Shown here piece by piece: positions 1 through 64,000 of a DNA stretch of 64,000 nt; positions within the stretch are counted from its first letter, which is position 1; each line of letters begins with the position of its first letter. Position numbers and translations under genes: made by a program. The DNA is from Paramagnetospirillum caucaseum. Its GTDB lineage: Bacteria > Pseudomonadota > Alphaproteobacteria > Rhodospirillales > Magnetospirillaceae. The notes beneath the pieces are model-generated. The model was not told the DNA's origin. It saw nothing but the letters and a program-made list of their open reading frames with translations, and ran no database searches. Location of the stretch: contig NZ_AONQ01000001.1 of the NCBI RefSeq assembly GCF_000342045.1, forward strand, positions 124,001 to 188,000, given 5' to 3'.

Positions 1-26
1 CTGGTGGGATTGGGCATTCCTACCAG

Positions 27-47
27 AGAAGCCCCGTATGGGCTTCT
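27..47. terminator. perfect 8-bp hairpin, possible terminator
   Basis: AGAAGCCC (27-34) pairs perfectly with GGGCTTCT (40-47) around a five-base loop, CGTAT. It lies just beyond the 3' end of the minus-strand gene at 78-299. There is no clear T-run on either side. A second, imperfect hairpin (CTGGT at 1-5 with ACCAG at 22-26) abuts it. Confidence 0.4.
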
Positions 48-77
48 AAATGGCGTTCCTCGCCATCGAGGAGAAAT

Positions 78-299
78 TCATCCCTTGTCCGATTGGGACA
101 TGAGGGCGGCAAGATCACTCTGGGTTTTGATCATCTTGGTCCGTTGCCCATTGATCTGTTCCCGCTTCTTCGCCAATGCAGCCTGCTGTTTCAAACGTTT
201 GGCTTGATCTGCTTTCGCATCTGCCTGTTTTGACAAATTACCAGATAGGGTGTTAGCTGGTTGATCTTCTGTAATCGACATAAATTCGTGGTATCTCAT
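78..299 (-). CDS. small hypothetical Lys/Gln-rich protein
   Basis: A 73-residue protein that I do not recognise. After a short N-terminus (MRYHEF) it is dominated by Lys, Gln and Ala with a predicted helical or coiled-coil character (about residues 20-60). It has no signal peptide or membrane segment. The start is well supported: GGAGG lies about seven bases upstream of the ATG, and a TATAAATAC element lies further upstream. The opening 'MRxxE(F/L)' pattern recurs in the protein at 15023 (MRLNEL) and loosely at 417 (MNLSEL), so these may share an origin. It sits in the accessory region left of the att repeat and is probably part of an older integrated element. The function is unknown. Confidence 0.55.
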   Translation of the reverse strand: MRYHEFMSITEDQPANTLSGNLSKQADAKADQAKRLKQQAALAKKREQINGQRTKMIKTQSDLAALMSQSDKG

Positions 300-416
300 C
301 TGATTGCCTCCATAATTGTGCTCAGCAGTATTTATATTTTATCAGGTAAATAGAGCTGGACTGATATTTATGATCGCGTTACTGGTCGCTTCAGGACAAC
401 ATTACTGGAGATTACC

Positions 417-869
417 ATGAACCTTTCTGAATTGAAGTTCAGCACCGATAAGCGTCCCACTCCTGCCTTTCGTGCCAATCCCACCGAGAAGGCTCGGAGT
501 GCCGTTCTTGCCAGCATTGCCGTTCAACGCACCCTGCTGAATTCGGAACGCACTGGCACTGCCCACAACATCACCAAGACCATCAAAACCCTCGATGAAC
601 AGGGCAATGTCATCACCAACACGGTGCAGCGGAAGCCCCGCAAATGGTGGTTCACGAATCCGCAGGGCGTGTTCCTGATCGAGGTTCTGTTTGGTGGTCA
701 GCCCATCGCCATCAACGGCAAGCAGACTGCCATTGAAGCCGGAGACCTTGATGGGGTGGAGAAGGTGCTGACCATCATTGCCACCGCCGTTGGTGCTGGC
801 GAGTTGGACAAGGTTCTGGCTGATGCCAAATCCAAGCGGAAGGCTGGTCGCCCCAAGAAGGCGTCCTGA
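417..869 (+). CDS. hypothetical protein with AT-hook-like C-terminus
   Basis: A 150-residue protein with good coding character and a plausible ribosome site (GGAGATTACC directly before the ATG). I do not recognise the family. The N-terminal half contains a motif RKPRKWWF near residues 77-84. The last dozen residues are basic with a GRP core (KRKAGRPKKAS), which resembles an AT-hook that could contact the DNA minor groove. This is a motif match only. It has no signal peptide or membrane segment. It is followed closely by another small plus-strand gene at 935 and may be cotranscribed with it. Its place outside the core genome suggests mobile-element cargo. Confidence 0.6.
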   Translation: MNLSELKFSTDKRPTPAFRANPTEKARSAVLASIAVQRTLLNSERTGTAHNITKTIKTLDEQGNVITNTVQRKPRKWWFTNPQGVFLIEVLFGGQPIAINGKQTAIEAGDLDGVEKVLTIIATAVGAGELDKVLADAKSKRKAGRPKKAS

Positions 870-934
870 TGCTTCCCCACGATTCCCACCTTCCCCTTTT
901 GAATAATTGGGTGAAGGTGGGAGGAGGAATTCCA

Positions 935-1228
935 ATGAGCCGCCAAATTTCAATCCATACCGCATACGAAGGGACCATCACCTTCAAGGATGCCATCAAT
1001 GGCAAGGCGATTGGCTATGCTGGCTGGGCGGGCTTCATTGCCAGCATCATCCATACGCAGGGTTGGCGGGCATATGGTTCGCCATCCCAAGAAGGGGGCT
1101 ACTTCATTGCCCTTCAGCATCCCCATATTCCCGAAGAACTTCCCATCGACCCAGGCTTTCATGGATGGCATAGACTTCAACTGGACGACCTGCTGGATTT
1201 TGCAGGTGATGATGGGCTGGTGATGTAG
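935..1228 (+). CDS. small hypothetical protein
   Basis: A 97-residue protein beginning MSRQISIHTAYEG. The frame stays open upstream to 869, but the ATG at 935 is preceded by GGAGGAGG at good spacing, so I take it as the start. The protein is rich in Gly, Trp and His, and its acidic C-terminus (DDLLDFAGDDG) gives no family match that I recognise. It has no signal peptide or membrane segment. It follows the gene at 417 by 65 bases and is probably in the same transcript. A 30-bp sequence that recurs at 1620 begins three bases after its stop codon. The function is unknown. Confidence 0.55.
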   Translation: MSRQISIHTAYEGTITFKDAINGKAIGYAGWAGFIASIIHTQGWRAYGSPSQEGGYFIALQHPHIPEELPIDPGFHGWHRLQLDDLLDFAGDDGLVM

Positions 1229-1230
1229 GC

Positions 1231-1260
1231 GGGTTCAGCGACCCAACGGGACTGCCGCCA
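1231..1260. repeat. 30-bp direct repeat, copy 1
   Basis: A 30-base sequence starting GGGTTCAGCGACCC and ending GACTGCCGCCA is found here and again, identical and in the same orientation, at 1620-1649. Copy 1 is intergenic, between the stop of the plus-strand gene ending at 1228 and the stop of the minus-strand gene ending at 1264. Confidence 0.85.
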
Positions 1261-1263
1261 ATT

Positions 1264-1548
1264 CTACCCTTGCTTTGATTTTGACGTGTTTTTGACCGCC
1301 TTGTGATTTAGCGAATCGCTTATCACCTGACGCATTGTTGCCAACTCTGCCTCCGAAGGTTCTAAGTCCTTCATCGTAAAGGGACGATTATTTTTCAGGG
1401 CATCCCTAATCATTTTTTTGGATTCGTCAGGATGAAGGAATGCGACAAAGGGAACTTCTCCGAATTGTTCCTCATACTTGTCGATTAACTCCGCCTCTTC
1501 GCCATCCATCGTCATAAATTCATCATCGATCTGCATTTCGCCACCCAT
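1264..1548 (-). CDS. small acidic hypothetical protein
   Basis: A 94-residue acidic protein (MGGEMQIDDEF...) with a basic tail (NTSKSKQG). I do not recognise the family. Residues 20-60 read as alternating helix and turn with many Glu and Asp, with no membrane or export signal. The start is uncertain. The first ATG has a weak ribosome site, whereas the Met at residue 5 has GGTGG five bases upstream. It is convergent with the gene ending at 1228 and codirectional with the gene at 1624-1899. Identical 30-bp repeats lie just past its stop codon and at the 3' end of that upstream neighbour. Confidence 0.5.
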   Translation of the reverse strand: MGGEMQIDDEFMTMDGEEAELIDKYEEQFGEVPFVAFLHPDESKKMIRDALKNNRPFTMKDLEPSEAELATMRQVISDSLNHKAVKNTSKSKQG

Positions 1549-1619
1549 CTATGAGCGATTGCCACCGCCCCACCTGTTGGACAGAAGCAGGATAGATCCA
1601 AGCCGAGATGATGTCAGCA

Positions 1620-1649
1620 GGGTTCAGCGACCCAACGGGACTGCCGCCA
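1620..1649. repeat. 30-bp direct repeat, copy 2
   Basis: Identical to 1231-1260. This copy overlaps the last codons of the minus-strand gene 1624-1899, supplying the residues LAAVPLGR and the stop. In both places the repeat lies at the 3' side of a minus-strand gene, as if one had been generated by duplication or recombination. Confidence 0.85.
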
Positions 1650-1899
1650 GTTCAACTTCTCCACCAGCACCAAATTGGGTCTGCATCACGGCGAAGGCGT
1701 ATCGTTCCCCATCGGTGGGACGCCTCGCAGTCAATTTGGCAACTTCATCGGGAGTCGGGTCACGATAGCCAGCCTGCCCATTCAGCGGCATCGCCAGAAA
1801 GCCAGAAGCGTTTTTGACCGCTGAACGGAAGTCACCCGCCCGAACCATACAGAAGGGCTTATGGTTATAATCCACAGCAAACAGCACACGAACAGCCAT
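1624..1899 (-). CDS. small hypothetical protein
   Basis: A 91-residue protein (MAVRVLFAVDYNHKPFCMVRAGDF...) with an excellent ribosome site (GAGGAGG before the ATG). No family is recognised. It begins with a beta-strand-like hydrophobic segment and has a mid-region motif TARRPTDGERYAFAVMQ. It is probably a small soluble protein. Its 3' end is formed by a 30-bp repeat whose other copy lies at 1231, so the present C-terminus may be a recombined one. It is codirectional with 1264-1548. Confidence 0.55.
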   Translation of the reverse strand: MAVRVLFAVDYNHKPFCMVRAGDFRSAVKNASGFLAMPLNGQAGYRDPTPDEVAKLTARRPTDGERYAFAVMQTQFGAGGEVELAAVPLGR

Positions 1900-2130
1900 C
1901 GGTTCCTCCTCTCAAATTCAATGGGCTTATGTTCACTATTTGTTCCATTGTGGTCAAGTAGAAAGAATCTTTAGGTGTCGCTGTCCAATGGTCGGATTGT
2001 TCGCTGGAAGTGCGTCTAAAACAGGGGTAGAATTTGGCATTAAACGCGTATCAATACACAAGCGATACACACGAACAACCGACAATGAAATTAATCAACA
2101 AATACAATGACATAGCAGACAATACAACCC
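1900..2130. other. intergenic stretch left of the att copy, with ATACA repeats
   Basis: No convincing gene is seen here. The right part is AT-rich and holds four ATACA words (2054, 2065, 2102, 2122) just before the tRNA-derived repeat at 2131. Short repeats beside a core site are the usual form of integrase arm sites, but this reading is speculative. Confidence 0.35.
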
Positions 2131-2179
2131 CTCCGAAGGCAGAGGTCGTAGGTTCGAATCCTACCGGTTGCGCCAATTT
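2131..2179 (+). repeat. attachment site, left copy (3' half of tRNA-Arg)
   Basis: These 49 bases are identical to 19898-19946. They read as the 3' half of a tRNA: an anticodon loop remnant CTCCGAA, anticodon stem GGCAG, a T-arm with GGTTCGAATCC, an acceptor strand and a terminal GCGCCA. The loop implies a CCG anticodon (arginine). No matching 5' half precedes it, so this is not a functional tRNA but an att copy left by integration into a tRNA gene. Confidence 0.88.
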
Positions 2180-2355
2180 ATCTATATTTTTCAGTATGCT
2201 ATGTCGCGCCCCCAGGGGGCGGGGCCAACCATATTGTCTTGCGTCCCCAATGCGCCCCCAAAGTCTGCATCCATGGTCACTTTGGTCGCCCGACGTGACA
2301 GCTAAACTCTATCGCCTTGACCCAAGGGCAATCTCGTTCAACGGATCAACGCTGA

Positions 2356-2949
2356 TCACTCGCAGTCCTGGTCATGCTGATCCAGCCAACAACGAATCTC
2401 ATCCGGCGCTTGGCGCGGACCCACTTGGCACAGCATGACTGGAACTTCGCCCCACTCGTCGGCGACATCAAGCAAATGATCGCCGTCTTGGATTTGGACA
2501 CCACCGACCATCACCGCATAAGTCGCGTTGTCAGTCATCTCAAAGCGGCACGCAAAATCCTCTATGTCGCCAGAGTCTATGTAGAACGTAACCTTGGCTG
2601 GAAATCGGTCTTCCAGTGCTCGTGGAGTGCTATCAGATGGATGCAGAGTTGCTCTAATTATCGAAATATCATCTTGCTCGGTTGTCCAGACCGTGAAAGC
2701 CCCATATCCAAGACTGCTATGAAACACCGCCTCCAAATGTTTGGAGGTAACCTCCCCCCCGCCATTGTCGGTCACCTCGAGTTGGCCACGACACCCTGCC
2801 AAAACGCTTTGTAGGAACTGGTAGCCCTCTGCATCTGCGGCTATGGTGATGTGCCAAGGGTATCGTTCCCGCAGCATTTTCAATCTTCTCTCAATGGCGG
2901 CTCCGGGGCTATTGCGCCAATGCCTAACGGATAATCTTCTGCTCATCAT
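2356..2949 (-). CDS. hypothetical protein
   Basis: A 197-residue protein (MMSRRLSVRHWRNSPGAAIERRLKML...). The frame extends upstream to 3027, but AGGAGG lies 3 bases before the ATG at 2949 and 6 bases before a second in-frame ATG at 2946, so translation begins at one of these. No known domain is recognised. The N-terminal 30 residues are basic and the remainder is acidic and beta-rich, with no signal peptide or membrane segment. It is the first gene inside the left att copy and is transcribed towards it, opposite to the protease operon at 3257. It could be element cargo or a control gene. The function is unknown. Confidence 0.6.
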   Translation of the reverse strand: MMSRRLSVRHWRNSPGAAIERRLKMLRERYPWHITIAADAEGYQFLQSVLAGCRGQLEVTDNGGGEVTSKHLEAVFHSSLGYGAFTVWTTEQDDISIIRATLHPSDSTPRALEDRFPAKVTFYIDSGDIEDFACRFEMTDNATYAVMVGGVQIQDGDHLLDVADEWGEVPVMLCQVGPRQAPDEIRCWLDQHDQDCE

Positions 2950-3159
2950 AAACCTCCTATTATATTCATACTTTGCTATGTTACGGAGCCACGTCTTCTT
3001 GAAAAGTGATGCACTTTCTATCGCCACACCACATCAATGGTTATTTATGCAGTCGCGCAATTCCATTGTCCGCAGCGTAAGCTTTTGACTCTTTATAGAG
3101 TTTGAGAGGAAGGCAGGATGTGGGGAGGCACATCCAGGTAGCCGACAAAGGCGGGGCTC
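2950..3159. other. divergent intergenic region
   Basis: This AT-rich spacer separates the minus-strand gene at 2356-2949 from the plus-strand operon at 3257. It contains AGGAGG (2953-2958, minus strand) for the former and a small palindrome, ACTCTTTATAGAGT. I see no gene in it. Confidence 0.4.
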
Positions 3160-3262
3160 AAAAATTGTTTCGGAAAAAATCTGATTGCCTCCGTCTTATG
3201 GATTAACGAATCACCCATGCTATCGTTTCGTGCGGTGGATCGATCCAGACGGGGGTATGGGT
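3160..3262 (+). promoter_or_regulatory. duplicated upstream module A (candidate ECF-type promoter)
   Basis: This segment is repeated in front of the caspase-like gene (8890-8988). Shared parts are an A-rich stretch (AAAAATT then AAAAAATC), CCGTCTTATGG (3191-3201), TAAC (3204-3207), CCATGCTATCGTTTCG (3215-3230), ATCCAGA and GGGG before the start codon. TAAC, then 16 bases, then CGTT resembles the -35/-10 layout of extracytoplasmic-function sigma promoters (AAC and CGTT type). The homology continues into the first codons (ATGGNNATGTTC). The promoter reading is inference. The duplication is direct observation. Confidence 0.6.
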
Positions 3263-4867
3263 ATGTTCTTCACACGGAAGACGGTTGGGCTGGCGGTTGG
3301 CATTCTTGCCCTGAGTGGAATTGCCCTTGCTGCTCCCGAGTCCAACCCCATCCCCTCCATGGAACTGGCTCGGAGCCTGATCGACGCAGAACAGTTCGAG
3401 CAGGCTGTCGCCATCCTCAAGCAACTCGATGCCGGTGAGGCCAGCACTTCCGCCCAGATCGACCTTCTGTTCGGACGCATCTACCTCTCCATCGGCAAAC
3501 CGGCCAAGGCTCTGGGGTTCTTTGAGGAGGCGTCTTTCGCGTCCCTGGACGGGGAAGCCGAAGCCTATCTGGGATTGGCCGAAGCCGATCTCGCCCTTGG
3601 TGATCTTGCCAAGGCCCGGCGCAATGCGACCCTGGCGTTAAAAAGCGATCCCGATCTGATCGCTGCCCATCTGGTGCTGGCCCGCGCCGATCAACGCATT
3701 GGCAAAGCTGCCGAAGCTGCCACCCGATTGCGCCAACTCCAACGGGACCGCGAGAACTCCGAGGATGTCGCCATCACCCTCGCCCGTTTCCTGGCCCAAC
3801 AGGACGGTCCCACCGCCGGTATCGCGGAACTGGAGCGGTTCGCCCGCCAAGTCCCAACTTCCGCCGGGGCTTACGATGTACTCGGGCAGATGATTTGGGC
3901 AACCGGACGCAAGGCCGAAGCAGTTCAAGCACGAGACACTGCCCGTCAACTCTATCTGGATCGCGGTCAGATCGGTCGTTCCGAAGCCATGGCGGCATGG
4001 ATCAAGGTGGTCGATCCCCAGGGCAAATGGAAAGCCCAAGAGGCGACGGTCGAGGAGCCGAGCAAGCCGATTCCACCAGAGCCTCAAAAGACAATTCCGC
4101 CCAAAGAACCCCCGCCCCCCAAGGCTCAACCTCGGCCACCGGTCGAAGCCGCCCCGGCACCACCACCACCGCCCCGTAAGGTCACCCAGGCGGTGGCCCT
4201 GGCCCAACCCGAGCCGTTCCCCTTCGCCCCCGGCAGCCCGATCCTGACCGGCAGCGGCGTGGTGCTGGAAGGTGGCCGCCAGATCATCACCAATCGGCAT
4301 GTGGTCGAGGGCATCACCACCCTCTATGTGCGCAACGGCACCGGCCATGTCCGCAAGGCCCGCATCGCCAAGGTCTCAAATGAGGATGATCTGGCCCTGC
4401 TGGAAATCGACAAAGCGTTCCCAGAAGGGGCGGTCACCCCGATTGCCGATATCGTCCAACCCACCGCTGGCCGCGCCGCCATCGTCATGGGCTATCCCCT
4501 GATCAGCCTGCTGGGAGACGAGCAACCGGCCCTGACCGAAGGTATCGTCGCCAAGGCCGCCGGGTTGGGCAATGACCCCAACACATTCCAGATGACCACC
4601 AAGATCAACAAGGGCAATTCCGGCGGCCCGGTATTCGACAAGCGCGGCCATCTGCTGGGCGTGGCGGTCGGCAAGACCGACAGTGCCGCCGTCTATCAGA
4701 AGACCGGCACCCAGATGGAAGACATGAATATCGGCATCAAGGGTGGACGCATCCTGGCCTTCCTGGGCAAGACCGCCGCCGCCGTATCCACCCCGCCCGA
4801 AATGAGTCTGGAAGACCTGTATCAGCAGATGCTTCCCCGCGCCGTTCTGATCGTCGGGCAGAAGTGA
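3257..4867 (+). CDS. exported TPR/trypsin-like serine protease
   Basis: A 536-residue protein in three parts. A signal peptide (MGMFFTRKTVGLAVGIL...ALAAPES) is followed by TPR-like helical repeats (about residues 30-250), a Pro-rich linker (about 260-310) and a trypsin-like domain of the HtrA/S1C type. The triad is visible: His348 in TNRHVV, Asp378 in EDDLALL and Ser455 in KGNSGGP. No PDZ domain follows. The frame is open to 3185, but the start at 3257 gives the signal peptide, and the same position is conserved in the duplicated module at 8983. It heads a coupled operon (one base to the next gene). It probably acts in the periplasm as a protease or protease-sensor. The substrate is unknown. 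Confidence 0.85.
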   Translation: MGMFFTRKTVGLAVGILALSGIALAAPESNPIPSMELARSLIDAEQFEQAVAILKQLDAGEASTSAQIDLLFGRIYLSIGKPAKALGFFEEASFASLDGEAEAYLGLAEADLALGDLAKARRNATLALKSDPDLIAAHLVLARADQRIGKAAEAATRLRQLQRDRENSEDVAITLARFLAQQDGPTAGIAELERFARQVPTSAGAYDVLGQMIWATGRKAEAVQARDTARQLYLDRGQIGRSEAMAAWIKVVDPQGKWKAQEATVEEPSKPIPPEPQKTIPPKEPPPPKAQPRPPVEAAPAPPPPPRKVTQAVALAQPEPFPFAPGSPILTGSGVVLEGGRQIITNRHVVEGITTLYVRNGTGHVRKARIAKVSNEDDLALLEIDKAFPEGAVTPIADIVQPTAGRAAIVMGYPLISLLGDEQPALTEGIVAKAAGLGNDPNTFQMTTKINKGNSGGPVFDKRGHLLGVAVGKTDSAAVYQKTGTQMEDMNIGIKGGRILAFLGKTAAAVSTPPEMSLEDLYQQMLPRAVLIVGQK

Positions 4868-4868
4868 G

Positions 4869-5684
4869 ATGAAGAAGAGCGTCCTCATCATCGGCCTGAT
4901 CGCCCTTCCGCCTCAGTCGGCCTCCGCCGAATGGGTGCGGGCCTCCGGCAGCTACATCTTCCCGCCGGTGATGACCGAGGCCGAAGCCTGCCAGCAGGCG
5001 GAAACCCGCGCCCGCGCCGATGCCGTGCGTCAGGTGACCGGGGAAACCCTGTCGTCGGAAGAGGCCATGCGCTGCACCGAGCAGGGCGACGAAGCCGAAT
5101 GCGCCCGCAATTCGACGGTCTGGACCATGGTGGGTGGCGACATCCGCTCCATCCGCGACCGCAAGGTCGAAACCATGGTCGAGGTTGAAACCTTCCGCAA
5201 ATGCGTGGTGTCGTTTGAGGCCGATGTTCATGTGGCCGAGGGTAGGCCCGACCCCAATTTCGATGTCGGCGTGGCACTCAACAACACGGTCTATCGCGAC
5301 GGCGAGAATCTGAACGTCACCCTGAAGCCGTCCCAGCCCATGGCGGTGCAAATTTTCCAGTGGCTGCCCTATGAAAAGGGCGACACCCAGGTAGGGCGCA
5401 TCTTCCCGAACCAATTCGACGCAGCCGACCGCATCGCCAAATCGGTCACCATTCCCACCGAGGCCGGTGCCAAACGCTACGATCTGAAGGTGAGCTTCCC
5501 CTCCGGTCAGCCATCGAGCCGCAAGATGGTGGACGAATACCTGATGGTGGTCGCCACCAAGAAGCCCATGGCGCTGCGCGACAGCTATTCCTTGGACGAC
5601 TTCAACCGGGTGGTGGCCGAGATTCCCCAGGGGGATCGCCGCATCGTGCGTCGGCTCTACAATATCGTGCGGGGGACCGAATGA
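4869..5684 (+). CDS. exported FlgT-N-like / DUF4384-like protein
   Basis: A 271-residue protein with a signal peptide (MKKSVLIIGLIALPPQSASA). Residues about 22-115 (EWVRASGSYIFPP, then A-rich helix and a VEVETF strand) resemble the N-terminal domain of FlgT and LPP20-type envelope proteins. Residues about 125-230 (YRDGENLNVTLKPSQPMAV, with VGRIFPN) resemble the DUF4384 beta-domain often found with caspase-like proteins. Both assignments are from pattern only. It lies one base after the protease gene and overlaps the next gene by four bases (ATGA), so all are translated together. It probably sits in the periplasm and contributes binding or assembly rather than catalysis. Confidence 0.7.
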   Translation: MKKSVLIIGLIALPPQSASAEWVRASGSYIFPPVMTEAEACQQAETRARADAVRQVTGETLSSEEAMRCTEQGDEAECARNSTVWTMVGGDIRSIRDRKVETMVEVETFRKCVVSFEADVHVAEGRPDPNFDVGVALNNTVYRDGENLNVTLKPSQPMAVQIFQWLPYEKGDTQVGRIFPNQFDAADRIAKSVTIPTEAGAKRYDLKVSFPSGQPSSRKMVDEYLMVVATKKPMALRDSYSLDDFNRVVAEIPQGDRRIVRRLYNIVRGTE

Positions 5685-6919
5685 GCGCCGCCCGCACCCT
5701 GCCGGTCGTTCTCGCCCTGGCCGCCGCCACCGGCTGCGCCAGTCCCACCTACGTCAACAAAGGTGCTGACGAAATTGGCTGGCTGGGCATGAACGAGGTC
5801 ACCTTCCAGGTCCACGATTCTTACAAGGCCAATCCGCCCGATTGCGTCGCCATCCTGCCGCTGACCATCAAAACGCCGTCCCAGCCCATGGCAACCCCCG
5901 AGGATGCCGCTAAGGTTCGGCTATCGCTCTATGCCCACCTCTCCATCCAATCCAAGCGCGGGGTTCGGTTGAAACGGATCGACCATGTGCTGGATCAGGT
6001 CAAGGGCAACCGCAAGGCGCTGGCCGAGCAGATCAAGTGCGGCACCATCCTGGAAGGCGAGATCACCGAATATGGCACCACCTTCCTCGCCCTGTATTCC
6101 CGCGTTGCTGTTGGGGTCGATCTGAAGATGGTTCGCGCCGCCGATGGCATGGTGTTGTGGGAAGGCCATCACACTGCCGCCAGCCATGGCGGCTCCATCC
6201 CCCTCGATCCGGTCGGTGTCGCCATGGGGGTGCTTGATGCCGCCAGCAACATCCGTGACGAACAGATTTTGCGGGTGACCGATGATCTTGCCCGCCGTCT
6301 GGTCTCTACCATTCCCGACAACGCTGTGGTGGCGCTGGATGACCCGGTGAACGAGCCGCCGAAGCCGATCCAGCAAGCTGCCCTGGTCGATGATCTGGCA
6401 ATGGCGGAACGGCTGCTGGCCGAAGGCGATCATGCCGGTGCCTTGGCCGCTGCTGATCATGTCCTGGCCGCCGATCCCAACCGGTCGGGGGCTTGGTTCC
6501 TCAAGGGCCGGGTGCTGATGCTGGATCAGGATTACACCCAGGCAGAACCCGCCATCCTGAAGGCGGTGGCGTTGGATCGTGGCAATACCCGATACCTGAA
6601 CGCCCTGGGGGCGGTGAATGCCGCCAAAGGGGCGAATGACCGGGCGCTGGCCGCCTATGGCATGGCGATCTCCGCCGATTCGGCCAACGGCTTCGCTTGG
6701 TACAACAGCGCCGTCATCCATTTCAACGCGGGCCATCCGACCGAGGCGGCGGATGCCTTCTATGGCGCGGGATTGGCCTATCTCAAGACCGGCGACTACG
6801 CCAAGGCCGAACGCGCCCTCACCGATCTCAAGGACATCGCCCAATCCGGCGTCCCGGTGCAGTCCAAGATCAGGACCATCGAGGGTGCCCTTACCGATCT
6901 GACCAGGAGGAAGACATGA
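5681..6919 (+). CDS. GNA1162/DUF799-like lipoprotein with TPR repeats
   Basis: A 412-residue predicted lipoprotein. The N-terminus ends in a lipobox-like LAAATGC with Cys at about residue 19. Residues about 30-215 resemble the GNA1162/DUF799 (CsgG-related) lipoprotein fold: a CVAILPLTIK strand, CGTILEGEITEYG, and a VGVDLKMV...VLWEGHH segment. Residues about 230-400 contain TPR-like repeats (AGALAAADHVLAADPN, AEPAILKAVALDRGN, AYGMAISADS). It is likely anchored in the outer membrane or periplasmic face. It overlaps its upstream neighbour (ATGA at 5681) and downstream neighbour (ATGA at 6916). Fusion of this domain to TPRs suggests a docking scaffold for the operon's other products. Confidence 0.75.
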   Translation: MSAARTLPVVLALAAATGCASPTYVNKGADEIGWLGMNEVTFQVHDSYKANPPDCVAILPLTIKTPSQPMATPEDAAKVRLSLYAHLSIQSKRGVRLKRIDHVLDQVKGNRKALAEQIKCGTILEGEITEYGTTFLALYSRVAVGVDLKMVRAADGMVLWEGHHTAASHGGSIPLDPVGVAMGVLDAASNIRDEQILRVTDDLARRLVSTIPDNAVVALDDPVNEPPKPIQQAALVDDLAMAERLLAEGDHAGALAAADHVLAADPNRSGAWFLKGRVLMLDQDYTQAEPAILKAVALDRGNTRYLNALGAVNAAKGANDRALAAYGMAISADSANGFAWYNSAVIHFNAGHPTEAADAFYGAGLAYLKTGDYAKAERALTDLKDIAQSGVPVQSKIRTIEGALTDLTRRKT

Positions 6920-7551
6920 ACCGTTCCGCCCTCTGCGCCATCCTGGGCGCATTGACCCTCGCCGCTTGCGCCGGTCCCCAGCCCGGATCACCGGCCTGGA
7001 CCGCGAGCCAAGAACAGAAGAAGCAGGAAGTCCGCGCCGAGACGGTCAAGGCGTCGGTCGATGACCTGCCGTCCTGGTATGCCAGCCCGCCGAATGACGA
7101 GTTCTCCATCTATGCACCCGGCACCGCCACCTCCACCGACCTCCAGTTCGCCGAGGACAAGGCTGTTCTGGGGGCCAAGCGGTCCCTGGCCGACCGCATC
7201 AACAGCAAGCTGTCGTCCAAGATGAAGGAGTTCCTGTCGGAGTCCGGCGCGGGTGAGAACACCCAGGTCATGGCGGAAAGCGAGCGGGTGACCAGCAACC
7301 TGATCACCGAGGTTAACCTGTCCGGCTACGCCATCACCGAAAAGAAGTTCGTCCCCGCCGGGCAGCAATATCGCGCCTATGTCCTGCTGCAATATCCGCT
7401 GGGCAGCGCCAACCGCATCCTGGTCGATCAGGTCAACAAGAACAGCCTGCTGCAAGGCAAGGTCCGGGCGTCAAAGGCGTTTCAGGACTTGGAGAGGGAC
7501 ATCCAGGATGCCCGGAAAGGGGCCGGTGTGGACTCCGCCAGGAAGGAATAG
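6916..7551 (+). CDS. LPP20-like lipoprotein
   Basis: A 211-residue predicted lipoprotein with a clear lipobox (LTLAAC). The mature protein begins with a charged linker, then WYASPPNDEFSIYAPGTA and a long helix with VLGAKRSLADRINSKL. It ends with a strand segment YRAYVLLQYPLG. This layout matches LPP20-family lipoproteins (relatives of Vibrio FlgP). The C-terminal 50 residues are helical and charged. The start codon overlaps the previous stop and has AGGAGG at good spacing. It is the last gene of the four-gene operon. The LPP20 plus FlgT-like plus CsgG-like combination recalls outer-membrane ring proteins such as FlgO/P/T, but no flagellar gene lies nearby. Confidence 0.75.
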   Translation: MNRSALCAILGALTLAACAGPQPGSPAWTASQEQKKQEVRAETVKASVDDLPSWYASPPNDEFSIYAPGTATSTDLQFAEDKAVLGAKRSLADRINSKLSSKMKEFLSESGAGENTQVMAESERVTSNLITEVNLSGYAITEKKFVPAGQQYRAYVLLQYPLGSANRILVDQVNKNSLLQGKVRASKAFQDLERDIQDARKGAGVDSARKE

Positions 7552-7568
7552 TTCCTATGCCGTCGCCA

Positions 7569-7946
7569 TCACTCCATCGGCCAATCGCGGATTTCCACCG
7601 ATCCGTCCGAAAAGACCTCGACGATCCGGTTGACCAGATCGGCCATGGCCTCGACCTCATCCAGCACGGCGGCGAACAGCCGGACCTGGACCTCGGCCGG
7701 AATTCCGCCGGGAACAATGATTACCAGCCCGGCATGGATGTTCTCCCTGGCGTAAAGCTTCAGGAAATCCTTGGCGTTGTTGGTGACGAAGACAAAACCC
7801 TCGTGGCGGATGATGGGCAGCAGGTCACGGTCGGCGGTCCCCGTCAGTCCCCGGAACACCACATGGCTGGCGTCATACCCCCTGGCATGGGCCAAGGCCA
7901 CCAGATCGGGCGACAGGCATTCGTCGATCAGGAATGGATCGCGCAT
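7569..7946 (-). CDS. DUF5615 PIN-like putative toxin
   Basis: A 125-residue protein with the layout of DUF5615 (PIN-like) proteins: an N-terminal IDECLSPDL strand-helix with Asp and Glu, a mid-region GTADRDLLPIIRHEGFVFVTNN, and AKDFL. These carry the acidic residues usually found in PIN-type nuclease sites. Family members are commonly toxins of type II toxin-antitoxin pairs, with RNase activity presumed rather than shown. Its start lies inside the end of the DUF433 gene (7928-8161), the usual antitoxin-then-toxin order. It runs opposite to the lipoprotein operon and converges on its 3' end. It may stabilise the island. Confidence 0.8.
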   Translation of the reverse strand: MRDPFLIDECLSPDLVALAHARGYDASHVVFRGLTGTADRDLLPIIRHEGFVFVTNNAKDFLKLYARENIHAGLVIIVPGGIPAEVQVRLFAAVLDEVEAMADLVNRIVEVFSDGSVEIRDWPME

Positions 7947-8161
7947 GGCGGACGCCCCGCCTTTTCCCAGGCGAGGCAGGCGTCGATGCCATCGGCGGGC
8001 AATGACGGGTACGACCGGAAAATATCGAAGCGGCTTTTGCCCGTCCGCACTTCCGCCAGGACAGTATCGGCGGGAATGCGCGTCCCCGCCACCACCGGCA
8101 CCCCGCCCAGAATGCCGTCGTCGCTGACCACCATGGCCGCTACCTGTTTACCGGTCGCCAT
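7928..8161 (-). CDS. DUF433 putative antitoxin
   Basis: A 77-residue DUF433 protein, with the family signature GGVPVVAGTRIPADTVLAEV followed by a short helical C-terminus. DUF433 proteins usually have an HTH-like fold and pair with DUF5615 toxins, neutralising them and probably repressing the operon. The frame is open upstream to 8254. AGGAGG directly abuts the ATG at 8167 but lies six bases before the ATG at 8161, so 8161 is preferred. It overlaps the toxin gene by 19 bases, indicating translational coupling. The pair sits between the two protease units of the island. Confidence 0.8.
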   Translation of the reverse strand: MATGKQVAAMVVSDDGILGGVPVVAGTRIPADTVLAEVRTGKSRFDIFRSYPSLPADGIDACLAWEKAGRPPCAIHS

Positions 8162-8598
8162 GACCATCCTCCTGAAACTTCCTGGAAATATGGTCCCGGT
8201 CATTTCGGTTCGCAACGGAAATTGGTGCAGGGGTTCGAGTCGGCATTCCCGCATCGTGCATTGGGACGCCGAGGCGGGCGAACATGGCGTGGAGATCGAG
8301 GGCGAGATCGTGGCGCTGCTTCAGGCCGGGACAAACAAAAACGCCGCAGCTTTTGAGGCTGCGGCGAATTCGTTCAAGTTGGTTGCGGGGGCACGCCACC
8401 ATTTGCCGCGAACATCGCTCAGGAAGCCTAAGTTGATTGCGGGGACTTCATGCAGCTTTGGATATAGAAATCAACGTCAGTTACGTCCCACTTGCCCGCA
8501 TCGCTAGATCGGGCAATCAGCCCCGACCTGTTGCCGCTTGTCCGCGAGGTATATGTACGGTGTAAGCGACCAGCACATAGCCTCTCACACTCGGGCAT
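8162..8598. other. intergenic stretch of 437 bases
   Basis: I see no credible gene here. It holds the DUF433 ribosome site, a minus-strand terminator (8331-8366) and two degenerate direct repeats, AAGTTGGTTGCGGGG and AAGTTGATTGCGGGG (around 8377 and 8430), which suggest a scar of an older insertion or duplication. Confidence 0.4.
8331..8366 (-). terminator. rho-independent terminator (minus strand)
   Basis: CGCCGCAGC (8342-8350) and GCTGCGGCG (8358-8366) form a perfect nine-base stem. On the minus strand it is followed by TTTTTGTTTG (complement of 8331-8340). It would terminate transcription from the minus-strand gene at 8599-8808. Confidence 0.75.
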
Positions 8599-8808
8599 TC
8601 AAGCCATCCAATGCTGATCTGCGTCGCCTCGAATTTCGTAGATGCGTCGGCGGATTGCCCCTGCGGCCTTATCGGCTTCCTGGAATTCGGGCGAGTCCAT
8701 GCCCTTGGCGATGCAAACGGCGCCAGCTTGGCTTACGGCGGCAACATACTCCGCATAGAGTTGCCGCAACACTTCCCCTTCCTCGGGGCTGATAACGGTT
8801 CTGGTCAC
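8599..8808 (-). CDS. small hypothetical protein
   Basis: A 69-residue, largely helical protein (GTG start, then TRTVISPEEGEVLRQLYAEY). The frame is open upstream to 8871, but GGAGG lies a few bases before the GTG at 8808, supporting that start. It has a single Cys and no membrane or export signal. A strong minus-strand terminator follows at 8331-8366. No family is recognised. It is divergent from the caspase-like unit, with the duplicated regulatory module between them. Confidence 0.5.
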   Translation of the reverse strand: MTRTVISPEEGEVLRQLYAEYVAAVSQAGAVCIAKGMDSPEFQEADKAAGAIRRRIYEIRGDADQHWMA

Positions 8809-8889
8809 GCCTTTCCTCCGTCCGATGCATTCCGCTAAGCATAAAGGAGGCGAGGCAGATTTCCGATCCAAATCCGACGGGGAATGGCA

Positions 8890-8988
8890 GAAAAATTCTT
8901 GGCAAAAATCCTTCCCACGTCCGTCTTATGGCCTAACAGGTGGCCATGCTATCGTTTCGGGCAGGAGGCTATCCAGAGGGGAATGGAA
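8890..8988 (+). promoter_or_regulatory. duplicated upstream module B (candidate ECF-type promoter)
   Basis: Homologue of the module at 3160-3262. It has AAAAATT and AAAAATC tracts, CCGTCTTATGG (8921-8931), CTAAC (8933-8937), CCATGCTATCGTTTCG (8944-8959), ATCCAGAGGGG and ATGGAAATGTTC. The TAAC-to-CGTT spacing is 15 bases here and 16 in module A. Preservation of the two core words while the spacing and flanks diverge suggests functional constraint by a common regulator. Confidence 0.6.
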
Positions 8989-9081
8989 ATGTTCAATATA
9001 CGCAAGGCTGGCCGTATTGTCAGGGTAAATACCGACCTCAAAGAGAGACTTATGTTCAATGCTTGGGCGGAAAGGGGATAG
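8983..9081 (+). CDS. possible 32-residue leader ORF before the caspase-like gene
   Basis: An ATG at 8983, in the same position of the duplicated module as the start of the protease gene at 3257, opens a 32-codon frame (MEMFNIRKAGRIVRV...AWAERG). It ends five bases before the ATG of the SEL1/caspase gene. The first residues (MEMFNIRK) match the protease N-terminus (MGMFFTRK). It could be a coupling leader or a relic of the duplicated gene start. It lacks a signal peptide. Confidence 0.4.
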   Translation: MEMFNIRKAGRIVRVNTDLKERLMFNAWAERG

Positions 9082-9085
9082 CGCA

Positions 9086-11146
9086 ATGGGACCGGTGACG
9101 AAGTTGTCGGCGATGGCTGCCGCCGTGCTCCTATGCCTGACCGCGATGGCATCGGCCCAGTCAGTTGAGGATGCAGTGGCCGCCTCTTCGCGCGGTGATT
9201 ATACGACGGCTCTCAGTGTTCTACGGTCACTGGCTGAGCAGGGAAATACCGAGGCGCAGAGTATCCTTGGAGCCTACTACGCTAACGGTCTGGGAGTTTC
9301 CCAGGATTACGCCGAGGCTATGCGCTGGTATCGCAAGGCAGCTGAGCAGGGAAATACCATGGCGCAGGTCGACCTTGGAAACGGGTACGCTAGCGGCTCA
9401 GGAGTCCCCAAAAATTTTACCGAGGCTTATAAGTGGTATCGGAGAGCAGCAGAACAAGGAATTGCGGCAGCCCAATTCAATCTCGGAATTTTGCTCGCTT
9501 GGGACCAAGGAACACCTCAGGAACACATTGAAGCAGTCAGTTGGTTCCGCAAAGCAGCCAGCCAGGGGCTTGCTCATGCTCAATACAGCCTAGGTCAAAT
9601 GTACGCCATTGGCCGAGGCGTTCCCCAGGACTTTGCCGAAACTGTTAAATGGTATCGCAAAGCCGCTGAACAGGGGCTTGTCGAGGCGCAAGGTAGCCTT
9701 GGAGCCATGTACGCCCTGGGTAAAGGAACAACCCAGGATTACGCCGAAAGTGTTAAATGGTACCGCAAAGCCGCTGAACAGGGGTTCGTGGACGCCCAAC
9801 TCAGCCTCGGTCAAATGTACGCCTTTGGCGGAGCCATTCCCCAAGATTTTGTGCTGGCTCATATGTGGTTCAACCTTGCCGCAGCTAATGGCAATCAAGA
9901 AGCGGTAAAGAATAGGGATCATACAGCCAAATTCATGAACCCAGCCCAGTTGACCGAGGCCCAGAAGCTTGCCCGGGAGTGGAAGCCAAAAACCCTATCT
10001 GGCCCTTGGGAAAAATTCGCCCAAGCTGGAGCCGCCAATCCTTTCGATCAGTTCGACCCTCCGAAAGTTGCTGCCCCTCCCAAAGCCCACGCTGGAGCAG
10101 CCCCAACTCTATCGGTCAAGCCTGTTGCCACAACCCCATCCTCCACCATCGATGTGGCCGGGAACGTTTCCAGCAAGGGGCGGATCACCTCCCTCCAGAT
10201 CGATGGCACGGATGTGCCTCTTCAGTCCGGTGGCGGGTTCTCCGTGCGCCGGGGCATTCCTTTGGGGGAGAGCGTAATCCGACTGGTTGCGACTGACGAG
10301 TGGGGGCAGTCAGCCGAAGCCACAGTGAAGGTGACGCGTATCACCGCGTCCACTGAAACGACGCTGGCAAGATTGTCTCCAGGTCACCTCAACGGCAAGT
10401 CTCGCCCCAACGCCATCGCCCTAATTATCGGCATCGAGCATTACAAGAGCGCCCCGCCCGCCGAATTCGCCGAAAACGACGCCCGCCGGTTCTACGACTA
10501 CGCCACCAGTGCCCTGGGGGTTCCGGCGTCGCGGGTCAAGCTGCTGACTGGAGCCGATGCTCAGCGGGTGGATGTGGAGGCCGCCATTCTGACATGGCTG
10601 AAGCCGCAGGTGGTCAGGGGCCAGACCGAGGTGTTCCTCTTCTTCTCCGGCCATGGCCTCGCTTCCGACGACGGCAAGGATTTGTACCTGCTGCCCCAGG
10701 ACGGCAATCGCGCGCTGCTGGATCGCTCTGCCCTGCGCCGCAAGGAACTGATCGACATGATCGTGGACAGTGGGGCTAAATCGGCCACCTTGTTCCTCGA
10801 CACCTGCTATTCCGGCGGAACGCGGGGCAAGGAGACTCTGGTTTCCTCCGCTCGTCCGATCCTGGTGGCGGCCAAGGAGCAGACGGTGCCTGCCAATGTC
10901 ACGATCCTGGCCGCAGCCGGGAACGACCAGTTGTCCAGTTCGCTGACCCAGGCCAAGCATGGGCTGTTCAGCTACTTCCTGATGAAGGGCCTGGAGGGCG
11001 ACGCCGCCGGTCCCGACCGAACCATCACCGCCGCCAAGCTGGAAGCCTATCTTGCCGAGAAGATTCCCGCCGAGGCCGCCAAGCTGGGCCGCACCCAGAC
11101 GCCTCAGTTGATCGGCGACGGTAATCGGGTGGTCTCATCATGGTGA
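9086..11146 (+). CDS. exported SEL1-repeat / caspase-like (C14) protease
   Basis: A 686-residue protein. A signal peptide (MGPVTKLSAMAAAVLL...AMASAQ) is followed by about seven SEL1 repeats of 36 residues (about 45-285, with KWYRKAAEQG units). A linker and a beta-sandwich or Ig-like segment (about 350-425, VAGNVSSKGRITSLQIDG) come next, then a caspase-like p20 domain from about 440. The catalytic dyad is visible: His523 in FFSGHG and Cys574 in LDTCYSG. SEL1 repeats usually bind partner proteins. The start at 9086 gives the signal peptide. The frame shares its control module with the trypsin-like operon. It is probably a periplasmic effector protease, and its specificity and trigger are unknown. 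Confidence 0.88.
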   Translation: MGPVTKLSAMAAAVLLCLTAMASAQSVEDAVAASSRGDYTTALSVLRSLAEQGNTEAQSILGAYYANGLGVSQDYAEAMRWYRKAAEQGNTMAQVDLGNGYASGSGVPKNFTEAYKWYRRAAEQGIAAAQFNLGILLAWDQGTPQEHIEAVSWFRKAASQGLAHAQYSLGQMYAIGRGVPQDFAETVKWYRKAAEQGLVEAQGSLGAMYALGKGTTQDYAESVKWYRKAAEQGFVDAQLSLGQMYAFGGAIPQDFVLAHMWFNLAAANGNQEAVKNRDHTAKFMNPAQLTEAQKLAREWKPKTLSGPWEKFAQAGAANPFDQFDPPKVAAPPKAHAGAAPTLSVKPVATTPSSTIDVAGNVSSKGRITSLQIDGTDVPLQSGGGFSVRRGIPLGESVIRLVATDEWGQSAEATVKVTRITASTETTLARLSPGHLNGKSRPNAIALIIGIEHYKSAPPAEFAENDARRFYDYATSALGVPASRVKLLTGADAQRVDVEAAILTWLKPQVVRGQTEVFLFFSGHGLASDDGKDLYLLPQDGNRALLDRSALRRKELIDMIVDSGAKSATLFLDTCYSGGTRGKETLVSSARPILVAAKEQTVPANVTILAAAGNDQLSSSLTQAKHGLFSYFLMKGLEGDAAGPDRTITAAKLEAYLAEKIPAEAAKLGRTQTPQLIGDGNRVVSSW

Positions 11147-11205
11147 GGACGAGACGACGCACACATCAAGAGAGGGCGCGCCGTCGCCCCTGCATTTAGA
11201 GGCGG

Positions 11206-11634
11206 ATGGAAATGGTATATCTGATCGGACTCATCGTAATTTCTCCGCTCTGGGGAATGCTCTCAACTCAGCTGTTCCTCCAGTCCTGGCTGTCTTTCAT
11301 CAATCTCGGCATATGCCTCATCGGCTTCATCCGAGGCAAGACCGCCCGTCGCGACAACCTGATCGGAATCGGAGTTTGCTTGTTGTCCGTGGCGCTGTTC
11401 TCGGCGGGCCTCTGGCTCGGGCAGTGGATTCTTGCCGAGCACTCCCCCTTTGGACAAACTCAGTCTGAAAATGTCGTGTATTGGGTATTCTGCGCCATCT
11501 CGGCGCTTTTCATGGTTCCCCAGATGCTGAAGCGGATCGGAAAGTCATGGAAGCAAGCCACCGTCCCCGGCGAGCGCGAAAGTGATTACTTCAAGAATCG
11601 CGCCAAGATGGCTCAGAATGACGCAGGACGATGA
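11206..11634 (+). CDS. small membrane protein
   Basis: A 142-residue protein with about four hydrophobic segments (about residues 3-20, 23-43, 52-75 and 90-107) and a basic cytoplasmic-type C-terminus (LKRIGKSWKQ...KNRAKMAQNDAGR). A second ATG at 11212 is better spaced from AGAGG and may be the real start, six bases later. It follows the caspase-like gene by about 60 bases on the same strand, and is probably cotranscribed. No family is recognised. It could anchor or insulate the effector system in the inner membrane, but this is contextual inference only. Confidence 0.6.
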   Translation: MEMVYLIGLIVISPLWGMLSTQLFLQSWLSFINLGICLIGFIRGKTARRDNLIGIGVCLLSVALFSAGLWLGQWILAEHSPFGQTQSENVVYWVFCAISALFMVPQMLKRIGKSWKQATVPGERESDYFKNRAKMAQNDAGR

Positions 11635-11638
11635 AAGC

Positions 11639-12223
11639 CTATTGGCCCGGCCTGTTCACCAGTATGCCTTGATTGTTCGCAAGATTCTGCTGTGGGGATA
11701 GCGCCGTTGAATGCGCTCCGTGCTCTCGCCAATTCGCTCTGTACCGATGGGCTAACGCATTGTCGCTGATTACCAACACATTCTCCGCATTCCGGTCCTG
11801 GGCAGCTTGGCTGAAGTTAAATGACCCGGTAATAACTCGGCTCTGGTCGATGACCATGATCTTGTTGTGGGCGATGGCATGGGCGCGGTCGATGAAGACG
11901 GGGACCCCAGCCTCTTTCAGGGCTTTGGCCGCCAAAGCCCCTTTCTTCTCGCATTCACCCCGGTCCTTGCAGACGTTGCTCTTGTCCAGAATCACCTGGA
12001 CATCGACGCCGCGGCGCTTGGCATCGGCCAATGCCGTCACGATATCGGGGCTGGTGAACGAATATGCCTGGACCAGCACTTGACGCCGGGCACTGGCGAT
12101 CTGATCCACGATCAGGTCAGTGCAGGCCTCGCCGGGGGTGAAGCAGACGCCAATGATCTCGGTCGCTGCGGCAGGAGATGCCGACAAGCTCAGGATCATT
12201 GCGAAAAGGACGCTATGCTTCAC
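11639..12223 (-). CDS. exported PLD-family (HKD) nuclease-like protein
   Basis: A 194-residue protein with a signal peptide (MKHSVLFAMILSLSASPAAA). It has a single phospholipase-D motif: HNKIMVID followed by GSFNFS (H-x-K-x4-D then G-S-x-N). One HKD motif per chain, an N-terminal export signal and about 190 residues match the Nuc-type endonuclease group, which work as dimers. It is therefore probably periplasmic and acts on nucleic acid, although a phospholipid substrate cannot be excluded. It ends five bases after the converging membrane-protein gene and shares its strand with the sigma/anti-sigma pair. Defence against incoming DNA or a lethal effector role are both possible. Confidence 0.82.
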   Translation of the reverse strand: MKHSVLFAMILSLSASPAAATEIIGVCFTPGEACTDLIVDQIASARRQVLVQAYSFTSPDIVTALADAKRRGVDVQVILDKSNVCKDRGECEKKGALAAKALKEAGVPVFIDRAHAIAHNKIMVIDQSRVITGSFNFSQAAQDRNAENVLVISDNALAHRYRANWREHGAHSTALSPQQNLANNQGILVNRPGQ

Positions 12224-12297
12224 CGGGTGGCCTCAACGGCTGAGATGACCTCATAAGCCGTTAGACGAGCACTCCACCGGTTTTCCTGGAAAATTTC

Positions 12298-13017
12298 TTA
12301 GCGGACAGAAGGCTTCGGCCCAGGCATGACGTCACCCCCTTCGGGGGCGACCTGCGGCATGCTCCTCGTGGCTGACGGCGGAGGCATGGTTTCCTGGGAT
12401 GCTGCCGGAGCCAGATAGGTCGGAGCCGTCTTCTCTCCGGCCACCACCGGGGGAGGCATGCTTTCCCCTTGGCGGGGTTGAGGCTGGGCAAGCCTGGGGC
12501 CATCAGCGGGCGCAACAGGTGTTGGAGCAGACTTGGCGGTAACCGGCTGGGTGGTGTCGGTCGGAGGGGCGGTGCGGCTGACGATAACCAACACGGCCAA
12601 GGCGGCAACCGTCACAGCCAGCGCGACTCCCGACCATTTCCAGATTGGGAATGACCGACGTGGTGACGACGGCAATATCGCCGCCGGTCGGCTCATGGCG
12701 ATGGTGGATGCCACCAAGTCAGCAGGGGCAGCGTCCCGTGATGTCGCCACGTTTTCCAGGAACGCATCGGCGCTGGCAAGGTCGTGCAAGGCAGCAGCCG
12801 ATTGCGACAGGCGAGCATGAAGGTCGTTCTGCTTGGCTTCGTCCAAGCCACCATCCATATAGGCGACCAGTTGGACAACATCCAGCGTGTCCGATTCGCC
12901 GTGATCCAGATCGGCGGCAAGGTGGGCGACTTGGCGTGGATGGGCAGCATTGTCCGCCACATTGTCGGCATCGCCGAAAAGCCGCTCGAACAGCGCATGA
13001 AGGGTGCCGGGGGTCAC
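12298..13017 (-). CDS. anti-sigma-factor-like membrane protein
   Basis: A 239-residue protein with a GTG start preceded by GAGGAG. Residues about 45-95 (LVAYMDGGLDEAKQNDLHARL) resemble the anti-sigma helical domain of zf-HC2-type regulators, but the His-x3-Cys-x2-Cys zinc site is absent. A single transmembrane helix (about 126-146, after FPIWKW) is followed by a long Pro/Ala-rich periplasmic tail (to residue 239). It lies 25 bases after the sigma gene, so the pair is cotranscribed. The likely role is to hold the sigma factor at the membrane and release it when the tail senses an envelope signal, perhaps by proteolysis. Confidence 0.7.
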   Translation of the reverse strand: MTPGTLHALFERLFGDADNVADNAAHPRQVAHLAADLDHGESDTLDVVQLVAYMDGGLDEAKQNDLHARLSQSAAALHDLASADAFLENVATSRDAAPADLVASTIAMSRPAAILPSSPRRSFPIWKWSGVALAVTVAALAVLVIVSRTAPPTDTTQPVTAKSAPTPVAPADGPRLAQPQPRQGESMPPPVVAGEKTAPTYLAPAASQETMPPPSATRSMPQVAPEGGDVMPGPKPSVR

Positions 13018-13042
13018 GGTCTGATGTCTCCTCGCTGAACCA

Positions 13043-13927
13043 TTAGACGGACGCCTTCCACATTTTGACCGCTGGATGTTTGTCCAGGGTTTCCCGCAGC
13101 CGGGCCATGACCCGCTGCTTCAACTTGTAGACCTCCTCCACCGGGCGACGCATCTGACGCGCCACCTCCCGCGCCGGGATAGGTTCGCCGCTGCCCAATG
13201 CGATGTGCAGGTATAGGCGCTCCGTCTCGGAAAGGGCGGCGGCGGCCTCCCGCAGAACCTCGGATGCCAACGACAACAGGCGGTCCCCTTCCTGCTCCAA
13301 CAGGGCATCTTCCGGCGATGGCTGGTCCGAGGGGATGTCCTCCCATTCCGTTGTCTGGGCCTCGGTTCTTTGCCGCCCCAGCGGCATGGTGCTGCGGATG
13401 AAGTCGATCAACAGCCGATCAACCATCTGCAACACGAAGCCGGTGAAGCTGCCAATGCCGCGATACGCCTTCAGCCGCCGGTAATCATCGGCAATCAAGG
13501 CCACGCAGATGTCCTGGTAGGCATCCTGGCGTAAATCCGCACGATCTGCTCCGGGAAGGCGGCGGTTGATGATGCGGTTGATGTCGGCGGCGAAGAACCG
13601 CTCGAACGCGGCCCAGCCATCGGACGCAGAATGGACATTGAACAGGCGCAACAGCCGCTCGGCCAGCACATCCCTGGTCACCAGGGCGACGAAGGTCTCG
13701 ATCCTGCTGGACCCGTTATAGGCTCGCAGCCGCCGAAATCCATCGGCGCGAAGGCCGTCCATGACATCCGAAAAGGCGGCGCGGGAATCGGCGTCGTCAC
13801 CACAGAGCAATCGGCAGGCTGTCCAGACCGTATCGGCAATGCGGCGCACAAGCCTGTCCCAAGCCAGCGGCTTGGCATCCAGGACATCACGGACAAGGGC
13901 GCGATTTTCGACGGTGTGAATGGTCAT
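13043..13927 (-). CDS. sigma factor with tandem sigma2-like regions
   Basis: A 294-residue protein resembling ECF-type sigma factors, but with the sigma2 region apparently duplicated. Residues about 23-96 and 105-178 align, most clearly FRRLRAYNGSSRIETFV (64-80) with YRRLKAYRGIGSFTGFV (149-165). A C-terminal sigma4-like helix-turn-helix (about 228-280, LSETERLYLHIAL, EVARQMRRPVEEVYKLKQ) follows. Typical ECF factors are about 170-200 residues, so the extra 90 or so are explained by the second copy. It is followed by a membrane anti-sigma-like gene. The two duplicated modules at 3160 and 8890 are the obvious candidate targets. The ribosome site before the ATG is weak. Confidence 0.78.
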   Translation of the reverse strand: MTIHTVENRALVRDVLDAKPLAWDRLVRRIADTVWTACRLLCGDDADSRAAFSDVMDGLRADGFRRLRAYNGSSRIETFVALVTRDVLAERLLRLFNVHSASDGWAAFERFFAADINRIINRRLPGADRADLRQDAYQDICVALIADDYRRLKAYRGIGSFTGFVLQMVDRLLIDFIRSTMPLGRQRTEAQTTEWEDIPSDQPSPEDALLEQEGDRLLSLASEVLREAAAALSETERLYLHIALGSGEPIPAREVARQMRRPVEEVYKLKQRVMARLRETLDKHPAVKMWKASV

Positions 13928-14204
13928 CAGGGATCGAAAAGTATCAAGACGTGCAGAAGGTTAGCCTGATCCGAACCATCCGTCTCGATCCTTGAGTATC
14001 TACGGACCTGAATGGCATCGCAGCCATGGACACTTCCATCGGGGAGATGTCGGACATTTCCCTCGCTGCCATCCCCAGGCTGCTTCCTCCGGCGCGGCAA
14101 ACACGAACTGCCGAGCCGTTGGCTTGCGGGGGACAAGCCACCTCTCCACAGGTTTTTCTTTGCAAAAAGTCCCCGCGACAAGGGGCAAACATGAAGGTGA
14201 CAAA
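13928..14204. other. divergent intergenic region
   Basis: This 277-bp spacer lies between the sigma gene (minus) and the AT-rich gene at 14205 (plus). It should hold promoters for both. A clean copy of the CCGTCTTATGG/CGTTTCG module is not seen here, so the sigma gene does not appear to be controlled by the same element. Confidence 0.4.
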
Positions 14205-14978
14205 ATGGAAAAATTCAAAATGACCGTTCGGGCCGAGATAAGCGAAAAAGCCAGTCAATGGCTTTTCGATAACCTCGGCCAGAAAGGCCATGATTCATGG
14301 CTTGAGACCAAAGGTAGACGGGTATACGACAGAAATGATCCGCATATAGCTGTCGATTACTTTCTTCCGATGGATAAGAAGCGTTATCTGACGATGTTCA
14401 GGATCAAGTTCGTCGAGGAAACGCCGCAACTTGTAACTATGACGAAGGCAGATATAAGGCGGTGCAATGTTGCCTTCATTGAAGACTTAGAAAACGAAAT
14501 TGGAAGGAAAATGCCAAAAAATGGCACCACAAAATACTTCTTTGACACAATGCCGATATGCAATGCTGATTTCAGCGATCCTGGGCAATACATAAAGGCT
14601 ACAGGCGCATTGTGGAATGCGTTCCCGCAAAGCCTTGGAGTTGTTAAGGAAGTATCTGGGTATTTTGACCTTATAATCAGACCAAATCTTCTGACCGATA
14701 AGGTTGCGTCATCAATAATTTTTGATCTTGAAAAGGCATTATTTCGGTTCCTTCACGACGGCCAACCACTCCCCCTAATCTACAAGGTCGGGCGTATCCT
14801 GACAGATTACTATGTCTTCGACTGGATCAACGCTATGTCAACGATGCTGCATGTGGTGCAAATGGTCCATCCATTCGAGATTGGAGGGGGCATTGATCAT
14901 TATGTCGCGGAATTTCAAAATCAGACCAAGATACCGCCAAGAAACAGGGCACTTCAAGTCACAAACGCTGCCGAGTAA
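14205..14978 (+). CDS. hypothetical protein, AT-rich gene
   Basis: A 257-residue protein (MEKFKMTVRAEISEKASQWL...) that I do not recognise. The ATG at 14205 has AAGGTGA upstream. The frame extends further but without such support. Base composition is clearly lower in GC than the flanking genes, with Lys, Asn and Ile in place of Arg and Ala, a sign of a different origin. No signal peptide or membrane segment is seen. Features include a central GTTKYFFDTMPICNADF and a C-terminal hydrophobic stretch, YYVFDWINAMSTMLHVV. It is followed by a short gene at 15023. Confidence 0.6.
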   Translation: MEKFKMTVRAEISEKASQWLFDNLGQKGHDSWLETKGRRVYDRNDPHIAVDYFLPMDKKRYLTMFRIKFVEETPQLVTMTKADIRRCNVAFIEDLENEIGRKMPKNGTTKYFFDTMPICNADFSDPGQYIKATGALWNAFPQSLGVVKEVSGYFDLIIRPNLLTDKVASSIIFDLEKALFRFLHDGQPLPLIYKVGRILTDYYVFDWINAMSTMLHVVQMVHPFEIGGGIDHYVAEFQNQTKIPPRNRALQVTNAAE

Positions 14979-14984
14979 CTACGC

Positions 14985-15022
14985 ATAAATACTTCTATGG
15001 AAACATGAAATGGAGGAAAAAT
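14985..15022 (+). promoter_or_regulatory. TATAAATA-like element and ribosome site
   Basis: GCATAAATAC (14985-14994) stands about 29 bases before the ATG of the small gene at 15023, with ATGGAGG between. The same layout, TATAAATAC then ATGGAGG, precedes the minus-strand gene 78-299. It recalls T4-type late promoters (TATAAATA), but an ordinary AT-rich -10 box is equally possible. Confidence 0.35.
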
Positions 15023-15253
15023 ATGCGACTAAATGAGCTAACAGTTTCGGCGACTGACGCCGTATCCGTCACTCCATCCAATAATGATGATATTTACTTT
15101 GCGGAAGACGGGACATTAGGTGCCGGTCTGATTGGTATTCTTGATGCACTCAAATCGGCAACGCACCGAGCAGAGCGCCTGATCGATATCATCATCATGC
15201 GAGCAGATAGGCGGGCAATAGACAGCAGAAAGGTCAAAGTGAAATGCGTATGA
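15023..15253 (+). CDS. small hypothetical protein
   Basis: A 76-residue protein (MRLNELTVSATDAVSVTPSNNDDIYF...). The frame begins at 15005, but ATGGAGG lies directly upstream of the ATG at 15023. The middle (GTLGAGLIGILDALKSATHRAERLI) is helical, and the C-terminus is basic (RADRRAIDSRKVKVK). It is related in its opening residues to the protein of 78-299 (MRYHEF), and both have a TATAAATAC-like element upstream. The function is unknown. It may belong to the same cargo family. Confidence 0.5.
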   Translation: MRLNELTVSATDAVSVTPSNNDDIYFAEDGTLGAGLIGILDALKSATHRAERLIDIIIMRADRRAIDSRKVKVKCV

Positions 15254-15360
15254 TTATAAATAAAGTTAGCGTTGTTCCAGCTATTTACGCAAAAGGTGGC
15301 AAAATTAGATTTTAATGAACTATTAGCGGCATGTGCTGAGCCACCTCCCTGCACATGTCT

Positions 15361-15390
15361 GCCCCCGGTGCGCTGGAACGCACCGGGGGC
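15361..15390. other. perfect 12-bp hairpin before the Rep-like gene
   Basis: GCCCCCGGTGCG (15361-15372) pairs perfectly with CGCACCGGGGGC (15379-15390) around CTGGAA. A weak T-run (GTTTCTT) follows. It could be a terminator, but its position about 20 bases before a possible HUH-type replication initiator also fits a stem-loop nick site. Confidence 0.6.
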
Positions 15391-15411
15391 GTTTCTTGTA
15401 GAGGTGGGAAA

Positions 15412-16086
15412 TTGTCGAAAGGTGAACCAAGGGAATATATAACCAAAAGCAAATCAATACCAAGGAGTTGGGGGTTTTTTAATCGGACAGATCGTTCAAA
15501 AATTGCTTTTGTTACTATAATCATATCGGGAATTAAGGTCGGACCAGACACGCCAGCCGAGTCAATTCGGAGCGATATATTGAACGAAATGGCGGCTTTC
15601 AAGAAAAAGTGGATCGGCCTAACTCGCGCTCGCCGCCTTCCTGGTCTTCGGATTCGCGGATTTTTTGAAATCGATCTGTGCCGATCATCGGATATCCATG
15701 GCCATAGACAATCATTGTTTGAAGACATGCTGGTTCCCCCGATTTCGGATCACGAGCGGATCATAAACCTGCACATCCATTTTTTGGTGGCCTGCACCTG
15801 CTGTGCCGTGGAGAAGCTTGCCGAGGAATTAAAGCGAACATGGCTGGGCCGATGGAGGGTTGTTGTGAAGCCTGTATACGAAAATCAAGCAACCGAGGTG
15901 GCTGTCTCCAACCTGTATGGCTACATGACAAAGCAGATATTCAGGTATTCATGCGGCGGCATCGGCAATGAAGCTGTTGCTTTCAACAGAGAGTGGGAGG
16001 CGTTATGGGTGAGTAAGCTAAAAAGAATTGCGATAGAAACAAATGTTGAGTTTAGATCATCTGATAGATGGATATATACACATTAA
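15412..16086 (+). CDS. possible HUH-type replication initiator
   Basis: A 224-residue protein, from a TTG start preceded by GAGGTGGG. The open frame begins at 15355 but would read through the hairpin. Residues 120-127 read LHIHFLVA, which is the His-hydrophobic-His-hydrophobic pattern of HUH endonucleases. About 50 residues later NLYGYMTK (168-174) gives a Tyr-x-x-Lys, the usual place of the nicking Tyr. GFFEIDL (84-90) is compatible with motif 1. Rolling-circle plasmid Rep and inovirus-type initiators have this order. The assignment is from motifs only, and the protein is short. It has an AT-rich, atypical composition for this genome. It may replicate or mobilise the element. Confidence 0.45.
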   Translation: MSKGEPREYITKSKSIPRSWGFFNRTDRSKIAFVTIIISGIKVGPDTPAESIRSDILNEMAAFKKKWIGLTRARRLPGLRIRGFFEIDLCRSSDIHGHRQSLFEDMLVPPISDHERIINLHIHFLVACTCCAVEKLAEELKRTWLGRWRVVVKPVYENQATEVAVSNLYGYMTKQIFRYSCGGIGNEAVAFNREWEALWVSKLKRIAIETNVEFRSSDRWIYTH

Positions 16087-16224
16087 CTACATAAACATTA
16101 GTGCAGCACAAATGCACGCAATTGCACGCTAACATGTCGCATATTTTATATGCATAATATACATCCATATGGCACTTCAATCTTATATAAATATGCCTGC
16201 AACATCATGCAGGAGATAGGGCTA

Positions 16225-16548
16225 ATGCTTGAAATTGATGAAATATATAGGGAGTTAAGTAGCCTTGGGGCTGTTCAATCTGGCAGACGGTTCGGGGAGA
16301 TCATGAACCGAAGCGAGAGCTATCTTAGTTCGTCGAAGTCACGGGGACGACGACCATCTGTCGAAGCCCTATTGGCGCTGATTTTGAACATTGACGGCAT
16401 CGTCGAAGCGACCATCGATGAGATCAAGAACTGTAACGAAAAAGGCCTGTTGTCTGAATACGAGCAGGGCATAAAGGGGTTGCGGGCTCTGGAGATCAAG
16501 GCATGGGCAGATGTCTGGGCGCGTGTTGAGGCAGGCCGGAATAGTTAA
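16225..16548 (+). CDS. small hypothetical protein
   Basis: A 107-residue protein (MLEIDEIYRELSSLGAVQ...). GGAGATAGGG precedes the ATG at 16225. The frame extends upstream to 16150. GRRFGEIMNRSESYLSSSKSR may be a DNA- or RNA-binding helix-turn-helix-like region, followed by a hydrophobic helix (ALLALILNIDGI) and a charged C-terminus. No family is confidently recognised. A TATAAATATG element lies upstream (around 16185). Its stop overlaps the stop of the converging resolvase gene by four bases. Confidence 0.5.
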   Translation: MLEIDEIYRELSSLGAVQSGRRFGEIMNRSESYLSSSKSRGRRPSVEALLALILNIDGIVEATIDEIKNCNEKGLLSEYEQGIKGLRALEIKAWADVWARVEAGRNS

Positions 16549-17099
16549 CCGGCGGCGAGTAGCCGATAAACCGATGCCCGTCCGATCCCCAGACGCTTTG
16601 CGATCTCCGTGGCACCGATCCCGTCCGACTTAAGGCGCAGGACATCTTCTTCCTTGGCCCTCGCAGTCGGTTTCCGGCCTTTGTATTTGCCCTGGGACTT
16701 TGCCCTGGCGATGCCCTCTCTCTGGCGCTCCAGCATGATCTCCCTTTCAAACTCGGCGACCCCGCCCAGCACGGTCAGCATCAATTTGCCGGTGGGGGTG
16801 GCGGTGTCGATGCCCATGTTGAGGATGCGGAGGTCCGCGCCCTTGGTCTTGATGGTGTCCATGATCGTCAGCAGGTGACCGACCGAACGGGCCAGCCGGT
16901 CCAGCTTGGTGACCACCAAGACATCGCCCTCGCGGATGAAGTCCAGCGCCAGGGCAAGCTGTTCCCGGTTCCCGACATCCACCGAGGAGACCTGTTCGCT
17001 GAACAACTTGTCGCACCCGGCAGCGGTCAGGTCACGGGCCTGGGCTTCGATGCTGGCCTTCTGGTCCATGGTGGAGGTGCGGGCATAGCCGATGAGCAT
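16545..17099 (-). CDS. serine recombinase (resolvase/invertase family)
   Basis: A 184-residue small serine recombinase. The N-terminus (MLIGYARTST) contains the nucleophilic Ser at the usual position near residue 9. The catalytic-domain motif LDRLARS is present, and the dimer helix region ends in EREIMLERQREGIARAK. The C-terminal helix-turn-helix is IGATEIAKRLGIGRASVYRLL. This matches Tn3-type resolvases and Hin/Gin-type invertases. It probably resolves or inverts DNA at repeats within the element. The upstream 17100-17250 region, with four GAGAC or GTCTC words, could be its target site. The GC content is higher than that of its AT-rich neighbours, so the gene probably entered separately. Confidence 0.93.
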   Translation of the reverse strand: MLIGYARTSTMDQKASIEAQARDLTAAGCDKLFSEQVSSVDVGNREQLALALDFIREGDVLVVTKLDRLARSVGHLLTIMDTIKTKGADLRILNMGIDTATPTGKLMLTVLGGVAEFEREIMLERQREGIARAKSQGKYKGRKPTARAKEEDVLRLKSDGIGATEIAKRLGIGRASVYRLLAAG

Positions 17100-17250
17100 A
17101 GGTATCTCCAGGCAAAGTGTCTCAATGAGATCTTAGGCATTGTATCCAATGCGTCCCAAAAGTCAAATGCGACGCTAGTGAGACAGATTCCGATGTCAAC
17201 GGGAGGTGACCGAGACATCTCGCTGAACCTTGGTCAAGCGAGACAGCGGG
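17100..17250. promoter_or_regulatory. candidate res site of the serine recombinase
   Basis: Upstream of the resolvase gene are GTCTC (17119) and three GAGAC words (17180, 17212, 17239), two of them in larger matching contexts (GCGAGACAGC, GTGAGACAGA). Multiple inverted recombinase-binding sites just upstream of the recombinase gene are typical of res. No exact crossover can be assigned by eye. Confidence 0.4.
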
Positions 17251-17338
17251 CGGAGTTGCTGCCATGCGCCGTATGGCGGCATCGCTAATGATATGACGTA
17301 TCTTTCAATACACAAACAAAACAGCAGAAGGAGGCGAG

Positions 17339-17536
17339 ATGAGATACAAGGTTGTTACAAGACGATGGTATTTATACCATGAGGAATACGTGGAGATTAT
17401 TTCGGCAAGCTCGGAGGAAGAGGCGGAAAGTCTATCAAATCCGGTATTTTATTCTGATCATGATGATGATGATGATGGAGATGACGTCGAGGTGCTCCCT
17501 CTGAGGTTTGACCTGCCAGAAGACCTTTTTCACTAA
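17339..17536 (+). CDS. small acidic hypothetical protein
   Basis: A 65-residue protein with a strong ribosome site (GAAGGAGGCGAG). The N-terminus (MRYKVVTRRWYLYHEEYVEI) forms strands, then an Asp tract (HDDDDDGDD) follows, encoded by GAT repeats, and the protein ends PLRFDLPEDLFH. It is a compact cytosolic protein without export signals. No family is recognised. It lies between the resolvase region and the integrase. Confidence 0.55.
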   Translation: MRYKVVTRRWYLYHEEYVEIISASSEEEAESLSNPVFYSDHDDDDDGDDVEVLPLRFDLPEDLFH

Positions 17537-18024
17537 GATATTGCGGCAGCGGATGCGCCGCCGCGTTTCTGACAGCGGCGACCCTCGTTCCGCTATTCGT
17601 CCCTGGGGGATTCGTAATGAACACCTTAAGCGGCGTGCCGTAGGCCTTGCCATCAATGATGCATCCGGTTTCCTGGTTCTATTTGCGCCGGATTAGATGG
17701 GCCGATAGGCCGGGGGCGGCCTTCTGGGCGTATCCAATATATACACGTTAAAGTGTTATCGACAACGAGGTGACGGTATGGCATGTTTGTCCTGGTTATC
17801 GCTCCTTGACATCGTAAATAGCTAGGAATTGGGCCGCAGAGTGGCTGCGGCCCAATTCAAGCCACCCCACCATATGATTGGAGTTCGAAAGGAAGGGGGC
17901 TGGCGCGGTATACTCGGCAGGGTTGTTTATATGCAGCTATTCCTGCGGGCTGTAAATGCCGTCTCCGCATGGTGTCCGGTCCTTGACCCAGCTTCTTGTC
18001 AGTCAGCAAAAGCCGATCTGGTTC
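17537..18024. other. intergenic region, no gene seen
   Basis: About 490 bases between the small acidic gene and the integrase. I find no convincing coding frame. It holds a perfect 14-bp hairpin at 17826-17858. Confidence 0.4.
17826..17858. repeat. perfect 14-bp inverted repeat
   Basis: GAATTGGGCCGCAG (17826-17839) pairs perfectly with CTGCGGCCCAATTC (17845-17858) around AGTGG. It lacks a T-run on either strand, so it may be a protein-binding palindrome, a structured RNA or a weak terminator near the 3' side of the integrase gene. Confidence 0.6.
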
Positions 18025-19728
18025 CTACAGAACGATGCCGGTCTCGACATCAAGAGCTTCGTTCACCAGGGTCAAAAATTGGTGTGCTTCTGCCGAATTA
18101 AAGCAGCGCTCCCCCACAAAGTCGTGGATTTCTCCCAGCTTTTGATCGATTGGGAGCGTGACGAACTCATCGCCATAGACATCTCGCATGATCCGTAAAA
18201 ACTCCGACACGTCGCCGCCCCATTCTTTTCTGCGTCGATCTAAGTCCGAGGCAGGTTCAATCGCCTTCGCTGTACTGAAAACGGTTGGCCCATCCTCGGT
18301 GGGATCGATATCAACCTTTCCCAACAGGTAATCCAGTGAATGGGGCAGCACCACCACGGTGTTGGGTGGACGGGGCTCTTGGTGCTCCATCTCCGACAGG
18401 ACGTGAGAATAGTGCCGATCAATCATTTCTATCGATGTCCCGGTCCACCGCGATACAAAGCCAAGGTCTTGGCGTTCGTACAACCTGTCAGTGATGAATG
18501 TGTGCCGGAACGATCCCAATGCATAATGGCTTTTGTAACGCGCCCCCCTGGCAAACTTCGCGGCATCCAGCAGTTCAACAAATGGCTTTGCGGTGTTGCG
18601 ATTGGGTGTGCGGTCTTTGTCGTGGAACACGAAATCGTCCTCGGTCACCTCATGTTCGTCAAAGTGGTGGTAGGCTTTTTTCAGGTTGTCGATGACTGAC
18701 CGAAATCCAGACTGCGGCGTCACCGTGCGGATGTGTTTGCGAACATCAGCCCTCTTAAGGTGCTCGGGCCGCAAGCGGACGAGGTAGGAAATTTCGCCTG
18801 CCTTATCTGCGCCAGAAATAAGATCGCGAAATCGAAGGCGCGACGCTTCAACAGGGCGCAAGCCTGTTAGGTATAGGGCCAGCATGCGGTAGTGGTTGAT
18901 CACCATGGCGCGGCGTTGAATGGCGTGAAGGTGTTTGCGACATCGGGCCGCCGATACCTTTTGAAGGCGCTCGATTTCGTCCGGGGTAAATGCCAACCGG
19001 ACACTGCCGCTCCCCGACAACCGCTTGAATCGTGGAATCCCCTCTGCCCGGATGTAGCCTCGGCTCGCTGCGAATTCCATGAAGTGATAGAATTGCTGAC
19101 GTTCCTTCCGAAGCGTCGCTGGTCCGGGAACTACGGGCGTGAATGGACGGATCAGTTCCTTGCCTTGGCGTTCGTACTTGATAAACGCTTTGCCCTGGTA
19201 GTCAGAAGCATAGGATTCGCGCCATTCGTGGTAGCGGACCAAATCGGCGCTGGTAATCGTGTCGATGAGTCTGTCACCGAAATATGGAGCAAAATAGCGC
19301 TCCAAGGTGGTGCTGACGCGGGAACGGAAATAGGTCTTGACCAGACCCAGCCGAACACGCTCATCCAACCAGCGAAGGTATTCGGTCACCAACCCGCTGA
19401 ACGCCTTTGGGTGCAGGCTTTCGCCCCGTTCAACACGGTAGTTCAGCGCGGCGTATAGCTGGCGGGCCTTATCTTTCGCTCTGTCTAGGTCACTTTCCCC
19501 GGTGCTCCGTTCAAGTCGGTTGCCGTCGTTGTTGATGCTGAATGCCCCAGGGGCCGGAGCGATGGTGATGCGGGCCGTCCAAATGGCCCTGCCTTGCTTT
19601 TTTCGCAGTATTACTGGGATGTCTTCGAATCGAAACTCGTTGGCTGATTCCTCGGCCGAAGCTGGAATCACTGCTGCATTAGCCCTGGCCCGAGAACCTT
19701 GCTCGGTCAGTAACTTACCATTTGCCAT
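18025..19728 (-). CDS. tyrosine recombinase (phage-type integrase)
   Basis: A 567-residue integrase. The ATG at 19728 (MANGKLLTEQGS) has GGGGAC just upstream. The frame can also start at a TTG at 19797. A core-binding domain (about 130-290) is followed by a catalytic domain with Arg in LYLTGLRPVEASRLR, FRHTFITDRL (box II), WTGTSIEMI and the nucleophile Tyr in RHYSHV. The usual His before Arg in box II is not obvious. The gene is transcribed inwards from the right attachment repeat, 170 bases away, so it is the natural candidate for integrating this island into the tRNA gene. The length is long for the family, with an extended N- and C-terminus. Confidence 0.92.
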   Translation of the reverse strand: MANGKLLTEQGSRARANAAVIPASAEESANEFRFEDIPVILRKKQGRAIWTARITIAPAPGAFSINNDGNRLERSTGESDLDRAKDKARQLYAALNYRVERGESLHPKAFSGLVTEYLRWLDERVRLGLVKTYFRSRVSTTLERYFAPYFGDRLIDTITSADLVRYHEWRESYASDYQGKAFIKYERQGKELIRPFTPVVPGPATLRKERQQFYHFMEFAASRGYIRAEGIPRFKRLSGSGSVRLAFTPDEIERLQKVSAARCRKHLHAIQRRAMVINHYRMLALYLTGLRPVEASRLRFRDLISGADKAGEISYLVRLRPEHLKRADVRKHIRTVTPQSGFRSVIDNLKKAYHHFDEHEVTEDDFVFHDKDRTPNRNTAKPFVELLDAAKFARGARYKSHYALGSFRHTFITDRLYERQDLGFVSRWTGTSIEMIDRHYSHVLSEMEHQEPRPPNTVVVLPHSLDYLLGKVDIDPTEDGPTVFSTAKAIEPASDLDRRRKEWGGDVSEFLRIMRDVYGDEFVTLPIDQKLGEIHDFVGERCFNSAEAHQFLTLVNEALDVETGIVL

Positions 19729-19897
19729 CAGCGTCCCCGGATCGTCCCCAAAACTTACCGCCAAACGATGGTAGAAAGTATGGCATAGGTCTGTCAATTC
19801 AACGAACGATGAACACCCGAGTTTTCCTCAACTTTTGTCGCCAAAGACATCGTTTTAAAGTTGAGACTTGACAAAGAAATTATGATGGTCAGAAACT

Positions 19898-19946
19898 CTC
19901 CGAAGGCAGAGGTCGTAGGTTCGAATCCTACCGGTTGCGCCAATTT
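19898..19946 (+). repeat. attachment site, right copy (3' half of tRNA-Arg)
   Basis: Identical over 49 bases to 2131-2179 and in the same orientation. The upstream 5' sequence is unrelated to a tRNA, so this is a duplicated end rather than a tRNA gene. It marks the right boundary of the island. The conserved chromosomal gene ygfZ follows. Confidence 0.9.
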
Positions 19947-19990
19947 CCCATGAAGAAGCGTGCCCGGCGATCGGGGGGCGGGGTTTCCGT

Positions 19991-20890
19991 TCATTCCTCG
20001 GGGAACACCGCCCATTTGGGCTTGGCGGCGACCAGGGTGGCGCCGCCGGCGGCGAGGCCCGCTCCGCCGTTGGCGCGGAACTGTTCCAACCGCACCAGGG
20101 CGAGGCCCACGTTTCCGCAATGGGAGCGCATCTCGCCGGCTTCCGCCTCGGCCAGGAGGAGCGGGGCGCCCGCTTCGGGGGCCGGGCCGGAGATTTCCAC
20201 CGGCATCAGGCGCTTCCGGACCAGGCCGCGGTATTTGGTCCGCGCCGTCAGTTCCTGGCCCATGTAGCAGCCCTTGTTGAAATCGACGCCGTTCAGTTCC
20301 TCGAAGCCGTTTTCCAGCAGCAGGGCCTTGTCCACCTCGAGATCGCGCGAGCCGTCGGGCAGGCCCAGACGGATGCGGGCCTCGTCCCACGCCTCGAACG
20401 GCGCCGGCGTGAACCCGTTGGCCTCCAGCACGCGGGGGCCGCCGTCGGCGGGCAGCAGGGCGCGCAGGCCGGCCCCGGCCAGGCGGGGATCGACGAAGAC
20501 CGTGCCGCCGGCGAATTCGGTGGCGGCGCCCGCCTCGGCGGGCAGGTCGAAGACGGCGGCGGCGCCGTCGCCCATCAGGCCGAACACCGCCGTATGGGCG
20601 GAAACGGCCAGGGTCACCTGCGAGCGCAGCTTGTACATGGACAGCTTCTTGCGCAGCTCCTCGATGCGCGCCGCCTCGGCCTCGACCAGGAAGAGGTCGC
20701 CCAGTTCCACCACGAACAGGTCGAAGAGGAACTTGCCCTGGGGGGTCAGCAGGGCGGTGAACACGGCGCGGTCGCCGGCCACCTTGTTCATGTCGTTGGA
20801 GACCAGCCCCTGCAGGAAGGCGCGGCGGTCCTCGCCCCCCACTTCCAACACGGCGCGCTGTTCCAGACGCACAAAGACCTTGTCGCTCAT
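19991..20890 (-). CDS. ygfZ: YgfZ folate-binding Fe-S cluster protein
   Basis: A 299-residue YgfZ/GcvT-like protein. The family signature K-G-C-Y-x-G-Q-E is present as KGCYMGQEL (about residue 213). The N-terminal RAFLQGLVSNDM and C-terminal beta-rich region also fit. YgfZ uses folate to support maturation of certain Fe-S enzymes, including the tRNA-modifying MiaB. The start at 20890 (MSDKVFVRLEQ) is preferred because GAGAGGA lies upstream. The open frame starts ten codons earlier. It is the first conserved chromosomal gene to the right of the island, with its stop codon 45 bases from the att copy. Confidence 0.92.
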   Translation of the reverse strand: MSDKVFVRLEQRAVLEVGGEDRRAFLQGLVSNDMNKVAGDRAVFTALLTPQGKFLFDLFVVELGDLFLVEAEAARIEELRKKLSMYKLRSQVTLAVSAHTAVFGLMGDGAAAVFDLPAEAGAATEFAGGTVFVDPRLAGAGLRALLPADGGPRVLEANGFTPAPFEAWDEARIRLGLPDGSRDLEVDKALLLENGFEELNGVDFNKGCYMGQELTARTKYRGLVRKRLMPVEISGPAPEAGAPLLLAEAEAGEMRSHCGNVGLALVRLEQFRANGGAGLAAGGATLVAAKPKWAVFPEE

Positions 20891-20984
20891 CAGCCAAATC
20901 CTCTCAGGCAACCCGTCCACGGCAAGGGTGGGTCAAACCAGCCGGGATGACAAGGCTTCGATGGCGTCCTATAAGACTCGGGCC

Positions 20985-22007
20985 ATGCATATCACCCTTG
21001 TGGACGATTCCATTCCCTTCGACGGCTATTCCGCCGCCTCGCGCCCGCTGGGCGGGGCGGAGAAGGCCTTCGCCTCGCTGCCCGGCGCCCTGGCGCGGCT
21101 GGGCCATACGGTGCAGGTGTTCAACCGCTGCCGCTGGGGCATGCATATCGAGAGCGCCCAGTGGGAGACCTTCGACGGCCGGAAGCCGCTGCGGACCGAC
21201 GTCCTGATCGCCTATCGCAAGCCGCTGCTGCTGGAATTCGTCCGCCATGCCGGCCGGCGGGCGCTCTGGCACACCGGGCCGGGCCGCCTGCTGGAGCGTC
21301 CGGCGGCGCGGGCCATGCTCGACACCCACAAGCCGCTGCTGCTGCTGGTCGCCGAGGCCCAGGCCAGGGACTTCAAGGCCAAGGGGCTGGCCGCCGGCCT
21401 GCTGCCCATGGCGGTGCGCCCCGATTACCTGAGCGGCGAGCCGCGCCCCCAGGAGCCGCCGCGCGCCATCGTCACCACTCATCCCGCCCACGGCCTGGAC
21501 TGGCTGCTGGACCTGTGGGTGGCCAAGATCCGGCCCAGGGCGCCCGATTCCGAACTGCACATCCATTCCATGACCCTGGCCGCCGCCGCCGAAGGGGCCG
21601 AGACCGACGCGGCGCTGCGCCCCCTGGCCGCCAAGGTCGCGGCCGCCGCCGCCCACGGCGTCAGCGTCCACCGCCCCCAGGGCGACCATCTGATGGCCGA
21701 GGCGCTGCGCGAGGCCCGCGTCCACCTGTTTCCCGGCCATGCCGACGACATGGGCTGCTTCACCCTGATGGAAAGCCAGGCGGCCGGCTGCCCGGCGGTG
21801 ATCCGCCCGCTGGGCGCCGCAAGCGAGCGCATCGCCGACGGGGTGACGGGCTACTCGGCCCCCGACGACGACGCCTTCGCCAATCTGGCCGTCCTGCTGC
21901 TGACCGACCGGTCGGTCCAACGGCAGATGGGCGCCGAGGCCCGCGCCCTGTGGAAGACCCGCACCTGGGACACGGCGGCGGCCACCCTGGAAGGCTGGCT
22001 GAAATGA
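20985..22007 (+). CDS. GT4-like glycosyltransferase
   Basis: A 340-residue protein with a Rossmann-type N-terminus (MHITLVDDSIPF) and a glycosyltransferase family-4 style C-terminal half (VHLFPGHADDMGCFTLMES, AAGCPAV). It lacks the clean E-x7-E seen in its neighbour. An alternative in-frame ATG at 20961 has AAGG upstream, so the start is not settled. It overlaps the next glycosyltransferase gene by four bases (ATGA). With the following glycosyltransferase and asparagine synthase it probably builds a surface polysaccharide or modifies a glycan. The substrate cannot be told from sequence. Confidence 0.8.
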   Translation: MHITLVDDSIPFDGYSAASRPLGGAEKAFASLPGALARLGHTVQVFNRCRWGMHIESAQWETFDGRKPLRTDVLIAYRKPLLLEFVRHAGRRALWHTGPGRLLERPAARAMLDTHKPLLLLVAEAQARDFKAKGLAAGLLPMAVRPDYLSGEPRPQEPPRAIVTTHPAHGLDWLLDLWVAKIRPRAPDSELHIHSMTLAAAAEGAETDAALRPLAAKVAAAAAHGVSVHRPQGDHLMAEALREARVHLFPGHADDMGCFTLMESQAAGCPAVIRPLGAASERIADGVTGYSAPDDDAFANLAVLLLTDRSVQRQMGAEARALWKTRTWDTAAATLEGWLK

Positions 22008-23032
22008 CCCGGCTGCTGCAGGCCATGGCCGGCGCGCCCCATGGCGGCGCGGAAGCCTTCTTCGAGCGTCTGGCCCCCGCCTTGGCCCGCGCCGGGGTGA
22101 CCCAGCGCCTGCTGATCCGCGACAACCCAAACCGCGCCGCCCGGCTGCGCGGCCAGGGCCTCGAGGTGGTGGAGGCGCCGTTCGGCGGGGCGCTCGACCT
22201 CGCCACCCACTGGCGTTTCCGCCGCGAGGTCGGGAGGTTCAGGCCGGACATCGTGCTGACCTGGATGAATCGGGCCAGCCGCTTCGTGCCCGGGGGGCCC
22301 CATGTGACGGTGGGCCGGCTGGGCGGCTATTACGACCTTAAATACTACCGCCAGTGCGACCACCTGATCGGCAACACCCCGGACATCCGCGACTGGATCA
22401 TCGCCCAGGGCAGACCGGCCGGGCAGGTCCATTACGTCCCCAACTTCGTCGCCGATTCCAAAGGTGCCGCGCCGCTGCCGCGCGCCTCGTTCGACACCCC
22501 GCCCGGCGCCCCGCTGATCGTCGCCATGGGCCGGCTGCATGCCAACAAGGCCTTCGACGTGCTGCTGAAGGCGGTGGAGCAGGTGCACGACTGCTATCTG
22601 TGGATCGCCGGCGAAGGGCCGGAGCGCGGCGAGCTAGAATCCCTGGCCGCCCACCTGTCGGTCAAGCCCCGGGTGCGCTTCCTCGGCTGGCGCGACGACG
22701 TGGCGGCGCTGTACGCCACCGGCGATTTGTTCGTCTGCCCGTCGCGCCACGAGCCGCTGGGCAACGTGGTGATCGAGGCCTGGGCCGCCGCCCGGCCCGT
22801 CGTGGCCTGCGCCTCCCAGGGGCCCAGGCAACTGATCTCCGACGGGGTGGACGGGCTGCTGACGCCGGTGGACGACGAGCAGGCGCTGGCCGGGGCCATC
22901 CGCCGCCTGCTGGCCGAGCCCGACACCGCCCGCGCCCTGGCCGCGGCGGGCCGCACCGCCTATGAGCGCCGGTTCACGGAAGACGCCGTGGTGGCGCGCT
23001 ACCTGGAATTCTTCGACACGGTGAAACGCTGA
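22004..23032 (+). CDS. GT4 glycosyltransferase
   Basis: A 342-residue glycosyltransferase with the GT-B fold. Family-4 features are VAMGRLHANKAFDVLL and the E-x7-E nucleotide-sugar site, EPLGNVVIE, near residues 249-257. Lipopolysaccharide core transferases of the WaaG type have this layout, but the acceptor cannot be predicted. It is coupled by overlaps to both neighbours (ATGA at 22004, TGATG at 23032), giving one transcript with asnB. Confidence 0.9.
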   Translation: MTRLLQAMAGAPHGGAEAFFERLAPALARAGVTQRLLIRDNPNRAARLRGQGLEVVEAPFGGALDLATHWRFRREVGRFRPDIVLTWMNRASRFVPGGPHVTVGRLGGYYDLKYYRQCDHLIGNTPDIRDWIIAQGRPAGQVHYVPNFVADSKGAAPLPRASFDTPPGAPLIVAMGRLHANKAFDVLLKAVEQVHDCYLWIAGEGPERGELESLAAHLSVKPRVRFLGWRDDVAALYATGDLFVCPSRHEPLGNVVIEAWAAARPVVACASQGPRQLISDGVDGLLTPVDDEQALAGAIRRLLAEPDTARALAAAGRTAYERRFTEDAVVARYLEFFDTVKR

Positions 23033-24789
23033 TGTGCGGCATCGCCGGCGTGATGACCGCCAACGGCCCGCCCGACGAATCGGTGCTGGACCGTCTGGCC
23101 GAGGCACTGGCCCATCGCGGCCCCGACGGGCGCGGACGCCATGTGGCGGGCAATGTGGGGCTGGTGCAGAACCGGCTGTCCATCATCGACCTGGAGGGCG
23201 GCAAGCAGCCCATCCTGGACGGCCAGGGCAACGCCATCGTGGCCAACGGCGAGGTCTACAACTACCTGGAGCTCAAGTCGGACATGGCGGGGCAGGCCTT
23301 CGCCACCGGCTCCGATTGCGAGCCGCCGCTCCACCTCTACCGCCACCAGGGCCCGGCCTTCGCCCGGTCCCTGCGCGGCATGTACGCCATCGCCATCCAC
23401 GATGCCGGGGCGGAACGGCTGGTCCTGGCCCGCGACCCGTTCGGCATCAAGCCGCTCTATCTGGTGGAGCAGGCCCCCGGCCTGGCCTTCGCCTCCGAGC
23501 CCCAGGCGCTGATCGCCGCCGGGCTGGCCCGGCCCCAGTTGGACCCGGTCGCCCTGGCCGAGCTGCTGCAATTGCAGTTCACCACCGGGACAAAGACCAT
23601 CTTCAAGGGCATCCGCCGCCTGGGCCCCGGCGAGACGGTGGTGGCGGAGGCCGGCTGCGTCCAGGAAAGCCGCCGCCTGCCCGCGCTTCCGGCCGGCGGC
23701 CCGCTGGAGGGCAGCCCCGACCGCCTGCTGGATGAACTGGACGACGTGCTGACCGAATCGGTGGAACTGCACCAGCGCTCGGACGTGCCCTACGGCATGT
23801 TCCTGTCGGGCGGCATCGATTCCTCGGTGGTGCTGGCCCTGATGGCCCGGCTCAACCCCAGGGGCGTGCTGGCCTTCACCGCCGGCTTCCCCGGCACCCG
23901 GGTCCACGACGAGCGCGCCCACGCCCGCGATCTGGCTCGCGCCACCGGCGCGCGGCATGTGGAGGTGGAGTTCGGGGAGACGGATTTCTGGACCCTGCTG
24001 CCCCTTGTCGCCGCCGCCATGGATGATCCGGCGGCCGATTACGCCTGCCTGCCCACCTTCAAGCTGGCCATGGAGGCCAGGAAGGAGGTCAAGGTCATCC
24101 TGTCGGGCGAGGGCGGCGACGAGCTGTTCGGCGGCTATGGCCGCTACCGCCACGCCATGCGCCCCTGGCCGCTGACCAAGCCCATGCGGCGGAGCGGCAC
24201 CTTCGACGGGCTGGGTGTTCTGCGGGACGGCGTCACCAATCACTGGCGCCACGGCATCAAGCTGGCCGAGCGGGCCGAGGCCCTGCCCGGCCGCACCCGC
24301 CTGCAGGCGGCCCAGGCGGTGGATTGCGCCGACTGGCTGCCCAACGACCTGCTGGCCAAGGCCGACCGCTGCCTGATGGCCAACGGCATCGAGGGCCGCG
24401 TGCCCTTCCTCGACCCGGTGGTGGCGGCCTTCGCCTTCCGCCTGCCCGACCACATGAAGGTCCGCAAGGGGTTGGGCAAGTGGCTGCTGCGCCGCTGGCT
24501 GGAAACGGCGCTGCCCGCCGCCCGGCCCTTCGAGAAGAAGCGCGGCTTCACCGTGCCGGTGGGCGAGTGGATCGCGGCCCGGCCCGAGATCGGCCAACTG
24601 GTGGCCCGCCAGCCCGGCATCGAGGAAATCTGCCATCCCGGCAAGGTCAGGCGCCTGTTCAAGGAGTGCTCGAAGGACACCGCCTTCGCCTGCTGGACCC
24701 TGCTGTTCTATGCCTTGTGGCACCGGCGGCACGTTCTCGGGCGGATTCCGAGTGGTGATACCTTTTCCGAGTTGGCGGATACGGTATAA
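23032..24789 (+). CDS. asnB: asparagine synthase, glutamine-hydrolysing
   Basis: A 585-residue AsnB-family protein. Cys2 (MCGIAGV) is the glutaminase nucleophile. The PP-loop FLSGGIDSS (about residue 262) marks the synthetase ATP site. The length fits the family. Next to glycosyltransferase genes, such enzymes often serve amidation of sugars or peptides in surface-polymer pathways rather than general asparagine supply, so its precise role is open. The ATG overlaps the preceding stop (TGATG). The dihydroorotase-like gene begins 28 bases after its stop codon. Confidence 0.92.
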   Translation: MCGIAGVMTANGPPDESVLDRLAEALAHRGPDGRGRHVAGNVGLVQNRLSIIDLEGGKQPILDGQGNAIVANGEVYNYLELKSDMAGQAFATGSDCEPPLHLYRHQGPAFARSLRGMYAIAIHDAGAERLVLARDPFGIKPLYLVEQAPGLAFASEPQALIAAGLARPQLDPVALAELLQLQFTTGTKTIFKGIRRLGPGETVVAEAGCVQESRRLPALPAGGPLEGSPDRLLDELDDVLTESVELHQRSDVPYGMFLSGGIDSSVVLALMARLNPRGVLAFTAGFPGTRVHDERAHARDLARATGARHVEVEFGETDFWTLLPLVAAAMDDPAADYACLPTFKLAMEARKEVKVILSGEGGDELFGGYGRYRHAMRPWPLTKPMRRSGTFDGLGVLRDGVTNHWRHGIKLAERAEALPGRTRLQAAQAVDCADWLPNDLLAKADRCLMANGIEGRVPFLDPVVAAFAFRLPDHMKVRKGLGKWLLRRWLETALPAARPFEKKRGFTVPVGEWIAARPEIGQLVARQPGIEEICHPGKVRRLFKECSKDTAFACWTLLFYALWHRRHVLGRIPSGDTFSELADTV

Positions 24790-24817
24790 TCATCCGAATT
24801 TCCAGTTGGAGAGTGCC

Positions 24818-26149
24818 ATGGCCCAGACCTTCGACCTGATCCTGCGCAATGGCATCGCCGTGACGCCCAACGGACCCCAGCGCACCGACATCGCGGTGTC
24901 CGACGGCCGCATCCGGGCCATCGGCGACCTGCTGGGCGCCTCGGCCGCCGACGAAATCGACCTGCGCGGCCTGACCGTGTTGCCCGGCGTGATCGACACC
25001 CAGGTGCATTTCCGCGAACCGGGCCTCGAGCACAAGGAGGATCTGGAGAGCGGCACGCGGGCCGCCGCCCAGGGCGGCGTGGTGGCCATCTTCGAGATGC
25101 CCAACACCAAGCCGTCCACCACCACCGCCGACGCCATCCGCGACAAGCTGGCCCGCGCCCGGGGCCGCGCCTGGGTGGACCATGCCTTCTTCATCGGCGC
25201 CGCCTCGGACAATGTCGGCCATCTGGCCGAGTGGGAGCGCATCCCCGGCTGCGCCGGCGTCAAGGTGTTCATGGGATCAAGTACCGGCAGCCTGCTGGTG
25301 GACGACGATTCCACCCTGGCCGCCGTTCTGGCCCAGGGCTTCCGCCGCATCGCCGTCCATTGCGAGGACGAGGGCCGCCTGATCGAGCGCAAGCATCTGG
25401 CCGAGGAAGGGGCGCATCCCCGCGTCCATCACCAGTGGCGCGACGAGGAAACCGCCCTGAAGGCCACCACCCGGCTGATCAGTCTGGCGGAAAAGGCCGG
25501 GCGGCGCGTCCACGTGCTGCACGTCACCACCGCCGAGGAAATGGCCTTCCTGGGCGGGCACAAGGATCTCGCCACGGTGGAGACCACGCCCCAGCACCTG
25601 ACCCTGGCGGCCCCCGAATGCTACGAGCGGCTGGGCACCTACGCCCAGATGAACCCGCCCATCCGCGAGGCCCGCCACCGCGACGCCCTGTGGAAGGCCA
25701 TCACCGACGGCACGGTGGACGTGCTGGGCTCGGACCACGCGCCCCACACCCGCGAGGAAAAGGACAAGCCCTACCCCGCCAGCCCGTCAGGCATGACCGG
25801 GGTGCAGACCCTGGTGCCCATCATGCTCGACCATGTCAACCAGGGCCGCCTCAGCCTGGAACGCCTGGTGGACCTGACCAGCGCCGGGCCGGCCCGCATC
25901 TACAACATCACCGGCAAGGGCCGCATCGCGGTGGGCTACGACGCCGACTTCACCATCGTGGACATGCGGGCCGAGCGCACCATCACCAACGGCTGGATCG
26001 AAAGCCGCTGCGGCTGGACACCCTTCGACGGGCGCAAGGTCACCGGCTGGCCCATCGCCACCATCGTGCGCGGCCTGACGGTGATGCGCGACGGGCAATT
26101 GCTGGGCTCGGCGGCGGGCGAGCCAGTCCGCTTCCAGGAAAGCCGCTAG
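24818..26149 (+). CDS. pyrC: dihydroorotase-like amidohydrolase
   Basis: A 443-residue class-I dihydroorotase-like protein. Later metal and substrate motifs are intact: the carboxylated-lysine segment GVKVFMGSS, HCEDEGR, VHVLHVTT and LGSDHAPHTR. The first motif reads DTQVHFREPG, so the first His of the usual H-x-H pair is Gln. I believe this variant is common in alphaproteobacterial homologues. It may therefore be a true dihydroorotase with altered metal coordination, or a related cyclic-amide hydrolase. The start at 24818 is supported by GTTGGAGAG. The sensor kinase gene begins 12 bases after its stop. Confidence 0.8.
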   Translation: MAQTFDLILRNGIAVTPNGPQRTDIAVSDGRIRAIGDLLGASAADEIDLRGLTVLPGVIDTQVHFREPGLEHKEDLESGTRAAAQGGVVAIFEMPNTKPSTTTADAIRDKLARARGRAWVDHAFFIGAASDNVGHLAEWERIPGCAGVKVFMGSSTGSLLVDDDSTLAAVLAQGFRRIAVHCEDEGRLIERKHLAEEGAHPRVHHQWRDEETALKATTRLISLAEKAGRRVHVLHVTTAEEMAFLGGHKDLATVETTPQHLTLAAPECYERLGTYAQMNPPIREARHRDALWKAITDGTVDVLGSDHAPHTREEKDKPYPASPSGMTGVQTLVPIMLDHVNQGRLSLERLVDLTSAGPARIYNITGKGRIAVGYDADFTIVDMRAERTITNGWIESRCGWTPFDGRKVTGWPIATIVRGLTVMRDGQLLGSAAGEPVRFQESR

Positions 26150-26160
26150 GCGCCGCCCCG

Positions 26161-28218
26161 GTGGATCTTCGCCCCTCCAATCGCCGGATCGTGGTGGGAT
26201 TGCTGGGAGTGATGCTCCTGGTGCTGTGGGGCTTCGTCGCCTACTGGTCGTGGTCGCAGCGCAAGAAGATCCTCGTCTCCAACACCGTGATCCTCGAACA
26301 GCTGACCACGGCGGCCGAGGAACAGACGCTGCGCCTGTTCCGCCACGCCGAGACCTCGTTGACGGTCAGCAATCACTGGCTGGCCGAACATCCCCATCTC
26401 GACCCCGGCGACACGCCCTCGTTCATCGCCCTGGTGGACCGCCTGCGCCACATGTCGGACGGTATGCTGGAAATCCGCATGGTGACCCGGTCGGGCGGGC
26501 TGCACTACATCCCCCGGCGCGGCCCCCGGCCCCTGGCCGACGTCTCGGACCGCGACTACGTCAAGGCCCAGACCCGCATGGAGACCCGCGGCTTCTTCAT
26601 CGGCAACCCGGTGATCAGCCGGGTGAGCGGCAAGTGGGGCATTCCCGTCTCCATCCCGGTGGACAAGGGCGGCGGCGACGTGGGCGTGCTGTTCGCCGCC
26701 ATCGAACTGGACCGCATCACCAAGACCTTCGAGGCCGAGCGCATCAAGCCGTCCGGTTCGGTGGCCATCCTCAGGGCCGACGGCACCTTCCTGTTCCGGG
26801 TGCCGCAGGAGGACCACGTGATCGGCCTCAACATCGCCGATACGCCGTCCTTCAAGGAGAACTACGCCCTGTCGCTCCGGGGGATCTTCCGCTCGTCCAG
26901 CCAGTTCGTCGACGGCAAGGAGCGCATGGTGTCGTTCCAGCGACTGCGCGACTATCCGCTGATCGTCATCGTCACCGCCGGCATCGACGACCTGCTGGCC
27001 CCCTGGCGCCGCGAGACGGCCACCCTGGTGGCCATCGCCGGGCTGGTCAGCGTGGCCATCGGCCTGCTGGCCCTGATCCTGCTGCGCGCCATGAAGGCCG
27101 AGGAGAAGGCCCAGAAGGCCACCGAACGGGCCCGGCGCGAGGCCGAACTGATCCTGACCACGGCGGGCGAGGGCATCTGCGGCATCGATACCGCCGGAAA
27201 CGTCACCTTCATGAACCCCGCCGCCCGGGCCATGCTGGGCTGGGAGCACGACAATCCCATCGGCCTCAACCTGCACGCCGCCAACCACCACAGCCGCCCC
27301 GACGGCTCGACCTATCCCGGCGAGGACTGCCCGGTCAGCCGCACCCTGGGCGACGGCGAAACCCGCGAGGTGCTGGGCGAGACCTTCTGGCGGACCAATG
27401 GAGCCGGCTTTCCGGTGGAATTCATCGTCACCGGCATCCTGGACGAAGGCACCGTCAAGGGTGCCGTGCTGGTGTTCCGCGACATCAGCGACCGGCTGGC
27501 GTCGGAACAGGCGCTGACCCTCCAGGCCACCGAACTGTCGCGTTCCAACGCCGATCTCGAACAGTTCGCCTACGTGGCCAGCCACGACCTGCGCGAGCCG
27601 CTGCGCCAGGTGGCCAGTTTCGTATCGCTGCTGGAGCGCCGCTACGGCCCGACCCTGGACGGCGATGCGCGGGACTACATCACCTATGCCCGCGACGGCG
27701 CCAAGCGCATGGACCGGTTGATCATCGACCTGCTGGAATTCTCGCGCATCGGCCACCGCTCCCTGCCGGTGGAGGCGGTCAACATGGGCGACGTCATCGA
27801 CGAGGCCATCGCCAACCTGCGCACCGCCATTGTCGAATCCGGCGCCCAGGTGGAACGGTCCTCCGGCATGCCGGTGCTGCGCCTGGTCCGCGACGACATG
27901 GTGCGCCTGTTCCAGAACCTGATCGGCAACGCCCTGAAATACAGCCACCCGGAACGCACCCCCATCGTCCGCGTCGCCGCCCGCAAGGATGCCGACGGCT
28001 GGGTGGTGTCGGTGGCCGACAACGGCCTGGGCATCGACCCGCAATTTTCCGAGCGCATCTTCGGCATCTTCCAGCGCCTGCACACCCGCGACAAGTTCGA
28101 GGGCACCGGCATCGGGCTGGCCATCGTCAAGAAGATCGTCGAGCGGGCCGACGGCCGGGTCTGGGTGGATTCCGTCCCCGGCGAGGGCAGCACCTTCCAC
28201 GTCTTCCTGCCGGCTTGA
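26161..28218 (+). CDS. membrane sensor histidine kinase
   Basis: A 685-residue kinase. Two transmembrane helices (about 10-28 and 283-306) flank a periplasmic sensor of dCache-like character. A PAS domain (about 320-440, ILTTAGEGICGID) is followed by a HisKA region with the phospho-His in ASHDLREPL (about residue 475) and an ATPase domain with NLIGNALKYS, DNGLGID and GTGIGLAI. The layout is similar to phytochrome-type hybrid kinases of Alphaproteobacteria, which respond to unknown signals. The start is a GTG at 26161, 12 bases after the previous gene. No response regulator is adjacent. Confidence 0.88.
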   Translation: MDLRPSNRRIVVGLLGVMLLVLWGFVAYWSWSQRKKILVSNTVILEQLTTAAEEQTLRLFRHAETSLTVSNHWLAEHPHLDPGDTPSFIALVDRLRHMSDGMLEIRMVTRSGGLHYIPRRGPRPLADVSDRDYVKAQTRMETRGFFIGNPVISRVSGKWGIPVSIPVDKGGGDVGVLFAAIELDRITKTFEAERIKPSGSVAILRADGTFLFRVPQEDHVIGLNIADTPSFKENYALSLRGIFRSSSQFVDGKERMVSFQRLRDYPLIVIVTAGIDDLLAPWRRETATLVAIAGLVSVAIGLLALILLRAMKAEEKAQKATERARREAELILTTAGEGICGIDTAGNVTFMNPAARAMLGWEHDNPIGLNLHAANHHSRPDGSTYPGEDCPVSRTLGDGETREVLGETFWRTNGAGFPVEFIVTGILDEGTVKGAVLVFRDISDRLASEQALTLQATELSRSNADLEQFAYVASHDLREPLRQVASFVSLLERRYGPTLDGDARDYITYARDGAKRMDRLIIDLLEFSRIGHRSLPVEAVNMGDVIDEAIANLRTAIVESGAQVERSSGMPVLRLVRDDMVRLFQNLIGNALKYSHPERTPIVRVAARKDADGWVVSVADNGLGIDPQFSERIFGIFQRLHTRDKFEGTGIGLAIVKKIVERADGRVWVDSVPGEGSTFHVFLPA

Positions 28219-28313
28219 CCGCCATCATGCCGCCGGGACGCGGCGGCCGCTAATCTTCCCCTCGCCATCCCGGCTCCAGACCGGGACGGCGACAAGAGAA
28301 AGGCCACCCTTCC

Positions 28314-28619
28314 ATGATCACCGAAGACGAAATCCGCGAAGCGCTCTGCCAGGTCATCGATCCCGACGTGGGCGTCAACATCGTCGACCTGGGGCTGGTG
28401 GAAAATATCCGCATCGCGCCGGAAGGCATCTATGTGGACCTGATCATGACCACGCCGGCCTGCCCGCAAAGCGCCTATCTCAGCGACGAATCCGAACGGG
28501 TGGTGCGCGCCGCCGCCAAGGACGAGGTGCCGGTGAGCGTCGAGGTGCTGGACTCCCCCTTCTGGGAACCCGGCCGCATGTCGGCCTCGGCCAAGTCCAT
28601 CATGGGCTGGCCCGGCTGA
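28314..28619 (+). CDS. DUF59 (MIP18-like) Fe-S assembly protein
   Basis: A 101-residue DUF59 protein: ALCQVIDPDVGVNIVDLGLV, then MTTPACPQS with the conserved Cys. Relatives (SufT, PaaD, Mrp N-terminus) help to assemble or insert Fe-S clusters. It is more like the compact stand-alone type than PaaD, which is longer. The stop overlaps the next start (TGATG), so it is coupled to the membrane protein at 28619. AGAAAGG lies upstream of the ATG. Confidence 0.88.
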   Translation: MITEDEIREALCQVIDPDVGVNIVDLGLVENIRIAPEGIYVDLIMTTPACPQSAYLSDESERVVRAAAKDEVPVSVEVLDSPFWEPGRMSASAKSIMGWPG

Positions 28620-29668
28620 TGAGCGTCACGCTCCGCCGCCTGCCGCTGCTGATCGCCGGAGCCGTCTCCCTGGTGGCCGGCATCATCGCCGGCGAGGGCC
28701 GCCTGGGCTGGCCGGTGGGCGGCGCCGGTCTGGCGCTGGCGCACGGGCCGCTGATGATCTGCGGCTTCTTCGGCACGGTGATCGGGCTGGAGCGCGCCGT
28801 CGCCCTGGGCAAGCCCTGGGGTTACGGCTCGCCGCTGTTCACCGCGCTGGGCGGCATTCTGCTGATCGCCGGATCGCCGCAGGCCGGAGCCGCCCTGTTG
28901 CTGGCGGGCAGCCTGACCTTCGTCGCCATGAGCCTGAACGTCATCGGCCGTCAGCGCGAGGTGTTCACCGTGGTGCTCGGCCTGGGTGGCCTGGCCTGGG
29001 CGGCGGGCAATCTGGCCTGGCTGTGGAGCGGCGACGCCGCCGCCGCAGTCCCCCCGTGGGCCGCCTTCCTGGTGCTGACCATCGCCGGCGAGCGCTTGGA
29101 ACTGTCCCGTTTCCTGCCGCCATGGCGCTGGCGCACCCCCACCCTGATTCCGCCGCTGCTCCTGCTGCTGGCCGGTGCCGTGCCGTCGTCCTGGTCGTGG
29201 CAGCTGTTCGGCGGCGGCCTTGCCCTGCTGACCCTGTGGTCGCTGGTGAACGACGTGGTGCGACGCACCATCCGCCAGCCCGGCCTGACCCGCTATGTGG
29301 CGGTCTGCCTGCTGTCCGGCTATTTCTGGTCGCTGGCCGCCGGCCTGCTGATGACCGGCCTGGCGCCGGGCGAGACCGGGGTGCGCTACGACGCCGCCCT
29401 GCATTGCCTGTTCGTCGGCTTCGTCTTCGCCATGGTCTACGGCCATGCTCCCGTCATCCTGCCCGCCGTGCTGCGGGTGGCGGTGCCCTACAAGCCGGTG
29501 TTCTACCTGCCGCTGTTCCTTCTGCACGCCTCGCTGCTGCTGCGGGTGGCGGGCGACCTGCTGGACATCCACGCGGTGCGCCAGTGGGGCGGAATGGGCA
29601 ATGCGGCGGCCATCGCCCTGTTCATCGTCACCATGCTGGCGACGGTGCTGGGGGCGCGGAAGCGGTAG
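28619..29668 (+). CDS. polytopic membrane protein, NnrS-like
   Basis: A 349-residue protein with about eleven hydrophobic helices. His-containing segments HGPLMICGFFGTVIG (about 41-55) and FVFAMVYGHAPVILPAV recall NnrS and related haem-copper membrane proteins linked to nitric-oxide metabolism, which have His-rich helices. The match is by eye only. It overlaps the DUF59 gene, and the pair may support assembly of a metal centre. It ends one base before the stop of the converging hrpB. Confidence 0.7.
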   Translation: MSVTLRRLPLLIAGAVSLVAGIIAGEGRLGWPVGGAGLALAHGPLMICGFFGTVIGLERAVALGKPWGYGSPLFTALGGILLIAGSPQAGAALLLAGSLTFVAMSLNVIGRQREVFTVVLGLGGLAWAAGNLAWLWSGDAAAAVPPWAAFLVLTIAGERLELSRFLPPWRWRTPTLIPPLLLLLAGAVPSSWSWQLFGGGLALLTLWSLVNDVVRRTIRQPGLTRYVAVCLLSGYFWSLAAGLLMTGLAPGETGVRYDAALHCLFVGFVFAMVYGHAPVILPAVLRVAVPYKPVFYLPLFLLHASLLLRVAGDLLDIHAVRQWGGMGNAAAIALFIVTMLATVLGARKR

Positions 29669-32164
29669 TTATTTGCGCGGCTTGATCCGCGCCGTGGGTT
29701 CAGCCTGCATGGGGTCGTCGGGCCACCAGTGCTTGGGGTACTGGCCCTTGAGGTCGGCCTTCACCTGCTTGTAGGCGTTGGCCCAGAAGCTGGCGAGGTC
29801 GCGGGTCACCTGCACCGGGCGCCGCGCCGGCGACAGCAGGTGGAGCAGGAGCGCGACCTTGCCCCCGCCGATCCTGGGCGTCTCGGCGCAGGCGAACATC
29901 TCCTGCAGCCGCACCGCCAGCACCGGCACCTCGCCGGAATAGTCGATGGGAACGCGCGAGCCGGACGGCACCTCCATATGGGTGGGAGCAAGCTCGTCCA
30001 GGCGCTTCCTTTGTTCCCACGACAGCAGGCCGGCAAGCGCCGTCCCCAGGTCGAGCCGCGCCAGATGGGCGCGCCGCGTGATGCCCGCCAGATAGGGCGC
30101 CAGCCATTCCTCCAACCCGGCCAGCAGCGCCGCCCCGGACAGATCGGGCCAGCCGTGATCGGGTTCCAGCCCGCGCGCGAAGGCGACGCGGCGGCACAGG
30201 CGCTCCAGTTCCGGCGTCCAGGGCAGGCAGGCCAGCCCCATCTGCCGCACGCCCTCGGCCATGGCGGCGGCCAGCGCCTCCGGATCGGCGGATTTCAGCG
30301 GCATGTCCTCGAGAACCAACGACCACAGCAGACGCCGGGCGCGGGCCTGCACCACCTCGTCGCGCCCGTCCCAGCGACACACCGTCTCGGCGCGGATGTC
30401 GCCCTCGAACCGCGCCTCGATCCCGGCCAGGGTCAGGGGGGCGGCCAGGAAGATGCGCGCCTCGCGGCGGTCGCCGTCGGTCTCGGCCAGAGCCAGCCAT
30501 TCCTCGGCGGCCAGCGGCTCGTGGGAGGCGAACACCGCCCCGCCGCCGCCGGTCGTGGCGTAGCGCGGTTCACCCCCCGGCCGGCGGCGGGCGATGCGGT
30601 CGGGATAGGCGAAGGCCAGCAGCAACCCGGCATCGCGGCCGTCGCCCGCCTGTTCGCCGCCCTTGAGCCCCAGGCGGCGGCGCAGGTCGCGGGCCGACTG
30701 GCGGGCGCGGGCCAGGGCGCCCCGGTCCACCGGCAGCCCCCGCTCCTCGCCGCGCAGGGCATCGAGGCGCAGACGGATGTCGCCGTCGCGGGCATCGCGG
30801 CCGGGACGCAGCACGTCGCGCTCCTCCAGCAGGGCGGCAAGATCGCACGCCAGCCCGCCCAGCCCCGCCTCGCGCCCCCGCAGCACCATGTGGGCGAGGC
30901 GGGGATGCAGGCCGAGGCGGGCCATGGCCTTGCCATGGGCGGTGATGCGCAGGGTGCCGTCCAGCGCCCCCAGTTCGCCCAGCAATGCGCGGGCCTGGGC
31001 CAGATGGGCGGCGGGCGGCGGATCGAGCCAGGACAGGGTCTCCGCCTCGCCCACTCCCCATTGGGCGAGGTCGAGGGCCAGCGGCGCCAGGTCGGCCTCG
31101 GTCATCTCGGGCGCGGTGAAGGGCAACAGGGCGCGGTCGTCGGCCTCGGACCACAGGCGATAACACACCCCCGGCCCCAGACGCCCGGCGCGGCCGCGGC
31201 GCTGGTCGGCCCCGGCGCGGGACACCGGCAACGTCACCAGCCGGGTCATACCCGAACCGGGGTCGAAGCGCGCCGCCCGCATGCGCCCGCAATCCACCAC
31301 CACCCTCACCCCCTCGATGGTCAGCGAGGTCTCGGCGATGCTGGTGGCCAGCACCACCTTGCGTCCGCCGTCGCGGCGCGGACGGATGGCGGCGTCCTGG
31401 GCCTCCTGCGACAGGTCGCCGTAGAGGGGGGCGAGCAGGACGCCCCTGGCCGCCGGATGCCCGGCCAGCAGGGATTCGACCCGGCGGATTTCCCCCGCCC
31501 CGGGCAGGAAGACCAGCACGTCCCCCTCTTCCTCGTCCAAGGCGCGGGCCACGGCGGCGGCCACCGCGTCCAGGAAGGCGCGGGGCTCTGGCCGGGCCAG
31601 GAAGCGGGTCTGGACGTCGAAGGCGCGGCCCCGGCTGGTCACCACCGGGACGCCGCCCATCAGGCGGGCCACCGGCTCGCCGTCCAGGGTCGCCGACATC
31701 ACCACCAGCTTCAGGTCGTCGCGGATGGCCTGGCGGCTCTCCAAGGCCAGGGCGAGGCCGAGATCGGCGAACAGCGAGCGTTCGTGGAACTCGTCGAAGA
31801 TCACCAGCCCGACGCCGTCCAGGGACGGATCGTCCTGGATCATGCGGTTGAGGATGCCCTCGGTCACCACCTCGATGCGGGTTTTGGGTCCGACGCGGGA
31901 GTCGAAGCGGATGCGCCAGCCCACCGTTTCCCCCGGCGGCTCGGCCAGGGTGGCGGCCATACGGGTGGCGGCGGCCCGCGCCGCCAGACGCCGGGGCTCC
32001 AGCATCAGGATGCGGTTTCCCGCCAGCCAGGGCTCGTCCAGCAGGGCGAGCGGCACGCGGGTGGTCTTGCCCGCCCCCGGCGGGGCCTGCAGCACCAGGC
32101 CGTGGGATCGGGCCAGGGCGGCCCGGATTTCGGGGATCACCGCCTCGATGGGTAAATCATGCAT
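29669..32164 (-). CDS. hrpB: ATP-dependent helicase HrpB
   Basis: An 831-residue DEAH-box helicase. Motifs include GAPGAGKTTRVP (Walker A), DEFHERS (motif II, DEFH as is usual in HrpB), SATLDGEP (motif III) and QRRGRAGRLGPG (motif VI). The C-terminal portion (QVTRDLASFWANAY, YPKHWWPDDP) is typical of HrpB. The cellular role is not established in general. The start is ATG at 32164, with little ribosome site. It converges on the membrane protein gene. Confidence 0.95.
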   Translation of the reverse strand: MHDLPIEAVIPEIRAALARSHGLVLQAPPGAGKTTRVPLALLDEPWLAGNRILMLEPRRLAARAAATRMAATLAEPPGETVGWRIRFDSRVGPKTRIEVVTEGILNRMIQDDPSLDGVGLVIFDEFHERSLFADLGLALALESRQAIRDDLKLVVMSATLDGEPVARLMGGVPVVTSRGRAFDVQTRFLARPEPRAFLDAVAAAVARALDEEEGDVLVFLPGAGEIRRVESLLAGHPAARGVLLAPLYGDLSQEAQDAAIRPRRDGGRKVVLATSIAETSLTIEGVRVVVDCGRMRAARFDPGSGMTRLVTLPVSRAGADQRRGRAGRLGPGVCYRLWSEADDRALLPFTAPEMTEADLAPLALDLAQWGVGEAETLSWLDPPPAAHLAQARALLGELGALDGTLRITAHGKAMARLGLHPRLAHMVLRGREAGLGGLACDLAALLEERDVLRPGRDARDGDIRLRLDALRGEERGLPVDRGALARARQSARDLRRRLGLKGGEQAGDGRDAGLLLAFAYPDRIARRRPGGEPRYATTGGGGAVFASHEPLAAEEWLALAETDGDRREARIFLAAPLTLAGIEARFEGDIRAETVCRWDGRDEVVQARARRLLWSLVLEDMPLKSADPEALAAAMAEGVRQMGLACLPWTPELERLCRRVAFARGLEPDHGWPDLSGAALLAGLEEWLAPYLAGITRRAHLARLDLGTALAGLLSWEQRKRLDELAPTHMEVPSGSRVPIDYSGEVPVLAVRLQEMFACAETPRIGGGKVALLLHLLSPARRPVQVTRDLASFWANAYKQVKADLKGQYPKHWWPDDPMQAEPTARIKPRK

Positions 32165-32297
32165 TTTTCGTACTTATACGATCGCGCCGCCAAACTTTAG
32201 ACCAAAGGCAGCCCTGAGCCTCTTGAAATCGACACAATCCTAGGGGATAAGGGACGCATCGCGCCACTCATCCATATCTGCGCAATTGGAGATTCTG

Positions 32298-32663
32298 ATG
32301 CTCAACACCAAGAAGCTGGGCCTCGTCCTCGGAGCCGCCCTCCTCGCCGCCCCGTTTGCCGCTTCCGCCCAGGAGGCCCCGGCCGCTTTCAACCAGTGCA
32401 AGGCCTGCCACAAGGTCGAAGCCGGCAAGAACGGCGTCGGCCCCAGCCTGTCCGGCGTCTACGGCCGCAAGGCCGGCGGCGAGCCGGCCTTCAAGTATTC
32501 CGACGCCATGAAGAACTCGGGCCTGACCTGGGACGACGCCGGTCTGACCAAGTACCTGTCCGACCCCAAGGGCTCGGTCCCCGGCAACAAGATGGCCTTC
32601 GCCGGCATCAAGAAGCCCGAAGACCTGGCCGCCGTCATCGCCTATCTGAAGACCGTGAAGTAA
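32298..32663 (+). CDS. small periplasmic c-type cytochrome
   Basis: A 121-residue class-I cytochrome c. A signal peptide ends AASAQ. One haem site, CKACH (Cys34, Cys37, His38), and a distal Met in GNKMAF supply the haem ligands. It is a soluble electron carrier of the c2/c550 type. A TTG-initiated longer frame begins four codons earlier, but the ATG at 32298 has GGAGATTCTG upstream. It is followed by a strong terminator. Confidence 0.92.
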   Translation: MLNTKKLGLVLGAALLAAPFAASAQEAPAAFNQCKACHKVEAGKNGVGPSLSGVYGRKAGGEPAFKYSDAMKNSGLTWDDAGLTKYLSDPKGSVPGNKMAFAGIKKPEDLAAVIAYLKTVK

Positions 32664-32687
32664 GACTTCACGGCTTTCGGGTTCCGG

Positions 32688-32725
32688 CGCCGCCGCCTTC
32701 GCAAGAGGGCGGCGGCGTTGTTTTT
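32688..32725 (+). terminator. rho-independent terminator
   Basis: CGCCGCCGCC (32688-32697) pairs with GGCGGCGGCG (32708-32717), followed by TTGTTTTT. It ends the cytochrome c transcript just before the converging gene stop at 32724. Confidence 0.85.
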
Positions 32726-33395
32726 AAGAAACCAGCCCCGCCAGATCGGCCGCCGGGTCGATGACCCGCGACGAGGTGATCTCAAGGCGCTCGTCGTTCA
32801 ACTCGTCGCGGCCGGGATGGGCCTGCCGCCAGGCCTCCACCGCCCGGTCGCGCTCGTCGACCAGCACCTCGATCAACGGGCGGTAGAAGGCGACCAGCGC
32901 CGCCAGCCATTCCGCCACCGGCGCCATGGGGCCGGACGGCGCAAGCCGCAGGCCGGCGACCATGGCCTTGACCGCCTCGGCCCGATACCACGCCTCGCCG
33001 GTCACCCAGCGGTTGGTGGTGAACAGTTCTACCGCCTCGCCCCGCACTCCGAACCCCACGGCGATCAGATGGCAGGGCGCGTCGGCCTCCCCCGCCGCCA
33101 CGGCGGGCCGCAATCCGCGCGACATGCCGCGCGGACGCTGGAACAGATGAATGTGGCCGAATTCGCCGTCGCGGTGGCTGTGGTAGTAGAACTGGGCGTG
33201 GGACGCCAGATCGTAGGCGTCGCCGGCGGGATAGTGGCGGAACGCCTCGAGGTCCTGGCCCCGGGTCAGCAGCGAGACCGGATCACCGTCCAGCCCGGCG
33301 GCCAGGAGGGCCAGACGCTCCCCCGCAGCCCTGGCGCGCAACAGCTCGCCGCGCCCGGAAATGCAGGCCACCAGCCCGGGCGTCCCGGCGACCAT
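32724..33395 (-). CDS. uncharacterised protein with YYHSHR motif
   Basis: A 223-residue soluble protein that I cannot assign firmly. It may belong to the DUF6969 group, from memory only. The conserved-looking segment is ASHAQFYYHSHR followed by FGHIHLFQRP (about residues 64-87), giving many His residues. No signal or membrane segment is seen. Its upstream end is separated from the TAXI binding-protein gene at 33399 by three bases, so the two are probably in one transcript. Conserved His suggests metal binding, but no function can be claimed. Confidence 0.7.
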   Translation of the reverse strand: MVAGTPGLVACISGRGELLRARAAGERLALLAAGLDGDPVSLLTRGQDLEAFRHYPAGDAYDLASHAQFYYHSHRDGEFGHIHLFQRPRGMSRGLRPAVAAGEADAPCHLIAVGFGVRGEAVELFTTNRWVTGEAWYRAEAVKAMVAGLRLAPSGPMAPVAEWLAALVAFYRPLIEVLVDERDRAVEAWRQAHPGRDELNDERLEITSSRVIDPAADLAGLVS

Positions 33396-33398
33396 GGC

Positions 33399-34346
33399 TC
33401 AGCGCTCCGCCGGAGCCTTTTCGACTCCGTCATGCATGGGGATGGGGATGCCATCGCTTCTGGCTTCCGCCTTGGACAGGCCCTTCAGCGCCGGATGCAG
33501 GCGGGTGAAGGCGCCAAAATTGGCCCAAACGGTCTTGGCGACGGCCGCCACCTCGTCGGCGGACAGCTTGCCCGTCACCAGCAGGGTCTTCAGCCCGATG
33601 GCCGCCACATCCTCCTTCTGGCCGTCATAGGTGCCGCTCCTGACGGCGAAGCGCGCCGCCCACGGCACCTTCTTGAAGAAGGAATCCATGGATTTGGAGC
33701 GGATCTGCACCAGCGAGGCACCGCATTCCTCCACCGCCACCTGGACCTCGGGCATGGGATGGATGCCGGTGAACACCGCCGCGTCGATATTGCCCTGGCA
33801 CAGTTCGGCAGCCTGCTCGGCCAGGTCCAGTTCGACCAGAACCGACAAATCGCCCTGGGACAGCCCCGAGGCGTCGATCACCATCTCGGCCATGCTGCGC
33901 TGGAACGAGCCGGGCCGCCCCAAATTGACCCGCTTGCCCTTGAGGTCGCCCAGATGCTCGATGCCCGATCCCGGCCGCGCCACCACCACCGATACCTCGC
34001 CGTGCAGGGCCATGACGGCGCGCAAATCGGCCATGGGGCCGGATTCCTTGAACCCCTCGGCGCCGATCGACGCCATCCTGGCGGCGCGGGACTGGACCAG
34101 CGCCAGATCGGCGTCACCGGATTTCAGCGCCGCCAGATTGGCCGCCGAGCCGGAACTGGGCATCACGGCGCAGCCCAGACCCAGGGGATGGTCCTTGTTG
34201 ATGACCCGGCACAGCGCGCCGGCCACGGGAAAGTAATAGCCGGTGACCTCTCCGCCGGCGATGACCAGAGTCCGGCGTTCCGCCGCCCCGGCCGCCGGGG
34301 CCAGGGCCAATCCGGCCGCCAGGGCCGAAATCAGTATCCGCTTCAC
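33399..34346 (-). CDS. TAXI-family TRAP solute-binding protein
   Basis: A 315-residue periplasmic protein of the TAXI type: a signal peptide (KRILISALAAGLALAPAAG), GGEVTGYYFPVAGALC, GCAVMPSSGSAANLAALKSGDADLALVQS and LKGKRVNLGRPGS. These bind the substrate for TRAP transporters, commonly glutamate or dicarboxylates. No TRAP membrane subunit is nearby, so it may work with a distant permease or act as an orphan binder. The start is a GTG at 34346 with GGAGGA upstream. Confidence 0.88.
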   Translation of the reverse strand: MKRILISALAAGLALAPAAGAAERRTLVIAGGEVTGYYFPVAGALCRVINKDHPLGLGCAVMPSSGSAANLAALKSGDADLALVQSRAARMASIGAEGFKESGPMADLRAVMALHGEVSVVVARPGSGIEHLGDLKGKRVNLGRPGSFQRSMAEMVIDASGLSQGDLSVLVELDLAEQAAELCQGNIDAAVFTGIHPMPEVQVAVEECGASLVQIRSKSMDSFFKKVPWAARFAVRSGTYDGQKEDVAAIGLKTLLVTGKLSADEVAAVAKTVWANFGAFTRLHPALKGLSKAEARSDGIPIPMHDGVEKAPAER

Positions 34347-34559
34347 TCGCTCGTCCTCCAGGTTCCGTCGGGCTCCAGGTTCCGCCGGGATCATAGCCCG
34401 AGCGCCGCCCCGACCGGAAGTCCCGCAGGCAACCCTGTATTCCGGATGCATTGTTTCAATTTGTTTCAAAGTTATAGAGATATGACGTCGAATCAGGTTG
34501 CCATCGGCTTTTCACATAGACACAATCGACTTCATCAATAACCGGAGGGAGGGAGACCG

Positions 34560-35264
34560 GTGCGGAAAGTGATCATCCTGCTCGCGGCGGCACTATTCCT
34601 GGCCCTGCCGTTCGAAGCGAATGCCACCCTGCAATGCGTGACTTACGCCCGCGAAGTTACCGGCCTCAATCTCAAGGGAGATGCCTGGAAGTGGTGGGAA
34701 GCCGCCCAGGGCGTCTATGACCGGGGCAACGCCCCCAAGACCGGCGCCGTCCTGGTGTTCAAGCGCCAGGGTAAGATGTCCCACGGCCATGTGGCGGTGG
34801 TGCGCGGCAGCGCCGGCAGCCGGGTTCTGCTGGTGGATCACGCCAACTGGGCGCCATCCCGCACCGCCGGGCGCGGCAAGGTGACCAAGGCGGTCCCGGT
34901 GCTGGACGTGTCGCCCAAGAACGATTGGAGCGAAGTCCGCGTCTGGTACCAGCCCTCCCGCGAATACGGCAGCCGCGTCTACAAGACCCAGGGCTTCGTG
35001 TACCGTCCCGGCAGCGCCGTGATGCAGGCCTCGCTGCGCGGCGAGGCTCCGGCCAAGGCGAAGGCCGCCGAGCCCGCCGTCGCCGCCCCCGCCCGCAAGG
35101 CCGAGCCGGCCGTCCAGACCCCCGCCATGGAAACGCCCGCAATCGTCGCCGCCCCCACAATCGTCGAAGCCAGGGCCGCCGTGCCGGCCGAGATTCCGGC
35201 CGCTCCCGCCGTCGATGGCGACCTGGGCAAGTTCGACGCCCGCGCCTGGGCCGAGCAGGCCTAG
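34560..35264 (+). CDS. exported CHAP-domain protein (amidase-like)
   Basis: A 234-residue protein with a GTG start and GGAGGGAGACC upstream. The signal peptide ends ANAT. The CHAP domain has Cys in LQCVTYAREVTG (about residue 26) and His in MSHGHVAVV (about 76), the catalytic pair of Cys/His peptidoglycan amidases or peptidases. After residue 155 it becomes an Ala/Pro-rich low-complexity tail (AKAKAAEPAVAAPARK). It probably remodels the cell wall. A strong terminator follows at 35282. Confidence 0.88.
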   Translation: MRKVIILLAAALFLALPFEANATLQCVTYAREVTGLNLKGDAWKWWEAAQGVYDRGNAPKTGAVLVFKRQGKMSHGHVAVVRGSAGSRVLLVDHANWAPSRTAGRGKVTKAVPVLDVSPKNDWSEVRVWYQPSREYGSRVYKTQGFVYRPGSAVMQASLRGEAPAKAKAAEPAVAAPARKAEPAVQTPAMETPAIVAAPTIVEARAAVPAEIPAAPAVDGDLGKFDARAWAEQA

Positions 35265-35281
35265 ACCAAAGCTCTATCCAG

Positions 35282-35315
35282 AAGGCCGGCACCCTCTCGG
35301 GCCGCCGGCCTTTTT
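35282..35315 (+). terminator. rho-independent terminator
   Basis: AAGGCCGGC (35282-35290) pairs with GCCGGCC (35304-35310) running into TTTTT. It ends the CHAP gene transcript. Confidence 0.85.
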
Positions 35316-35519
35316 GTTTGGCGCGGCGGGGCGTGGAATGGGCGGGAAGCGGCAGGATGGTCCCCGCCCCCCGCCGTGGTGTAGGAAAAGTGTGGGTAAC
35401 CTGCGATCAAGGTTTGCGGTTTTTCCCACAAACGGTAAGATCACGGCCTCAGGAAGGCGGGGTCTGAGGGCTGGATTACGGGCTCGACCGAGGGGCGCCT
35501 GGGGGAAGGATCAGGATCA

Positions 35520-36149
35520 ATGGCCGTGCAGCAGAGCCGACCGATCACCATCGTTATCGCGGAAAAGAACCCGCTGCTTCAAAGCAGCCTGATCAAGCTG
35601 TTCTCGGGCGACGACCGTTTCGCCGTCGCCGCCGTGACCAGCGACGGCGAACGCTTCATCGAAGTCGTGGACAAAACCCCGTTCGACGTCGGGGTCATCG
35701 GGTGGGAGATGCCCTACCTGGACGGGCGCGGCGTGTTGCAGACCCTGCGGGCCCGCGTCGATGCGCCCCGGCTGATCGTCTATACCGGCAGCCCCAATCC
35801 CGACGTGCCGCGCCAGGCCATGACGCTGGGCGCCGCCGGATTCTGCTCCAAGCGCGAGCCGCCCGAACAATTGCTGGACACCATCATCGCCGTCGCCGCC
35901 GGGCGCATGGTGTTCCCCTTCATCGACGTCTCGTCCCTGGCCAGCGACCCGCTGGCCGGCCTGACGCCGCGCGAGCGCGAGTTGCTGGCCGCCCTGGCCG
36001 GCGGGCTGACCAACCAGCAGATGGCCGGCCAATTGGACATCTCGCTCAACACCGTGAAGTTCCACCTGAAGAACCTCTACGACAAGCTGGGCGTCGGCAA
36101 CCGCGCCCAGGCGGTGGCCTTCTACCTCAAAGGCCGGGAATCCCGCTAA
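35520..36149 (+). CDS. LuxR/NarL-type regulator with degenerate receiver
   Basis: A 209-residue protein. An N-terminal receiver-like domain (1-125) precedes a C-terminal LuxR helix-turn-helix (LTPRERELLAALAGGLTNQQ, with NTVKFHLKNLYDKLGV). The phosphoacceptor Asp is absent: the position reads GVIGWEMP, with Gly61 where Asp is expected. The acidic pair is E15-K16 rather than two acids. The conserved Lys (CSKREPP) remains. So phosphorylation by a histidine kinase is unlikely, and it may be ligand-gated or constitutive. It is not adjacent to a kinase. Confidence 0.88.
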   Translation: MAVQQSRPITIVIAEKNPLLQSSLIKLFSGDDRFAVAAVTSDGERFIEVVDKTPFDVGVIGWEMPYLDGRGVLQTLRARVDAPRLIVYTGSPNPDVPRQAMTLGAAGFCSKREPPEQLLDTIIAVAAGRMVFPFIDVSSLASDPLAGLTPRERELLAALAGGLTNQQMAGQLDISLNTVKFHLKNLYDKLGVGNRAQAVAFYLKGRESR

Positions 36150-36307
36150 CTCAAGGGACGGCAAGCCCAGGAAACAACCTGACCTTTCGGTCATGTCCCC
36201 ACCTGCGGAAGGGGCATGGCCGAGGGTCCAGTCATGGGGCATACTCCTGGTATCGGAGAGGCGCCGCCGCCACCCGTCGCCTCGGTTGAAGCAGGAGGAC
36301 ACTGCCC

Positions 36308-36814
36308 ATGACCACCAAGGTAGCCCTGTTCCTGGCCCATGCCCTGGCCATGGAGAACGAAGCGGCGGATCGTTACGACGAACTGGCCGACACCATGGAA
36401 GTCCACAACAATCAGGAAGTGGCCGAACTGTTCCGCCAGATGGCCAAGTTCTCGCGCCTGCACGGCGCGTCGGTGGCCTCGCGCGCGGCGGGGCATGACC
36501 TGCCCAGGCTGAAATCCTGGCAGTACCGCTGGAACACCCCCGAGCCGCCCGAGGTGGGCACCCCCGGCGCCGCCCATTACATGATGACCGCCTGGCACGC
36601 CCTGGACTTCGCCCTGGACAACGAGAAGCGGGGCCACCGCTTCTACGCCGACGAAGCGGCCGGCAGCGACGATGCCGAGGTCCGCGCCCTGGCCGCCGAG
36701 ATGGCCGAGGAAGAAGAAGAACATGTGGCGGAACTGGAAAAATGGATAGCCCGAACCCCCAAGCCGGACAACGACTGGGCCGAGGACCCGGACGAGGCCC
36801 TGGTCGCGGATTGA
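36308..36814 (+). CDS. ferritin-like / rubrerythrin-like protein
   Basis: A 168-residue protein, all-helical, with many acid and His residues in positions fitting a ferritin-like di-iron fold: ALAMENEAADRYDELAD (Glu), FRQMAKFSRLHGA, FALDNEKRGHRFYADEA and AAEMAEEEEEHVAELEKW. It lacks the rubredoxin domain of classical rubrerythrin. It probably handles peroxide or iron. The start is supported by GCAGGAGGACACTGCCC. Confidence 0.82.
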   Translation: MTTKVALFLAHALAMENEAADRYDELADTMEVHNNQEVAELFRQMAKFSRLHGASVASRAAGHDLPRLKSWQYRWNTPEPPEVGTPGAAHYMMTAWHALDFALDNEKRGHRFYADEAAGSDDAEVRALAAEMAEEEEEHVAELEKWIARTPKPDNDWAEDPDEALVAD

Positions 36815-36905
36815 CGGGAGTCGTGCGGGCAGGATGCCCGCGCTCCGATGACCGCCCAAGTCCTTGGAGCGCGGCCGTCCCGGCCGCACTCTCGGCCCCC
36901 CCGCC

Positions 36906-37781
36906 ATGAGCGCGGAGCATCGCCGGGGCGTTTTCTTCGCCCTGGCCTGTTACGGCACCTGGGGGCTGTTCCCCGCCTTCTGGAAGCTGGTGGCCGCCGT
37001 GCCGCCCGCCGACGTCCTGGCCCACCGGGTGATCTGGTCGCTGCTGGCCGTCGCCATCATGCTGAGCTGGACCCGGCGCTGGGGCGAGGTCCTGGTCCTG
37101 CTGGCCTCGTGGCGGCGGCTGCTGGTGCTTGCCGCCTCGACGCTATGCATCAGCGTCAACTGGCTGGTGTTCATCCGGGTGGTGGGCGAAGGCAACGTGC
37201 TGGAAGCCAGCATGGGCTATTTCCTCAACCCCCTGGTCAACGTGGCGCTGGGGGTCATCGTGCTGAAGGAGCGGCTGCGCCCCCTGCAATGGGTGGCGGT
37301 CGCCCTGGCCCTGGCCGGCATCGTCGAACTGGCGGTGGCCACCGGCACGCCGCCCTGGGCGGCCCTGACCCTGGCCGGGACCTTCGGCCTCTACGGCCTG
37401 CTGCGCAAGAAGCTGCCGGTATCGCCGCTCACCGGACTGGCGGTGGAGACCGGCCTGATGTTCCCCGTGGCGGTGGCCTACCTGGCCTGGCGGATGGCCG
37501 AGGGCGGGCCGTTCCTGGGCGGCACGCCGGAACTGGCCGCCGCCCTGCTGGCCGGCGGGCCGGTCACCGCCCTGCCGCTGCTGTGGTTCGCCGCCGCCGC
37601 CGCCCGCCTGCGCTACACCACGCTGGGCTTCTTCCAGTACATGGCCCCCACCGGGCATTTCCTGCTGGCCGTGCTGGTCTATGGCGAAAGCCCCAGCCTG
37701 CACCACCTGATCACCTTCGGCTGCATCTGGGCGGCCATCGGCCTCTATCTGGCCGACAGCTGGCGGCAGAGGGCGGGTTAA
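36906..37781 (+). CDS. rarD: RarD-type EamA transporter
   Basis: A 291-residue polytopic membrane protein with about ten helices in two EamA halves: FFALACYGTWGLFPAFWKL, LAHRVIWSLLAV, NWLVFIRVV, LEASMGYFLNPLVNVALG and LGFFQYMAPTGHFLLAVL. These are typical of the RarD subfamily, whose substrates are poorly defined. The start is the ATG at 36906. An inverted repeat separates it from the converging PilZ gene. Confidence 0.93.
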   Translation: MSAEHRRGVFFALACYGTWGLFPAFWKLVAAVPPADVLAHRVIWSLLAVAIMLSWTRRWGEVLVLLASWRRLLVLAASTLCISVNWLVFIRVVGEGNVLEASMGYFLNPLVNVALGVIVLKERLRPLQWVAVALALAGIVELAVATGTPPWAALTLAGTFGLYGLLRKKLPVSPLTGLAVETGLMFPVAVAYLAWRMAEGGPFLGGTPELAAALLAGGPVTALPLLWFAAAAARLRYTTLGFFQYMAPTGHFLLAVLVYGESPSLHHLITFGCIWAAIGLYLADSWRQRAG

Positions 37782-37810
37782 AGCATGACGCAGAAAATCT
37801 GCATCATGCT
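37782..37810. repeat. bidirectional hairpin between convergent genes
   Basis: AGCATGA-C-GCAGA, a three-base loop (AAA), then TCTGC-A-TCATGCT, forms a 12-pair stem with one mismatch. It lies exactly between the stops of rarD and the PilZ gene, probably as a two-way terminator. Similar palindromes may be dispersed intergenic repeats in this genome. Confidence 0.6.
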
Positions 37811-38242
37811 CTAGCTGCCCAGGAAGGAGTCCTTTTCCGGTCCGGTGTCGGAGCATTCGGCGATGAACTTGACCAGCCGGTAGGTGGCCGGCTCGAACCG
37901 CAGGGCGACGAAGCGCTCGTCCTCGCGGACCAGGCAGCAGGCGCCGCCGATGCCGTGGTTGATGTCCAGCTTGCCGTTGTCGCTGGGATAAAGCGTGAAG
38001 CGCAAGGTGCTGGCGGTGACCTTGAATCCGGCCTCCAGCGTCATGCCGCCGGCGGAAATCTCGGCCACCCGCACCAGCTTGCCGCCGATATTGGCCATCA
38101 GGTGCAATCCATGGAAGCGGGGATAGCGCCGCCGCTCGTGTCCTTGATCATCGGGCATGGCGTGAATCCGGACCTGTTCGAACCTCGTCAGCTTAACATG
38201 GAAATCGCCGCCCCGAATATCCAAGGTCATATACCGAAGCAT
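37811..38242 (-). CDS. PilZ-domain protein
   Basis: A 143-residue protein with the PilZ core: an ERRRYPRF motif (about residues 36-43) and AEISAGGMTLE, which together contact cyclic-di-GMP. The stop is followed by the palindrome at 37782. Upstream AAGGGGATCCAT supports the ATG at 38242. An alternative Met is at residue 29. It probably responds to c-di-GMP to control motility or surface traits. Its partner is unknown. Confidence 0.85.
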   Translation of the reverse strand: MLRYMTLDIRGGDFHVKLTRFEQVRIHAMPDDQGHERRRYPRFHGLHLMANIGGKLVRVAEISAGGMTLEAGFKVTASTLRFTLYPSDNGKLDINHGIGGACCLVREDERFVALRFEPATYRLVKFIAECSDTGPEKDSFLGS

Positions 38243-38288
38243 ATGGATCCCCTTGCCCCGGCCCCGTCTTTTCCCTCATAGTGCCCCC

Positions 38289-38660
38289 ATGCGCGACGTC
38301 CTCTCCCGCCTGCTCAGACTCGGCCTGCCGGCATTGCTGCTGGTGGCGGCGGCTGTGCTGTGGAGCGGCGGCGCCCAGGCCGGCGAGGGGATGCACCACC
38401 ATGACGGCGCCCATGCCGCCCCCTGCCACGAGCAGGCGGCCGAGCAAAGCCGTCCCGCCGCCGGGCATATTCCCGCCGGGCATGGCTGCCCGGATTGCCT
38501 GTGCCTGACCCCGGGCTGCGGCTCGGCATCCGCCGCCCTGCCCCTGATGGCCGAGGCCTCGCCGCTGGCCTTCACCCTGGCCCCGCCCCAGGCCGCCGCG
38601 CCGGCCCGTCTGGTGACCCAGGCGCTGACCGGCCCCCCGGCCGAGCCGCCCCGACTCTGA
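38289..38660 (+). CDS. His/Cys-rich exported protein of metal-efflux cluster
   Basis: A 123-residue protein with a signal peptide (LALLLVAAA-type, ending GAQA). The mature part is rich in His and Cys (MHHHDGAHAAPCH, CPDCLCL, CGSASA), a soft-metal-binding composition. It resembles small proteins beside RND and CusF-type metal-efflux genes (DUF2946-like in layout). No defined motif such as CusF is seen. It is 51 bases before the adaptor gene and probably in the same operon. Confidence 0.6.
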   Translation: MRDVLSRLLRLGLPALLLVAAAVLWSGGAQAGEGMHHHDGAHAAPCHEQAAEQSRPAAGHIPAGHGCPDCLCLTPGCGSASAALPLMAEASPLAFTLAPPQAAAPARLVTQALTGPPAEPPRL

Positions 38661-38711
38661 ATCCCCTCGCCTGAACTCTGTCCGGATTCACCGTTTCGGG
38701 GATGATCTCCC

Positions 38712-40271
38712 ATGCTTGCACGTTTCCTGGCGCTGACCCTGTGGGCCGCGCTGATCCCATCCGTCCTGGCCCAGCCCGTCACTCCCAATATCGGCATCGG
38801 CGCCGAAGGCGAGGTCTTCCAGGTGGTTCTGGTGCCCGGCAGCGACGGGCGCACCCTGCTCTACCTCGCCGACCTGGACAGCAACGCCCCGGTGGCCGGC
38901 GCCGCCATCGACGCCGAGGCCGGAGGCTGGACCGGCAAGGCGGAACCCGCCGGGGGGCCGGGGGCCTATGTCCTGGCCTGGATTCCGCCCGCCGCCGGGA
39001 CAGATCTCACCCTGGTGATCGGCGCCGAGGGGCGCGACGACCTGCTGCTGGCCCAGGGCGTCGCGCCCCTGCCGCCGCCCGCCGCCTCGCCGGCCCCGGA
39101 GGAGCATTGGCGCCATTGGGCGGGCGGCGCCGCCATCGGCGCCGTCCTGGTGATCGGGGCCTGGTGGCTCGGCCGCCGTCGGGCGGGGGCCGCCATGCTG
39201 CTGCTGGTGCTGGCGATTCCCACCGCCCGCGCCCACGAGGGCCACGACCACGCCGCCCCGGCCGAGGCGCCCGCCGCCCAGCCCGGCGCCCGGCTGGTGA
39301 TGGCCAAGCCCACCCAGTTCCTGCTGGGCATCCGCACCCAGAAGGTGGAATCCGCCGATTCCGCCGAGACCGTCCGGGTGGTGGGCCGGGTGGTCCCCGA
39401 CCCCGCCGGTTTCGCCAGGGTCCAGCCGTCACAGCCGGCCCGCATCGTCTCCGACCCGGAATTCCCCCTACCCGTCCCCGGCCAGAGCGTCAAGCGCGGC
39501 CAGGTGATCGCCGTGCTGGAGCCGACGCTGTCCAGCCTGGAGCGCTCGGACAAGCGCGCCGCCCTCTACCGGGTGGAAAGCGACATCGCCATCACCGAAC
39601 GCGAAGCGGCCCGGCAGGCGGCGCTGAAGGGTCTGGTGGCGGTCAAGCTGGTGGAGGACACCCGCACCCGCCTGGACCAGTTGCGACGCGAGCGCAGCCA
39701 GCTGTTGGGCACCGCCCTGGGCCGCGAGCTGGTGCGCGCTCCCGTCGACGGGGTGGTCACCGACGTGCATGTGGTCCCCGGCGAGGTGGTGACGGTGGAC
39801 CGGGCGATGATCGAGATCGTCGATCCCGCCCGCGTGCGGGTCGAGGCGGTGGTCCACGATCTGGCGCTGGCGCCGCGCATCGGCGCCGCCACCGCCGCCA
39901 CCAGGCTGCTGCCCGACCAGGCGGTGCCGCTGACCCTGCTGGGAGTCAGCCCCAGGGTCGACGCCCTGGACCAGGGGGTGCACGCCGTCTTCGCGGTGCC
40001 CGAGGCCCAGGGGCCGTCCTTGCGCATCGGCATGCCGGTGGACGTCTTCCTGGCCACCGGCGCCACAAGGCTGCGCATGGCGGTGCCGCGCGCCGCCATC
40101 GCCGAATTCGGTGGCCGTCAGGTGGTGTTCGTGCGCACCGCCCCCGAGACCTTCGAGGCCCGCCCGATTCGGGTGGAGCGGGTGGTCGGCCCCCTGGCCG
40201 AGATCGAGGGCGTCAGGGCCGGCGAAAAGGTGGTGATCCAGGGCGTCGAGCAACTCAAGGCACTGAGGTAA
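38712..40271 (+). CDS. RND periplasmic adaptor, possibly fused to an extra exported domain
   Basis: A 519-residue protein. The C-terminal half is a CusB-type membrane-fusion adaptor: ARIVSDPEFPLPVPGQSVKRG, a barrel-lipoyl region and helical hairpin, and LVRAPVDGVVTDVHVVPGEVV. The N-terminal part is unusual: a signal peptide, about 110 residues of exported domain, a hydrophobic segment (137-153), RRR and a second hydrophobic segment (158-170) ending TARA before HEGHDHA. This looks like a separate exported protein joined to an adaptor with its own signal peptide. The His-rich start fits a metal substrate. It is followed six bases later by the RND pump gene. Confidence 0.88.
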   Translation: MLARFLALTLWAALIPSVLAQPVTPNIGIGAEGEVFQVVLVPGSDGRTLLYLADLDSNAPVAGAAIDAEAGGWTGKAEPAGGPGAYVLAWIPPAAGTDLTLVIGAEGRDDLLLAQGVAPLPPPAASPAPEEHWRHWAGGAAIGAVLVIGAWWLGRRRAGAAMLLLVLAIPTARAHEGHDHAAPAEAPAAQPGARLVMAKPTQFLLGIRTQKVESADSAETVRVVGRVVPDPAGFARVQPSQPARIVSDPEFPLPVPGQSVKRGQVIAVLEPTLSSLERSDKRAALYRVESDIAITEREAARQAALKGLVAVKLVEDTRTRLDQLRRERSQLLGTALGRELVRAPVDGVVTDVHVVPGEVVTVDRAMIEIVDPARVRVEAVVHDLALAPRIGAATAATRLLPDQAVPLTLLGVSPRVDALDQGVHAVFAVPEAQGPSLRIGMPVDVFLATGATRLRMAVPRAAIAEFGGRQVVFVRTAPETFEARPIRVERVVGPLAEIEGVRAGEKVVIQGVEQLKALR

Positions 40272-40276
40272 CGGCC

Positions 40277-43200
40277 ATGTTCGATGCCATCATCTCGCTC
40301 AGCCTGCGTCACCGGCTGTTCGTCCTGGCCGCCGCCCTGGCGCTGACCGTCTACGGCGCCCTGGTGATCTCGCGCCTGCCCATCGACATCTTTCCCGATC
40401 TCAACCGCCCCACCGTCACCATCATGACCGAGGCGGCGGGCCTCGCCCCCGAGGAGACGGAGACCCTGGTCACCCGCCATATCGAGACCGCCATGAACGG
40501 CGCTCCCGGCGTGGTGCGGGTGCGCTCCAACTCCGCCGTCGGCCTCGCCATCGTCTTCGTGGAGTTCGACTGGGGCACCGACATCTACCGCAACCGCCAG
40601 CTGGTGGCCGAGCGGCTGGCGTCCTCCCGCGATCTGCTGCCCGCCGGCATCAATCCTGTCATGGGGCCGGTCAGTTCGATCATGGGCGAGATCATGCTGG
40701 TCGGCGTGCGCTCCAAGGCCGGCGCCACGCCGCCCATGGAACTGCGCTCCCTGGCCGATTGGGTGCTGCGCCCCCGCCTGCTGTCCATTCCCGGTATCGC
40801 CCAGGTGATCCCCATGGGCGGCGAGGTGCGGCAGATCCAGGTGCTGGTCTCGCCGTCCCGGATGTCGGCCCTGGGGCTGGGCTATGCCGACGTGGAGAAG
40901 GCCCTGGCCGGCTTCGCCCGTAACACCACCGGCGGCTTCCTCGAGCAGCGCTCGGCGGAATTCCTGATCCGCAACATGGGCCAGACCACCGATCTGGACG
41001 ATTTGCGCAATACCGTGGTGGCGTGGCGCAACAACGCCCCCGTCACCGTCGAGCAGGTGGCCGAGGTACGGATCGGCGCCGGCCCGAAACGCGGCGACGC
41101 CGCCATCGACGCCCGGCCGGCGGTGATCCTGGCGGTGCATAAGCAGCCCGGCGCCGACACGGTCCAGCTCACCGAAAAGGTCGAGGCCGCCCTGGCCGAG
41201 ATCGGCCGCACCCTGCCGCCCGACATCGAGGCTGACCGCGTGCTGTTCCGTCAGGCCGACTTCATCCGTCGGGCGGTGGCCAACGTGGCCGAGGCCCTGC
41301 GCGACGGCGCCGTGCTGGTGGCCATCGTGCTGTTCGCCTTCCTGATGAACATGCGCACCACCGTCATCAGCCTGACCGCCATCCCGCTGTCCATGGTGGT
41401 GGCCGCCCTGGTGTTCCAGGCGCTGAACCTCTCCATCAACACCATGACCCTGGGCGGCCTGGCGGTGGCCATCGGCGAGCTGGTGGACGACGCCGTGGTG
41501 GACGTGGAGAACATCCTGCGGCGCCTGCGCGAGAACGCCGCCCTGGCCGAGCCCCGCCCGGCGCTGGACGTGGTGCGCGACGCATCGAGCGAGGTGCGCA
41601 ACTCCATCGTCCACGCCACCATGGTGGTGGTGCTGGCCTTCCTGCCGCTGTTCGCCCTGTCGGGGATCGAGGGGCGGCTGTTCGCGCCGCTGGGCATCGC
41701 CTACGTGGTGTCGATCCTGGCCTCGCTGGTGGTGTCGCTGACCGTGACGCCGGTGCTGTCGCTGCTGCTGCTGCCCCGGGCCAAGGTCATCGGCCACGGT
41801 GATTCCGTCCTGGTCCGCCGCCTCAAGGCCTGGGACCGCCGGCTGCTGGAGTGGTCGTTCGCCAATCCCCGGGCGGTGATCGTCCCGGCGCTGGCCCTGA
41901 TGATCGCGGCGGCGGCCTCGGTGCCGTTGCTGGGCCGCAGCTTCCTGCCCGCCTTCAACGAGGGCACCGTCATGGTGTCGGTGACGCTGCCTCCCGGCAC
42001 CTCGCTGTCGGAATCCAACCGCATCGGCACCATCGCCGAGCGGCTGATCGCCCAGGTGCCGGAAACGATCTCCACCGGACGGCGGACCGGGCGGGCCGAA
42101 CTGGACGAGCACGCCGAGGGCGTCCATACCTCGGAAATCGACGTGGATTTGCACCCGTCGGAGCGGCCGCGCGACGTCATCCTGGGCGATATCAGGGCCC
42201 GGCTGGCCCAGATTCCCGGCATCGGCATCAATATCGGCCAGCCCATCTCGCACCGCCTCGACCACCTGCTGTCCGGCGTGCGGGCCGAGATCGCCGTCAA
42301 GATCTTCGGCGACGACCTGGATACCCTGCGGAGTCTGGCGGCCGAGGCCAGGGACCGCATGCAGAAGGTCAAGGGCGTCGCCGACCTGCAGGTCGAGAAG
42401 CTGGTCCTCATCCCCCAGGTGCAGATCCGCCTGGACCGGGCCGAGGCGCGCAAATACGGCCTGGGCCTCGGCCAGTTGACCGAGACCCTGGAGGCGGCGC
42501 TGCAGGGCAAGGTGGTGTCGCAGGTCAGGGACGGCGAACGCAGCACCAACCTGGTGCTGCGCCTGGCCGAGGACTGGCGCAGCCAGACCTCGGACTTCCG
42601 CCAGATCCTGGTGGACACTCCGGCGGGCAAGGTGCCGCTCGCCCTGGTGGCCGAGGTGGTGGAGACCCAGGGCCCCAACCTGATCAACCGCGACAACCTG
42701 CGCCGCCGGGTGGTGGTGTTCGCCAATTCCCAGGGCCGCGACCTGGGGGCCATCATGGAGGAGATCCAGGCCGGCCTGGACGGCATGACGCTGCCGCCCG
42801 GCTATGCCATCGCCTATGAGGGCCAGTTCAAGAGCCGGCAGGAGGCGGCGCGGCTGATCGGCCTTCTGGCCCTGGTGTCGCTGGCCGCCATCTTCGCCCT
42901 GCTGCATGCCCATTTCCGCTCGGGCGTGCTGGCCCTGGTGATCATGGCCAACATCCCCATGGCCCTGGTGGGCAGCGTCGGCGCCCTGTGGCTGTCCGGC
43001 CTGCCGCTGTCGGTGGCGGGTATGGTGGGCTTCGTCACCCTGGCCGGCATCGCGTCCAGGAATGGCATCATGAAGATCACCCACTACATCCACCTGATGC
43101 GCCACGAGGGCGAGGAATTCGGCCCCGCCATGATCATCCGCGGTTCGCTGGAACGCCTGACCCCGGTGCTGATGACCGCCCTGGTGGCCGCCCTGGCGCT

Positions 43201-43378
43201 GCTGCCCCTGGTGGTGGCCGGGGGCGAGCCGGGCAAGGAGATCCTTCACCCGGTGGCGGTGGTGATCTTCGGCGGCCTGCTGTCGTCGACCCTGCTGGAC
43301 ACCCTGGTCACCCCGGCGGTGGTGCTGCTGCTGGGCCGCAAGGCCCTGACTGGACTCAAGGACAAGGTGCGGACATGA
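40277..43378 (+). CDS. heavy-metal-type RND efflux pump
   Basis: A 1033-residue inner-membrane transporter of the CusA/CzcA (HME) group. The N-terminal helix (RHRLFVLAAALALTVYGALV) and LPIDIFPDLNRP are followed by the porter domains and two sets of transmembrane helices with AIGELVDDAVVDVENI and GIASRNGIMKI. The charged residues D and E in the helix four motif match metal-proton antiport. It probably exports copper, silver or divalent metals across the envelope with the adaptor and an outer-membrane channel. No TolC-type gene is in the cluster. Confidence 0.92.
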   Translation: MFDAIISLSLRHRLFVLAAALALTVYGALVISRLPIDIFPDLNRPTVTIMTEAAGLAPEETETLVTRHIETAMNGAPGVVRVRSNSAVGLAIVFVEFDWGTDIYRNRQLVAERLASSRDLLPAGINPVMGPVSSIMGEIMLVGVRSKAGATPPMELRSLADWVLRPRLLSIPGIAQVIPMGGEVRQIQVLVSPSRMSALGLGYADVEKALAGFARNTTGGFLEQRSAEFLIRNMGQTTDLDDLRNTVVAWRNNAPVTVEQVAEVRIGAGPKRGDAAIDARPAVILAVHKQPGADTVQLTEKVEAALAEIGRTLPPDIEADRVLFRQADFIRRAVANVAEALRDGAVLVAIVLFAFLMNMRTTVISLTAIPLSMVVAALVFQALNLSINTMTLGGLAVAIGELVDDAVVDVENILRRLRENAALAEPRPALDVVRDASSEVRNSIVHATMVVVLAFLPLFALSGIEGRLFAPLGIAYVVSILASLVVSLTVTPVLSLLLLPRAKVIGHGDSVLVRRLKAWDRRLLEWSFANPRAVIVPALALMIAAAASVPLLGRSFLPAFNEGTVMVSVTLPPGTSLSESNRIGTIAERLIAQVPETISTGRRTGRAELDEHAEGVHTSEIDVDLHPSERPRDVILGDIRARLAQIPGIGINIGQPISHRLDHLLSGVRAEIAVKIFGDDLDTLRSLAAEARDRMQKVKGVADLQVEKLVLIPQVQIRLDRAEARKYGLGLGQLTETLEAALQGKVVSQVRDGERSTNLVLRLAEDWRSQTSDFRQILVDTPAGKVPLALVAEVVETQGPNLINRDNLRRRVVVFANSQGRDLGAIMEEIQAGLDGMTLPPGYAIAYEGQFKSRQEAARLIGLLALVSLAAIFALLHAHFRSGVLALVIMANIPMALVGSVGALWLSGLPLSVAGMVGFVTLAGIASRNGIMKITHYIHLMRHEGEEFGPAMIIRGSLERLTPVLMTALVAALALLPLVVAGGEPGKEILHPVAVVIFGGLLSSTLLDTLVTPAVVLLLGRKALTGLKDKVRT

Positions 43379-43401
43379 TCCGGCCCAAGGAGATTTCGAC
43401 C

Positions 43402-44115
43402 ATGAAGACATGCCTTCTCACCCTGGCCCTGTTCCTGGCCGTCCCGTCCGCCCTGGCCCACGGCACCCTGGCCGCCTATTTCGGCGGCCAGATCGCCGAA
43501 AGCGGCGACTACCACACCGAATTCGCGGTGCGCGACGGCGCCGTCCGCGTCTGGGTGCGCGACCAGGCCAACCAGCCGCTCAAGGCTTCGGGCAAGGTCA
43601 CCCTGCTGCTGGGCGGGCAGAAGCTGGAAGTGCCGCTGGCCGCCAGGGAAAACGGCCTTGCCGCCGAGGCTCCGGTCAAGGCCGGCGACAAGCTGAGCGC
43701 CGTGCTGGGCCTGGTGGTGGACGGCAAGACGCTGTCGCAGCGCTTCGCACAGGCCGGATTGGTGATACCCGCCGCCTTGCCGCCCCGGGCGGAAGCCGGC
43801 CGCAAGCTGTTCGAGGCGGTGTGCGCCACCTGCCACGGCACCGCGCTGCGCGGCACGGATTCCGGACCGCCGCTGCTCCACCCCCTCTACGCCCCGGGCT
43901 CGGCCCACGGCGACGAGGTCATCCTGGACGCCATCAACAACGGCGCCAAGGCCCATATGTGGAAGCTGGGCGACATGCCCAAGCCCGAAGGAATAAAGCC
44001 CGGCCAGGACAAGGAGGTGCTGGCCTATATCCGCGCCATGCAGGCCGCCAACGGCCTGGGAAGCGCTCCCGCCGCCGCCATGGGGACCGATCCCCACGCC
44101 GGCCACAAGCACTGA
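43402..44115 (+). CDS. exported c-type cytochrome with N-terminal domain
   Basis: A 237-residue protein with a signal peptide (TCLLTLALFLAVPSALA). Residues about 20-130 form a beta-rich domain. The C-terminal part has one haem motif, CATCH (about residue 140), a YAPGSAHGDEVILDAINNGAKAHMW-like segment and a His tail (HAGHKH). Start supported by AAGGAGATTTCGACC. It lies in the metal-efflux cluster, 23 bases after the pump gene. It may oxidise or reduce a metal or carry electrons, which is contextual inference. Confidence 0.82.
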   Translation: MKTCLLTLALFLAVPSALAHGTLAAYFGGQIAESGDYHTEFAVRDGAVRVWVRDQANQPLKASGKVTLLLGGQKLEVPLAARENGLAAEAPVKAGDKLSAVLGLVVDGKTLSQRFAQAGLVIPAALPPRAEAGRKLFEAVCATCHGTALRGTDSGPPLLHPLYAPGSAHGDEVILDAINNGAKAHMWKLGDMPKPEGIKPGQDKEVLAYIRAMQAANGLGSAPAAAMGTDPHAGHKH

Positions 44116-44129
44116 GCGGAGGAACAGCC

Positions 44130-44552
44130 ATGAAGACCGCCGCCACCGCCCTTGCCATCCTGCTCGCCGCCCTGCCGGCCTTCGCCGCCGAGCGCGAGGT
44201 CACCATGTGGAAGTCGCCCACCTGCGGCTGCTGCGAGGGCTGGGCCGAGCACATGCGCCACAACGGCTACAAGGTGAAGTCCGTCGACGTGGACGACATC
44301 GACCAGATCAAGCGGGCGTACGGCATTCCCGCCCCCCTGCAATCGTGCCACACCGCCCAGGTGGACGGCTATCTGGTGGAAGGCCACGTCCCCGCCGAGG
44401 CGGTGGACCGCCTGCTCAAGGAACGGCCGAGGACGCGCGGCATCGCCTCGCCCGGCATGCCCATGGGCTCTCCCGGCATGGGCGGACCCAAGGAGGAGAA
44501 CGTCATCCGCACCTTCGGTCCCGAAGGCTCGAAGGAATTCGGGCGGTATTGA
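44130..44552 (+). CDS. DUF411 metal-binding protein
   Basis: A 140-residue exported DUF411 protein: signal peptide LAALPAFAA, then MWKSPTCGCCEGW (Cys-x-Cys-Cys) and LQSCHTAQVDGYLVEGHVP. These Cys residues suit copper or another soft metal. Members occur beside metal-efflux genes. A Met/Gly-rich tail (GMPMGSPGMGG) may bind copper. It is the last gene of the cluster, 14 bases after the cytochrome, and is followed by a strong palindrome. Confidence 0.92.
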   Translation: MKTAATALAILLAALPAFAAEREVTMWKSPTCGCCEGWAEHMRHNGYKVKSVDVDDIDQIKRAYGIPAPLQSCHTAQVDGYLVEGHVPAEAVDRLLKERPRTRGIASPGMPMGSPGMGGPKEENVIRTFGPEGSKEFGRY

Positions 44553-44561
44553 CCTTTTTGC

Positions 44562-44592
44562 CGTCATCACCGGGCTTGTCCCGGTGATGACG
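44562..44592. repeat. perfect 13-bp palindrome between convergent genes
   Basis: CGTCATCACCGGG (44562-44574) pairs perfectly with CCCGGTGATGACG (44580-44592) around CTTGT. It lies between the stops of the DUF411 gene and the phenylacetate-CoA ligase gene, probably as a two-way terminator. The sequence has the look of a dispersed intergenic repeat. Confidence 0.75.
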
Positions 44593-44612
44593 ACGCTGAA
44601 AGGGCCGAGAGC

Positions 44613-45920
44613 CTACTCCGTCTCTTTGCGCAGGTCCCGGACCCGCACCGCCTTGCCCTCGGAACGCGGCAACTCGCCGGGCAGGCGGACGATCAGCTCG
44701 CAGGTGATGCCCACCAGGGATTTGAGATGGTGGCGGACCTGGCGGGCCAGGTGGGCGCGGTCGTCCTCGTCCCTGCCGTCGGCGGCCTCGACCTCCACCG
44801 TCAGGTGGTCGAGCGAGCCCTGGCGGGTGAGCGTCAGCAGGTAATGGGGCGCCACGCCGGGGAAACCGACCAGCGCCGCCTCGATCTGGCTGGGATAGAC
44901 GTTGACGCCGCGGATGATCATCATGTCGTCGTTGCGGCCCGTCACCCGCATGATCCGCATATGGGTGCGGCCGCAGGCGCAGGGCTCGTCGGTCAGCCGG
45001 GTGATGTCGCGGGTGCGGTAGCGCACCATGGGCAGGGCCTGCTTGGTCAGCGTGGTGATCACCAGCTCGCCCGCCGCCCCCATGGGCCGCGGTTCCAGGG
45101 TGTCGGGATCGACGATCTCGAACAGGAAATGGTCTTCCCAGCCGTGCAGCCCGACCCGGTGGGTGCACTCGGCGGCGACGCCCGGCCCCATGATCTCCGA
45201 CAGGCCGTAGGTGTCGCAGGCGCGAATCCCCAGGCGCCGGTCCAGTTCGGCCCGCATGGTCTCGCTCCACGGCTCGGCGCCGAACGCCCCCACCCGCAGG
45301 GTGGATTCGGCCAGGTCGACGCCCATACCCTCGGCCACCTCGGCGATGTTCAGGGCGTAGGACGGCGTCGCGGTCAGCACGCGGGCGCCGAAATCCTGGA
45401 TCAGGGTGATCTGCTTCTCGGTATTGCCGCCCGACATGGGCACCACCGAACATTTGAGGCGCTCCGCCCCGTAATGGAAGCCCAGACCGCCGGTGAACAG
45501 GCCGTAGCCATAGGCGTTATGCACCACGTCGCCGGGCCGCACCCCGGTAGAGGCCAGGGTACGGGCCATCAGTTCGGCCCAGGTGTCGAGATCGCCCTGG
45601 GTATAGCCCACCACGGTGGGCCGCCCGGTGGTGCCGGAACTGGCGTGGATGCGCAGCACCTGCTCCCTGGGCACCGCGAACAGGCCGAAGGGATAATTGT
45701 CGCGCAGATCGGCCTTCACCGTGAAGGGAAAGCGGGCCAGATCCTCCAGGTGCCGGAGATCATCGGGTTTCACCCCGGCGGCGTCGAAGGCGGCGCGGTA
45801 ATGGGGGACGTTGGCGTAGGCATGGGCCAGCAGGGCCTTGAGGCGCTCCAGCTGCAGACGTTTCAGACCGGCGCGGTCCAGACGCTCCACCTCGGGGGCA
45901 TACATGAAATCCGCGCTCAT
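44613..45920 (-). CDS. paaK: phenylacetate-CoA ligase
   Basis: A 435-residue adenylate-forming ligase. The P-loop-like motif HASSGTTGRPTVVGYT (about residue 90) and DTYGLSEIMGPGVA are typical of PaaK. It converts phenylacetate, ATP and CoA to phenylacetyl-CoA. Its neighbours padBCD oxidise phenylacetyl-CoA, so here it probably serves the anaerobic alpha-oxidation route, as PadJ does, rather than the aerobic paa epoxide route. The ATG at 45920 has GGGAGAGAACAGG upstream. The open frame starts earlier. Confidence 0.9.
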   Translation of the reverse strand: MSADFMYAPEVERLDRAGLKRLQLERLKALLAHAYANVPHYRAAFDAAGVKPDDLRHLEDLARFPFTVKADLRDNYPFGLFAVPREQVLRIHASSGTTGRPTVVGYTQGDLDTWAELMARTLASTGVRPGDVVHNAYGYGLFTGGLGFHYGAERLKCSVVPMSGGNTEKQITLIQDFGARVLTATPSYALNIAEVAEGMGVDLAESTLRVGAFGAEPWSETMRAELDRRLGIRACDTYGLSEIMGPGVAAECTHRVGLHGWEDHFLFEIVDPDTLEPRPMGAAGELVITTLTKQALPMVRYRTRDITRLTDEPCACGRTHMRIMRVTGRNDDMMIIRGVNVYPSQIEAALVGFPGVAPHYLLTLTRQGSLDHLTVEVEAADGRDEDDRAHLARQVRHHLKSLVGITCELIVRLPGELPRSEGKAVRVRDLRKETE

Positions 45921-46036
45921 GGCCTGTTCTCTCCCGTTCGACCCATACGCCCTATCTATCCCGCCGGTCCGGGAGCGGCAAGCCCCCTCCCGACCTCCCC
46001 CCAACTTTGTTGAGGAGAGGAGAGGTCTTGAGCCCT

Positions 46037-46058
46037 CTCCCCCGGCGTGCCGGGGGAG
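46037..46058. terminator. GC-rich hairpin
   Basis: CTCCCCCGG pairs with CCGGGGGAG around CGTG, with a G-T and a G-C pair outside. It lies in the spacer between the ligase gene and the upstream CoA-ligase-like gene. There is no T-run, so terminator or dispersed repeat are both possible. Confidence 0.4.
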
Positions 46059-46073
46059 GGTTGGGAAGGGGCC

Positions 46074-48005
46074 TTAAGCCTTCAGCGTCGCGGCGTAGAG
46101 ACGGGCCTCGACGTAGCGGGCGAGCGCCCTGGTACCGCGGAAGCAGTTGCGGAACACGCAGACGCCCTTGTCCATCAGTCCGGCGGCCATGACGTCGTAG
46201 AGCGTGCCGCCGTCGACGATGGCGATGATCGGCTTGGCGTTGCGCTCGACGATGGGCGGCATCAGGTACAGGCTGCTCTTGGGGTTGTTGATGTCCCAGC
46301 CGGGGCGCAGCTTGCTTTCGGCCAGGCCCATGACCGACGGCGCGGTGGGGTCCATGCCCACCACCACGGCGTCGATGTTGGGGTCCTGGGCGAAGGCCTC
46401 GGTGATGGCCAGATGGCACTCGTCGTCGGCGCCGGGATTGATATCGATGGAATTCCGGACGGTGACCAGGGAATCGAGCTTCTTGGCCACCAGGATATCC
46501 TGGACCTTGGCCACGGTGGCGGGGGTCAGTTCCCCCATCTCCAGGCGGAAGGTCTCGGTGACGGTGGAATCGGCGATGCCCACCGCCTCGAAGCCGGCCC
46601 CCGAGATGCCGCCCACCCGGTTGCCGCTCACATTCTTATGGTGGAAGGCGCCGGCGATGTAGAACAGGTCGTCGAACACGTCCACGTCCTCGGCCACCAT
46701 GGCGCCGGCCTGGCGCACCACCGATTCGAACAGGGCGGGATCGCCGGCCACCGAGGCGGTGTGGCCCATGACGCCGGCCGCCCCGGCCTCGGTGCGGCCC
46801 GACTTGTAGACCACCACCTGCTTGCCCGACGCCACGGCGCGGCGCACGGCGCGCACGAAGTCGAGGCCGTCGCCGTCCTTGAAGCCTTCCACGTAGATGC
46901 CGATGGTCTCGATATCGTCGCGGGCCCCGAAATAGGTCAGCATGTCGCCGTGGGTGAGATCGGTCTGGTTGCCCAGCGCCAGCATGTAGGCGGGGTCCAG
47001 CCACGGATTGCGGGACAGCCGGGTGATCATGAAGGCGCCGCTCTGGCTCAGCAGGACGGAATTGCGCTTGGCCTTCTTGGCCGGCTTGGGCAGGCGCTCC
47101 AGCGGGATGAACCAGGAATCGTAGCCGCCGGGATGGCTGACCACGCCCAGGCAATTGGCCCCCAGGAACACCGGGCCGCCGTCACCCTTGCCATGGGCGG
47201 CGTTGATGCGCGCCGCCAGGGCGGCGGCCGGCTCCTTGCTGGCCTCGGTCTCGCCCATGCTGCCGGGAATCAGCATCACGGCGTGGACCTTGTCGGTGGC
47301 GATGATCTCGTCCACCAGGGGATAGACCGCCCCCGACGGCACCGCGACGATCAGCAGGTCCAGCTTGGCCGGCAGGTCGGCCAGGCTGGCGACGCACTTG
47401 ACGCCGTCGATCTCGCTCTCCTCGGGGCGGATGATCACCAGCCGCTCCTTGGGGCAGCCGCTGCCCATCAGGTTCTTGAGGATGATGCGGCCGAAATTCA
47501 TTCCGCTGGCCGACACGCCGACGATGCCGATCTTTTCCGGGTGGATCAGCTTGTCGATCTTGGCGATGGGCCGGGCCAGACGGGTGGGGGCCGCCTCGCA
47601 CGCCTTGGAAGCCACCGAGCCGCGCAGGCCCCCCTTGTCGGCGGCGAGATCGAGAACAACTTCACCGGTGGTCCCGGCCGCCTCGGAGCGGCCGAAATCG
47701 ATCAGGGCGGCGAAGCAGCGCTCCAGCGCCGCATCGGGGGCGTTGCCCCGGGCGGCGAGGCGCTGGTAGGCGAAGGTGCGCTTGAAGCGCGCCAGGAAGC
47801 CGGCGCCGTCGGTCAACTCCACCGAGGCGTGGATCGCGGCACGGTCCTTGCGGAAGACGCCCTCGGCCAGGGCCGCGTCGCGGGCGCCCAGCCCGGCCGA
47901 GAGAACCATGCCGAACTCGCGGGTGTTGACCAGGGCGACGCGCAGGTCGTCGCCGCTCTCGCCCGCCGCGATCCCCAGGGCCGCTGCATCCAAAGTCTTG
48001 ACCAT
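46074..48005 (-). CDS. ADP-forming acyl-CoA ligase-like protein lacking full ATP-grasp domain
   Basis: A 643-residue protein. From about residue 160 on it has CoA-binding and succinyl-CoA-ligase-like domains: HPEKIGIVGVSASGMNFGR, FLGANCLGVVSHPGG, SVLLSQSGAFMITRLSR and GVMGHTASVAGDP. The N-terminal 150 residues (GMVLSAGLGARDAALAEG) look like a partial ATP-grasp region. A complete ATP-grasp domain at the C-terminus is absent. In the pad context it may act on phenylacetyl-CoA or phenylglyoxylate-related acyl-CoA, or the missing ATP-grasp subunit could be supplied elsewhere. The ATG at 48005 has GAGAGGAGAGG upstream. Confidence 0.75.
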   Translation of the reverse strand: MVKTLDAAALGIAAGESGDDLRVALVNTREFGMVLSAGLGARDAALAEGVFRKDRAAIHASVELTDGAGFLARFKRTFAYQRLAARGNAPDAALERCFAALIDFGRSEAAGTTGEVVLDLAADKGGLRGSVASKACEAAPTRLARPIAKIDKLIHPEKIGIVGVSASGMNFGRIILKNLMGSGCPKERLVIIRPEESEIDGVKCVASLADLPAKLDLLIVAVPSGAVYPLVDEIIATDKVHAVMLIPGSMGETEASKEPAAALAARINAAHGKGDGGPVFLGANCLGVVSHPGGYDSWFIPLERLPKPAKKAKRNSVLLSQSGAFMITRLSRNPWLDPAYMLALGNQTDLTHGDMLTYFGARDDIETIGIYVEGFKDGDGLDFVRAVRRAVASGKQVVVYKSGRTEAGAAGVMGHTASVAGDPALFESVVRQAGAMVAEDVDVFDDLFYIAGAFHHKNVSGNRVGGISGAGFEAVGIADSTVTETFRLEMGELTPATVAKVQDILVAKKLDSLVTVRNSIDINPGADDECHLAITEAFAQDPNIDAVVVGMDPTAPSVMGLAESKLRPGWDINNPKSSLYLMPPIVERNAKPIIAIVDGGTLYDVMAAGLMDKGVCVFRNCFRGTRALARYVEARLYAATLKA

Positions 48006-48076
48006 CAAAAGCCTCTCCTCTCTCTGCCCGCTCTCGCGCTCGGAAAAGGGAGATGCTCCCACCGGCCGGGCGATGC

Positions 48077-49003
48077 TTATTGCTTGTCCTTGGTGACCTC
48101 ACGCCAGCCCGGCTTGAAGCCGGGGCCGGACTCCCCCCCGCCTCGCGCGGGGGAATGGTTGATGGCGAAGCCCTGGTTATGGGCCGCCTTGGTGACGATG
48201 GTGACCTTCATGGCCCAGCCGCCGATCATGGCGGCCAGCCCGGCGGCAGCCAGGGCGGCGCCCCGGATGTCGGGCTGCATGCCGGCGATGACCAGGAAGG
48301 CGATGGGAATGACGTTGCCGCCCAGGGTGAAGGGCATGGAGAAGCGGATCAGCACGGCCGCCGCCTCGACGGGGGCCTCGCCGCCCACCATGCGGCGGCG
48401 GTAGAACATCCACACGAAGAGGCGCCCGGCGATGGCGGCGACCAGGGTGCCGGCCACCCATTCCGGTGCGCCGCCGTCCAGGAACAGGGTGCCGAGCAGC
48501 AGCAGGATGCCGGCGCCCTCGGCCAGGCCGGTGACCACGGTCAGCGGCAGGATCAGCGGCGAGCGCCAGGTGGGAATGCCCTTGGAGGCTTCCAGGATGC
48601 GGGCCTGGCAATAGAGGTAGGCGGTGGCGGGAATCCACACCAGCTTGGCCAGATCGGGCCAGATCAGCGCGGCGCCGCCCAGCGGAAACAGGACGGCGGC
48701 GACGAAGGCTTCGCGTGTCATCCAGCTGCGCTTGCCGCCCAGCAGGACGTTCATGGCGCGCAACGGACGGCCGATCTCGAGGAACACGGAAAACAGGCCG
48801 AGGCCGACCAGGGCCAGACCGGCGAGCAGCAGCACCGGGCTGTAGAGACCGTCGAAGGCCCCCAGCGAGGCGATGATCAACAGGCCGGTGCCCGTGCCGC
48901 CGCCGATGAAATTGCCGGCGGCGCGCAGATCCCACGCGGTCTGCAGCCAGGGGGACAGGCCCAGGTGGCGCATGCCGGGGGCGTCTTCGAAATCCTCGCT
49001 CAT
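48077..49003 (-). CDS. padD: membrane anchor subunit of phenylacetyl-CoA oxidoreductase (NrfD-like)
   Basis: A 308-residue polytopic membrane protein with about eight helices, similar to DmsC and NrfD-type subunits that hold molybdenum enzymes at the membrane and pass electrons to quinone. It matches the position of padD in the phenylacetyl-CoA:acceptor oxidoreductase operon of Thauera and Aromatoleum. It follows padC by about 97 bases on the same strand. N-terminal AGNFIGGGTGTGLLIIAS and a long hydrophobic core are visible. The name rests on context. Confidence 0.8.
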   Translation of the reverse strand: MSEDFEDAPGMRHLGLSPWLQTAWDLRAAGNFIGGGTGTGLLIIASLGAFDGLYSPVLLLAGLALVGLGLFSVFLEIGRPLRAMNVLLGGKRSWMTREAFVAAVLFPLGGAALIWPDLAKLVWIPATAYLYCQARILEASKGIPTWRSPLILPLTVVTGLAEGAGILLLLGTLFLDGGAPEWVAGTLVAAIAGRLFVWMFYRRRMVGGEAPVEAAAVLIRFSMPFTLGGNVIPIAFLVIAGMQPDIRGAALAAAGLAAMIGGWAMKVTIVTKAAHNQGFAINHSPARGGGESGPGFKPGWREVTKDKQ

Positions 49004-49100
49004 GATGCGTGCCCCTCAAGCGCCGGGCGGGTGCTCCCGCACCCTTGGCTCCTACGCTTCGCTCCGGGCGCCTCGACGGCGCCGCGCTCGCCTTGCTCGC

Positions 49101-49754
49101 TCATTCGTCCTCGGTCTCCCACAAATAGTGAATGTTGGGACCGGTCCCGAGTTCCTCGTGCATGCGGAACGACTTGTACCGCTTCAGCAACTTGCTGACG
49201 TTGCTGTCAGGATTATCGGTATCGCCGAACGTCAACGCCTTGGACAGACAGGAATTGACGCAGGCGGGAGTCGCTTCCGGCGCCACCCCGGGAGTCAACC
49301 CGTTGGCCAGCCCGTAATCGACCCGGTCGACGCAGAAGGTGCACTTCTGCGCGACGCCAAGCAAGCGCTCATCGAAGCGCGCCCGCTCGTTCTGGGTCTG
49401 CTGGTCCTTGAAGGCGAAGGTGGGTTTGGACACCTTGTAGCGGGCCTGGTAGGGACAGGCGACGATGCAATAGCCGCAGCCGATGCAAATGTCGTAGTCG
49501 ATCATCACCATGCCGTCGGCGCGCTTGGTGGTCGCCGTGGTCGGACAGACGTCGCGGCACGGCGGCTCGTCGCAATGCATGCAGCCCACCGGCACGAAGA
49601 CGCGGCGCACGTCGGGGAAGGTCCCCACCTCCATGTCCAGCACCTTGCGGTACTGCACGCCGGGCGGCGTGGCGTTGGCGTGGCGGCAGGCGGTGGTGCA
49701 GGTCTGGCAGCCGACGCAGCGGCCCAGATCGGCGACGATGGCCCATTTGGTCAT
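49101..49754 (-). CDS. padC: iron-sulfur subunit of phenylacetyl-CoA oxidoreductase
   Basis: A 217-residue ferredoxin-like subunit of the DMSO reductase family. Cys groups for four [4Fe-4S] clusters are visible: CVGCQTCTTACRHANATPP, CMHCDEPPCRDVCP, CIGCGYCIVACPY and KCTFC. It would shuttle electrons from padB to the membrane subunit. The start overlaps the padB stop (ATGA), so the two are translationally coupled. The match to padC is by order and type. Confidence 0.88.
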   Translation of the reverse strand: MTKWAIVADLGRCVGCQTCTTACRHANATPPGVQYRKVLDMEVGTFPDVRRVFVPVGCMHCDEPPCRDVCPTTATTKRADGMVMIDYDICIGCGYCIVACPYQARYKVSKPTFAFKDQQTQNERARFDERLLGVAQKCTFCVDRVDYGLANGLTPGVAPEATPACVNSCLSKALTFGDTDNPDSNVSKLLKRYKSFRMHEELGTGPNIHYLWETEDE

Positions 49755-52534
49755 GCCCGCCTCCCCTTCTCACCGCTTCTCCCCTGCTCGTCCGGCCGCG
49801 CCTTGCGGATGGCGACGCGCGACAGGTCGGCGCCCGAACCGGTGGCGTCGGTCAGCTGCATGGTCATGGCGGTCAGGCGGTTCATGCTGGGCACGTCGAA
49901 ATCCTTGGCCACCGGGGTGGCCCAGTGGTCGAACTGGCTCATCATCAGGATGGTGTCGGGGCGGATGCCCTGGGACAGCACCACGCGGCCCGAGACGCTC
50001 TTGCCGATGGGCGAGGAGACGACGATGCGTTCGCCCTCCTTGACGCCGACCTTGCGGGCGGCTTCCGGGTTCATCACCACGCCGTCATGGCCCTTGACGT
50101 TGCCCGACACTTCCCGCATCAGCGGAATGTGCATGTTGGAGCCCCAGGCGTATTGCATGCTGCGCGCCGTCACCACCCAGAAGGGGAAGTCCTCGACCTT
50201 GCCGCCGTGCTCGACCACGCTCTGTTCCCAATAGCCGGGGAAGTCGTGCCAGTCCATCAGCGGCCGGTATTCGGTCAGCTGGTGATCCCACCAGGTGATG
50301 CCGGCTTCCTTGAGGCGGTTGCCCAGCTGGCGGCCGATGCGGGTCAGGCGTTCCTGGTAGGGCAACTCGTAGCGCAGGCCCTTGGCCTTCAGCGCCGGAG
50401 TCAGGAACCAGTTGGTTTCCGGGTACGGGATGGTGCGGAAACCATTCTGCTTCCACCAGTCGAGGCCCTGGGATTCGGCGCCGCCGGTCAGTTCCGCCGA
50501 GGCCGAGCGGCAAGACGCGTCCCACACCTCTTCCAGGGTCGGAGCCTTGTCCAGGGGGATGCTGAAGTCCCAGTTGGGGCCCTTCAGCGGTACGCCGTGG
50601 GAGCCGCGGTTGATGGCGTTGTTGTACTTTTCCAGCAGGCCGGTGCGTACCGCCAGATCGGTGGCGATGTCGGTGAAGTCGCGGGCCTCGCCCTGGGGCT
50701 TGACGCTGGGCTGGCGCAGTGCGAAGCCCTGGGTCTTCCAGTACTGCTCCTGGAACTTGGTGCCGCCGATGCGGATCAGCTGCATGCCTTCCAGGTCGGT
50801 GGCGTCGGGCAGCAGGATGTCGGCGAAGTGGTTGGTCTCGTCCCTGGTGTGGGCGAAGCACACCACGAAGGGCATGCGCGACACCACGCTGGCCACCCGG
50901 TCGGTATCCCAGAACGAGATCACCGGATTGGTGCGGTAGACCAGCAGGAATTCCGGGAAGGTGGCGCGCGGAATCTGGTCCTGCGGCTCGTCCAGGAACA
51001 TGTAGGAAAACTGGGTCGGCCCCAGCGCCGGGCTCCACGAGGAATTGCCCACCAGCGGCACCAGCATCTTGTAGGCGTTGCGGATGACCGGATTGGCCTT
51101 CCAGGTGTCGCGGTCGGTGGGGTTGAAGGGATATTCCATGAAGCCGTCGAGGCAACCCTCGAAGCTTTCCAGCCGGTTGGCGGCCGGACGGTTGATGCGG
51201 ATGGTGGTGCCGATGGTGCCGCCGGGAACCTCCAGCGCGCCGACCAGCACGGCCAGCATGGTGCGCGCCCAGCAGCACTCGGCGCCGCCCCAGCCGTTGT
51301 TGACCGTCTTGCCCAGCGTCACCGCCACCGGGCGGTAGGGCATCACCTGCCCGTCGATCTCGATGGTCTGGCCGACGCAGGCGTTGTCGAGGAACTCGTT
51401 GGCGATCTTGCGGATACGCGCTTCCGGCACGTCGCAGACCTTGGCGCCCCAGGCGGGGGTATACTCGCGGACATGCTCGACGAACTTGGTGAAGGCGGTG
51501 ACGCCTTCCACGTCGGCGTGTTCCCAGCGCTCGTCGTCGGCGCCGAGCGTCACCGCCTTGGCGACGGTGAAGCGGCCTTCCAGGGCCGGCACGGCGCCGG
51601 CGGTGTCGTGGGGCACGGCCTTGGCCGTCTTCTCATCCCACAGCAGCGGCTTGTTAGTCTCGGGATCGCGCAGGTACCAGCCATCGGGGCCGATCAGATA
51701 GGGGCTGGACGTGGTGTTCCTCAGGAACTCCAGGTCGAGGCGGTCGCGCGAAGCCTCATGGACCATCACGTTCAGCAGGGTCATCAGGAAGGCGGCGTCG
51801 GTCTTGGGCCGGATGGGCAGCCACTCGGCCGAGCAGGCGCCGGTCACCGACAGATGCGGCTCGACCTGGATGCGCTTGGCGCCGCGCCCCCGGGCCTCGG
51901 CATGGCGATAGACGCCGCAGACGCCGCCCGAGGCCTCGTGGTTGGCGCCGCAATTGATGATGTAATTGGTGCGCGGGGTGTCCGGCGTGATCACGTAGCC
52001 GCGATGCCAGAACTCGCCGTACAGGTGCTCGGAGTGATAGCACTTGACGCCCTGGCCCGAGCCGAAGCCGAAATCGATGGGGCCCCAGGCCGAGAGAAAC
52101 GCGGTGAGCGAGCCCATGTACTGGGTGGGCGTGCCGGCGCCGCCGAACGAGGCGGCGACCTTGGGATAGCCGTTCCCATCCACCAGCCCTTCGGCGCGGA
52201 TGGTGTTCAGCCTCTCGGCGATGGTGCTCATCGCCTCGTCCCACGAGATGGGGACGAAGCCGGGGTCCTGGTCCTTCCCCTTCTTGGGGTTGGTCCGCTT
52301 CATGGGAGTGAGGATGCGGTGCGGCGTGTAGGACTTCTGGATCAGTCCGAACGCCTTGACGCAAACCTTGCCCTCGGCCGGGTGGGTATCGGCCGCCTTG
52401 AAATTGGGCTCGATCTCGGTGGCCACGCCGTCGACCACCTTCACGGTCATCAGGTCCGGCCCCGCCACACACTGGTAGCAGTACGTCTGAACCTTCTCGA
52501 CCTTCCCCCCACCCCCGGCCGGGGCGGCGCTCAT
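49751..52534 (-). CDS. padB: molybdopterin subunit of phenylacetyl-CoA:acceptor oxidoreductase
   Basis: A 927-residue molybdopterin oxidoreductase. A Cys-containing motif near the N-terminus (TYCYQCVAGPDLM) and the cofactor-binding region to the C-terminus (VTARSMQYAWGSNMH) are typical of the DMSO reductase family. Within a padBCD gene order beside a phenylacetate-CoA ligase, the reaction is alpha-oxidation of phenylacetyl-CoA to phenylglyoxylate with a membrane quinone as acceptor. The start, MSAAPAGGGGKVEKV, overlaps the stop of the thioesterase gene (52531). No Tat signal is evident, as in known PadB, which suggests a cytoplasmic-side location. Confidence 0.85.
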   Translation of the reverse strand: MSAAPAGGGGKVEKVQTYCYQCVAGPDLMTVKVVDGVATEIEPNFKAADTHPAEGKVCVKAFGLIQKSYTPHRILTPMKRTNPKKGKDQDPGFVPISWDEAMSTIAERLNTIRAEGLVDGNGYPKVAASFGGAGTPTQYMGSLTAFLSAWGPIDFGFGSGQGVKCYHSEHLYGEFWHRGYVITPDTPRTNYIINCGANHEASGGVCGVYRHAEARGRGAKRIQVEPHLSVTGACSAEWLPIRPKTDAAFLMTLLNVMVHEASRDRLDLEFLRNTTSSPYLIGPDGWYLRDPETNKPLLWDEKTAKAVPHDTAGAVPALEGRFTVAKAVTLGADDERWEHADVEGVTAFTKFVEHVREYTPAWGAKVCDVPEARIRKIANEFLDNACVGQTIEIDGQVMPYRPVAVTLGKTVNNGWGGAECCWARTMLAVLVGALEVPGGTIGTTIRINRPAANRLESFEGCLDGFMEYPFNPTDRDTWKANPVIRNAYKMLVPLVGNSSWSPALGPTQFSYMFLDEPQDQIPRATFPEFLLVYRTNPVISFWDTDRVASVVSRMPFVVCFAHTRDETNHFADILLPDATDLEGMQLIRIGGTKFQEQYWKTQGFALRQPSVKPQGEARDFTDIATDLAVRTGLLEKYNNAINRGSHGVPLKGPNWDFSIPLDKAPTLEEVWDASCRSASAELTGGAESQGLDWWKQNGFRTIPYPETNWFLTPALKAKGLRYELPYQERLTRIGRQLGNRLKEAGITWWDHQLTEYRPLMDWHDFPGYWEQSVVEHGGKVEDFPFWVVTARSMQYAWGSNMHIPLMREVSGNVKGHDGVVMNPEAARKVGVKEGERIVVSSPIGKSVSGRVVLSQGIRPDTILMMSQFDHWATPVAKDFDVPSMNRLTAMTMQLTDATGSGADLSRVAIRKARPDEQGRSGEKGRRA

Positions 52535-52941
52535 GACGCGCTCTTGGCCTTCTCGGCCTTGGCCAGCAGGCGGGCCTTGGTCTGTTCCACACCGACCACG
52601 AAACGCTTGTGCACGCCCTTGCCGATATTGTCGAGCGAGTCCTTGGCGGTGAACGAGAAGGTCACGCCCGGACCCTTGACCTCTTCGACGGTGACGGTGA
52701 TCTCGACCCACTGGCCCAGCAGGGTGGGGGCCAGGTGATCGACCTCGACCCGGGTGCCCACCGAATCCTCGCCGGCATCGGAATGCTCCAGCAGCAGGTC
52801 GCGGGCGGTGACCTCCATGTCGTAGATCAGCGCGGGGGTGTTGTAGACCCGCGCCTCGTCGCCCATGAAGCCGATGGTGCGGCCCTTGTCGACCTCGTAG
52901 CGGCGGGTGGCGGTCAGACCGGCGACCAGCGTGCTCTTCAT
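52531..52941 (-). CDS. FlK-like thioesterase
   Basis: A 136-residue hotdog-fold thioesterase-like protein. It has the FlK pattern: Thr in NTPALIYDME with Glu eight residues on (about 42 and 48), and His in VDHLAPTLLGQ (about 75). FlK hydrolyses fluoroacetyl-CoA. In this context, a phenylglyoxylyl-CoA or phenylacetyl-CoA hydrolase role is more likely. The ATG at 52941 follows GGGAGGG. Its stop overlaps the padB start, so it heads the pad operon. Confidence 0.85.
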   Translation of the reverse strand: MKSTLVAGLTATRRYEVDKGRTIGFMGDEARVYNTPALIYDMEVTARDLLLEHSDAGEDSVGTRVEVDHLAPTLLGQWVEITVTVEEVKGPGVTFSFTAKDSLDNIGKGVHKRFVVGVEQTKARLLAKAEKAKSAS

Positions 52942-53324
52942 AAGGAAACCCTCCCGGATGAGTGACGGGGCCGCCTGTTTCGGCACCCCTTGGTTTCCTC
53001 CGTTATATTACATCTATGACCTTTGTGTCAAAAGTTTTGTATCAGATGACTCCCCGGGCGGCAGCGCCGCGGCGCGGCAATACCCCGGAAATAACCATAA
53101 AACCCTTATCCACCCGCCCCTCCGCCGAAGCCGGTCTTGATGCATCGCACAATAAGTTCGGATAAACTTGAATCGGGAACGGATCATTTCCCGCCTGACC
53201 GCGTTCAGTCACGGGCAACTGGCCGCCACAAGCCCTTTGCTTCGGCGGGAATGCTTTTATGTATTTCGGTACTGGTTTGCTTGTTTATGCAAAGGCAACA
53301 ACCGCCGATAAAAGCGGAGCGCCC
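52942..53324. other. intergenic region upstream of the pad operon
   Basis: About 380 bases with no convincing gene. It should hold the promoter of the pad operon (minus strand) and sits downstream of the gene at 53325. The middle is AT-richer. I could not identify an operator by eye. Confidence 0.4.
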
Positions 53325-54155
53325 TCAGGAAATGGACTTCAGCCCCATGACGATCTTGTCGAGGCCGCGGAAGGCGGCGGCCAGTTCCACATGGGCTTCG
53401 CGCATGGTGCCGGCGTCGGGACAGGGATGGCCGCCGATGCGGTTGGCCTGCAGCATGCGCAGGCCGGCGGCGAAGGACTGGCCCTTGATGAAATTGCCCA
53501 CGTGGTGGACGGCGGCGTAATGCACCGCCAGATGGCCGGCCAGGCGTTCGGGCAGCAGGTAGAGCGAGGCCTGCACCGCCCGCCAGCCGTAATCCAGGTC
53601 GGCCAGGGCGACCACCGCCGAGACGAAGGACACGCCGGCCTCGGCGTTGGGCGGCACCGGCACCGCCTCGAAGGCCTGGATGCGGGCTTCCAGTTCGATG
53701 ACCAGGGTGGCGGCGGCGGATTTGCGGCGGCCGGCCTCGTCGCGGCGGCGGCCGGCGGCGGCGGCGGCGATTCCCACCAGACCGGCGACCAGGGCGCCGA
53801 CGGCGATCATCAGCGCCGCCACGCCGCCCTGGACCAGCAGGGGCAGCAGGCCGGGCTCGGACGACGGCGGCGGCGGCGGCGGGACGGGCATGGGAGGCGG
53901 CGACGCCATGGCCGGAGCGGCCGGCACCGGGGCGGCGACCGGCGGCGGAGGAGGAGCGGCGACGGCGGGGGCCGCGACGGGAGCCGCCGGGCTCTCGGCG
54001 GCGGGCAGCGGCCGCACCGCCTGGAAGCCGGGAGTTTCCTCGGCCGGAGGCAGCGGCTGGACCAGGGGTGCCGGAGCCGGTCCCTCGTCGGCGGCCAGGA
54101 CCGGCGCGGCGCAGGCGAGGGAAAGGACGAAAGCGGCAACGGCCATTTTCAACAT
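53325..54155 (-). CDS. exported Pro/Ala-rich membrane protein
   Basis: A 276-residue protein. A signal peptide (MLKMAVAAFVLSLACAAPVLAA) is followed by a long Pro/Ala-rich segment (about 28-105), a transmembrane helix (about 108-133), and a soluble domain from about 140 (ALADLDYGWRAVQASLYLL and HYAAVHHVGNFIKGQSFAAG). No known family is recognised. The soluble domain is on the cytoplasmic side if the signal is cleaved. It is divergent from the Pat-like gene at 54290. Confidence 0.65.
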   Translation of the reverse strand: MLKMAVAAFVLSLACAAPVLAADEGPAPAPLVQPLPPAEETPGFQAVRPLPAAESPAAPVAAPAVAAPPPPPVAAPVPAAPAMASPPPMPVPPPPPPSSEPGLLPLLVQGGVAALMIAVGALVAGLVGIAAAAAGRRRDEAGRRKSAAATLVIELEARIQAFEAVPVPPNAEAGVSFVSAVVALADLDYGWRAVQASLYLLPERLAGHLAVHYAAVHHVGNFIKGQSFAAGLRMLQANRIGGHPCPDAGTMREAHVELAAAFRGLDKIVMGLKSIS

Positions 54156-54289
54156 CTGGACACAATCCCGAATCTACGGAGAACCCCTTAAGCGGCGCAC
54201 CATAGACCAAGCCCGCCCCGCCGGGAAGATGGCTAAAAATCCCCACTTCCCGCTTGCATTTTCCGCGTTGCGGCAGAAACTCGGCTGTC

Positions 54290-56944
54290 ATGAGCATTCA
54301 CAACCTTTCCTTCCTGTTCGAGCCCACCTCGGTGGCGGTGATCGGGGCTTCGGACCGGCCGCGCTCGGCGGGCGCCGTGGTCATGCGCAACCTGCTGGCC
54401 GCCGGCTTCGCCGGCCCCATCATGCCGGTCCATCCCCGCCACCGCGCCATCGCCGGCGTGCTGGCCTACCGCGACGTGGATTCCATGCCGCTGACCCCCG
54501 ACCTGGCGGTGCTGTGCACCCCGGGCGAGACGGTGCCGAAACTGCTCGACGATCTGGGACGGCGGGGGACCAAGGCCGCCATCGTCATCGCCGGCGACGT
54601 GGACAAGGATGCCATGCTGGCCGCCGCCCGCCCCTGGTCCCTGCGCATCCTGGGGGCCGGGGCACTGGGCGTGCTGGTGCCGCGCATCCGCCTGGACGCC
54701 AGCTTCTCCCACGTCCCCGCGCTTCCGGGCAAGGTGGCCTTCGTCTCGCAGTCGGGGGCGCTGTCCACCGCCGTGCTCGACTGGGCCAGGCCGCGCGGCA
54801 TCGGATTCTCCCACTTCATCAGCCTGGGCGACGCCCACGACATCGATTTCGCCGACGTCATGGACTACCTGGCCAACGACGACCAGACGCGGGCCATCCT
54901 GCTCTACATCGAATCCATCGGGGCCAGGCGCAACTTCATCCCCGCCGCCCGCGCCGCCGCCCGCAACAAACCGGTGCTGCTGGTCCGCGCCGTGCCCGAG
55001 GCCGAGGACCATCCCATCGGCCCCTTCCTGGCCGAATCCCTGGCCCGGCCCGAGGACGCCTTCGACGCCGCCATCCGCCGGGCCGGCGCCCTGCGGGTGC
55101 ACGACATCGACGAACTGTTCGGCGCGGTGGAGACCCTGGCGCGGGCCAAGCCCATGAAGGGCGCCCGCCTCGCCGTGCTGTCCAACGGCGGCGGCACCGC
55201 CATGATGGCCCTGGCCGAGATGGGCGGCCCCGGCGGCGGCCAGATGGCGCAACTGTCGGACGAGACGCTGCGCAAGCTCACCGCCCTGATGCCGCGCGGC
55301 TGGAAGGCGGCCAATCCGGTGGATTTGGGTGTCGACGCCCCCGGCAAGCGCTATGCCGACATGCTGCGCGTGCTGATCGAGGCCGAGGAGGTGGACGCCA
55401 CCCTGGTGGTCCACGCCCCCAACGCCATGGCCGACGGAATCGAGGCCGCCCAGGCGGTGATCGACGTGCAGAAGCGCCACGGCGGCGCGGTGCTGACCTC
55501 GTGGGTGGGCGAGGAGGCCGCCGCCCCGGCCCGCAAGCTGTTCGCGGAAGCCGCGCTGCCCACCTACGACACCCCCGGCCGCGCCGTCCGCGCCTTCCGC
55601 CATCTGGTCAACTATCAGCGCAACCAGGACATGCTGATGGAGACGCCGCCCTCGCAACTGGGCGGTTTCGCCGCCGCCAAGGGCACGGCGCGCCTGATCG
55701 TGGCGCGCGGCCTCGCCGAAGCGGGCGGCAACCTGTCCGAGCCCGACGCCAAGGCCCTGCTGTCGGCCTACGGCATCCAGACCCAGGACACCCGCCTCGC
55801 CCCCGACGTGGACGGCGCGGTGGCCGCCGCCGAGGCGGTGGGCTACCCGGTAGCGCTGACCATCGCCTCGCCCGACGTGGCCCGCAAGTGGGACGTGGGC
55901 GGCGTGGCGCTCAACCTGGAAGATGCCGCCGCAGTGCGCTCGGCGGCCGAAGGCATCCTGCGCCGCGTCGAGGAAAGCCGGCCGGAAATCCGCATCGAGG
56001 GTTTCACCATCCAGCGCATGGCCTTCCGCCCCAACGCCCGGCAGCTGATCGTCGGCGTGGCCTGCGACCCGCTGTTCGGCCCCATGCTGGTGTTCGGCGA
56101 GGGCGGACGGGCGGTGGAGGTGATCCGCGACCACACCGTCGGCCTGCCCCCGGTCAACCTGCCCCTGGCGCGCGGCATGATCGGGCGGACCAGGGTGTCG
56201 CGGCTGCTCCAGGCCCACGGGCGGCGTCCCGCCGTCGATCTCGACGCGGTGGCCGAGGTGCTGGTCCGCGTGTCGCGCATGCTGGCCGACAATCCCGAGG
56301 TGGTGGCCTGCGACATCAACCCGCTGTTCGCCGACGAGCACGGCGCCCTGGCGGTGGACGCCCGCATCCGGGTGGCCCCGTGGGAGGACACCGATCTCCG
56401 GCATTTCTCCATCCTGCCCTATCCCGCCGAACTGGAGGAGACGGCCCGCCTGCACGACGGCTCGGGCGTCACGCTGCGCCCCATCCGGCCCGAGGACCTG
56501 CCCGCCCATGCCGAACTGATGGCCCGCATGACGCCGCAGGATCTGCGGCTGCGCTTCTTCGGCCAGGTGCGGCAGATTCACCACCACCAGATGGCCCGCC
56601 TCACCCAGATCGACTACGAGCGCGAGATGGCCTTCATCGCCGCCAGGAGCAACAAGGACGGCCAGCCCGAGACCCTGGGCGTGGTGCGCACCATCACCGA
56701 TCCCGACAACCGGCGGGCCGAGCTGGCGGTGCTGGTGCGCTCCGACATGAAGGGCACCGGGCTGGGCTCCATGCTGATGGACAAGATCGTCCGCTATCAG
56801 CGTATCCGGGGCACCGCCGCCATCTACGCCCAGATCATGATCGAGAACGACGCCATGATCCGCCTCGCCGCCAAGGCCGGCTTCAGGAAGCAGCGCTCGG
56901 ACGACGACCCCGACGTGGTCGAGATGGTGCTGGAACTGGAGTAG
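54290..56944 (+). CDS. protein lysine acetyltransferase, Pat-like (acetate-CoA-ligase-like plus GNAT)
   Basis: An 884-residue fusion. The N-terminal part (about 1-690) is like ADP-forming acetyl-CoA synthetase, with FEPTSVAVIGASDRPRSAGA, FVSQSGALSTAVLDWA and an ATP-grasp-like region (about 490-690). The C-terminal 180 residues form a GNAT acetyltransferase (VTLRPIRPEDL, LVRSDMKGTGLGSMLM with the acetyl-CoA loop). This is the architecture of Pat/PatZ, which acetylates lysines of acyl-CoA synthetases and other proteins. It could regulate the phenylacetate-CoA ligases nearby, but this is a guess from neighbourhood. Confidence 0.9.
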   Translation: MSIHNLSFLFEPTSVAVIGASDRPRSAGAVVMRNLLAAGFAGPIMPVHPRHRAIAGVLAYRDVDSMPLTPDLAVLCTPGETVPKLLDDLGRRGTKAAIVIAGDVDKDAMLAAARPWSLRILGAGALGVLVPRIRLDASFSHVPALPGKVAFVSQSGALSTAVLDWARPRGIGFSHFISLGDAHDIDFADVMDYLANDDQTRAILLYIESIGARRNFIPAARAAARNKPVLLVRAVPEAEDHPIGPFLAESLARPEDAFDAAIRRAGALRVHDIDELFGAVETLARAKPMKGARLAVLSNGGGTAMMALAEMGGPGGGQMAQLSDETLRKLTALMPRGWKAANPVDLGVDAPGKRYADMLRVLIEAEEVDATLVVHAPNAMADGIEAAQAVIDVQKRHGGAVLTSWVGEEAAAPARKLFAEAALPTYDTPGRAVRAFRHLVNYQRNQDMLMETPPSQLGGFAAAKGTARLIVARGLAEAGGNLSEPDAKALLSAYGIQTQDTRLAPDVDGAVAAAEAVGYPVALTIASPDVARKWDVGGVALNLEDAAAVRSAAEGILRRVEESRPEIRIEGFTIQRMAFRPNARQLIVGVACDPLFGPMLVFGEGGRAVEVIRDHTVGLPPVNLPLARGMIGRTRVSRLLQAHGRRPAVDLDAVAEVLVRVSRMLADNPEVVACDINPLFADEHGALAVDARIRVAPWEDTDLRHFSILPYPAELEETARLHDGSGVTLRPIRPEDLPAHAELMARMTPQDLRLRFFGQVRQIHHHQMARLTQIDYEREMAFIAARSNKDGQPETLGVVRTITDPDNRRAELAVLVRSDMKGTGLGSMLMDKIVRYQRIRGTAAIYAQIMIENDAMIRLAAKAGFRKQRSDDDPDVVEMVLELE

Positions 56945-56951
56945 CGGGACG

Positions 56952-58379
56952 CTACGGGGCGCGGGCGTCCCGCCCGCCGTCTTCCGCCGCCAGCGCCTCG
57001 TTCTCGGCGCGGATGGCCAGACGCCGCTGGCCGGCGAAGCGCTGGTCGAGGCGCACCGCCCCCACCACGGCGGTGAACAGGGCCAGCCACACCACCCGGT
57101 TCTGGTAGCGGTCGTGGGGATTGGACAGGGCGCCGCAGACGATGGCGTTGCCCACCAGCCCGGCCACCACGATAATCGCCAGCCCGGTGGTGGTGCGGTC
57201 GCGCCGCCGCCATGCCACCGCCAACAGCACCAGGGTCACCACCTCCGCCGCCTGGTTGATGGGAATCTGGAAGGCGTTGATGTTGTGGAAATCGATGGCC
57301 GGGCGCCGCTGCTGCCGGGCGAAGCGGAACTGCTTGAACTCGTCGGGATAGCGCCGCAACTGGGTCTTGACGAAGTGCCAGGTCATGGGCACCAGGTCCT
57401 CGCCGCTCTCGATCAGGTCCAGTTGCTCCCAGGTGTTGACCAGCCCCGATTTCAGCACCTCGGCCGGAAACAGCCGCATGGCCCCCGCGACGATCCGCCC
57501 CGACTCGTCGTGCAGGGCGGTCCAGCCGCCCAGTTCGTCGAAGGGAGAATCGCCCCACAGGAATTCGTCGGCGGTGCGCGGCAATTCGTCCTTGTGGTCG
57601 CACATGTCCAGTTCGGCGCCCTGGGGGCAGACCTCGTCGAGATACTTCTTCGCCAGGCCCATCTGGACGAACAGCGCCAGTTGCAGCACCTGCCCCGATT
57701 CGGAAAAGATGAAACGCCCCATGGCGACGTAATGGGTGACCGGCACCAGCAGGATGCCGCCGGTCAGCGCCACCACCGGCCCCAGCATGCGGGGCCGCGG
57801 CATGCGCCGCAGGAAGCGCGAACCCAGCCAGACCACCGCCAGAACCAGCAGCATCCCGGCCGCCACCGCCACATGGCTCATGTGGACGCAGACGGAGACG
57901 GCGGTGATCACCACCAGGGCGAAACGGCGCCAGGGCCGCAGCCCCTCGCCGAAGGCCAGGGCCGCCACCCCCAGGATGGCGGTGCCGGCGAAGACGTCGG
58001 CCAGGACCTGCGACGACACCCAGGGCAGGCCGGTGAACAGGGCGAGCGCCAGCCCGACCCCCAGGAACACCATGTGGCGCCAGCGGCCGATGAAGCCCAT
58101 CACCGCCTCGTGCAGCACCCAGGTGGTCAGGATGGCGTGCAGCAGCGGCATGGCCCACAAGGTGTCGAAGGCCCGCGCCACGGTGCATAGCACCCCGTAG
58201 GTCATGATGCGCCAGATGATCGGCTGGAAGGAAAACGCCATCTCGACGTAATCCTCGCTGTCGAAGTAGATCAGCGGATAGCCATTCCACAAGGCGGGCG
58301 CCATCAGCAGGGCCACCACCAGCACGAAGGTCAGGGCGTGGTAGCCCAACTTCCAGCCGGTGAGCGGCACCCTGCTCAT
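56952..58379 (-). CDS. polytopic membrane protein (unknown)
   Basis: A 475-residue membrane protein with about ten hydrophobic helices and a large loop (about 235-370). The first helices (WKLGYHALTFVLVVALLMAPALWNG) are followed by PLIYFDSEDYVE, the kind of Asp-containing loop found in GT-C glycosyltransferases, so it may be such an enzyme. This is only a layout match. The start, 58379 (MSRVPLTGWKLG), lies five bases after the cysS stop, so it is cotranscribed with cysS. Confidence 0.75.
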   Translation of the reverse strand: MSRVPLTGWKLGYHALTFVLVVALLMAPALWNGYPLIYFDSEDYVEMAFSFQPIIWRIMTYGVLCTVARAFDTLWAMPLLHAILTTWVLHEAVMGFIGRWRHMVFLGVGLALALFTGLPWVSSQVLADVFAGTAILGVAALAFGEGLRPWRRFALVVITAVSVCVHMSHVAVAAGMLLVLAVVWLGSRFLRRMPRPRMLGPVVALTGGILLVPVTHYVAMGRFIFSESGQVLQLALFVQMGLAKKYLDEVCPQGAELDMCDHKDELPRTADEFLWGDSPFDELGGWTALHDESGRIVAGAMRLFPAEVLKSGLVNTWEQLDLIESGEDLVPMTWHFVKTQLRRYPDEFKQFRFARQQRRPAIDFHNINAFQIPINQAAEVVTLVLLAVAWRRRDRTTTGLAIIVVAGLVGNAIVCGALSNPHDRYQNRVVWLALFTAVVGAVRLDQRFAGQRRLAIRAENEALAAEDGGRDARAP

Positions 58380-58384
58380 TGCGT

Positions 58385-59776
58385 TCAGGCCCGCTTCCAG
58401 GTGGTGCCGCCGGCTCCGTCCTCGAGCACCACGCCCCTGGCCGCCAGATCCTGGCGGATGCGGTCGGCCTCGGCGAAGTTCCGGGCCTTGCGGGCCTCGA
58501 CGCGGGCGACGATGGCCGCCTCGATCTCGGCATCCGAGGGGCCGTCGGCGGTGCCGCCCCCCTTGAACCACGCCTCGGGCTCCTGGTAGAGCAGGCCGAG
58601 CAGATGGCCCGAGGCCAGCAGGGCGCCCTTCCGGCGCGCCTTGTCCTCCAGGCCGGTGGCCTTGTTCAGCGCCCCGGCCAGTTCGTGCAGATGGCTGATG
58701 GCCAGCGGCGTGTTGAGGTCGTCCTCCAGCGCCGCCAGCACCTCCAGCGGCACCGCCTCGTAGCCGTTGGCGTCGATATCGGCCACCCCGCGCAGGGCGG
58801 TGTACAGGCGGTCCAGGGTCGTCTTGGCCTGGCGGAGCCCCTCGGCCGTCCAGTCGAAGGGCTGATGGTAATGGGTGGCCAGCATGGCGAGGCGGATGGC
58901 CTCGCCCCCCTGCACCGGATTGGCGGCCTGATCCAGCAGGTCGCGCACGGTGAAGAAGTTGCCCAACGACTTGGACATCTTCTCGCCCTCGACCATCAGC
59001 CAGCCGTTGTGCAGCCAGAAGCGGGCGAAGGGCTTGCCGTTGGCGCAGGTGCTCTGCGCGATCTCGTTCTCGTGGTGGGGAAAGACCAGATCCTGGCCGC
59101 CGCCATGGATGTCGAAGGTCTCGCCCAGGTGCTGCAGGCTCATGGCCGAGCATTCGATATGCCAGCCCGGCCGCCCGCGCCCCCAGGGGGATTCCCAGCC
59201 GGGCAGGTCGTCGGACGACGGCTTCCACAGCACGAAGTCGCCGGCATCCTTCTTGTAGGGGGCCACCTCGACCCGGGCTCCGGCGATCATCTCGTCGGAG
59301 GAGCGGCGGGAAAGCGCGCCGTAATCGGCCATGGCCCCCACCGCGAACAGCACGTGGCCCTCGGCGGCATAGGCGTAGCCCTTGGCGATCAGCCGCTCGA
59401 TCATGGCGATCATCTGGGCGATATGGGCGGTGGCGCGCGGCTCCACGTCGGGCATCAGGCAGTTCAGCGCCCCGATGTCCTCGTGGAACATGGCGGTGGT
59501 GCGCTCGGTGATGGCCGAGATGGGCTCGCCGCTCTCCTTGGCCCTGGCGTTGATCTTGTCGTCGACGTCGGTGATGTTGCGCACGTAGCGCACCGACGGA
59601 TACAGCGTCTTCAGGAGGCGGTAGAGCACGTCGAAGACGATCACCGGCCTCGCGTTGCCGATATGGGCGCGGTCATAGACGGTGGGGCCGCAGACATACA
59701 TGCCCACATGGCCGGGAACCAGCGGCTCGAACACGTCCTTGGTGCGGGTCAGGGTGTTGTAGAGAACCAGCGGCAC
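58385..59776 (-). CDS. cysS: cysteinyl-tRNA synthetase
   Basis: A 463-residue class-I aminoacyl-tRNA synthetase. The HIGH-type motif reads HIGNA ([15 protein letters not shown], about residue 31), the KMSKS motif is GEKMSKSLG (about 268). The zinc-binding Cys and His residues ([16 protein letters not shown]) are present. The length is usual. It follows gltX by 14 bases in a nadE-gltX-cysS order. Confidence 0.97.
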
Positions 59777-59790
59777 GGATATGTCTCCCC

Positions 59791-61122
59791 TCAGGCCGTC
59801 TCGCCCAGCAGCCGCGCCCTCGCCCGGTCATGCCCGACGAGAGGTAGCAGAGTCTTCAGCTCGGGTCCATTCTCGCGCCCGGTCAGCGCCAGACGCAACG
59901 GATGGAACAAGGCCTTACCCTTGCGGCCGGTCGCCTGCTTCACCGCCTCGGTCCAGGCGCCCCAGGTGGCGTGGTCCCAGGGCTCGGGCGGCAGCAAGGC
60001 GGCGGCGGCGGCGGTGAAGTCCCCATCCTCGATCACCGGGGCCAGAATCTGGCGGCAGACGGCCCACCACTGTTCCGCCTCGGCCAGATGGTTGAGGTTG
60101 CCGCGCACCGCCAGCCAGAATTCCTCGTCGACGCCATCGAGTCCCAGGCGGTCCCTGACCTCGGCGAAGGAGGCGGTGTGCATCAGCCGGGCGTCCAGAC
60201 GCTCCAGCTCTGCCTCGTCGAATTTCGGCGTGCCGCGCCCGAACTTGTCCCAGGCGAACTCGGCCTCCAGCTCGGCCAGGGTATGGCGGATGTCTATGGC
60301 GTCCGAGGTGCCCAGCTTGGCCAGCAGCGAGTTCAGCGCCATGGGATGGATGCCGGTGGCGCGCAGGTCCCTGAGCGAGCCGCTGCCCAGGCGCTTGGAC
60401 AGCCCCTCGCCGCCGGCGCCGGTCAGCAGCGGCAGATGGGCGAAGGCGGGCGGAACCGCGCCCAGGGCCTGGAACAGCTGGATCTGCGGCGCGGTATTGG
60501 TGACGTGGTCCTCGCCCCGGATAACGTGGGTCACCCCGAACTCGATGTCGTCCACCACGCTGGGCAGGGTGTAGAGGAACGAACCGTCGCCCCGGATCAG
60601 CACCGGGTCCGAGAGATTGGCGCCGTGATAATGGCTGGGACCGCGCACGCAATCGTCCCAGCGCACCTCGTCGTGGCCGAGCTTGAAGCGCCAGTGGGGC
60701 TTGCGCCCCTCGGCCTCGTAGCGGGCGATGTCGTCGGGGGCGAGTTTGAGGGCGGCGCGGTCGTAGACGGGGGGCAGGCCGCGCCCCAGCTGCACCTTGC
60801 GCCGCAGCTCCAGCTCGTCCGGCGTCTCGTAGCAGGCATAGAGCCGCCCCGACGCCTTGAGCCGCCCGGCGGCGGCGGCGTAGGCATCCAGCCGGGCCGA
60901 CTGGCGCTCCAGCCGGTCCCAGGAAAGGCCCAGCCAGCGCAAATCGTCCTGGATGGACTCGGCGTATTCGGCCCTGGAACGCTCCAGGTCGGTGTCGTCC
61001 AGGCGCAGGATGAAGACGCCGCCCGTGGCCCTGGCGAACAGCCGGTTGAGCAGCGCCACCCGGGCGTTGCCCACATGCAGCAGACCGGTGGGGCTGGGGG
61101 CGAAGCGGACGATGGGATTCAT
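59791..61122 (-). CDS. gltX: glutamyl-tRNA synthetase
   Basis: A 443-residue class-I synthetase of the GluRS type. HIGH-type motif is HVGNAR ([14 protein letters not shown], about residue 16), and the KMSKS-type is GLSKRLG. It lacks the zinc-type Cys motif. Alphaproteobacteria often carry two GluRS forms, and this could be either. It overlaps the nadE gene stop by four bases (ATGA) and precedes cysS. Confidence 0.95.
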
Positions 61123-62774
61123 ATCTGCGACGTGAAGGCGTTGGTGATGGGATACCGGCGGTCCTTGCCGAACGAGCGTGACGAGATCTTGACGCCGGGC
61201 GGGGCCTGGCGGCGCTTGTACTCGGCGCGGTCGAGCATGCGCCAGACCCGGCGGACGGTGGCCTCGTCGAAGCCGCGCCCGACAATCTCGGCGACGCTCT
61301 TCTCCTCCTCGATCATGGCTTCCAGCATGGCATCCAGTTCGTCATAGGGCGGCAGGGTGTCCTGGTCCTTCTGGTCGGGCTTGAGTTCCGCCGAGGGCGG
61401 CTTGGTGATCACCCGGTCGGGCATCACCCGGCCCGAGGGTCCCAGGCAGCCCGGCGGGCGGTGGCCGTTGCGCCACGACGACAGGGCGAACACCGTGGTC
61501 TTGTAGACGTCCTTCAGCACCGCGTAGCCGCCGCACATATCGCCGTAGAGGGTGGCGTAGCCGCACGACATCTCGCTCTTGTTGCCGGTGGACAGCACCA
61601 TGGGGCCGAACTTGTTGGAGATGCCCATCAGGGTCAGCCCGCGCGAGCGCGACTGCAGGTTCTCTTCCGTGATGTCGGCATCCTTGCCGGCGAACAGCGG
61701 CGCCAGCATCTGGCCGAACGCCTGCATGGCCGGACCGATCGCGACGGTATCCAGGCGCACCCCCAGCAGGCGGGCGCATTCCGCCGCATCCTCCAGGCTT
61801 TCCTCCGAGGTATAGGGCGACGGCATCATCACGCACCACACCTTGTCGGGGCCCAGCGCGTCGGCGGCGATGGCGGCGCAGAGCGCGCTGTCGATACCGC
61901 CCGACAGGCCCAGCACCACGCCGGGAAAACGGTTCTTGCCCACATAGTCCCTGAGGCCGGCGACCAGCGCCTGGTAGACGCCCTCCAGCCGCGAGACGGG
62001 CGGGGCCGTCTCCCCCTCGCAGCGCCAACCGCTGGGCTCGCGCGTCCAGCGGGTGACGGCCACCTCGGTCCGCCAGGGGGCAAGGCTGGCGGCGGTCTTG
62101 CCGTCGCCGTTCAACACGAACGAGGCGCCGTCGAACACCAGTTCGTCCTGGCCGCCCACCTGATTGACGTAGACCAGCGGCAGGCCGGTCTCCTCCACCC
62201 GGGCGCGGGCGTGATCGAGACGCTTGGTGGGCTTGTCCATCTCGAAGGGCGAACCGTTGGGCACCACCAGGATCTCGGCGCCGCTCTCGCCCAGGGTCTC
62301 GGCCACGTCCTGGTACCACATGTCCTCGCAGATCATCACGCCCAGGCGCACGCCCCGGAACGACACCGGCCCCGGCGCCGGACCGGGCTGGAACACCCGG
62401 ACCTCGTCGAACACGCCGTAATTGGGCAGGTGATGCTTCAGCCGCGTGGCGGCGATGCGCCCGTGGTCGAGCAGCAGGGCGGCGTTGTGGAGCCTGTCCT
62501 TGACCCGCCAGGGGGCGCCCACCAGCACGGCCGGGCCGGTTTCCGTCTCGGCCGCCAGTTCGTTGACTGCCGCCTCGCAGGACTCGAGGAAGGCCCCCTT
62601 CAGCACCAGGTCCTCGGGCGGATAGCCGCACAACGTCAGCTCGCCGAACACCACCAGATCGGCGCCCGCCTTCGCCGCCTCGGCGCGGGCGGCGCGGATG
62701 AGCCCCAGATTGCCGGCCACGTCACCGACCACGGGGTTGATCTGGGCAAGCGCGAGGGTCAGGGAATCGGACAT
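61119..62774 (-). CDS. nadE: glutamine-dependent NAD+ synthetase
   Basis: A 551-residue two-domain enzyme. The N-terminal amidase (nitrilase fold) has Glu in [14 protein letters not shown], Lys in [13 protein letters not shown] and Cys in MICEDMWY. The C-terminal synthetase has the PP-loop [10 protein letters not shown]. It makes NAD+ from deamido-NAD+ using glutamine nitrogen. The start is ATG at 62774 ([11 protein letters not shown]). The open frame starts 12 codons earlier. It is the first gene of the operon. Confidence 0.96.
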
Positions 62775-62864
62775 AGGACGGATGGCACCATGGGAACGAC
62801 AAAGGCACACTAGGGAGCGGATTCCGCCCTGTCAACGCGGGTTCAAGCGCGCTATCGTCATTGC

Positions 62865-63689
62865 ATGTCCACCCGCCGCCCGCCCTCGCCGCCCGCTCCC
62901 CAGGCGGCCGAGTCCACGACCGACCCGCAATGCTGCCAGGGGGTCGGCACCACCATGGTCGGCCACTTCGCCACAAGGCTGGAGGTGGAGGCCGCCAAGG
63001 CCGGCGGCAGCCTGACCGCCGCCCAGATCCACGCCCTGGCCCAGCGCTTCGTGGAATCGGAGCAACCGCGTTTCAAGACCTATTACCGGCGGGCCTGGGA
63101 CGACTGCACCCGCATGCGTGAGGCGCTGCGATGGGAAGGAGCCCGCGACAAGCCGTTCGAGCGCATCCTGATGCGCCGCTTCGCCCACCTCTTCCCTCCG
63201 CGCAGCGGCGACGACGGCGGCGAGGGAATCTTGTCGCGGCGGATGATTCCCGGCTTCCACATGGCCATCGACAAGATGATCGGCCCCACCCTGTTCGATC
63301 AGTGCGCCCGCCGATGCGCCGCCATCCTGGAACACCACCCCAGGGAAGGCGGCGGCCATGACTGGCGCGCCATCCACGCCGATCCGGACGCCAGGATGCT
63401 GATCGACGACGTCCTGATGGTGGTGGCCCACTATTTCTCCGACTTCCGGAAGCGCCGCGCCTGGTTCGTCACCATGGTCAATTCCCACCTCGCCCCGGCG
63501 CGGGCCGGCGCCCGGGACGAGCATTGGCAATTGAGCGAAAGCGCCTTCGCCGCCCTGATGCGCGCCCTGTTCTCCGATCTGGGCGCCCTGGCCCATGCCG
63601 ACCCCGCCAGGGTAAGGTCCCGATGGGGCGACGCGGCCCATGAGGCGCTGTGCCGCTTCATCCTGCATCTCGAGCGTCCGGTCGCCTAG
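62865..63689 (+). CDS. uncharacterised protein
   Basis: A 274-residue soluble protein that I do not recognise. After a Pro-rich N-terminus (MSTRRPPSPPAPQA) it is helical, with FVESEQPRFKTYYRRAWDDC (about 65-84), RRMIPGFHMAIDKMIGP and FLSDFRKRRAW-type segments. It has several Cys and His, and no membrane or signal sequence. It is divergent from nadE. The function is unknown. Confidence 0.7.
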   Translation: MSTRRPPSPPAPQAAESTTDPQCCQGVGTTMVGHFATRLEVEAAKAGGSLTAAQIHALAQRFVESEQPRFKTYYRRAWDDCTRMREALRWEGARDKPFERILMRRFAHLFPPRSGDDGGEGILSRRMIPGFHMAIDKMIGPTLFDQCARRCAAILEHHPREGGGHDWRAIHADPDARMLIDDVLMVVAHYFSDFRKRRAWFVTMVNSHLAPARAGARDEHWQLSESAFAALMRALFSDLGALAHADPARVRSRWGDAAHEALCRFILHLERPVA

Positions 63690-63793
63690 CCATAGGGCAT
63701 CCGTCAGGGGCGACGAAATAACATCTTTTCTTCCGATGATTGTTTATGCATTCTCCGCCCCGCACCAGGGGAGAGGGCGCGGCCGTGGCGATC

Positions 63794-64000
63794 ATGGTTC
63801 CTGAGACGGCGGACGGATTCAGCGGGCATCGCCTGGAGGCGAAGCGTCGCGTCTGGGCCGAACTGCGCCGCCAGTTGCCCCACAGCCACATGGTCTTCGC
63901 CTGCCCGGCCGAAACCGGCGAGCCGATTCCCGATTTCGTGGTGCTCGGCCCGCGGGGCCTGGTCCACATCGCCGTGAGCGGCGGCATCCTCGACGTCCTG
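63794..64000 (+). CDS. partial gene, NERD-like domain, cut by window end
   Basis: The first 69 codons of a gene that runs off the right end. The sequence (MVPETADGF..., AKRRVWAELRRQLP, then IPDFVVLGPRGLVHIAVSGG) resembles the NERD nuclease-related domain, in which FxVLGPRGLxxIxVKGG is common. Here Lys of VKGG is Ser (VSGG). NERD proteins often continue into a helicase. A GTG at 63785, in frame three codons earlier, has GAGAGGG upstream and may be the true start. Confidence 0.55.
   Translation, partial: MVPETADGFSGHRLEAKRRVWAELRRQLPHSHMVFACPAETGEPIPDFVVLGPRGLVHIAVSGGILDVL

Follow-up and report, generated by a model that had tools for sequence, protein, structure and literature searches.

The 294-residue protein encoded on the minus strand at positions 13043-13927 carries two sigma2 folds in tandem (positions are those of the window, the whole 64-kb stretch of DNA analyzed here). 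ECF sigma factors have one sigma2 and one sigma4, and the presence of two sigma2 folds instead of one makes this protein an atypical variant of the ECF type (sigma70 group IV). Our explanation as a whole, an ECF-type sigma factor with a tandem sigma2 duplication together with the mechanism proposed below, is one that we favor with somewhat better than even confidence.

Two sigma2 folds in one chain

Routine annotation of this protein would give one sigma2 and one sigma4 and leave the N-terminal half unexplained. The NCBIfam model TIGR02937 (sigma70-ECF) matched residues 114-281 with 50.0 bits against a cut-off of 42.9, as it matched all 14 aligned relatives (E <= 1), and Pfam placed a weak Sigma70_r2 at residues 130-179 and Sigma70_r4 at residues 230-279. 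Pfam detected no receiver domain in the sigma protein. Residues 1-108 submitted alone had no Pfam match, so that profile-profile and structure comparisons were needed.

Relatives were gathered at each rank from genus up to phylum, and 14 of them were aligned; the yardstick was a set of 20 ordinary ECF proteins encoded in genomes of that order. With hhalign, the alignments of the two halves matched each other at P = 1.5e-8, and against the 20 genomic ECF sigma2 domains the first half scored P 1.1e-5 and the second P 3.7e-6. The best of 60 column-shuffled first halves reached P 0.022 against the second half and 0.0022 against the ECF sigma2 domains, and all sigma2-sigma4 cross comparisons gave P 0.19 or worse. 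The repeat is real and well beyond chance. By profile and by structure the protein has sigma4 as well as sigma2 domains: its sigma4 domain matched ECF sigma4 at P 5.2e-8 (hhalign) and residues 214-289 of the model superimposed on 2h27_A (Z 9.2, rmsd 2.5 over 71).

The AlphaFold model of the 294-residue protein (mean pLDDT 82.5) has the same helix layout in residues 5-98 and 101-180. Its residues 6-101 superimposed on region 2 of E. coli sigmaE with -10 DNA (4lup_A) over 91 of 91 residues, with Z 11.3 and an rmsd of 2.2 Å. In the model of a longer relative (pLDDT 83.3), residues 1-97 matched sigmaE (1or7_B; Z 12.2, 2.4 Å over 92) and residues 100-183, taken alone, matched region 2 of M. tuberculosis sigmaL (6tyg_F; Z 9.6, rmsd 1.9 Å, 74 residues). 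For all-helical structures, matches at Z 9-12 could arise from a shared bundle arrangement alone; it is the profile evidence that ties the halves to sigma2, and the Pfam model Sigma70_r2 reached 36 bits in relative L015. A Foldseek search with the whole model ranked sigma factors at the top; owing to the different arrangement of domains, none came in at E <= 0.001. The blanks from Pfam and Foldseek might be read as the sign of an unrelated helical domain in the N-terminal half that resembles sigma2 by chance, but this is very improbable given the match of that half to independent ECF sigma2 domains and to the second half with clean controls, its complete superposition on sigmaE region 2 and its grouping with sigma2b in the domain tree described below.

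The initial annotation had proposed two tandem sigma2 domains, and the profile P values, the comparison of AlphaFold models with solved sigma2 structures and the domain tree all agree with it, both halves having turned out to be sigma2 by profile and by structure. The repeat that it had placed at residues 23-96 and 105-178 is upheld with better boundaries, which are given in Table 1 for sigma2a and sigma2b, and RRLRAYNGSSRIETFV (65-80) and RRLKAYRGIGSFTGFV (150-165) are equivalent stretches as it had written. The conserved Asp that it had seen after each repeat does not stand, as the positions are not equivalent: D86 pairs with R171, and the invariant D175 of the second repeat pairs with E90, which varies. 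Its single sigma4 domain holds for the 294-residue protein and fails for the longer relatives, which have a second sigma4-like domain.

Table 1. Features of the sigma factor gene and its neighborhood, in window positions
Feature	Position	Strand	Evidence
Candidate promoter, lipoprotein/protease (TPR-trypsin) operon	3172..3201	+	motif
TPR + Trypsin_2 protease, exported	3257..4867 (start codon 3257 or 3263)	+	Pfam Trypsin_2 3.5e-21; sequence
DUF4384 protein, exported	4869..5684	+	Pfam 9.1e-8
GNA1162-like/TPR lipoprotein	5681..6919	+	Pfam
Candidate promoter, Sel1-caspase gene	8901..8931	+	motif
Exported Sel1-repeat protein with C-terminal caspase-like domain	9059..11146	+	Sel1 1.7e-55, Peptidase_C14 4.6e-14
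Membrane anti-sigma: cytoplasmic N-terminal domain, one TM helix, extracytoplasmic tail	12298..13017	-	orthologue zf-HC2; TM helix read from sequence
Candidate promoter in last codons and stop of sigma gene, before anti-sigma gene (GGTCAAAATGTGGAAGGCGTCCGTCTAATGG)	13040..13070	-	motif
sigma4, residues 213-288	13064..13291	-	hhalign and structural alignment
Linker, residues 183-212, partly disordered	13292..13381	-	pLDDT < 50 at 184-200; alignments
sigma2b, canonical sigma2, residues 99-182	13382..13633	-	hhalign; Sigma70_r2 in relative L015; invariant residues
sigma2a, N-terminal divergent sigma2 fold, residues 1-98	13634..13927	-	hhalign; AF2 model

Divergence and history of the N-terminal copy

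The two copies have diverged unequally. In sigma2b, D135, D175 and R178 are present in 14/14 relatives and Q138 in 13, whereas the DxxQ and DxxR motifs are absent from sigma2a in every one of the 14. The DxxQ stretch is part of region 2.2, through which sigma factors bind the beta' clamp; sigma2b has kept both its core-binding and its -10-region motifs. The reading frame of the sigma2a copy is nevertheless intact throughout the 14 aligned relatives, with identity as low as ~30%, and sigma2a has conserved positions of its own (A22, W23, R29, L67, G72, F79, L82, L88 and R91). Its dN/dS was 0.2-0.3, compared with 0.04-0.3 for sigma2b and 0.08-0.2 for sigma4, and in close pairs sigma2a diverges faster than sigma2b (0.2 vs 0.04). 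sigma2a is thus a degenerate pseudo-sigma2 under purifying selection, and we infer that it has a regulatory task.

Half of the relatives are longer and have the order sigma2-sigma2-sigma4-sigma4. In these long forms (L012, L013, L015, L043, L048, L051 and L074; 344-393 residues) the extra sigma4-like domain lies between sigma2b and sigma4, at the position that the linker takes in the alignments; it matched ECF sigma4 at P 3.6e-5 (hhalign), and Pfam Sigma70_r4_2 left traces of it in L015 and L043. Three proteins from elsewhere in the phylum (L075-L077) start at sigma2b and have both sigma4-like stretches without sigma2a, suggesting that sigma2b and the last sigma4 form the common core.

A maximum-likelihood domain tree of 14 sigma2a, 14 sigma2b and 20 ECF sigma2 domains, built from few columns, placed sigma2a and sigma2b together and apart from the ECF domains (branch 99/94), with sigma2a as one clade (98/96) that includes members ~31% identical overall. 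Small as its number of columns is, the tree supports one old tandem sigma2 duplication that would have occurred early in a small family. The long form could also have arisen by nested insertion of one ECF gene inside the linker of another; the tree favors duplication of sigma2 in place, and in hhalign the two sigma4 domains had no special likeness to each other.

Other relatives were seen in passing. The same genome holds a second one (L002; G000:C75:3-233, minus strand), a sigma2a-like stretch of 77 residues with 39% identity, at a contig end with the rest of the gene off the contig and adjoining a helicase/restriction-like gene. A more distant long-form branch (L053, in G158:C49, and L057, in G579) has likewise retained GGNNA-N16-CGTC where the sigma gene ends; L053 lies beside VWA/FHA-type and other genes and L057 is without that context. 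No relative was found among plasmid records.

Candidate promoters and gene neighborhood

The upstream sequences have in common the element GG-N2-AAA-N12/13-CCGTCTWATGG, that is GGNNA-N15/16-CGTC. ECF promoters have the geometry GGAAC-N16-CGTC, and a motif so spaced may be recognized by the 294-residue sigma factor. Its strict form occurs only three times in the whole 4.86-Mb genome, each time less than 10 kb from the sigma gene (Table 1), and a looser pattern found the same three sites and no others in the genome. The reversed control pattern had no match in 17 genomes and dinucleotide shuffles of the window gave 0.01 sites on average. All four short-form genomes have the strict motif, as does one of the 11 genomes of the genus in which no sigma gene was detected, again before the TPR-trypsin gene (G140:C208:11076-11106); there the sigma gene either lies in an assembly gap or was lost. 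Long-form genomes have a looser version of the motif.

The site on the minus strand (13070-13040) lies ~25 bases before the start of the anti-sigma gene and reads ...GTC AAA ATG TGG AAG GCG TCC GTC TAA TGG within the end of the sigma gene. Such an embedded promoter would account for the Ala-Ser-Val with which nearly all relatives terminate. In 14 of 16 loci the sigma gene has CCGTCT (ACCGTCT in one case) at its end, and the occurrence of CGTCCGTCTT there in L043, in another reading frame, suggests selection on the DNA itself. The sites at 3172 and 8901 have an extended 5' sequence in common and are not independent; judging by this likeness, they are probably copies of one promoter. The stretches downstream (3172-3270 and 8901-9010) are also common to both (CATGCTATCGTTTCG...), as if the 5' region of the operon had been copied before the caspase gene.

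The targets of an ECF sigma factor usually include its own gene. The 5' region of the sigma gene itself is without the GGNNA-N15/16-CGTC motif. A different upstream element, about TGAACTnnnCTAgtCTT, was seen before the sigma genes of L060, L067 and L068 and, in weaker form, before those of L058, L059 and the window, so that the sigma factor probably does not transcribe its own gene.

A protein related to the anti-sigma follows the sigma gene directly in most loci. The copy in the window had no Pfam match itself; its orthologue L058 matched zf-HC2 with 22.5 bits (cut-off 22.2). The tail of this protein and of six orthologues (L054, L055, L058, L067, L068 and L069) has two short conserved terminal motifs of the type (E/D)(T/D/V)(M/V/I)(M/V/A)P, for example ASQETMPPP and APEGGDVMPG, at which the exported protease or caspase may bind or cut.

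In about half of the loci the cluster includes genes for a TPR-Trypsin_2 protease, a DUF4384 protein, a GNA1162-like TPR lipoprotein, an LPP20 lipoprotein and Sel1-caspase proteins; in the 64-kb window the LPP20 lipoprotein is the sole member of this set that was not seen. The Sel1-caspase protein of the window has the SGHG and DTCYSG sequences. A gene for a small exported phospholipase-D-type nuclease (11639-12223) lies between the caspase and anti-sigma genes, and the same was seen in L059. When the region was compared with a defense library, the sigma and anti-sigma proteins had no match and only neighbors did (caspase, DrmC-like PLD and protease).

Possible roles of the extra sigma2 and comparison with known systems

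The protein is most likely an envelope-stress sigma factor, which probably switches on a few neighboring cell-envelope protease genes and its own inhibitor. In the mechanism that we propose, sigma2b and sigma4 would form the working sigma factor (-10 CGTCT, -35 GG(Y)CAAAA), held by the membrane anti-sigma until an envelope signal arrives. Cleavage or a conformational change of the anti-sigma, probably proteolysis of its tail, would release the sigma factor, which would then transcribe the TPR-trypsin/DUF4384/GNA1162-like operon and the exported Sel1-caspase gene. It would also transcribe its own anti-sigma from the promoter in its own 3' end, which would provide negative feedback. A promoter in the last codons of the sigma gene that appears to fix a C-terminal Ala-Ser-Val would make for a compact feedback design, and three candidate target promoters beside the gene offer a ready test.

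As sigma2a is without the core-binding motif, a task in regulation is no less likely for it than the effect on core or -10 binding that the initial annotation had suggested. Our preferred reading is that sigma2a acts as an in-cis sigma mimic, either offering the anti-sigma an extra surface or packing on sigma2b or sigma4 and masking them, with binding to core polymerase not being its role. Taken by itself, this predicted role has in our judgment about an even chance of being correct, and we rank it above an additional promoter or core contact and above a functionless relic. A conserved family in which sigma2 was duplicated and one copy lost its core-binding motif would be an example from nature of how a sigma factor can evolve an internal regulator.

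Both sigma2 domains could instead take part in initiation, with sigma2b on the beta' clamp and the -10 element and sigma2a on another part of the polymerase or on further promoter DNA (upstream, discriminator or other strand), resulting in an unusual promoter specificity. sigma2a does retain the conserved helix-loop-helix that surrounds the -10 recognition loop (RRLRAYNGSSRIETF), together with the full sigma2 fold including the first helix, and the purifying selection on it would fit such a role. This is unlikely, however, as the region 2.2 core-binding motif is lost in all 14 relatives, the net charge of sigma2a is not more positive than that of sigma2b (-3 to +3), and the geometry of the motif, GGNNA-N16-CGTC, is ordinary for an ECF factor with one sigma2. 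The lost motifs and the faster divergence in close pairs would also be expected if sigma2a were left over from a duplication or gene fusion and now decaying, without present function, but a relic is hard to reconcile with a reading frame kept in every aligned relative, conserved positions of its own and a dN/dS well under 1, and we hold it to be unlikely too. It is rather improbable that two sigma2 domains are used at once in a double sigma factor on one chain, for which the long relatives would also have two sigma4 domains; if true, one polymerase would carry two promoter-reading modules.

The protein can be set beside several described systems. Reviews of ECF factors (PMC8103513, PMC8999054) cover split sigma factors, the PhyR mimic and extensions at the C-terminus or, in some factors, at the N-terminus. 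A tandem or duplicated sigma2 or region 2 was not found in the literature searched, which consisted mostly of open papers and in which ECF groups were compared by description; we thus say of the layout that no described ECF group with it was found, which is a statement about this search. N-terminal extensions are described for some ECF groups, namely those of Planctomycetes (former ECF87-89) and ECF36, with DUF2275 and TM helices (PMC8103513, PMC8999054); these are alike in having an N-terminal regulatory extension and differ in that none is described as a sigma2. ECF54 has a CHAT/protease context and is described without an anti-sigma (PMC8103513, PMC8999054); it resembles our case in its nearby protease genes, whereas here an anti-sigma gene adjoins. 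Split sigma factors, in which one sigma2 and one sigma4 are spread over two proteins (PMC8103513), are alike in their separable modules, but here sigma2 is doubled within one protein.

PhyR, of the PhyR-NepR-EcfG switch of Alphaproteobacteria, has a sigma-like domain that does not work as a sigma factor and acts by mimicry (PMC8999054). By analogy, sigma2a would be alike if it engages the anti-sigma as proposed; PhyR, however, is a protein in its own right, a response regulator that has a receiver domain, while here the mimic would be fused before the working sigma factor. ECF group IV itself (E. coli sigmaE, P. aeruginosa AlgU, M. tuberculosis SigL/SigE) corresponds to sigma2b and sigma4, without sigma1.1 or sigma3, and also in the adjoining membrane anti-sigma and the candidate ECF-spaced promoter motif with a CGTC -10 element; the protein studied here differs by the extra divergent sigma2 in front, to which the long relatives add a sigma4-like domain.

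Follow-up and report, generated by a model that had tools for sequence, protein, structure and literature searches.

A putative HUH replication initiator and its leader hairpin in a probable plasmid-like element integrated at a tRNA-Arg gene of Paramagnetospirillum caucaseum

Background

In a 64,000-nucleotide stretch of DNA of Paramagnetospirillum caucaseum (hereafter the window), an open reading frame carrying the motifs LHIHFLVA and GYMTK stands close behind a perfect stem-loop. The original prediction took this arrangement for a rolling-circle initiator of the HUH type next to its nick site, on an island that could replicate or be mobilised as single-stranded DNA and that might have inovirus-like ancestry. 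The locus therefore raises the questions of whether the protein is such an initiator, what kind of DNA it serves, and whether the hairpin is the site on which it would act. Judged from the sequence, it is likely that the island is an integrated plasmid-like element with its own integrase, that the gene encodes a single-domain HUH initiator (Rep), and that the hairpin is an attenuator limiting the supply of Rep.

Results and Discussion

An element at a tRNA-Arg gene

Perfect 49-bp repeats are present at both ends of window 2131-19946, which may therefore be regarded as one element of 17.8 kb (Table 1). An integrase together with direct repeats of a tRNA 3' end, both found here, marks an integrative plasmid or mobile element at a tRNA gene. 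The complete tRNA-Arg(CCG) gene is located further left (G000:C1:111958-112034, G000 being the genome of the window), and the repeat matches its 3' end at 86% identity. Between this gene and attL there is probably a second element in tandem, to which window 1-2130 belongs (G000:C1:111958-126131); judged by eye, ORF 417-869 in it is similar to a gene of 147-165 aa in the 5-kb elements described below.

Table 1. Features of the element, in window coordinates
Feature	Position	Strand	Remarks
attL, 49-bp copy of the tRNA-Arg(CCG) 3' end, left end of the element	2131..2179	+	100% identical to 19898-19946
223-aa ORF beside attL, end gene common to the islands, no assigned function	2356..3027	-	
241-aa protein, first gene of the conserved cassette	14253..14978	+	in 3/55 genomes of the taxonomic family, E ≤ 0.01
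82-aa ORF, probable start ATG 15023	15005..15253	+	conserved in three-island alignment
Possible leader ORF through the hairpin (PPPCTCLPPVRWNAPGAF)	15296..15442	+	same frame open in G009
CCACCTC, anti-Shine-Dalgarno arm of predicted outer helix	15341..15347	+	pairs with 15401-15407 in the 15340-15420 fold; alike in G009
Perfect 12-bp hairpin with T-run (15392-15397), probable attenuator/terminator in rep leader	15361..15390	+	
Shine-Dalgarno site GAGGTGG of rep, buried in predicted outer helix	15401..15407	+	
rep, putative HUH-type replication initiator	15412..16086	+	TTG start, 224 aa; motif conservation, predicted fold, profile comparison
Small hairpin over Shine-Dalgarno site of next gene	16196..16213	+	6-bp stem; 8 bp in G009, same place
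107-aa DUF6626-like all-helical protein, possible cassette regulator or partner	16225..16548	+	
Serine resolvase, putative multimer resolution	16545..17099	-	Pfam Resolvase (1.4e-42), also HTH_7
Probable res site, with a single TGTCTC box and three of GAGACA	17118..17250	.	
Perfect 14-bp hairpin without T-run, candidate origin	17826..17858	.	counterparts in G016 and G009
590-aa tyrosine integrase	18025..19797	-	PHROGs integrase 3e-25
attR, 49-bp repeat of the tRNA-Arg 3' end, right end of the element	19898..19946	+	

Islands at the same tRNA gene are found in G016 and G009, with lengths of 29.5 and 26.2 kb, respectively, by att positions. The window integrase is found at E ≤ 1e-60 in 3 of the 55 genomes of the taxonomic family (G000, G016 and G009), all of which have the short form of rep, and the 241-aa cassette gene is present (E 0.01) in exactly these three of the 55. 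The cassette is colinear in the three islands, in the order 241-aa ORF, 82-aa ORF, hairpin, rep, DUF6626-like gene and serine resolvase. The similarity between the window and G016 stops at 17250, where the region of TGTCTC/GAGACA boxes ends, and from this point to the integrase there are about 14.9 kb of other genes in G016, in contrast to 0.8 kb in the window. The 223-aa ORF beside attL lies in DNA that is colinear in G016 and has, by eye, a similar 245-aa ORF beside the tRNA gene in G009 (L022 6885-7622); it has no match in Pfam or PHROGs.

The window integrase scores 24.8 bits against Pfam Phage_integrase, just below the cut-off of 27.1, and the G009 integrase, 82% identical to it, scores 28.0 bits. 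The G016 integrase, which is also 82% identical, was outside the Pfam scan. Pfam is preferred for these calls because a loosened regular expression fired in 7 of 9 control stretches. The integrase candidates beside other rep homologues pass the Pfam cut-off in all ten cases tested, which with G009 makes 11 of the 17 genomes with a homologue. The order is tRNA, integrase, rep in two distant homologues, L095 (tRNA-Gln) and L098 (tRNA-Ala), and rep, DUF6626-like gene, resolvase, integrase in L074. Two results count against the explanation given above: the integrases of G000 and L074 are under the Pfam cut-off, and by pattern no integrase is found near the rep homologues of G356, G189 and G266 (3 of the 17 genomes).

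The 107-aa protein encoded after rep matches Pfam DUF6626 (E 2.2e-6, 28.5 bits against a cut-off of 27.3), and its predicted model has a pLDDT of 82. A gene of this kind also adjoins rep in G009 (24.7 bits, below the cut-off) and is present in a 5-kb element (L018 7116-7397, E 1.9e-11); the counterpart in L074 is recognised by alignment only (35%), with no Pfam match. A PDB search with the model gave nothing informative, and no literature naming DUF6626 was found.

The cargo of the element includes a TPR protein with a trypsin-like protease domain (3185-4867; Trypsin_2, 3.5e-21) and a Sel1-repeat protein with a caspase domain (9059-11146; Peptidase_C14, 4.6e-14). There is also a PLD-like gene (11642-12223; PLDc_2, 4.4e-30), in a stretch that is largely missing in G016. 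A DUF5615/DUF433 pair within 7529-9060 is probably a toxin-antitoxin module; the G016 island, which is otherwise colinear, lacks the stretch that contains it and has about 40 bp between the flanking sequences.

The rep gene and its relatives

The ORF as first called extends over 15355-16086 (+), with 243 aa from the first ATG, and so contains the hairpin. In the G009 copy of rep, which is 53% identical, an in-frame TGA lies between the hairpin and the gene, so that translation there does not begin before the hairpin. This TGA, together with the GAGGTGG at 15401-15407, makes TTG 15412 the likely start, 21 bp past the hairpin, in agreement with the predicted distance of about 20 bases. Both motifs are encoded in this frame, the HIH codons being at 15772-15780 and that of the candidate catalytic Tyr at 15922-15924; the distance from the second His to the Tyr is 48 residues.

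The pattern HxH...Y[ILMVT]xK occurs in one of the 133 stop-free stretches of at least 180 aa in the window, namely the rep gene (where it fires from an earlier HGH), and in one of 416 such stretches from nine 20-kb control stretches. Conservation of both motifs in homologues is stronger evidence than such chance frequencies of motif or hairpin. Whole-genome searches yielded a 99% identical copy in G016, the 53% copy in G009 and more distant relatives. A profile (A2) built from seven rep sequences matches, at E ≤ 0.001, 11 of the 55 genomes of the same taxonomic family and 7 of 385 of the class, the window's own genome being in both sets, for a total of 17 genomes. The only invariant residues in the alignment of the 17 homologues are T37, G85, H125 and Y173, with E88, H123 and K176 close to invariance (alignment numbering). 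These residues correspond to motif I, the adjacent GxFE strand, the HxH of motif II and the YxxK of motif III.

The full-length relatives start with a zinc finger of the type CxxPFCPMCR. The window protein belongs to a short clade (G000, G016, G009 and L074) that has no CxxC finger. The fourth member, L074, is a Magnetospirillum MAG contig recovered in a second scan of genome contigs, the first scan having given no relative. One distant homologue (L071 1336-2634) shows a weak N-terminal match to HTH_17 ahead of the Rep part (residues 40-88, 20.3 bits, cut-off 27).

No relative was found in plasmid and phage records at E 0.01 with two queries, so that an extrachromosomal form is undocumented, which counts against the proposed explanation. 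None was found in viral contigs either, and among the island proteins, 19 compared with Pfam and 15 with PHROGs, none is in a family named inoviral or conjugative, many PHROGs being unnamed. The suggestion of inovirus-like ancestry thus finds no backing in these comparisons. The weak matches L005, L006, L008 and L009 were rejected as chance, since all four contain in-frame stops; L008 is surrounded, by eye, by respiratory-chain-like ORFs.

The hairpin in the rep leader

The stem-loop at 15361-15390 has 12 perfect pairs, or 13 in RNA with a U-G pair, and the loop CTGGAA. Three perfect inverted repeats of at least 12 bp (loop 3-12) are found in the 64 kb, as compared with a total of one in ten order-1 Markov shuffles; one of the three, of 13 bp, is at 44562-44592, outside the element. 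The RNA of 15340-15420 is predicted to fold at -44 kcal/mol (z -5.7), and the hairpin is the terminator-like site with the most pairs in 14000-20000. On the rep strand the stem is followed by TTTCTT, and there is no T-run on the opposite side. In G009 the stem is largely preserved, as is the loop, (C/T)TGGAA, and the tail, ATTTTTT, retains the T-run. Between the two versions, both partners differ in two pairs and a single partner in another two, and a further pair is lost; pairing is 95.8%, versus 33-54% when the partner is slid. The covariation statistics are weak because just two distinct sequences differ, and 122 of 500 column shuffles equal the observed value.

The fold of 15340-15420 would also bury the Shine-Dalgarno site of rep against the CCACCTC arm (Table 1). 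In the fold of a longer stretch this arm pairs instead with an upstream AGGTGG (15294-15299), so that two states of the leader are possible. A putative leader ORF (PPP...WNAPGAF) runs through the hairpin in both the window and G009, where its frame has a 3-nt indel and GAGGTGG stands ahead of the ATG. A G+C-rich stem with a T-run behind it, ahead of the gene concerned, marks an intrinsic terminator or attenuator, and both are present here. Only a few bases lie between the end of the terminator and the Shine-Dalgarno site, which leaves hardly any room for a promoter, so rep must be transcribed through the terminator. Attenuation is the simplest reading of such a leader.

That the hairpin is instead the double-strand origin, nicked by Rep in the CTGGAA loop as the original prediction implied, is unlikely. 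Rolling-circle origins often adjoin rep, and in favour of this reading are the long perfect stem only 21 bp from the gene, the preservation of loop and stem in G009, and the comparable hairpin of L074, which is G+C-rich, has 11 pairs and ends 67 bp before rep. In both variants, however, only the rep strand has a T-run after the stem; hardly any promoter room is left between stem and Shine-Dalgarno site; and the changes in the stem are compensated, as would be expected of an RNA, in contrast to the hairpin of the 5-kb elements, which is fixed in sequence. Moreover, when the 400 bases before 15 further homologues were scanned (the starts of L004 and L007 being uncertain), none of the 14 full-length or distant ones had a T-run hairpin of at least 8 pairs within 90 bp of the ORF start. 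A terminator-like 13-pair hairpin is found 98 bp upstream of rep in L068, and the other 13 have no T-run hairpin within 300 bp upstream. The fifteenth is L074, with 4 T in the 8 bases after its hairpin, and the leader hairpin may thus be a trait of the whole short clade. An attenuator therefore appears to fit the hairpin at 15361-15390 better than a nick site does.

Other searches with the leader gave no candidate. An Rfam match to NsiR1 over the hairpin was dismissed as chance (sub-threshold, 21 of 39 bits, E 1.5). Searched for as DNA, the hairpin gave, beyond G000 and G016, short matches at E 0.002 or worse in the taxonomic family, taken as background, in a search that did not recover the hairpin of G009 itself. 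A pattern derived from the leader matched eight places in viral contigs, which by eye are unrelated.

Candidate origin hairpins here and in related elements

A better candidate for the origin than the leader hairpin is the perfect 14-bp hairpin at 17826-17858. No longer perfect inverted repeat (loop 3-12) was found in the window, and its distance from the integrase stop is about 167 bp. In G016 and G009 a hairpin of 13-14 bp with a related core is present on the same side, 3' of the integrase. At E 1e-5 only those two of the 55 genomes share the stretch with this hairpin; the copy in the window is too diverged to reach the threshold.

Elements of about 5 kb that carry full-length rep have a candidate of their own. 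These elements encode a 405-aa integrase, response-regulator-like proteins, DUF6626 and Rep, and they occur as tandem pairs in L018 (6400-16188), L019 (6500-17400) and L099, the ends being repeated in L018 and L019. They contain a 13-bp hairpin, CACACAGCGCAGT/ACTGCGCTGTGTG, whose arms are invariant and whose flanks are well conserved, while the loop varies; a T-run follows it on neither strand. There are eight copies of it in the 55 genomes and none of a reversed control. In six of the eight it is located 679-779 bp upstream of rep. The other two mark further stretches of such elements in the window's own genome (G000:C102:11576-11605 and G000:C138:3266-3295), on contigs L116 and L117, which end 566 and 567 bp past the hairpin, short of a rep start. 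Within two mismatches, no copy was found in the first elements of G009 and G001, nor in G002, G017, G065 and L074. The hairpin may be an origin; it is also possible that it is a binding site for another protein.

The nature of the Rep protein

No model in Pfam, PHROGs or NCBIfam matches the Rep protein at its cut-off, which counts against the explanation; annotation pipelines therefore probably miss this family. For the family as a whole PHROGs gave chance-level scores only, and a PDB sequence search with the 17 homologues gave a single irrelevant match (E 0.9). The best score of any relative against Rep_1 (PF01446) is 18.2 bits, with a cut-off of 33.2, and the window protein itself has no match to it. 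Direct comparison of profiles is more informative. The short clade matches the full-length relatives at 99.3%, and the full-length relatives match the pUB110-type Rep at 94.2%, or 95.8% when all 17 members are used, in an alignment that spans the zinc finger, motif I and HxH and does not include motif III. The short clade by itself reaches 1.3% against the pUB110-type Rep, which counts against the explanation; unrelated integrases, used as a negative control, reach 0.4%. Hence a search against Rep families, proposed beforehand as a check, connects the full-length relatives to a plasmid Rep and leaves the window protein below every cut-off.

The fold was predicted with AlphaFold2 (AF2) from two sequences (the window Rep and L074) in five runs. 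The best model has a pLDDT of 71 and a pTM of 0.72, and the others have pLDDT values of 69, 67, 52 and 35; the last two are poor models and count against the explanation. The best model consists of a strand (31-43), a helix (49-72), a strand (80-90), a strand carrying H121 and H123 (116-127), a helix (133-143), a strand (148-154) and a helix carrying Y171 (161-180). This is the order of elements in HUH proteins, with HxH in a beta strand and Y171xxK174 in a helix; the Tyr motif of HUH enzymes is described as lying in a helix, and Reps as having the motif order I-II-III, in the accessible part of PMC5714925. In the VIA-align comparison the top match is the SIRV1 ORF119 protein 2x3g (Z 8.4, rmsd 4.4, over 115 of 116 residues), and no other of the 994 chains reaches Z 8. 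Next come ferredoxin-like proteins such as ribosomal S6 with Z 6-7, and the porcine circovirus Rep has Z 5.3. The scores of the ferredoxin-like folds count against the explanation, as does the tool's own remark that models lacking a clear match commonly have a top Z between 7 and 8. According to the available parts of PMC4187194 and PMC6668415, 2x3g is a Rep protein with an HUH fold and nicking activity. A Foldseek search of the model against the PDB and BFVD gave nothing at E ≤ 0.001, with 2x3g at E 0.039, which likewise counts against the explanation. The order of elements thus agrees with the prediction, and the likeness to a solved HUH protein is a tentative one.

It is improbable that the protein is a mobilisation relaxase or an HUH transposase instead of a replication initiator. 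Weak family matches of the 17 homologues fall most often to Rep_1 and Zn_Tnp_IS91, both of them families of HUH proteins, with four members each; they favour an HUH protein, and a transposase as often as a Rep. Rep and mob nucleases share a common active-site architecture according to the accessible text of PMC5714925, which also describes the motif order of Mob proteins as reversed relative to that of plasmid Reps. The order in the window protein is that of plasmid Reps, and Pfam recognises no conjugation gene among the 19 island proteins. A relaxase is also not needed for movement, because the integrase and the att repeats already explain it.

The chance that the protein is a decayed or repurposed HUH protein, now serving only in DNA binding or repression, is quite small. 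The short clade lacks the finger of its full-length relatives, as decay would suggest, yet HxH, Tyr and Lys are retained throughout it, and G000 and G016 differ in rep by 7 synonymous and only 3 nonsynonymous changes (uncorrected dN/dS about 0.12). A ferredoxin-like protein with coincidental motifs and no HUH ancestry is highly improbable: ribosomal S6, DapE and other such folds reach Z 5-7, but the Rep match stands above them, the motif residues are the fixed positions of the 17 homologues, and the profile of the relatives matches a plasmid Rep family. Motif conservation, predicted fold, profile comparison and the integrated-element context favour the predicted HUH initiator, here of an integrated plasmid-like element, which appears well supported at the level of sequence and context.

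A model for the element

In the model that we prefer, the element would have entered the 3' end of the tRNA-Arg(CCG) gene by means of its own tyrosine integrase and would be able to excise as a circle. Rep would then nick one strand at the origin hairpin, for which 17826-17858 is the candidate, remain bound to it through Tyr171, and prime rolling-circle copying of the circle; multimers would be resolved by the serine resolvase acting at 17118-17250. The supply of Rep would be kept low in two ways, by the terminator hairpin at 15361-15390, which would stop transcription just ahead of rep, and by the CCACCTC arm, which would hide the Shine-Dalgarno site of rep. Of this model, the sequence itself shows the att repeats, the gene order, the conserved motifs, the predicted fold and, in two variants, the hairpin with its T-run; nicking, replication and resolution of the circle, attenuation and the position of the origin are inferred.

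More tentatively, the family may have a wider role. It is conceivable, although we would not call it probable, that an undescribed Rep family drives plasmids integrated at tRNA genes or elsewhere in the chromosomes of Magnetospirillum-like and other alphaproteobacteria, each initiating at a hairpin of its own that is not a terminator (CACACAGCGCAGT...ACTGCGCTGTGTG in the 5-kb elements, 17826-17858 here), and that the branch without the zinc finger is gated by a leader combining a terminator with a hidden ribosome site.

Integrated elements with their own initiator could multiply once excised, which could give rise to tandem copies and to the spread of cargo without conjugation genes. The pairing of hairpin and Rep in the 5-kb elements offers a concrete candidate origin and possibly a small vector system for magnetotactic bacteria.

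Comparison with known systems

Elements of this kind are already known, as the available text of PMC6668415 indicates, and the Rep family appears undescribed in the libraries used. Literature searches on such Reps in Magnetospirillum or in integrated elements brought up no paper about this family, although one may exist. Regulation by the leader and the candidate origin hairpins would be new details.

The integrated plasmids of Kazlauskas et al. (2019; PMC6668415) are likewise chromosomal, inserted site-specifically between direct repeats, and, as far as the accessible account goes, encode an HUH Rep and no viral structural genes. The bacterial pCRESS Reps described there have nuclease and helicase domains, whereas the window Rep, with its 224 aa, is a nuclease only. 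Compared by description alone, the present family may be one of the unnamed clusters of that study.

The pUB110-type Rep_1 family (PF01446) resembles the full-length relatives in zinc finger, motif I and HxH. The similarity is nevertheless below the Pfam cut-off, the window clade lacks the zinc finger, and the host and the type of element are different. The rudiviral Rep SIRV1 ORF119 (2x3g) is, like the window Rep, small and single-domain and is its best structural match; the likeness comes from a predicted fold, and ORF119 acts on a linear viral genome, as described in parts of PMC4187194 and PMC6668415. Lastly, the Rep-Arvir/SNJ2 provirus is likewise integrated, encodes a rolling-circle Rep of its own and has a conserved hairpin that is its likely origin, but it is an archaeal virus whose Rep has a Rep_trans-related fold and whose hairpin is located downstream of rep, according to the accessible part of PMC13107129.
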